NCBI GenBank assembly: GCA_031265345.1
Contig: JAISCU010000368.1
Location: 1 to 15,742 of the forward strand
From: Bifidobacteriaceae bacterium
GTDB lineage: Bacteria > Actinomycetota > Actinomycetes > Actinomycetales > WQXJ01
DNA length: 15,742 nucleotides
Direction of reading: 5' to 3'
In this document: in pieces, positions 1-15,742 of the stretch
Position numbering within the stretch: position 1 is the stretch's first letter
How the letters are laid out: every line of letters begins with the position of its first letter
Notes under the pieces: generated by a model
What the model saw: the letters and a program-made list of their open reading frames with translations, nothing else
Told to the model about the DNA's origin: nothing
The model's database searches: none
Position numbers and translations under genes: made by a program

Positions 1-131
1 TGGGTCGCAGCCGGGAAATGATCGGCGCCGAACATGAACACCCCCGACCGGCCCGGCTCCGGGGGCTCGGGCGTTTTGAGGAACAACTCCACGCAATTCG
101 CCGCGAGGGGGCCGTCAACGCCGCGCGTCAC
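1..131 (-). CDS. second cupin-family protein, 5' part only (cut by window edge)
   Basis: This is the start of a further gene in the same operon. A GTG at 131-129 overlaps the TGA of the preceding cupin gene (GTGA, 4 nt shared), so translation is probably coupled. The 43 visible codons contain NCVELFLK, then PGRSGVFMFGADHF. The gene at 128-727 has NCVEMLLR and PGRAGTYIFGQEFI at the same places, so the two are tandem paralogues. The rest, including any metal-binding cupin motif, lies outside the window. Function is unknown. The paralogy is read directly from the sequence; the cupin assignment is carried over from the neighbour. The end coordinate is the window edge, not a stop codon. Confidence 0.75.
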   Translation of the reverse strand, partial: MTRGVDGPLAANCVELFLKTPEPPEPGRSGVFMFGADHFPAAT

Positions 132-727
132 TTCGGGTCCTCGCCAAAGAACCGCCTGTAGGCCTCGATGTCCTCGCCCACGACCTGAGCGATCTTGGCC
201 TCGTCGCCGGTGTAGTCCCAGTCGTTGACGATGTCTGCCGCCGCCTTGGACGGTTGGGTCAGCACCACGAACATAGTCAGATTGCGTCGGAAACGGGTGA
301 TGTAGATCGGCCCGTGGCGCACACCCCGCGGGACGAACACCGCGCGCGGCTGGTCGAACTCGAAGACCGACTCATCCTCGCCCTCGCCCAGATGGAACTC
401 GACATGCGCGCCCAGGTCGGCCAAGTCCTCCGGGTCGCTCCCGGAGAAGATCATCAGCTTGTCGGCGTTCATGTTGTACTTCGGGAACGGGCCGCCCTTA
501 TGCCCGTCGCGCATGGTGTAGACCTTGCGCTCGAAACCGGCCGGGAAGCCGCTCATCATCATGTAGTTGCCGGTGATCGACATTATCTCGGTCAGCACCG
601 GCGTGGCCTCGAAGTACGGCTGGTCGATGAACTCCTGGCCGAAGATGTAAGTCCCGGCGCGTCCCGGCCGCCGCGGCCGGTCCTCCCGCAACAGCATCTC
701 GACGCAGTTCTGGTCATACTTGCCCAT
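128..727 (-). CDS. cupin-domain protein, 199 aa
   Basis: A single-domain beta-barrel cupin is the best reading. The strand pattern from about residue 84 to 158 includes IFSGSDPEDLADLGAHVEF, then VFVPRGVRHGP at 131-140. The latter fits cupin motif 2 (PxGxxH, His138). Motif 1 normally supplies HxH and a Glu. Here the equivalent stretch reads KYNMNADKLMIFSG and lacks both histidines, so metal binding may be altered or lost. His76 and His112 lie nearby. The start is ATG at 727 behind GGGAGGA. It lies 42 bp after the GlcG-like gene and overlaps the next cupin by 4 nt. Substrate and reaction are not known. Operon context suggests an enzyme or binding protein for an intermediate of the locus. Confidence 0.8.
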   Translation of the reverse strand: MGKYDQNCVEMLLREDRPRRPGRAGTYIFGQEFIDQPYFEATPVLTEIMSITGNYMMMSGFPAGFERKVYTMRDGHKGGPFPKYNMNADKLMIFSGSDPEDLADLGAHVEFHLGEGEDESVFEFDQPRAVFVPRGVRHGPIYITRFRRNLTMFVVLTQPSKAAADIVNDWDYTGDEAKIAQVVGEDIEAYRRFFGEDPK

Positions 728-769
728 GGGGTCCTCCCTCTGGTTCGGGCTTCGGTCTCTGGTTGGTGT

Positions 770-1207
770 TCAGCGGGCGCTTGGACTCACGGCCGCTATG
801 GCGGTCAGAGCGATCTCTTGGTCGGCATCCGCCGCCCCGCTCACGCCGACCCCGCCGACGCAATGGCCGTCCAGCCAGATCGGCTGGCCGCCACTGACCG
901 TCACCATGGCGTCCACACCGGCCGCGAGGGTTATGGCGAGCAGATGGTGGTCGTTGCCGTTGTTACCCGCCTTGCTGACTCGTCCGGTGGGGGTCGCGGT
1001 GAACGCCGCGCAGCGCGCCTTGGTCTCCGCGACCCGCACGGTCTGCAGCTCCGCGCCATCGGTCCTCGCCAGCATCGCCACGTGGCCGCCCGCGTCGACC
1101 ACGGCCAGTGAGACCTCGAGTCCGCGGGCGGCGGCATCAGCCAAGCCCGCTGCGATGATTCGCTGGGCGCCCGCCAGGGAGATCTGCGGCGTGTTCTTCG
1201 TGTACAT
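770..1207 (-). CDS. GlcG/HbpS-family (PduO C-terminal-like) protein, 145 aa
   Basis: Full-length member of the small alpha/beta family PF03928 (GlcG, haem-binding HbpS, PduO C-terminal domain). Landmarks are an N-terminal helix with AQRIIAAGLADAAARG, the strand VSLAVVDAGGHVAML (about 32-46), TKARCAAFTATPT (62-74), and the C-terminal GGQPIWLDGHCVGGVGVSGA with its typical VGxxGVSGA ending. Some family members bind haem; others have no known role. None of the usual glycolate oxidase genes (glcDEF) is nearby, so the name GlcG would mislead. It sits between the SDR gene (33-bp gap) and the first cupin gene. The ATG at 1207 follows a weak GAGGCT ribosome site. Family call is firm; biochemical role is open. 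Confidence 0.85.
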   Translation of the reverse strand: MYTKNTPQISLAGAQRIIAAGLADAAARGLEVSLAVVDAGGHVAMLARTDGAELQTVRVAETKARCAAFTATPTGRVSKAGNNGNDHHLLAITLAAGVDAMVTVSGGQPIWLDGHCVGGVGVSGAADADQEIALTAIAAVSPSAR

Positions 1208-1240
1208 AGGAGCCTCGATCAGTCGACTTGGAGATTGGCT

Positions 1241-1978
1241 TCACCAACCGTGTTCCATGCTCCACATTGACCACTCGGTGGTGCGCATCCGCCTGGGCTG
1301 GCCCAGCACCGTGAGGATCTGGAAGGCGACATCCTGGGGCCGTAGGTAGTTGTCGAGGTCCGGGTCGCCCTCGGTCCGTCCAGCGCCCATGGCGAACTCG
1401 GTGTGCGTTCCGGCCGGGCAGACGGCTGTCACCCGGATGCCTTCCGGGCGCAGTTCCTGTTCCCAGGACCTCGCCAGTCCGAGTTGGGCGGCCTTGGTGG
1501 CCGCGTACACGGCCTCGTTCGGCCCTCCCCGGTATCCGGCCACGCTCGCCACTGTCACGACGTCGCCGCCGGCTTTCGCGGCGCGGAACGCCGGGACGGC
1601 GGCCCTGACAGTCCACACGGTGCCCAAGAAGTTGACATCGACCATTCGCGCCAACTCTTCATCCGAGAGGTCGTCGATGAACCCGTAGGCGCCCATCCCG
1701 GCGTTCGCCACGACGGAGTCGAGCTGGCCGAACCGGTCGACTGCGGCTCTGACGAATTCATGGCTGGCTCGCGGATCGGTGACGTCGAGCGCGAACGGGA
1801 GCACCTGGTCCGCGCCAAGCTCGTCCGCTAGCGCGGTGAGCCGGTCCAAGCGGCGGGCGCCGACCGCTACCCTGGCACCCGCTTCGACTAACAGGCGGGC
1901 GGCTTCCTGGCCGATCCCGGAACTGGCTCCGGTGATGGCAACAACTGTCCCTTCCAGCGATCTGGTTTCAGCGGGCAT
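1241..1978 (-). CDS. short-chain dehydrogenase/reductase, 245 aa
   Basis: Classical SDR with a Rossmann fold. The cofactor motif TGASSGIG is at residues 16-23 and NAG at 92-94. The catalytic tetrad is complete: Asn116, Ser145, Tyr158 and Lys162 (YAATK). Arg42-Arg43 after the second strand favours NADP(H) over NAD(H), which is an inference from the known SDR pattern. Length is normal for the family. The start is ATG at 1978 with a strong GAGGAG site that lies inside the end of the upstream hydrolase gene. The two overlap by 11 bp, so translation is probably coupled. It likely oxidises or reduces an alcohol/ketone intermediate of the locus; the substrate cannot be read from sequence. Confidence 0.9.
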   Translation of the reverse strand: MPAETRSLEGTVVAITGASSGIGQEAARLLVEAGARVAVGARRLDRLTALADELGADQVLPFALDVTDPRASHEFVRAAVDRFGQLDSVVANAGMGAYGFIDDLSDEELARMVDVNFLGTVWTVRAAVPAFRAAKAGGDVVTVASVAGYRGGPNEAVYAATKAAQLGLARSWEQELRPEGIRVTAVCPAGTHTEFAMGAGRTEGDPDLDNYLRPQDVAFQILTVLGQPRRMRTTEWSMWSMEHGW

Positions 1979-3770
1979 GTCTTTTCTCCTCAGGGTTGAT
2001 GGTCAAGTGATGGGCTGTTGGCGCCTGTTGGTAGGTGTCGATGATCGCGCCGGTCTGAGGCGATCGGCGGAAGCGTCGCAGGAAGTCCCAGGCCAGTTCC
2101 GGCATCTGCGGCGCGGGCATATGCGGCATGTTCTCCAGCGCGATCAGGCGCAGCCGCAACCGGCCGCGTGAGTCAAGATGGTCCACGAGGTAGACCTCGC
2201 CGCCCATCCGGTACAGGACATCGGTCCGGTCGCCGGGGACGCCGATCGCGCGGGTGGCCAGGTCTGGTCCTATCCGGGCGGCCGCGAACACTTCGCTGGT
2301 CTCGGTCGCATCCCGGTTGACCAGGTCGAACGCGCGCGCCCGTCGCAGCCAACTGTCGATCGCCCGGTCCCACCCGGCCGAGCCGGGCTGATGGGCGGTG
2401 AAGTCGCTCTCGACCTGCCCGGCTATGTTCACCACCGGCGTGTCGAGGGCCGCCATGCACTCGATCTCCGCGTCGGTGACGGGCACCATTTCGTGCGAAT
2501 ACTCAGGCGCTGGCATGCCGTGCGCGTTCCCGAGCGAGGCCCCGGCGGTGACCAGGCCGGGGTGACGGCGCAGGAACGCCATCGCCAGGTGGCCGTTGTG
2601 CGAATGGCCGGTCACATACACCCTTGCGAGGTCGATCGGGTAGATCGTGGCCGCCCGCCGGGTTATGGCAGCCAGGAGGTCGTTGTCCTCGGGCGTTTCC
2701 AACGCGAAGAAGATCGCCATGAGCTCCCCCTGCGCGGCCAGTGTGGTGTAACCGAAGTGGCTGCTCAGGGCGGCGACCGCCTGGAACGGCTGCAGCTTCG
2801 TGACCTCTTGAAACACCAGCATGACCGGCAGGGACCGCGCGCGCAGTTCGCCGACGCGCGCAGGAGCCACGGACACCCATCGCTCGCCCGCCGTCTCGTG
2901 GGTCTGGACCAAGACGCCGCGGTCTTTCCACCAGGCACGGAATGCCGGGTCGTCGGGATCATCGAATTCGTGCTCCATCGCCATGCCCTCGGCCAAGTGC
3001 TGTCCCACGCCGGAATGGATCAACCGGTCCAAGTCGATCCCGCGCGCGTAACGCGGCGCGACAGCGTTCTCGAAGACGTGGCTGACTCTGCTCTGCCAGC
3101 GGCCGGTGATGTCGAGGACCATGCGGCCCGCGAATTCAACAAGCGGTCCCGTCCCGGGTGGAGGGACGAACTGGCCCGTGTCGGCGGTCAGCGGCGTCAC
3201 GTCCAGCAACACCCGTGCGTAATGGACGTGATGCCGCACGGACAGTTCTTGGACCGCATTTGTCCACATATGCGACTCATCGGGACCGTCAGGGGCGACC
3301 ACCGCGATGGCGTGGCCATCGCGGGCCGCCGCGTTCGCGTCCCCAGCCATGGCGTCCACCAAGTCCATGGCCCAGGTCGGACGCGAGTAGTCGCCGTCCG
3401 CCAGCACCATCAGCAGGTCGCGCGGCCGGGGGTCGGCTCTCCGGTCGGCTGGGAGCAGTGCGAACCAGGTGACCTGACCCATTTCATCGCTCACGTACTC
3501 CAAACCGAGGGAGGCCAGCGAATCCACGACGTCGGGGAAAGTCACGGCCTTGGTCTTGACGGTGTAGATACCGTCCGTTCGTCCGGAGTGCCGGGAAACC
3601 GGGCTGCCGACCGGGGAAGTGGGGCGCGCGGATCGATTGGCCGCCATCAGTTCTCGCGCCACTGGCAGCACCGGCGAATAGCGCTCGGCCCAGGCCGCTT
3701 GATCCCACAACCAGAGCTGATCGTAGGCGAACGAACTGGGCCGTGCCCCGGTGCCGGAAGAGTGTTCCAT
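1968..3770 (-). CDS. large alpha/beta hydrolase (PHB-depolymerase/esterase-like C-terminal half), 600 aa
   Basis: The C-terminal half (about 310-570) looks like a polyhydroxybutyrate-depolymerase/CE1-type esterase. VYVTGHSHNGHLAMAFLRRHP places the probable nucleophile at Ser390. His550 in ENMPHMPAPQMPELAWDF fits the catalytic His before a terminal helix. The acid may be Asp456, a tentative choice. The elbow reads G-H-S-H-N-G rather than GxSxG. The first 300 residues form a second region I do not recognise, with another strand/turn series (DLLMVLADGDYSRPTWAMDLVDAM, 118-141), perhaps a degenerate repeat of the fold. No signal peptide is seen, so it is probably cytoplasmic. The ATG at 3770 shares one base with the TGA of the upstream gene (TGATG). 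A GTG one codon earlier is also possible. Confidence 0.75.
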   Translation of the reverse strand: MEHSSGTGARPSSFAYDQLWLWDQAAWAERYSPVLPVARELMAANRSARPTSPVGSPVSRHSGRTDGIYTVKTKAVTFPDVVDSLASLGLEYVSDEMGQVTWFALLPADRRADPRPRDLLMVLADGDYSRPTWAMDLVDAMAGDANAAARDGHAIAVVAPDGPDESHMWTNAVQELSVRHHVHYARVLLDVTPLTADTGQFVPPPGTGPLVEFAGRMVLDITGRWQSRVSHVFENAVAPRYARGIDLDRLIHSGVGQHLAEGMAMEHEFDDPDDPAFRAWWKDRGVLVQTHETAGERWVSVAPARVGELRARSLPVMLVFQEVTKLQPFQAVAALSSHFGYTTLAAQGELMAIFFALETPEDNDLLAAITRRAATIYPIDLARVYVTGHSHNGHLAMAFLRRHPGLVTAGASLGNAHGMPAPEYSHEMVPVTDAEIECMAALDTPVVNIAGQVESDFTAHQPGSAGWDRAIDSWLRRARAFDLVNRDATETSEVFAAARIGPDLATRAIGVPGDRTDVLYRMGGEVYLVDHLDSRGRLRLRLIALENMPHMPAPQMPELAWDFLRRFRRSPQTGAIIDTYQQAPTAHHLTINPEEKRHAR

Positions 3771-4759
3771 CACGCCGCCGCCAGCCCTCCAGCCCCCGTC
3801 GACCCTTCAGCCGCCTCGCGCTCGAACTTGGCGGCGTCATAGACCACGCCGATGTTGCCGGAGTAATGCACCCGGTGGTACTTGCGCGGATTGTTCTTCT
3901 GATACTCGAAGATCGAGTCGGCGGGCGGGTCGGCCGCAATCTCCCCGCCGGCGATCTCCTCGCAGGCCGCGACCACATGGTGCGCTGTCCGGATGGTCTG
4001 CGGCAGCGGGTTGTGCCCCGAGTACAGCGTCACATCGGGTCCCACCAGATCGATGAGCCGACGGACCACTCCGGCGTAGACCGAGAAGCATTCGCCGTAC
4101 CTCAGGGCGGGGGCGTCCGGCGCGATGCCCATGAAAGCCGGCAGCGCCGCCCGGTGTTCCGGGGTGTTGTAGTACAGGTCGAGGTTGTGCACTTGGATCG
4201 CCGGGGAGTTGATCCCGTCGCCGGTGAACACGTAGCCCCCGTCGCGGTCGAAGTAGGCGACCGAACCGTTCGAGTGACCGGGAATGGCGATCACCTCGAT
4301 CCGCACGCCGCCCAGATCGAACACGTGACCGTCATCGATCCATTGGAATTCGGTGCCATCGGAATCCAGCATGTGCTCGCGCCCGTACTCGGTCATCTCA
4401 GGGCTGCCCAACCCGAAGCCGGCGATGTCGTTCATCCGCTTGTCGACCTTGAACGCCTGCGTCAACAGCATCCATTCGTCGCGGCGGCAGCAGTACCTCT
4501 CATCGAAGAGCATGGCGCTTCCCGCGTGATCGATCGAGCCGTGCGTGACTGAGCAGATCATTGGTTTGTCCTTGCCGACCACGGATTCGATGTAGCGACG
4601 CAAGTCTCCTGTCATACCCATTCCCGAATCGATCACCAGCACTCGTTCGGTGCCGACGATCACACCGATCGTGAAGCGGAACTCGTGGGAGTAACCCTCG
4701 GTGAAGACGTAGAGCCGTTCGGACTTTTGGTCATGACTGAAGATGTTCAGGTAACTCAT
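3770..4759 (-). CDS. metallo-beta-lactamase-fold hydrolase with altered zinc motif, 329 aa
   Basis: MBL-fold protein. VLVIDSGMG (40-48) is the strand before the active site, followed by THGSIDHAG (72-80), PGHSNGS (160-166), FTGDG (178-182) and YSGHN (246-250). Expected metal ligands are His73, Asp77, His78, His162, Asp181 and His249. The second His of the canonical HxHxDH is Ser75 here, so one ligand of metal site 1 is missing. The start is ATG at 4759 behind AAGGAG. The longer upstream open frame is a shadow of the permease gene. It overlaps that permease by 4 nt (ATGA) and is coupled to the hydrolase by TGATG. Probable role is hydrolysis of a lactone, ester or thioester. It could also be a non-classical MBL enzyme. 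Confidence 0.85.
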   Translation of the reverse strand: MSYLNIFSHDQKSERLYVFTEGYSHEFRFTIGVIVGTERVLVIDSGMGMTGDLRRYIESVVGKDKPMICSVTHGSIDHAGSAMLFDERYCCRRDEWMLLTQAFKVDKRMNDIAGFGLGSPEMTEYGREHMLDSDGTEFQWIDDGHVFDLGGVRIEVIAIPGHSNGSVAYFDRDGGYVFTGDGINSPAIQVHNLDLYYNTPEHRAALPAFMGIAPDAPALRYGECFSVYAGVVRRLIDLVGPDVTLYSGHNPLPQTIRTAHHVVAACEEIAGGEIAADPPADSIFEYQKNNPRKYHRVHYSGNIGVVYDAAKFEREAAEGSTGAGGLAAA

Positions 4760-5697
4760 GTTGGATTCGCTCCTTGCTTGTTGTCTGGTTGGGGTCGGCG
4801 CTTCGACCGTTTCCGCTTCGGGGCGTCCACGATCCGCGGATTGAGCACGTCGTTGAGCCCGTCGCCGATGAAGTTGACGGCCAGGACCGTGATCATCAGC
4901 GCCATTCCCGGCACGATGACCACGAATGGGGAGGTCGCGATGTATTCGCGTCCAGCAGCGATCATGCCGCCCCAGGACGGCATGGGCTCCGGCACCCCCA
5001 GGCCCAGGAAACTCATGCTCGCTTCGGTCAGGATCATCCCGCCGAACGCCTGGGTAGCCGCGATGATCATGGGCGCGACCACGTTCGGGAGGATCTCTTG
5101 AAAGATGATGCGCCCGGTGGGCAGGCCCGCGACTCGCGCGGCGTTCACGAAATCGTGGTTCCGCACCGATAACACGGTCGCGCGCACCACTCGCGCCATC
5201 ATCATCCAACCGGTCAGCGAAAGGACCACCACCAGGTTGAGGACCCCGCCGCCAATCACCGCGACGATCGCGATGCCGAGCAGCAGGGTCGGTATGGCCA
5301 GGGCCAGATCCGTCAAACGCATCACGACGGCATCGACGATGCCGCCGACATAGCCCGACACGAGCCCCAGGACCAAGCCCACCAGGGTTGTGAGCACGAC
5401 CACCGAAGTGGCGACGAGCAGAGAGATCCGCCCGCCCACGGCCATCCTCGTCAGGATGTCGCGGCCGAGCGCGTCTGTGCCCAGCACGTGTCCGGCGAGG
5501 CCTTCCGAGAACCACATGGGCGGTTGCAGGCGGCTGCCGATGTCCGCGCCGAGCGGGTCGTGGGGTAGGGCGAACGGCAAGAAGGCGCATACCAGCACGG
5601 CCGCCAAGAACGTCAGCGCGCCGACCACGAACAGCTTGCTGCGGCGCATCCTGCGCCACAGATCGCGTCGGCTGAGCGAGCCGGTCGGGTTGGGCAT
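4756..5697 (-). CDS. DppC/OppC-type ABC transporter permease, 313 aa
   Basis: Inner-membrane permease of the peptide/opine/nickel ABC family. After a basic N-terminus and the first membrane helix come the DppC hallmarks PHDPLGAD, HVLGTDALGRDILTRM and the ATPase-coupling EAA loop DFVNAARVAGLPTGRIIF. Several further hydrophobic helices follow, and the tail ends in a basic, probably cytoplasmic stretch (APKRKRSKRRP). The ATG at 5697 shares one base with the TGA of the DppB-type gene (TGATG). The stop overlaps the MBL gene start (ATGA). It pairs with the adjacent permease to form the channel. The ligand need not be a peptide, since this transporter family also carries sugars, opines and other small molecules. 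Confidence 0.93.
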   Translation of the reverse strand: MPNPTGSLSRRDLWRRMRRSKLFVVGALTFLAAVLVCAFLPFALPHDPLGADIGSRLQPPMWFSEGLAGHVLGTDALGRDILTRMAVGGRISLLVATSVVVLTTLVGLVLGLVSGYVGGIVDAVVMRLTDLALAIPTLLLGIAIVAVIGGGVLNLVVVLSLTGWMMMARVVRATVLSVRNHDFVNAARVAGLPTGRIIFQEILPNVVAPMIIAATQAFGGMILTEASMSFLGLGVPEPMPSWGGMIAAGREYIATSPFVVIVPGMALMITVLAVNFIGDGLNDVLNPRIVDAPKRKRSKRRPQPDNKQGANPT

Positions 5698-6617
5698 CAG
5701 TTGAACTCCACCCTCTTGTCCACGAACGTGTAGAGCACGTCGACCAGCAAGTTGGTCGCCAGCATCAGCAGAGCGATCACCAACAGAATCGACTGGACGA
5801 GTTGGAAGTCGCGTCCCGAGATCGCCGCGACGGTCAGCTGGCCGAGGCCCGGGTAGGAGAAGATCTGCTCGATCACCACCGAGCCCGCCAGCAGAATGCC
5901 GAGTTGGGAGCCGGACACTGTGATGATCGGGAGCAGCGCGTTCTTGAAGGCGTAGCGACCGTAGATCCGCGTTCGGCCGATCCCGCGTGCCCGAGCGGCC
6001 GTGATGTACTCCTGGCCGAGCACGTCGATCATTCCCGCCCGCATCATCCGGGTCACCAGCGAGGCGAAGGCGAAGCCCACGCAAATGGACGGCATCACCA
6101 AATGCGCCGGACTGCCGTATCCCTCCGGTGGCAGCCATTTCAACCAGACGCTGAAGATCATTATCAGCAACATGCACAGCCACACCGGCGACATAGCCTG
6201 GCCGAGCAGCGCGAAGCCGAGGGCGAAGAAGTCGCTGGCGGACCCGCGCCGAACGCCCGCGACCATCCCCAGCGGCAGCGCCACGAGCAGCGCCAGAGCC
6301 ACACCGAGGCCGGTGATGATCGCAGTTTTGCCGAGCCTGGGAAAGATCAACTGGGTGTTGTCCATCCGGAAGGTGTACGAATAGCCCAAGTCGCCGTGGA
6401 GCAAGCCTTTGACGTACAGCCAAAATTGGTAGGCCAACGGTTCGTCCAGGCCCATCCGTTCCCGCATGGCGGCGATCTGTTCAGGCTTGGCCGTGGGCGG
6501 CAGCATCTGCGCGGCCGGGTCGCCAGGCGCGAGTCGCACAAGGAAGAACGCGATCACCGTCACGCCCACGGCGATGAAGACAGTCAAAGCGGCGCGCCGC
6601 AAGATCCTTGTCGCCAT
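5697..6617 (-). CDS. DppB/OppB-type ABC transporter permease, 306 aa
   Basis: Partner permease. It opens with ATRILRRAALTVFIAVGVTVIAFFLVRLAPGDP in the usual DppB order: first helix, then the RLAPGDP motif. It continues with MGLDEPL, DLGYSYT and the coupling loop EYITAARARGIGRTRIY, and ends with a last helix before TFVDKRVEF. I chose ATG at 6617, with GGAAGG just upstream, over an upstream start 19 codons earlier. That extension (GAGGGQAPAP...) is unlike a DppB N-terminus and would run through the hairpin at 6640-6674. It is separated from the binding-protein gene by 78 bp, the widest gap in the transporter part of the operon. Confidence 0.93.
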   Translation of the reverse strand: MATRILRRAALTVFIAVGVTVIAFFLVRLAPGDPAAQMLPPTAKPEQIAAMRERMGLDEPLAYQFWLYVKGLLHGDLGYSYTFRMDNTQLIFPRLGKTAIITGLGVALALLVALPLGMVAGVRRGSASDFFALGFALLGQAMSPVWLCMLLIMIFSVWLKWLPPEGYGSPAHLVMPSICVGFAFASLVTRMMRAGMIDVLGQEYITAARARGIGRTRIYGRYAFKNALLPIITVSGSQLGILLAGSVVIEQIFSYPGLGQLTVAAISGRDFQLVQSILLVIALLMLATNLLVDVLYTFVDKRVEFN

Positions 6618-6639
6618 ATCATCCTTCCGTTTCGATTGG

Positions 6640-6674
6640 GTGGGAGCGGGCGCTTGGCCGCCGCCCGCTCCCAC
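6640..6674 (-). promoter_or_regulatory. intercistronic hairpin after the binding-protein gene
   Basis: A perfect 13-bp inverted repeat (GTGGGAGCGGGCG at 6640-6652, CGCCCGCTCCCAC at 6662-6674) with a 9-nt loop lies 21 bp after the binding-protein stop. No T-run follows on the minus strand, so it is not a classic intrinsic terminator. In many ABC operons such a hairpin protects the upstream mRNA or attenuates read-through, so that binding protein exceeds permease. That role is inferred here. Confidence 0.7.
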
Positions 6675-6695
6675 GGCCTCAGTCGTCGCCTACGG

Positions 6696-8258
6696 TCACT
6701 CGAATGTGACGAGCTTGTAGTTGGCCGAGCCGTCGGCGTACACGGTCAGGTTCTTGACCGCGTTGCGCATGCCGTATTTCGTGATCGGCTGATAGAGGTA
6801 GATGAACGGCGCGAATTCTTCCGCCTCGATGTTGAACACCTTGTTCAGCACGACTTCCCGTTCGGTCCGATCGGCTATCCCCCCGGCGGACACGGCGAGG
6901 TCATGCAGTTCGGCGTTGTCGTAATGCGAACCAAAGATGTCGAACGCGATGATCACCGAGACTTCGACTTGGGGGTCGCCGGCCGTGGCGGCGAACGATC
7001 CCAGGATCAAGTCGAAATCCCCTGCGGAGCGGCGCTCGGTGTAGGCGGCCTGGTCGAGCGGCTCGAGCTGCAGCGTGATTCCGGCTTCTGCGGCCCCGGA
7101 TTGGATCACCTGGGCGACCTCGTCGGCGCGGGGGAAGCTGGAGGCGGTGTAGATCAGGGTCAACGGCGAGCCGTCGTAAGTCGAGGTCGAGACCAGTTGG
7201 GCGGCCTGGCCGGGATCGTGAACGTAGTCGCGCCCAGCCTCGTAGCCCAGGTTGGTGGCCGGGATCGGGTAGTCCGCGACGATCGCCGACCCGGAGAAGA
7301 TCCCGTCGACTATGCCCTGGCGGTCGACGCTCAAGGAGAGCGCCTCGCGCAGGTTCCGGTCGCTGAACGCCTCGTTCTCGCCCGCTTGGACGCCGATGTG
7401 CATGTGGGTGTCCATCTCGACGTCTTGCACGGCGAATTGGCCCGTGTCCAACGCGTCGGCGACGTCGGCGCTGATCTGGGTGGCGATGTCCGCGGTCCCG
7501 GCTTGGAGGGTGGCCGCGCGGGTCGAATCGTCCAGGACCGACTTGTAGACGATTGCGTCGACGTTGGTGGCGTTGTCATCGGTCCAGCCCCACCAATCCT
7601 CGTTCTTGGTGAAGCGGCCCTCGCCGGTCTGCCCGTCGAATGTGTCGACTGCGAAGGCGCCGGTGCCGGACGGTTTGAGGAAGTACCCGTCCGGGTCGGC
7701 CTCGAACGCCGCAGAATCGATTATCGGCACCCGGCCGACTTCATCGAGGAAAGTGGGCATCAGGTTCTTCTGCACAATGACGACCGTGAGGTCGTCCGGG
7801 GTCTCGGCGTGGTCGTAGCCCTCGGCCCAGGCGTCGCGACCGGTCAACGACTCGTCATCGCGGATGCGATCGAAGGTCGCTGCCACGTCGGCGGATGTGA
7901 AGGGGTTGCCGCTGGAGAAGGTCACTGACTCGCGAAGGGTGAAAGTCCATCTAATGCCGTCCTCGGACGCTTCCCAGGCCGTGGCCAGCCCCGGCTCGTA
8001 GTTCTGATGGTGGTCGCTGGTCACGAGCGGGTCGCCCCAGAGGTTACCGGTGTCGTCTCCGCCGAAGCCGAAGTTGGTGAATCGGTCGAGAGTCTTCTGA
8101 ACGTCGGCGTTCGAGGCGATGGTGAGGACGTTCGAACTCGTCTCGCCGTTCTTTGGGTCTTCTTGCTCGTTTGCGCCATCCCCATTCTGGGAGCAGGCCG
8201 CGATGGACAGGGCCAAGGCCGCGGCAGCCGCAATCGCGATACTGCGTCGGATGTTCAT
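6696..8258 (-). CDS. ABC substrate-binding lipoprotein, family 5 (DppA/OppA type), 520 aa
   Basis: Extracytoplasmic ligand receptor for the transporter. The N-terminus has basic residues (NIRR), an alanine-rich hydrophobic core and a lipobox IAAC with Cys22 as the lipidation site. A Ser/Asp/Glu-rich linker follows. SBP family 5 features are YEPGLATAWEASEDGIRWTFTLRE, TSADVAATFDRI, the GTGAF segment, and RNLREALSLSVDRQGIVDGIF. Length is normal. The ATG at 8258 overlaps the ATPase stop by 4 nt (ATGA), with GAGGT upstream. Ligand specificity cannot be deduced; members bind peptides, glycosides, opines, nickel complexes and other solutes. Its place beside soluble hydrolases suggests an ester- or lactone-containing small molecule, which is speculative. 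Confidence 0.93.
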   Translation of the reverse strand: MNIRRSIAIAAAAALALSIAACSQNGDGANEQEDPKNGETSSNVLTIASNADVQKTLDRFTNFGFGGDDTGNLWGDPLVTSDHHQNYEPGLATAWEASEDGIRWTFTLRESVTFSSGNPFTSADVAATFDRIRDDESLTGRDAWAEGYDHAETPDDLTVVIVQKNLMPTFLDEVGRVPIIDSAAFEADPDGYFLKPSGTGAFAVDTFDGQTGEGRFTKNEDWWGWTDDNATNVDAIVYKSVLDDSTRAATLQAGTADIATQISADVADALDTGQFAVQDVEMDTHMHIGVQAGENEAFSDRNLREALSLSVDRQGIVDGIFSGSAIVADYPIPATNLGYEAGRDYVHDPGQAAQLVSTSTYDGSPLTLIYTASSFPRADEVAQVIQSGAAEAGITLQLEPLDQAAYTERRSAGDFDLILGSFAATAGDPQVEVSVIIAFDIFGSHYDNAELHDLAVSAGGIADRTEREVVLNKVFNIEAEEFAPFIYLYQPITKYGMRNAVKNLTVYADGSANYKLVTFE

Positions 8259-9970
8259 GGGTACCTCATTTCGTTATCGGATGAACTCTGCTTTTCTTTG
8301 ATTCCTTGAGTGACCGTTATCCGCCGGTGTTCGCGTTGGAGCACCGGGTCCGCGACCGGCACCGCCGCCACAAGGCGACGGGTGTATGGCTCCTCGGGTG
8401 ACCCGAGAACCTGGCCAGTGGGGCCGCGCTCCACCAACCGGCCGCGGCTCATCACCACCACGGAGTCGGCGAAGCTTGAGACCACTGCCAGGTCGTGAGT
8501 GATGAAGAGGCATGCGAACCTGAGCTCGGCGCGCAATTCCGCCAGCAACTCGAGCACCTGGGCCTGGACTGACACATCGAGAGCGCTGGTGGGCTCGTCC
8601 GCGATGAGCAACGAGGGCCGTCGAATCAGGGCGCGCGCGATGCTGACGCGTTGGGACTGGCCACCGGACAGCTCGTGGGGATGCTTTCGCCGGACTGAGG
8701 TCGCGAGTCGTACCGCGTCCAGCAAAACGTCTATGCGGTGCGAAGCCTCAGACGCTGGCAGTCGCTCACCAACGGACAGCGGCGCCGCGATGGCCTCCTC
8801 GACCGTCCGGCGCGGATTGAGGGACCAGTTCGGATCCTGGAAGACGTAGCCGATCGTCGACCGGACTCGGCGCAGGTCCGCCGCCCGCGCGTGGTCGACC
8901 CTCGTCCCCGAGATGGAGACCGAGCCCGACGTCGATCTCTGCAGCCCGGCGATGGTGCGCGCGATAGTCGATTTGCCTGATCCGGATTCGCCCACCACGC
9001 CGAGCGTCTCCATCCGGCCGATGGAGAACGTGACACCGTCGACCGCCAAGAAGGCGCGCCCGAGTCCCTGCTTGAACCGAACCGTCAGCCCGTCGACCTC
9101 GAGCACCGTCGGCTCAGGCGCCGAGGTGCGGTCGGCCGGGGCTCGATCGACCTGAAGCCGCGGGACCACGGATAGCAGATCCTGGGTGTACGGGTCCTGT
9201 GGTCGCGCGAACAGGTCATGAACCTCGGCCGTCTCGACAATCGTGCCATCGTGCATCACCGCGACCCGGTCGGCCAGGTCCGCGACGACCCCCATGTTGT
9301 GCGTGATCAGCAGTATCGCTGTGCCCAGCCGGTCTCGCAGGTCGCGCATCAACGCCAGAATCTCTGCCTGCACGGTCACGTCCAGCGCCGTGGTGGGCTC
9401 ATCCGCGATGATCAGGTCGGGGTTGCAGCTGATGGCCATCGCGATCACCACCCGTTGCTTCTGGCCGCCCGAAAGCTGGTGCGGGTAGTAGCCGATCCGT
9501 TTGCCGGGATCAGGTATCCCGACCAGCGCCAGCAATTCGACGGCCCGCTTGATCGCCTTCTTGCGGCTGCCGCCTTCATGCCGAGCGATCGTGTCGACCA
9601 GTTGCGAGCCGATCGTGAACACCGGGTTGAGCGCGCTGGTCGGCTCTTGGAAGACCATCGCCGCCCGTTTGCCGCGCAACTGTGCCAGTGTTCTGCCATC
9701 CAGGCCGAGGACTTGCGTGCCAGCCAGCCTGACCGAACCGGCGACCTCCGCGTTGGACGGGAGCAAGCCCAGCACGGCCCGTGAGGTGACCGATTTGCCC
9801 GACCCGGATTCGCCGACCAGCGCGAGGATTTCTCCTTGCGACACCGTCAGCGAGGCCTTGCGGACCGCTTCGACGTCACCGTGCGGCAGACGGAACCGGA
9901 CCGTGAGGTCGCGGACTTCGAGGACAACCGACTCGTCGGTCGGCGTGGCCGGAAGTGGGTCCACTGCCAT
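8255..9970 (-). CDS. fused DppD-DppF-type dual ABC ATPase, 571 aa
   Basis: Both ATPase subunits of a peptide-type importer are on one chain. Domain 1 has Walker A GESGSGKS at 53-60, signature LSGGQ at 166-170, Walker B LIIADEP at 186-192 and switch His224. Domain 2 has GESGSGKS at 327-334, LSGGQ at 434-438, Walker B LLIADEP at 454-460 and His492. Each is followed by the oligopeptide-family tail motif (PQDPYTQDLLSVVP; PEEPYTRRLVAAVP). All catalytic motifs look intact, so both sites may hydrolyse ATP. It is the first gene of the operon; ATG 9970 follows GAGGAG. Fused forms are known in Actinobacteria and Proteobacteria. Having the ATPase before the binding protein is less usual than the reverse. 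Confidence 0.95.
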   Translation of the reverse strand: MAVDPLPATPTDESVVLEVRDLTVRFRLPHGDVEAVRKASLTVSQGEILALVGESGSGKSVTSRAVLGLLPSNAEVAGSVRLAGTQVLGLDGRTLAQLRGKRAAMVFQEPTSALNPVFTIGSQLVDTIARHEGGSRKKAIKRAVELLALVGIPDPGKRIGYYPHQLSGGQKQRVVIAMAISCNPDLIIADEPTTALDVTVQAEILALMRDLRDRLGTAILLITHNMGVVADLADRVAVMHDGTIVETAEVHDLFARPQDPYTQDLLSVVPRLQVDRAPADRTSAPEPTVLEVDGLTVRFKQGLGRAFLAVDGVTFSIGRMETLGVVGESGSGKSTIARTIAGLQRSTSGSVSISGTRVDHARAADLRRVRSTIGYVFQDPNWSLNPRRTVEEAIAAPLSVGERLPASEASHRIDVLLDAVRLATSVRRKHPHELSGGQSQRVSIARALIRRPSLLIADEPTSALDVSVQAQVLELLAELRAELRFACLFITHDLAVVSSFADSVVVMSRGRLVERGPTGQVLGSPEEPYTRRLVAAVPVADPVLQREHRRITVTQGIKEKQSSSDNEMRYP

Positions 9971-10042
9971 GTGCCTGCTCCTCGTCGAAATAGCTGTCGG
10001 CTGGACGGGGGCTTTCCCGGCCCGCTGTGTGGCGACGAATCG

Positions 10043-10072
10043 AGGCTAGCTGCGCCGCTAAGGTTCTGTCAA
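10043..10072 (-). promoter_or_regulatory. promoter of the minus-strand catabolic operon
   Basis: On the minus strand a perfect TTGACA (10072-10067) is followed after 18 bp by TAGCCT (10048-10043), which fits the actinobacterial TANNNT -10. The ATPase start codon lies about 70 bp downstream. The candidate operator at 10046-10061 fills most of the spacer and touches the -10. Sequence match only. Confidence 0.6.
10046..10061. promoter_or_regulatory. candidate GntR operator, site 1
   Basis: CTAGCTGCGCCGCTAA is an imperfect palindrome: its inner 14 bp, TAGCTGCGCCGCTA, match their own reverse complement at 12 positions. It lies in the -35/-10 spacer of the operon promoter, a natural place for repression. 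A second copy sits at 10144-10159. Assignment to the adjacent GntR protein is inferred from position and spacing. Confidence 0.5.
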
Positions 10073-10143
10073 GGGGATAAATGAAACGACTCTTGCGGAC
10101 CGTGACGGGCCGCAATACCCCGCGACTCGGCCTAGCGCGTGCC

Positions 10144-10159
10144 CTAGTCGCAGTGCTAA
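10144..10159. promoter_or_regulatory. candidate GntR operator, site 2
   Basis: CTAGTCGCAGTGCTAA shares 11 of 16 bases with site 1, including both outer arms (CTAG...GCTAA). It lies 98 bp away and about 60 bp before the regulator's start codon. It overlaps a possible plus-strand -10 (TAACAT, 10157-10162). A third CTAG begins at 10132, giving CTAG-N8-CTAG over 10132-10147. This could support autoregulation by the GntR protein. Confidence 0.45.
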
Positions 10160-10162
10160 CAT
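10157..10162 (+). promoter_or_regulatory. possible -10 of the regulator/isomerase unit
   Basis: TAACAT fits TANNNT and lies 57 bp before the regulator ATG. No convincing -35 is found 16-19 bp upstream, so this is only a weak candidate. Its overlap with operator site 2 is the main reason to list it. Confidence 0.25.
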
Positions 10163-10218
10163 CCTACCAATGGAGCATTTCTAGCCCCAGTTCCGTTCAT
10201 TCTCGATGGGAGGGTCCT

Positions 10219-11010
10219 ATGGTCACGCGCCCGAGCCTGGCGCAGAGCATCGCCAAGGAGCTCGCCTCCGCGATCTATGTCGGTGAATTCCGCGCGGGGC
10301 AGCGGTTGCCTCCCGAGCGCGCCTTGATGGAGCGCTACTCGGCAGGGCGCAACACTATTCGCGAGGCGGTCCAGTCGCTCGTGGCCCAGGGACTGCTGGA
10401 CGTCAGCCCAGGGAGGGGGACGACCGTCCTCGAGGTCAGCCAGGGGACGCCGTTCGAGCACGCCGACTTCTCCGTGCTCACCGGCAACGCGGCCGTGGAC
10501 GACCTCTATGAGTTTCGCATCCTGCTCGAAGTCGACGCCACGGCGAAGGCCGCGGCTCGGGCGCGGGGCGAGGACATCGCGGAGATCATGGAGGCGCTGC
10601 ATCGTCATGAGCAAGCGGTCGGCGATGGTCCGCCCGGCGTCACCCGGCGGGGCACGGAGTTCCACGCCGCCATCGTGAAAGCCTCGCGCAACACCGCCTA
10701 CATCGCCGCGCTGAAAGCCATGGCCGGGCCGCTGACAGCCGTGCGCGAGCACATCGACGCGGTCCCCGGCGCGATCTCCAGCGGCGCTGCCGACCACCGC
10801 CGTATCGCGGAGCTGATCGCCCACGGCGATGTCGAGGGCGCGAGCGCGGCCATGTTGCTGCATCTGCGGACGGCACAGACGAACCTCGCCAAGGCGCGCG
10901 CCCTCGAAGGAGCCGGGTGCCGACGGGAGCCTGCCGACCCGGAATCCCACCCGGAATCCGGCCCGAATTCTCGCACGACAGGAGAAACAGATGTCCTTGC
11001 AACGCGTTGA
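10219..11010 (+). CDS. GntR-family transcriptional regulator, FadR/FCD type, 263 aa
   Basis: The winged helix-turn-helix spans residues 5-72 and contains GEFRAGQRLPPERALMERY, then RNTIREAVQSLVAQGLLDV and the wing GRGTTV. A helical FCD ligand-binding domain covers about 85-235, with DLYEFRILLEVDA, FHAAIVKAS, DHRRIAEL and LLHLRTA. These supply the Asp and His residues that usually bind a metal with an organic-acid ligand. I chose ATG 10219 behind GGGAGGG; the open frame extends upstream to 10081 but has no coding character there. The low-complexity tail (about 235-263) is not conserved in the family. It is divergent from the catabolic operon and overlaps the next gene by 20 bp. Likely a local repressor released by a ligand or product. 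Confidence 0.92.
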   Translation: MVTRPSLAQSIAKELASAIYVGEFRAGQRLPPERALMERYSAGRNTIREAVQSLVAQGLLDVSPGRGTTVLEVSQGTPFEHADFSVLTGNAAVDDLYEFRILLEVDATAKAAARARGEDIAEIMEALHRHEQAVGDGPPGVTRRGTEFHAAIVKASRNTAYIAALKAMAGPLTAVREHIDAVPGAISSGAADHRRIAELIAHGDVEGASAAMLLHLRTAQTNLAKARALEGAGCRREPADPESHPESGPNSRTTGETDVLATR

Positions 11011-11944
11011 CGAGTGGCGCGAGACGGTGGCCAAGAAGTTCGCCCAACTCAAGGCCGACCATCCCGAGCGGCTGCGGCGGCGGTTGGAACTGTCCTGGTC
11101 GAACTGGGGCTTCGGTCAAGAGCCGCTGGCCGTCTCAGCGGCCCGGCTGGCCCAGGCGGGATTGGGGCGCATCGAGTTGCACGGCAACCACTACGGGCCC
11201 GACCTGGGGTACCGACTGGGCGAGACCAAGCAAATCCTGTCCGACCACGGCCTGCGCGTCTCAGGCATGTGCGGCATGTACTCGGCCGAATCGGAGTTCG
11301 CCTCGACCTCGCACGCGGCCCGGCAGAGGGCGATCGACTACACGCGCCGCGAACTGGATTTCTGCGCCGAGGTCGGAGGAAGCTACCTCCTGATAGTCCC
11401 AGGCGCCGTGGGTCGGTCGGAACCGTACGACGACAACGAGTGGCACCGATCCACACAATCCTTGCGGATAGTCGCGGATCACTTCACGGAGACTGGCGTG
11501 CGAGGCGCGGTCGAACCGATTCGGTCGGCCGAAGTCTCACTGGTGCACACTGTGGATGATGCCGTCCGTTACATCGAGGCGGTGGGCCACCCCGGCGTCC
11601 AACACATCAACGGCGACGTGTACCACATGCAGGTCGAAGAGAAGAATGTCCCGCTGGCGGTGCTGGACGCCGGTGAGAGGCTGGTCAACCTTCACTTGGC
11701 GGACTCGAACCGGCTCGGCCTGGGTCAGGGCTCCCTGGACGTCGACACCTTGATCAAAGCCCTGTATGTGATCGGCCACAATTCTCCTGGGCGCTACGTC
11801 ACCCCGGAACCGCTCGGGCCGGGAGCAGGGCCGTACCCCGCGATGCATTCGCTGCAAGACCCCAAGGCGCTCGACGACTTGGTGTTCGGCACCGTCCCCT
11901 ACTGGCGCGAGCGCGAAGAAGCCGTCCTCGCCGCCAGCGGGTGA
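10991..11944 (+). CDS. sugar isomerase/epimerase-like TIM-barrel protein, 317 aa
   Basis: Xylose-isomerase-like TIM barrel (AP endonuclease 2 superfamily, PF01261). A divalent-metal site is visible in the family order: Glu175 (AVEPI), Asp209 (INGDVYHM), His235 (NLHLADSN) and Glu273 (VTPEP). IELHG at 61-65 marks an early strand. Members epimerise or isomerise keto-sugars and inositol derivatives. The alpha subunits of C-glycoside deglycosidases also belong to this fold, and the WSNWGFG...IELHGNHYGPDLGY region reminds me of them, but no small beta-subunit gene is seen here. ATG 10991 follows AGGAGA and lies inside the end of the regulator gene, so the two are co-transcribed. It probably acts on a sugar-like part of the imported ligand. 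Confidence 0.85.
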   Translation: MSLQRVDEWRETVAKKFAQLKADHPERLRRRLELSWSNWGFGQEPLAVSAARLAQAGLGRIELHGNHYGPDLGYRLGETKQILSDHGLRVSGMCGMYSAESEFASTSHAARQRAIDYTRRELDFCAEVGGSYLLIVPGAVGRSEPYDDNEWHRSTQSLRIVADHFTETGVRGAVEPIRSAEVSLVHTVDDAVRYIEAVGHPGVQHINGDVYHMQVEEKNVPLAVLDAGERLVNLHLADSNRLGLGQGSLDVDTLIKALYVIGHNSPGRYVTPEPLGPGAGPYPAMHSLQDPKALDDLVFGTVPYWREREEAVLAASG

Positions 11945-11951
11945 GCGGTCT

Positions 11952-12085
11952 TCAGCGCCCGATCCCGCCGGTCGCGGCCATGACGCTGATTGCAGGATGA
12001 TCAGCGAGGAGGGCTCTGATGTGCTGGGGTAGGACGTGCTGACGGTCTCGCTGCTGGCGCGCGATCCTTGGGCGAAAGCCGTCAT
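11952..12085 (-). pseudogene. 3' remnant of a VapC-like PIN toxin gene, frameshifted
   Basis: The minus frame ends with HIRALLADHPAISVMAA, close to DIKALLADHPEISVLAT at the end of the intact PIN gene at 13508-13900. Just upstream the match continues in another frame: TVSTSYPS against TILTSDPN. A single missing base near 12021-12028 explains the switch. DNA of 11983-12036 aligns with 13521-13575 with only scattered changes. The catalytic Asp of the TSDP motif has become Tyr. No start codon or N-terminal half is recognisable. It is a dead paralogue of the intact toxin gene. Confidence 0.7.
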
Positions 12086-12459
12086 GTCGGAGCGGCCGCG
12101 GACAAGCAGGTAGATGCCCTCGGCGACCAGGCCGCCCGGATGCGTGCCTGTCGGCGGGGTGGTGTGTCACTGGCCCGCCGTGGCGCGGCTTGGCTCTGCT
12201 GCCGCTGGCAGTTGGGGCCGGGGCAGGAGGGGGCCGCCGATGCCGTGGGTCGGCTGACCTGCGCGAACGCGGCGAACTGGGCGGACGGCATCGGGCGGCG
12301 GGTGGCACAACTCACGGCGGCGCGACCCGGCGGCCGTGCGACGGTGAGTCAGGGACGGAGCCGGGACTGGCGTTGCAAGAAATGTACATGCGATGCGCCA
12401 TTATTGGCGCACCGAACGCAATGGATGCTGACTTCATGCCGACTGCGGCGGGGTGGCGG
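12086..12459. other. gene-free stretch, probable decayed DNA
   Basis: About 370 bp between the PIN-gene scrap and the hipA remnant. Open frames exist on both strands, but their translations are Arg/Pro/Ala-rich, with no domain I recognise and no convincing ribosome sites. It may hold what is left of the N-terminal half of the PIN toxin and its antitoxin. The one clear structure is the palindrome at 12394-12411. Confidence 0.5.
12394..12411. repeat. 18-bp palindrome, possible relic operator
   Basis: TGCGCCA-TTAT-TGGCGCA is a perfect 7-bp inverted repeat around TTAT in an otherwise unstructured stretch. It lies roughly where the promoter of the decayed PIN toxin/antitoxin unit would be expected on the minus strand. 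Too short to be a terminator; an old repressor site is a guess. Confidence 0.35.
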
Positions 12460-13056
12460 TTAGGATTCGGGATCCCCTATGTCGCGGCCTGCCAGAATCC
12501 GTTCGGCGGTGGCCAAGAATCGCTGCCGCAGTCCTGGCGTCGAGCCGCGCGGTGGCGCGACCGTCTCCACCGCTGCGGCGAAAGCCGCGACCATGCTTTC
12601 AAGATGCGTCCTGATAGACCGGCTCGCCAACAGCCCCCAGGAGGAAGCCTCGGATTCCAAGCGTTCCAAGGTGATGCGTCGTTGATCGAACACCCCGTCA
12701 ATCGACAGGGCCAAGTCGTGTCCGATGCGCCCTGGTTGGTGCAGATTCGGTACGCCGTCGTAGAGGTCGGCCAGCCGCGTGCCGCCGGGCTCGTGCAGCA
12801 ATGTGGGTCGAGTGCGCCCGGCCATGGGGCTCTTGCCAGCGGCCGTCAAAACGGGCCAACAGGAGTTTCGGCTGGAAACCAGGGATCATGGACCTCGAGT
12901 CGTCATGCGCCCCGAGGTCGTGCCGGTCGATCGCCTGGCGCAAGCGCCGCCCGATAGCTGCGGGCTTCACGCTCACATACCGGGGCTGGTGTCCAGCTGG
13001 CTCGTCAGGGACGCTGATGGTCACGGCGCCGGCGATGGACGCGCCGAACTCCCCGG
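12460..13056 (-). pseudogene. hipA-like kinase toxin gene, internally deleted and frameshifted
   Basis: Two HipA pieces are joined. The first frame (13056 to about 12800) reads TGEFGASIAGAVTISVPDE, then RSMIPGFQPKLLLARFDGRW and GRAHSTHI, which is the start of the HipA kinase domain (GxQxKxxL, then THI). In the next frame it continues at once with LLHEPGGTRLADLYDGVP and DLALSIDGVFDQRRITLERL, typical of the HipA C-terminus, and stops at 12460. Everything between THI and LLHEPGG is absent, roughly 130-170 residues in other HipA proteins, including the catalytic HGD...KN loop. The usual N-terminal domain of about 90 residues is also missing, because HipA similarity begins right at the HipB stop. 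It cannot be an active kinase. Confidence 0.85.
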
Positions 13057-13302
13057 TCAGCCTTGGCTGCCATCGCGGTCGCCCAGTTCGTAGTGGGCTG
13101 TCAGTTCGATGCCGAGGCTCGCGAGGGTGCGGAACAGCCGCGACTCGTGCAGGGTGCCCCGTCCCAGTTCAAGCGATCGCAGATAATCGCGCGAGAACCC
13201 CAGGCTCTCGGCCAGTTCGGCTTGGGTCAGCCCCCGCGCCTGGCGCGCCGCGCGCACGATGGCGCCCACGTCCCGCAAGCGCCCGATCGTCAAGTCTGTC
13301 AT
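13057..13302 (-). CDS. hipB: HipB-like XRE-family repressor/antitoxin, 81 aa
   Basis: Small Cro/C1-type helix-turn-helix protein. GAIVRAARQARGLTQAELAESLGFSRDYLRSLELGRGT (13-50) is a complete XRE DNA-binding motif, followed by a short tail LFRTLASLGIELTAHYEL as in HipB proteins. I chose ATG 13302 because AGGAGG lies just upstream; an in-frame ATG at 13356 would place translation through the operator. It is directly followed by the hipA remnant, as in hipBA operons. The antitoxin has lost its kinase partner, so today it may serve only as an autorepressor or regulate other targets. Its intact frame hints that it is still selected or that the toxin loss is recent. Confidence 0.85.
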   Translation of the reverse strand: MTDLTIGRLRDVGAIVRAARQARGLTQAELAESLGFSRDYLRSLELGRGTLHESRLFRTLASLGIELTAHYELGDRDGSQG

Positions 13303-13314
13303 CACTCCTCCTGC

Positions 13315-13381
13315 GCGGATATTCCCGCAATGGACAATGCGAGAATATCGCCGCATGGACTAATGCGCGGAAATCTCCGCA
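13315..13381. promoter_or_regulatory. hipB: hipB operator/promoter region with repeated boxes
   Basis: A 32-bp inverted repeat at 13318-13349 has arms GATATTCCCGCAATG and CAATGCGAGAATATC, 13 of 15 paired, around a central GA. A related box follows at 13364-13381, TGCGCGGAAATCTCCGCA. The element CCGCA-TGGAC-AATGCG occurs twice in tandem (from 13325 and 13351). The block sits 13 bp upstream of the hipB start codon and is locally AT-richer. It is best read as the site where HipB represses its own operon; the match to any published HipB consensus is not claimed. Confidence 0.7.
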
Positions 13382-13507
13382 TTCTCAGCGTTCGCGCGAC
13401 TGGCCGGTCTGGCGGCATTCACTTCCACGGCCACATGGCGGCCAGTGGACTCCCCCAGCAGCAGGCCGGATTCCCCGGGGCAACCGGGCGCGCTTTGCGT
13501 CGCGAGT

Positions 13508-13900
13508 TCAGGTTGCCAGGACGCTGATTTCGGGGTGATCGGCGAGCAGGGCTTTGATGTCGTTCGGGTCGGACGTGAGAATTGTGACGGGAGCATCATC
13601 GGACAGGATCGCCGTCGCGCAGACGATTGCGTCCATCGCGTCGCGGTGGCCATGGCGCCGTGCGGAACGGAGCAGATCAGTGGCGGTCAGGGCGACGGCG
13701 CGCGACACGTCGATGACATCCAGACCTGACACGGCCCATCGGATGGCCGCCGGTTTCATGGCCGGGTCGATTCCTTCGACCAAGGTGGCAGCCGAAGTGG
13801 TGACGGACTCGCCGGCGGCTTCCAGTTCTTTGGCCAGCGCCATCACGTCGGGGTCGCGGCGAATCAGCCGAGACAGGCCTTCGGAGTCGAGCACAATCAC
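13508..13900 (-). CDS. VapC-like PIN-domain ribonuclease toxin, 130 aa
   Basis: Full-length PIN domain. The acidic metal-binding set is present: Asp5 (VLDSEG), Glu42 (LVEG), Asp90 in GHRDAMDAIVCATA and Asp111 in LTSDPND. PIN toxins of this kind cleave specific RNAs in a Mg-dependent way when free of antitoxin; the target here is unknown. The start is GTG at 13900, one base after the antitoxin stop and without a clear ribosome site of its own, so translation is probably coupled to the antitoxin. A broken paralogue of its 3' end lies at 11952-12085. The gene symbol vapC would be reasonable, but family numbering is not possible. Confidence 0.88.
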   Translation of the reverse strand: MIVLDSEGLSRLIRRDPDVMALAKELEAAGESVTTSAATLVEGIDPAMKPAAIRWAVSGLDVIDVSRAVALTATDLLRSARRHGHRDAMDAIVCATAILSDDAPVTILTSDPNDIKALLADHPEISVLAT

Positions 13901-13901
13901 G

Positions 13902-14171
13902 TCAGTTCCCGGCGCGGACCTCGGCTAGGCGTGATCGTTGGGCTGCGACAGCCTCAGGCGGGATGGGTCCGGCCTCCCGTTCGTAATCCTCAATGAATTG
14001 CCTCAGAGCGAGACGCCGCAATTCGCGCTCCAGCGCCCGTTCAATGAGGGCCGAGGTGCCGCGCGGCCCGGCGATTTCGCGAGCGGCGGCGAGCGTGCCC
14101 TGGTTGAGGGTGACCGTGATCGGATGGGTCGGCCCTTGGCCGACCGCGGCGAAGGCCTCGCTGATGGTCAT
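13902..14171 (-). CDS. VapB-like ribbon-helix-helix antitoxin, 89 aa
   Basis: HPITVTLNQGTLAAAREIAG (16-35) is the ribbon and first helix of an RHH DNA-binding domain, and GTSALIERALERELRRLALRQF (38-59) the second helix. The C-terminal part, EDYEREAGPIPPEAVAAQRSRLAEV, resembles the toxin-wrapping tail of VapB-like antitoxins. I place the start at ATG 14171, where homology to the domain begins; an in-frame start 31 codons earlier would add a stretch without family character. No Shine-Dalgarno is seen before 14171, and the mRNA may be leaderless. It is followed by the PIN toxin with a 1-nt gap, the usual antitoxin-first order. Confidence 0.82.
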   Translation of the reverse strand: MTISEAFAAVGQGPTHPITVTLNQGTLAAAREIAGPRGTSALIERALERELRRLALRQFIEDYEREAGPIPPEAVAAQRSRLAEVRAGN

Positions 14172-14178
14172 ACATGAC

Positions 14179-14184
14179 ACGTTA
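14179..14184 (-). promoter_or_regulatory. candidate -10 of the vapBC-like unit (leaderless)
   Basis: TAACGT on the minus strand fits TANNNT and ends 7 nt before the antitoxin ATG, so transcription could begin at or next to the start codon. The surrounding TGATAACGTGTCA is nearly palindromic and could be the antitoxin's own operator. No clear -35 is visible. Confidence 0.4.
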
Positions 14185-14297
14185 TCACTCACGTTCCGAC
14201 GCCGCGGGTTCCCAACCTTGACCACCCAAAGCCGGGCCGATACGGCGACCAAAGTCGGCGGCATCGTCCACCTGATTGTTTGACGGAAAACTAATCG

Positions 14298-14333
14298 GGG
14301 GACGGTTCCTCGACTAGGCGAGGAACCGTCCCC
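14298..14333 (-). terminator. strong hairpin terminator after the malate synthase gene
   Basis: Perfect 15-bp inverted repeat: GGGGACGGTTCCTCG at 14298-14312 and CGAGGAACCGTCCCC at 14319-14333, with a 6-nt loop. On the minus strand it is followed by CGATTAGTTTT, a short T-rich run. Transcription of the malate synthase gene, which ends 40 bp upstream, would stop here before the toxin-antitoxin genes. Arm duplication next door suggests a REP-like origin. Confidence 0.7.
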
Positions 14334-14369
14334 GCGCTCAGCCGAGGAACCGCCCCCGGGACTAGGCGA
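14312..14369. repeat. duplicated hairpin arm (REP-like direct repeats)
   Basis: CGAGGAACCGTCCCCG at 14319-14334 recurs as CGAGGAACCGCCCCCG at 14343-14358 (15 of 16), and GACTAGGCGA at 14312-14321 recurs exactly at 14360-14369. The hairpin has thus been partly copied next to itself in the space before the malate synthase stop codon. Confidence 0.75.
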
Positions 14370-14372
14370 CCG

Positions 14373-15742
14373 TCAGATCGGGTTGGTCGGCTGGTCGACG
14401 TCCGAGCCGACCAGGTACGACACGTAGGTGCCGACGGTCAGGAAGGCTGGGAAGTCATCATCGATGGCGACGGCCTTGAAGGCCTCGGTGGCCTCCTTGT
14501 ACTTGTTGCCGGGGAACTTGTCGAAATCGTCCACGATCTCCGCGATCAGCGACTCGACCCGCTCGCGCGTGATCGGGGAACCGGAGCCGGTGGTGGCACC
14601 AGCGGCGATCCACTGCCAGATCTGCGAGCGCGAGATCTCCGCGGTGGCCACATCCTCCATCAAGTTGTCGATGGCGGCCGCCCCGTTGCCACGAAGCCAG
14701 TTCTCCATGTAACGGATGCCGACCGAGATGTTGGTGCGCAGCCCCTTCGAGGTGATCGTGGCGCCGGCGCGGCGGGCGGAGTCGACGTCCAGCAGATCGG
14801 CCTCGGAGACCTCGACATCCGGTCGCAACCGCGAGATCTGGTTCGGCTGCGAGCCCAGGACGTTGTCGAACTCCTCCTGGGCGATGGCGATCAGGTCCGG
14901 ATGCGCCACCCAGGTGCCGTCGAAACCATCGGTCGCCTCACGCAGTTTGTCGGCCCTGACCTGCTCGAAGGCCTGCTCGGTGACTTCCGGGTCGCGCCGG
15001 TTGGGGATGAACGCGCTCATCCCGCCCATGGCCGAGGCGCCGCGCTGATGGCAGGTCTTGACCAGCAACTCGGTGTAGGCGCGCATGAACGGCTGGGTCA
15101 TGGTGACCTGGGCGCGATCCGGCAGGACGTACTTGACGCCCTTGTTGCGCAGGGTCTTGATGATCGAGAACTGATAGTCCCAGCGCCCAGCGTTGAGGCC
15201 CGCTGAATGGGTGCGCAGTTCGTAGAGGATCTCGTCCATCTCGAATGCCGCCGGCAGGGTCTCTATCAGCACCGTGGCCCGGATCGTCCCACGCGGTATC
15301 CCCAACAGGTCCTGCGCGAAGTTGAAGATGTCGTTCCAGAGCCGGGCCTCCTTGTGGGATTGCAGCTTCGGCAGATAGAAGTACGGCCCCCGGCCCCGCG
15401 CCACCAGTTCGGCGGCGTTGTGGAAGAAGTAGAAGCCGAAGTCGACCAGCGCGCCGGGCACGGACTGCGAGAAGCCGTTCGGCGCGAAATAGCGCAGGTG
15501 CTTCTCCAGCAGGTGCCAGCCGCGCGGCCGGGCCACGATGGTCGGAAGCTCCTTGATGTCCGGCGACTTGACCGAGTACTCCTTACCCTCCGGGCTCACG
15601 AACCGAAGCGACCCTCGGATGGCGTCCTTCAGGGAGAGCTGGCCTTCGATGACGTTGCGCCAAGTGGGGCTGAGCGCGTCCTCGAAGTCCGCCAGCCAGA
15701 CCTTGGCGCCGGAGTTCAGTGCGTTGATGGTCATCTTCGGGT
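14373..15742 (-). CDS. aceB: malate synthase A, 3' part (N-terminus beyond window)
   Basis: Condenses glyoxylate with acetyl-CoA to malate, the second step of the glyoxylate shunt, in the cytoplasm. Close to AceB along its length: [29 protein letters not shown] with the active-site Arg, [50 protein letters not shown] (metal Glu), [12 protein letters not shown] (metal Asp), [27 protein letters not shown] and [18 protein letters not shown]. The frame is open to the right edge: codons for PK precede the ATG at 15734, as in the [11 protein letters not shown] segment of the family. That ATG is therefore internal and about 90 residues lie outside. The stop at 14373 is followed by a terminator. isocitrate lyase is not in view. 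Confidence 0.96.

Follow-up and report, generated by a model that had tools for sequence, protein, structure and literature searches.

A recurring importer, esterase and cupin gene set in a Bifidobacteriaceae bacterium, possibly for uptake and cleavage of an acylated sugar conjugate

Which compound might be taken up and broken down by a peptide-type importer whose genes run on into those for two hydrolases, a redox enzyme and a pair of cupins? The question is raised by contig JAISCU010000368.1 of a Bifidobacteriaceae bacterium (assembly GCA_031265345.1), of which positions 1 to 15,742, hereafter the window, were analysed. A sequence-only reading of this DNA had recognised no pathway with such a set, and no description of one was found in the open-access literature.

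Operon layout and importer type

The genes form a head-to-tail run on the minus strand from position 9970 to 1, comprising nine whole genes and the start of a tenth according to the open reading frame list and the sequence. Of the ten-gene operon proposed earlier, the tight same-strand run was confirmed and the tenth gene turned out to be a fragment at the contig end. Six of the nine junctions overlap (by 4, 1, 4, 1, 11 and 4 nt, read from the sequence), as had been stated for most of them at 1-11 nt; the remaining three are gaps of 78, 33 and 42 nt, the first of which shrinks to 21 nt if permease B starts at an upstream GTG (6674). GC content was 64-67% across positions 1-14000. Within 1-12500, a consensus scan found no sigma-70-like site, which is uninformative for a high-GC genome, and four terminator-like sites were found against 6.0 in shuffles; an Rfam search gave no match at the gathering threshold.

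The run opens with a fused two-domain ABC importer ATPase of the DppD+DppF type (8255-9970, minus strand, as are all genes of the run; Pfam ABC_tran and oligo_HPY, two stretches each). It is followed by a family-5 solute-binding lipoprotein (SBP; 6696-8258; PF00496, E 3.5e-68; lipobox-like LSIAAC by eye), permease B of the DppB type (5697-6617; PF00528/PF19300) and permease C of the DppC type (4756-5697; PF00528/PF12911). With SBP_bac_5, two BPD_transp_1 permeases and two ABC_tran domains with oligo_HPY tails all present, a family-5 (Dpp/Opp/Nik) importer is encoded, and the complete peptide-type importer of the earlier reading was upheld, corrected to a single ATPase gene. The Pfam complement of an SBP, two permeases and two ATPase domains is that of Dpp/Opp/Nik-type operons, whereas the ATPase fusion, the overlap of importer with hydrolase genes, and SBP and permease scores below NCBIfam cut-offs set the window apart from them. 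A named specificity (nickel, dipeptide or oligopeptide) was not reached by the SBP and permeases, which stayed under every listed NCBIfam cut-off; they scored highest with nickel and oligopeptide models, the SBP and permease B best with nickel and well under the cut-offs. The fused ATPase, taken as a whole protein, exceeded the cut-offs of the NikD, NikE, CntF and CntD models (nickel and opine types), which is possible because its score sums two domains. The nearest structures of the SBP were a mixture named after peptides, haem, nickel or opines (AapF, GsiB/YliB, HbpA, AgaA and NikA) that gives no hint of a sugar, and the relatives of the SBP name no substrate.

Downstream lie an MBL-fold metallo-hydrolase (3770-4759; PF00753), a predicted 600-aa serine esterase, referred to as the hydrolase (1968-3770; assigned by fold prediction, family alignment and internal duplication), an SDR oxidoreductase (1241-1978; PF00106, E 5.9e-53), an HbpS/GlcG (DUF336) protein (770-1207; PF03928, E 3.1e-25) and the 199-aa cupin-1 (128-727). 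The GTG start of cupin-2, at 131, overlaps the cupin-1 stop; only its N-terminal fragment (1-131) is present, since the contig stops at base 1 and cuts the operon there, leaving genes 3' of cupin-2 unseen. Pfam matches to SBP_bac_5, BPD_transp_1, ABC_tran (twice), adh_short, HbpS-like and Lactamase_B confirmed most of the earlier family calls. The hydrolase and cupin-1 had no Pfam match, so their family calls draw on fold prediction, which was supportive for both.

Divergent from the run, a GntR/FCD protein (10219-11010, plus strand; PF00392, PF07729) is the likely operon regulator. Between the two, a near-perfect 23-bp palindrome (10093-10115; 11-nt inverted repeat, 1-nt spacer) is a candidate GntR operator. 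A xylose-isomerase-like TIM barrel follows the regulator (10991-11944, plus strand; PF01261).

Further along the window, all on the minus strand, are a PIN-domain toxin-like gene (13508-14264) that has a small gene without a Pfam match upstream, in a VapBC toxin-antitoxin layout; an open reading frame (11952-12308) whose C-terminal residues resemble by eye those of the PIN protein at 13508 and which is perhaps a second-copy remnant; a small HTH_3/HTH_31 protein, possibly an antitoxin or an orphan regulator (13057-13356); and a malate synthase gene, open at the contig end (14373-15740).

The hydrolase, MBL-fold and cupin families

The hydrolase consists of a degenerate half-copy (about residues 81-233) and a complete esterase domain (about 283-569), and the two match each other at a profile E of 6e-18, indicating an internal duplication. 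Its predicted fold is that of an alpha/beta-hydrolase of the PHB-depolymerase/CE1-like group, and S390, D443, E454 and H550 (Ser, Asp/Glu and His) are invariant in the 20 aligned rows of the family. On this basis the hydrolase is a PHB-depolymerase/CE1-like serine esterase by prediction. The C-terminal domain shares the fold and the conserved Ser, Asp/Glu and His with known members (9byu, 8daj, feruloyl and acetyl-xylan esterases); it differs from them in its nucleophile elbow, GHSHNG, and in the added N-terminal half-copy. The NCBIfam model NF050058 reached 27.1 bits against a cut-off of 150. No export signal was seen in the window's hydrolase; the Acidobacteriaceae relative has an N-terminal extension that resembles one by eye, so the site of cleavage may differ in that genome. 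Two arrangements were noted in passing. Locus L103 (7925-11628, minus strand) carries two full-length hydrolases one after the other, with importer genes and a long MBL gene close by. In L110 of Diplocloster (9895-11061, minus strand), a shorter esterase homologue adjoins a YdjC deacetylase and an MBL gene, with a carboxylesterase and a GH3-like gene (by eye) also nearby, forming a related but separate cluster.

The MBL protein matched Lactamase_B at 47.4 bits (cut-off 22.7). In place of a complete HxHxDH motif it carries H73-x-S75-x-D77-H78 (H-G-S-I-D-H), with Ser replacing one usual ligand His. A search returned 53 relatives, none of which names a substrate. From 54 rows, 21 were chosen for an alignment; aligned to the window's copy, the position of the second His was Ser or Ala in ten, Asn in one and His in nine of the 20 rows that had a residue there, and the other ligands were kept in all but one cell. 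Tandem proteins some 570 aa long make up six of the 21 rows; their first copy has the canonical motif in all six, and their second copy an altered one in five. Compared with MBL hydrolases of the hydroxyacylglutathione hydrolase/ODP kind, the fold and most metal ligands are alike, whereas the window's branch has Ser or Ala for the second His and some relatives are these tandem proteins.

The predicted model of cupin-1 (pLDDT 91.7) is a cupin barrel, and in fold comparison seed globulins, KduI, Pac13 and oxalate decarboxylase came out level. The only link to the KduI/IolB or PGI sugar isomerases is in the fold: a PDB sequence search with the cupins gave no match at E 1, and a Pfam scan of 44 members (the window's and 43 of 93 matches) gave one stray weak match. 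Cupins are characterised by the metal motif G-x5-HxH-x3,4-E-x6-G (HxH...E). The 44-row alignment has PKY...D instead, and in its place the family conserves H76, K83 and H108-x-E110-x-H112, of which H76, K83 and H112 are invariant, E110 is kept in 43 rows and H108 in 39. The lack of a PDB sequence match and this residue set distinguish the window's cupins from cupin sugar isomerases (KduI, archaeal PGI) and from germin and oxalate decarboxylase. Lachnospiraceae are anaerobes, and an O2-using dioxygenase is unlikely because the family, which lacks the usual metal motif, is found in them; a quercetinase-type ring-cleaving dioxygenase was disfavoured since the organisms carrying the pair are anaerobes. 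More remote cupin relatives, about 364 aa long, were observed in L037 (727-1821, plus strand), whose copy shows a canonical HxH motif by eye, and on contig C226 of G189, where one frame holds two matches; a two-cupin protein may thus be the ancestor of the split pair or the product of its fusion.

Recurrence in other genomes

A protein search with the hydrolase, scoring only the candidates that share most words, returned 11 proteins including the query. A genome scan with the single hydrolase sequence gave no match; searching the genome collection with the hydrolase alignment yielded nine loci, from Lachnospiraceae, two Diplocloster, a Dorea, other Clostridia and an Acidobacteriaceae genome. 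Further genome searches added G551, G1063, G1032 and G1389, giving 13 genomes with the 600-aa hydrolase besides the window's. Neighbours were counted within about 10 kb of it. Importer permeases were present in seven of the 13 (L001, L002, L003, L006, L008, L051 and L103) and absent on the stretch seen in four (L004, L009, L052 and L104); the contigs of L005 and L112 end too early for the importer to be judged. An MBL-fold gene was found in nine, the window's own MBL family in only four of these 13 (L004, L006, L009 and L103) and a second MBL-fold kind in L002, L003, L004, L006, L008, L051 and L104. Cupin genes occurred in six (L002, L003, L051, L052, L104 and L112), paired in L002, L003, L051 and L052, and an MFS transporter likewise in six.

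The Diplocloster gene order is SBP-B-C-ATPase-ATPase-hydrolase-cupin-1-cupin-2-MFS. Relative to the window, identity in Diplocloster is 48-50% for the SBP and 65% for cupin-1, and only 33% for the hydrolase; the SBP of G551 falls within the same 48-50%, and for Diplocloster and G551 permease B is 65% and permease C 59-61% identical. From such identities the module appears to have spread between phyla. A dppB gene lay within 10 kb of the hydrolase in six of 12 genomes against 0.53 expected from 1-18 PF19300 copies per genome, with G1389 left out and the genomes not all independent.

Few genomes carry the full-length hydrolase: one among the 250 of G007's family and three among the 392 of G002's order. 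Strong cupin matches are likewise few (1 of 396 genomes in the phylum of G007, 3 of 397 in the family of G002 and 1 of 391 in the class of G005). All five strong-cupin genomes carry the hydrolase within 10 kb; three of them are starting genomes that had been found through the hydrolase, and G551 and G1389 were found by the cupin alone, with the hydrolase present in both. No relatives of the cupin or the hydrolase were found in viral contigs, and neither matched plasmids.

Several groups of matches were set aside. Weak cupin matches (E 4.5e-13 to 8.5e-4) made up 10 of 11 and 6 of 9 genomes in two search tallies; at the seven loci examined these were judged to be distant cupins, and all were left out of the count. 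Weak hydrolase matches, most of them confined to about residues 360-460 of the profile, were put down to alpha/beta hydrolases in general and likewise left out; the tallies containing them (76 of 250 and 47 of 392 genomes) include one and three full-length relatives, respectively. Shorter homologues (G1084, G1171, G1140, G1094, G555 and a second copy in G002) were kept apart after reading. Linkage through equal source-sequence sizes (such as 295785, 31667, 14932 and 12255) was treated as a hint only, and the size 2807 was common to proteins that cannot all fit.

The core genes thus recur together, rarely and above chance, in a few Clostridia and an acidobacterium, and very probably constitute a real module. 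The check on enzyme-transporter co-occurrence suggested earlier therefore came out in favour of the set, with no sign of its refuting result. The proposed shared unit held for the core and not for the SDR and HbpS genes, which, like the TIM barrel, had no homologue in the 13 hydrolase loci and so are not counted as core. The loci were scanned with a crude gene finder that missed cupin-1 in L002, L003 and L112, as other searches showed, so short genes may escape it.

Possible substrate and route

Since parts of the set recur together, they probably serve the uptake and breakdown of one particular compound. Clues to its nature come from the less constant neighbours. The TIM barrel is nearest to ketose 3-epimerases (D-allulose 3-epimerase 5zfs, E 4.6e-20), has a 3-keto-D-glucoside 4-epimerase among its solved relatives, and stayed below the cut-offs in all four of its NCBIfam matches. 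An araD-like epimerase and a xylulokinase-like FGGY kinase adjoin the Acidobacteriaceae locus, L051 holds an L-rhamnose isomerase, and L001 and L005 hold YdjC deacetylases, each sugar-gene kind occurring in only one or two of the 13 loci. The redox enzyme varies as well, from the SDR of the window to an AKR in L051, L112 and, weakly, L006, and a Gfo/Idh protein in L001. These neighbours and the TIM-barrel relatives are circumstantial evidence for a sugar, and the glycoside-like substrate of the sequence-only reading found no footing beyond sugar genes near some relatives.

The best explanation, held tentatively and at somewhat less than even confidence as a whole, is that an acylated sugar conjugate is imported and then de-esterified inside the cell; that the substrate class is such a conjugate, probably plant-derived, is a possibility of nearly the same weight. 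The binding lipoprotein and the dipeptide-type importer, the latter assigned by family, would carry the intact ester-bearing conjugate inside, where the large serine esterase would cut the ester, its dead N-terminal half-copy probably shaping the pocket. The MBL protein may open a second ester or a lactone. That two hydrolases open an ester or lactone, as first read, fits the esterase and MBL folds; the chemistry and the substrate we infer. The cupin pair might then rearrange the released sugar or keto-sugar without O2, and the TIM-barrel epimerase and the oxidoreductase, whose type differs by lineage (an SDR in the window, an AKR or Gfo/Idh protein in other loci), may also act on the sugar before the product enters central metabolism. 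The divergent GntR/FCD protein would probably sense an intermediate.

Other readings were weighed against the same evidence. Fes hydrolyses catecholate siderophores, and the locus could by similar steps scavenge metal through a metallophore or siderophore, the nickel/opine-type importer taking up a metal-chelate, the esterase freeing the metal and the MFS protein acting in export. The nickel-model preference of the SBP and permease B and the ATPase scores over the NikD, NikE, CntF and CntD cut-offs agree with this, as do below-cut-off matches of the recurring MFS protein, which include exporters of opines and bacillibactin alongside other MFS types, and the handling of iron and haem by Streptomyces HbpS (PMC3754957). 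Yet the SBP and permease scores lie well under curated cut-offs, the ATPase score sums two domains, no biosynthesis genes were recognised in the loci read, where not every neighbour was annotated, and sugar enzymes, a deacetylase and MBL genes would not be expected, which leaves metal scavenging unlikely. Similarly improbable is the inactivation by MBL protein and esterase of a lactone or ester natural product, such as an antibiotic or plant defence compound. The two hydrolases and the MFS transporter of six loci, several of whose best models are efflux types (all below cut-off), would suit detoxification, but this would need no uptake, the importer is a frequent partner, and sugar-type genes stand near some relatives.

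Deglycosylation of plant polyphenol C-glycosides of the DgpABC-like type, with sugar oxidation followed by a two-protein deglycosidase formed by the TIM barrel or the cupin pair, is quite doubtful. In its favour, the window has a TIM barrel, to which the 3-keto-D-glucoside 4-epimerase is related, as well as an oxidoreductase and beta-barrel proteins. DgpABC/DfgABE clusters also occur in gut Lachnospiraceae, some of which carry such pathways (PMC11170127), and this family holds relatives of the window's set too. However, the 28 PDB matches of the TIM barrel are led by ketose epimerases and none is named a C-glycoside deglycosidase; no DgpBC-type name appeared among the Pfam and PDB matches of the window's proteins, compared by match names alone; and no TIM-barrel homologue was seen near the 13 relatives. 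The central gene here encodes an esterase, and the available part of PMC11170127 mentions for that pathway neither an esterase nor a cupin of the window's kind and contains the term 'lactamase' 0 times. Least probable is that an importer operon merely picked up unrelated enzyme genes with no shared pathway: the missing SDR, HbpS and TIM-barrel homologues and the single, weak neighbour match of the regulator (GntR, 3e-8, in L051) would be in keeping with it, but the hydrolase-importer association far above the copy-number expectation and the recurrence of MBL-fold and cupin genes with hydrolase and importer largely refute it for the core.

Going beyond import and de-esterification of a sugar conjugate, the set may possibly define a new catabolic pathway, a suggestion made with some reserve. 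It would be built on two families without a Pfam model, the half-duplicated esterase and a two-gene cupin enzyme, with the hydrolase in at least three phyla (Bacillota, Acidobacteriota and, through Isoptericola, Actinomycetota). In the esterase, an inactive copy of the core would serve as a pseudo-partner within the same molecule. The cupins, through the non-canonical H-x-E-x-H site, would isomerise the released sugar or lactone, or act on it as a lyase, without need of oxygen. The half-duplicated esterase also offers an uncluttered example of a single chain in which a fold is accompanied by its own degenerate partner. In genomes of Clostridia, an acidobacterium and the source bacterium of the window, two protein families that Pfam does not cover are found as companions, often beside a dipeptide-type importer, and this recurring set makes an unknown nutrient testable.
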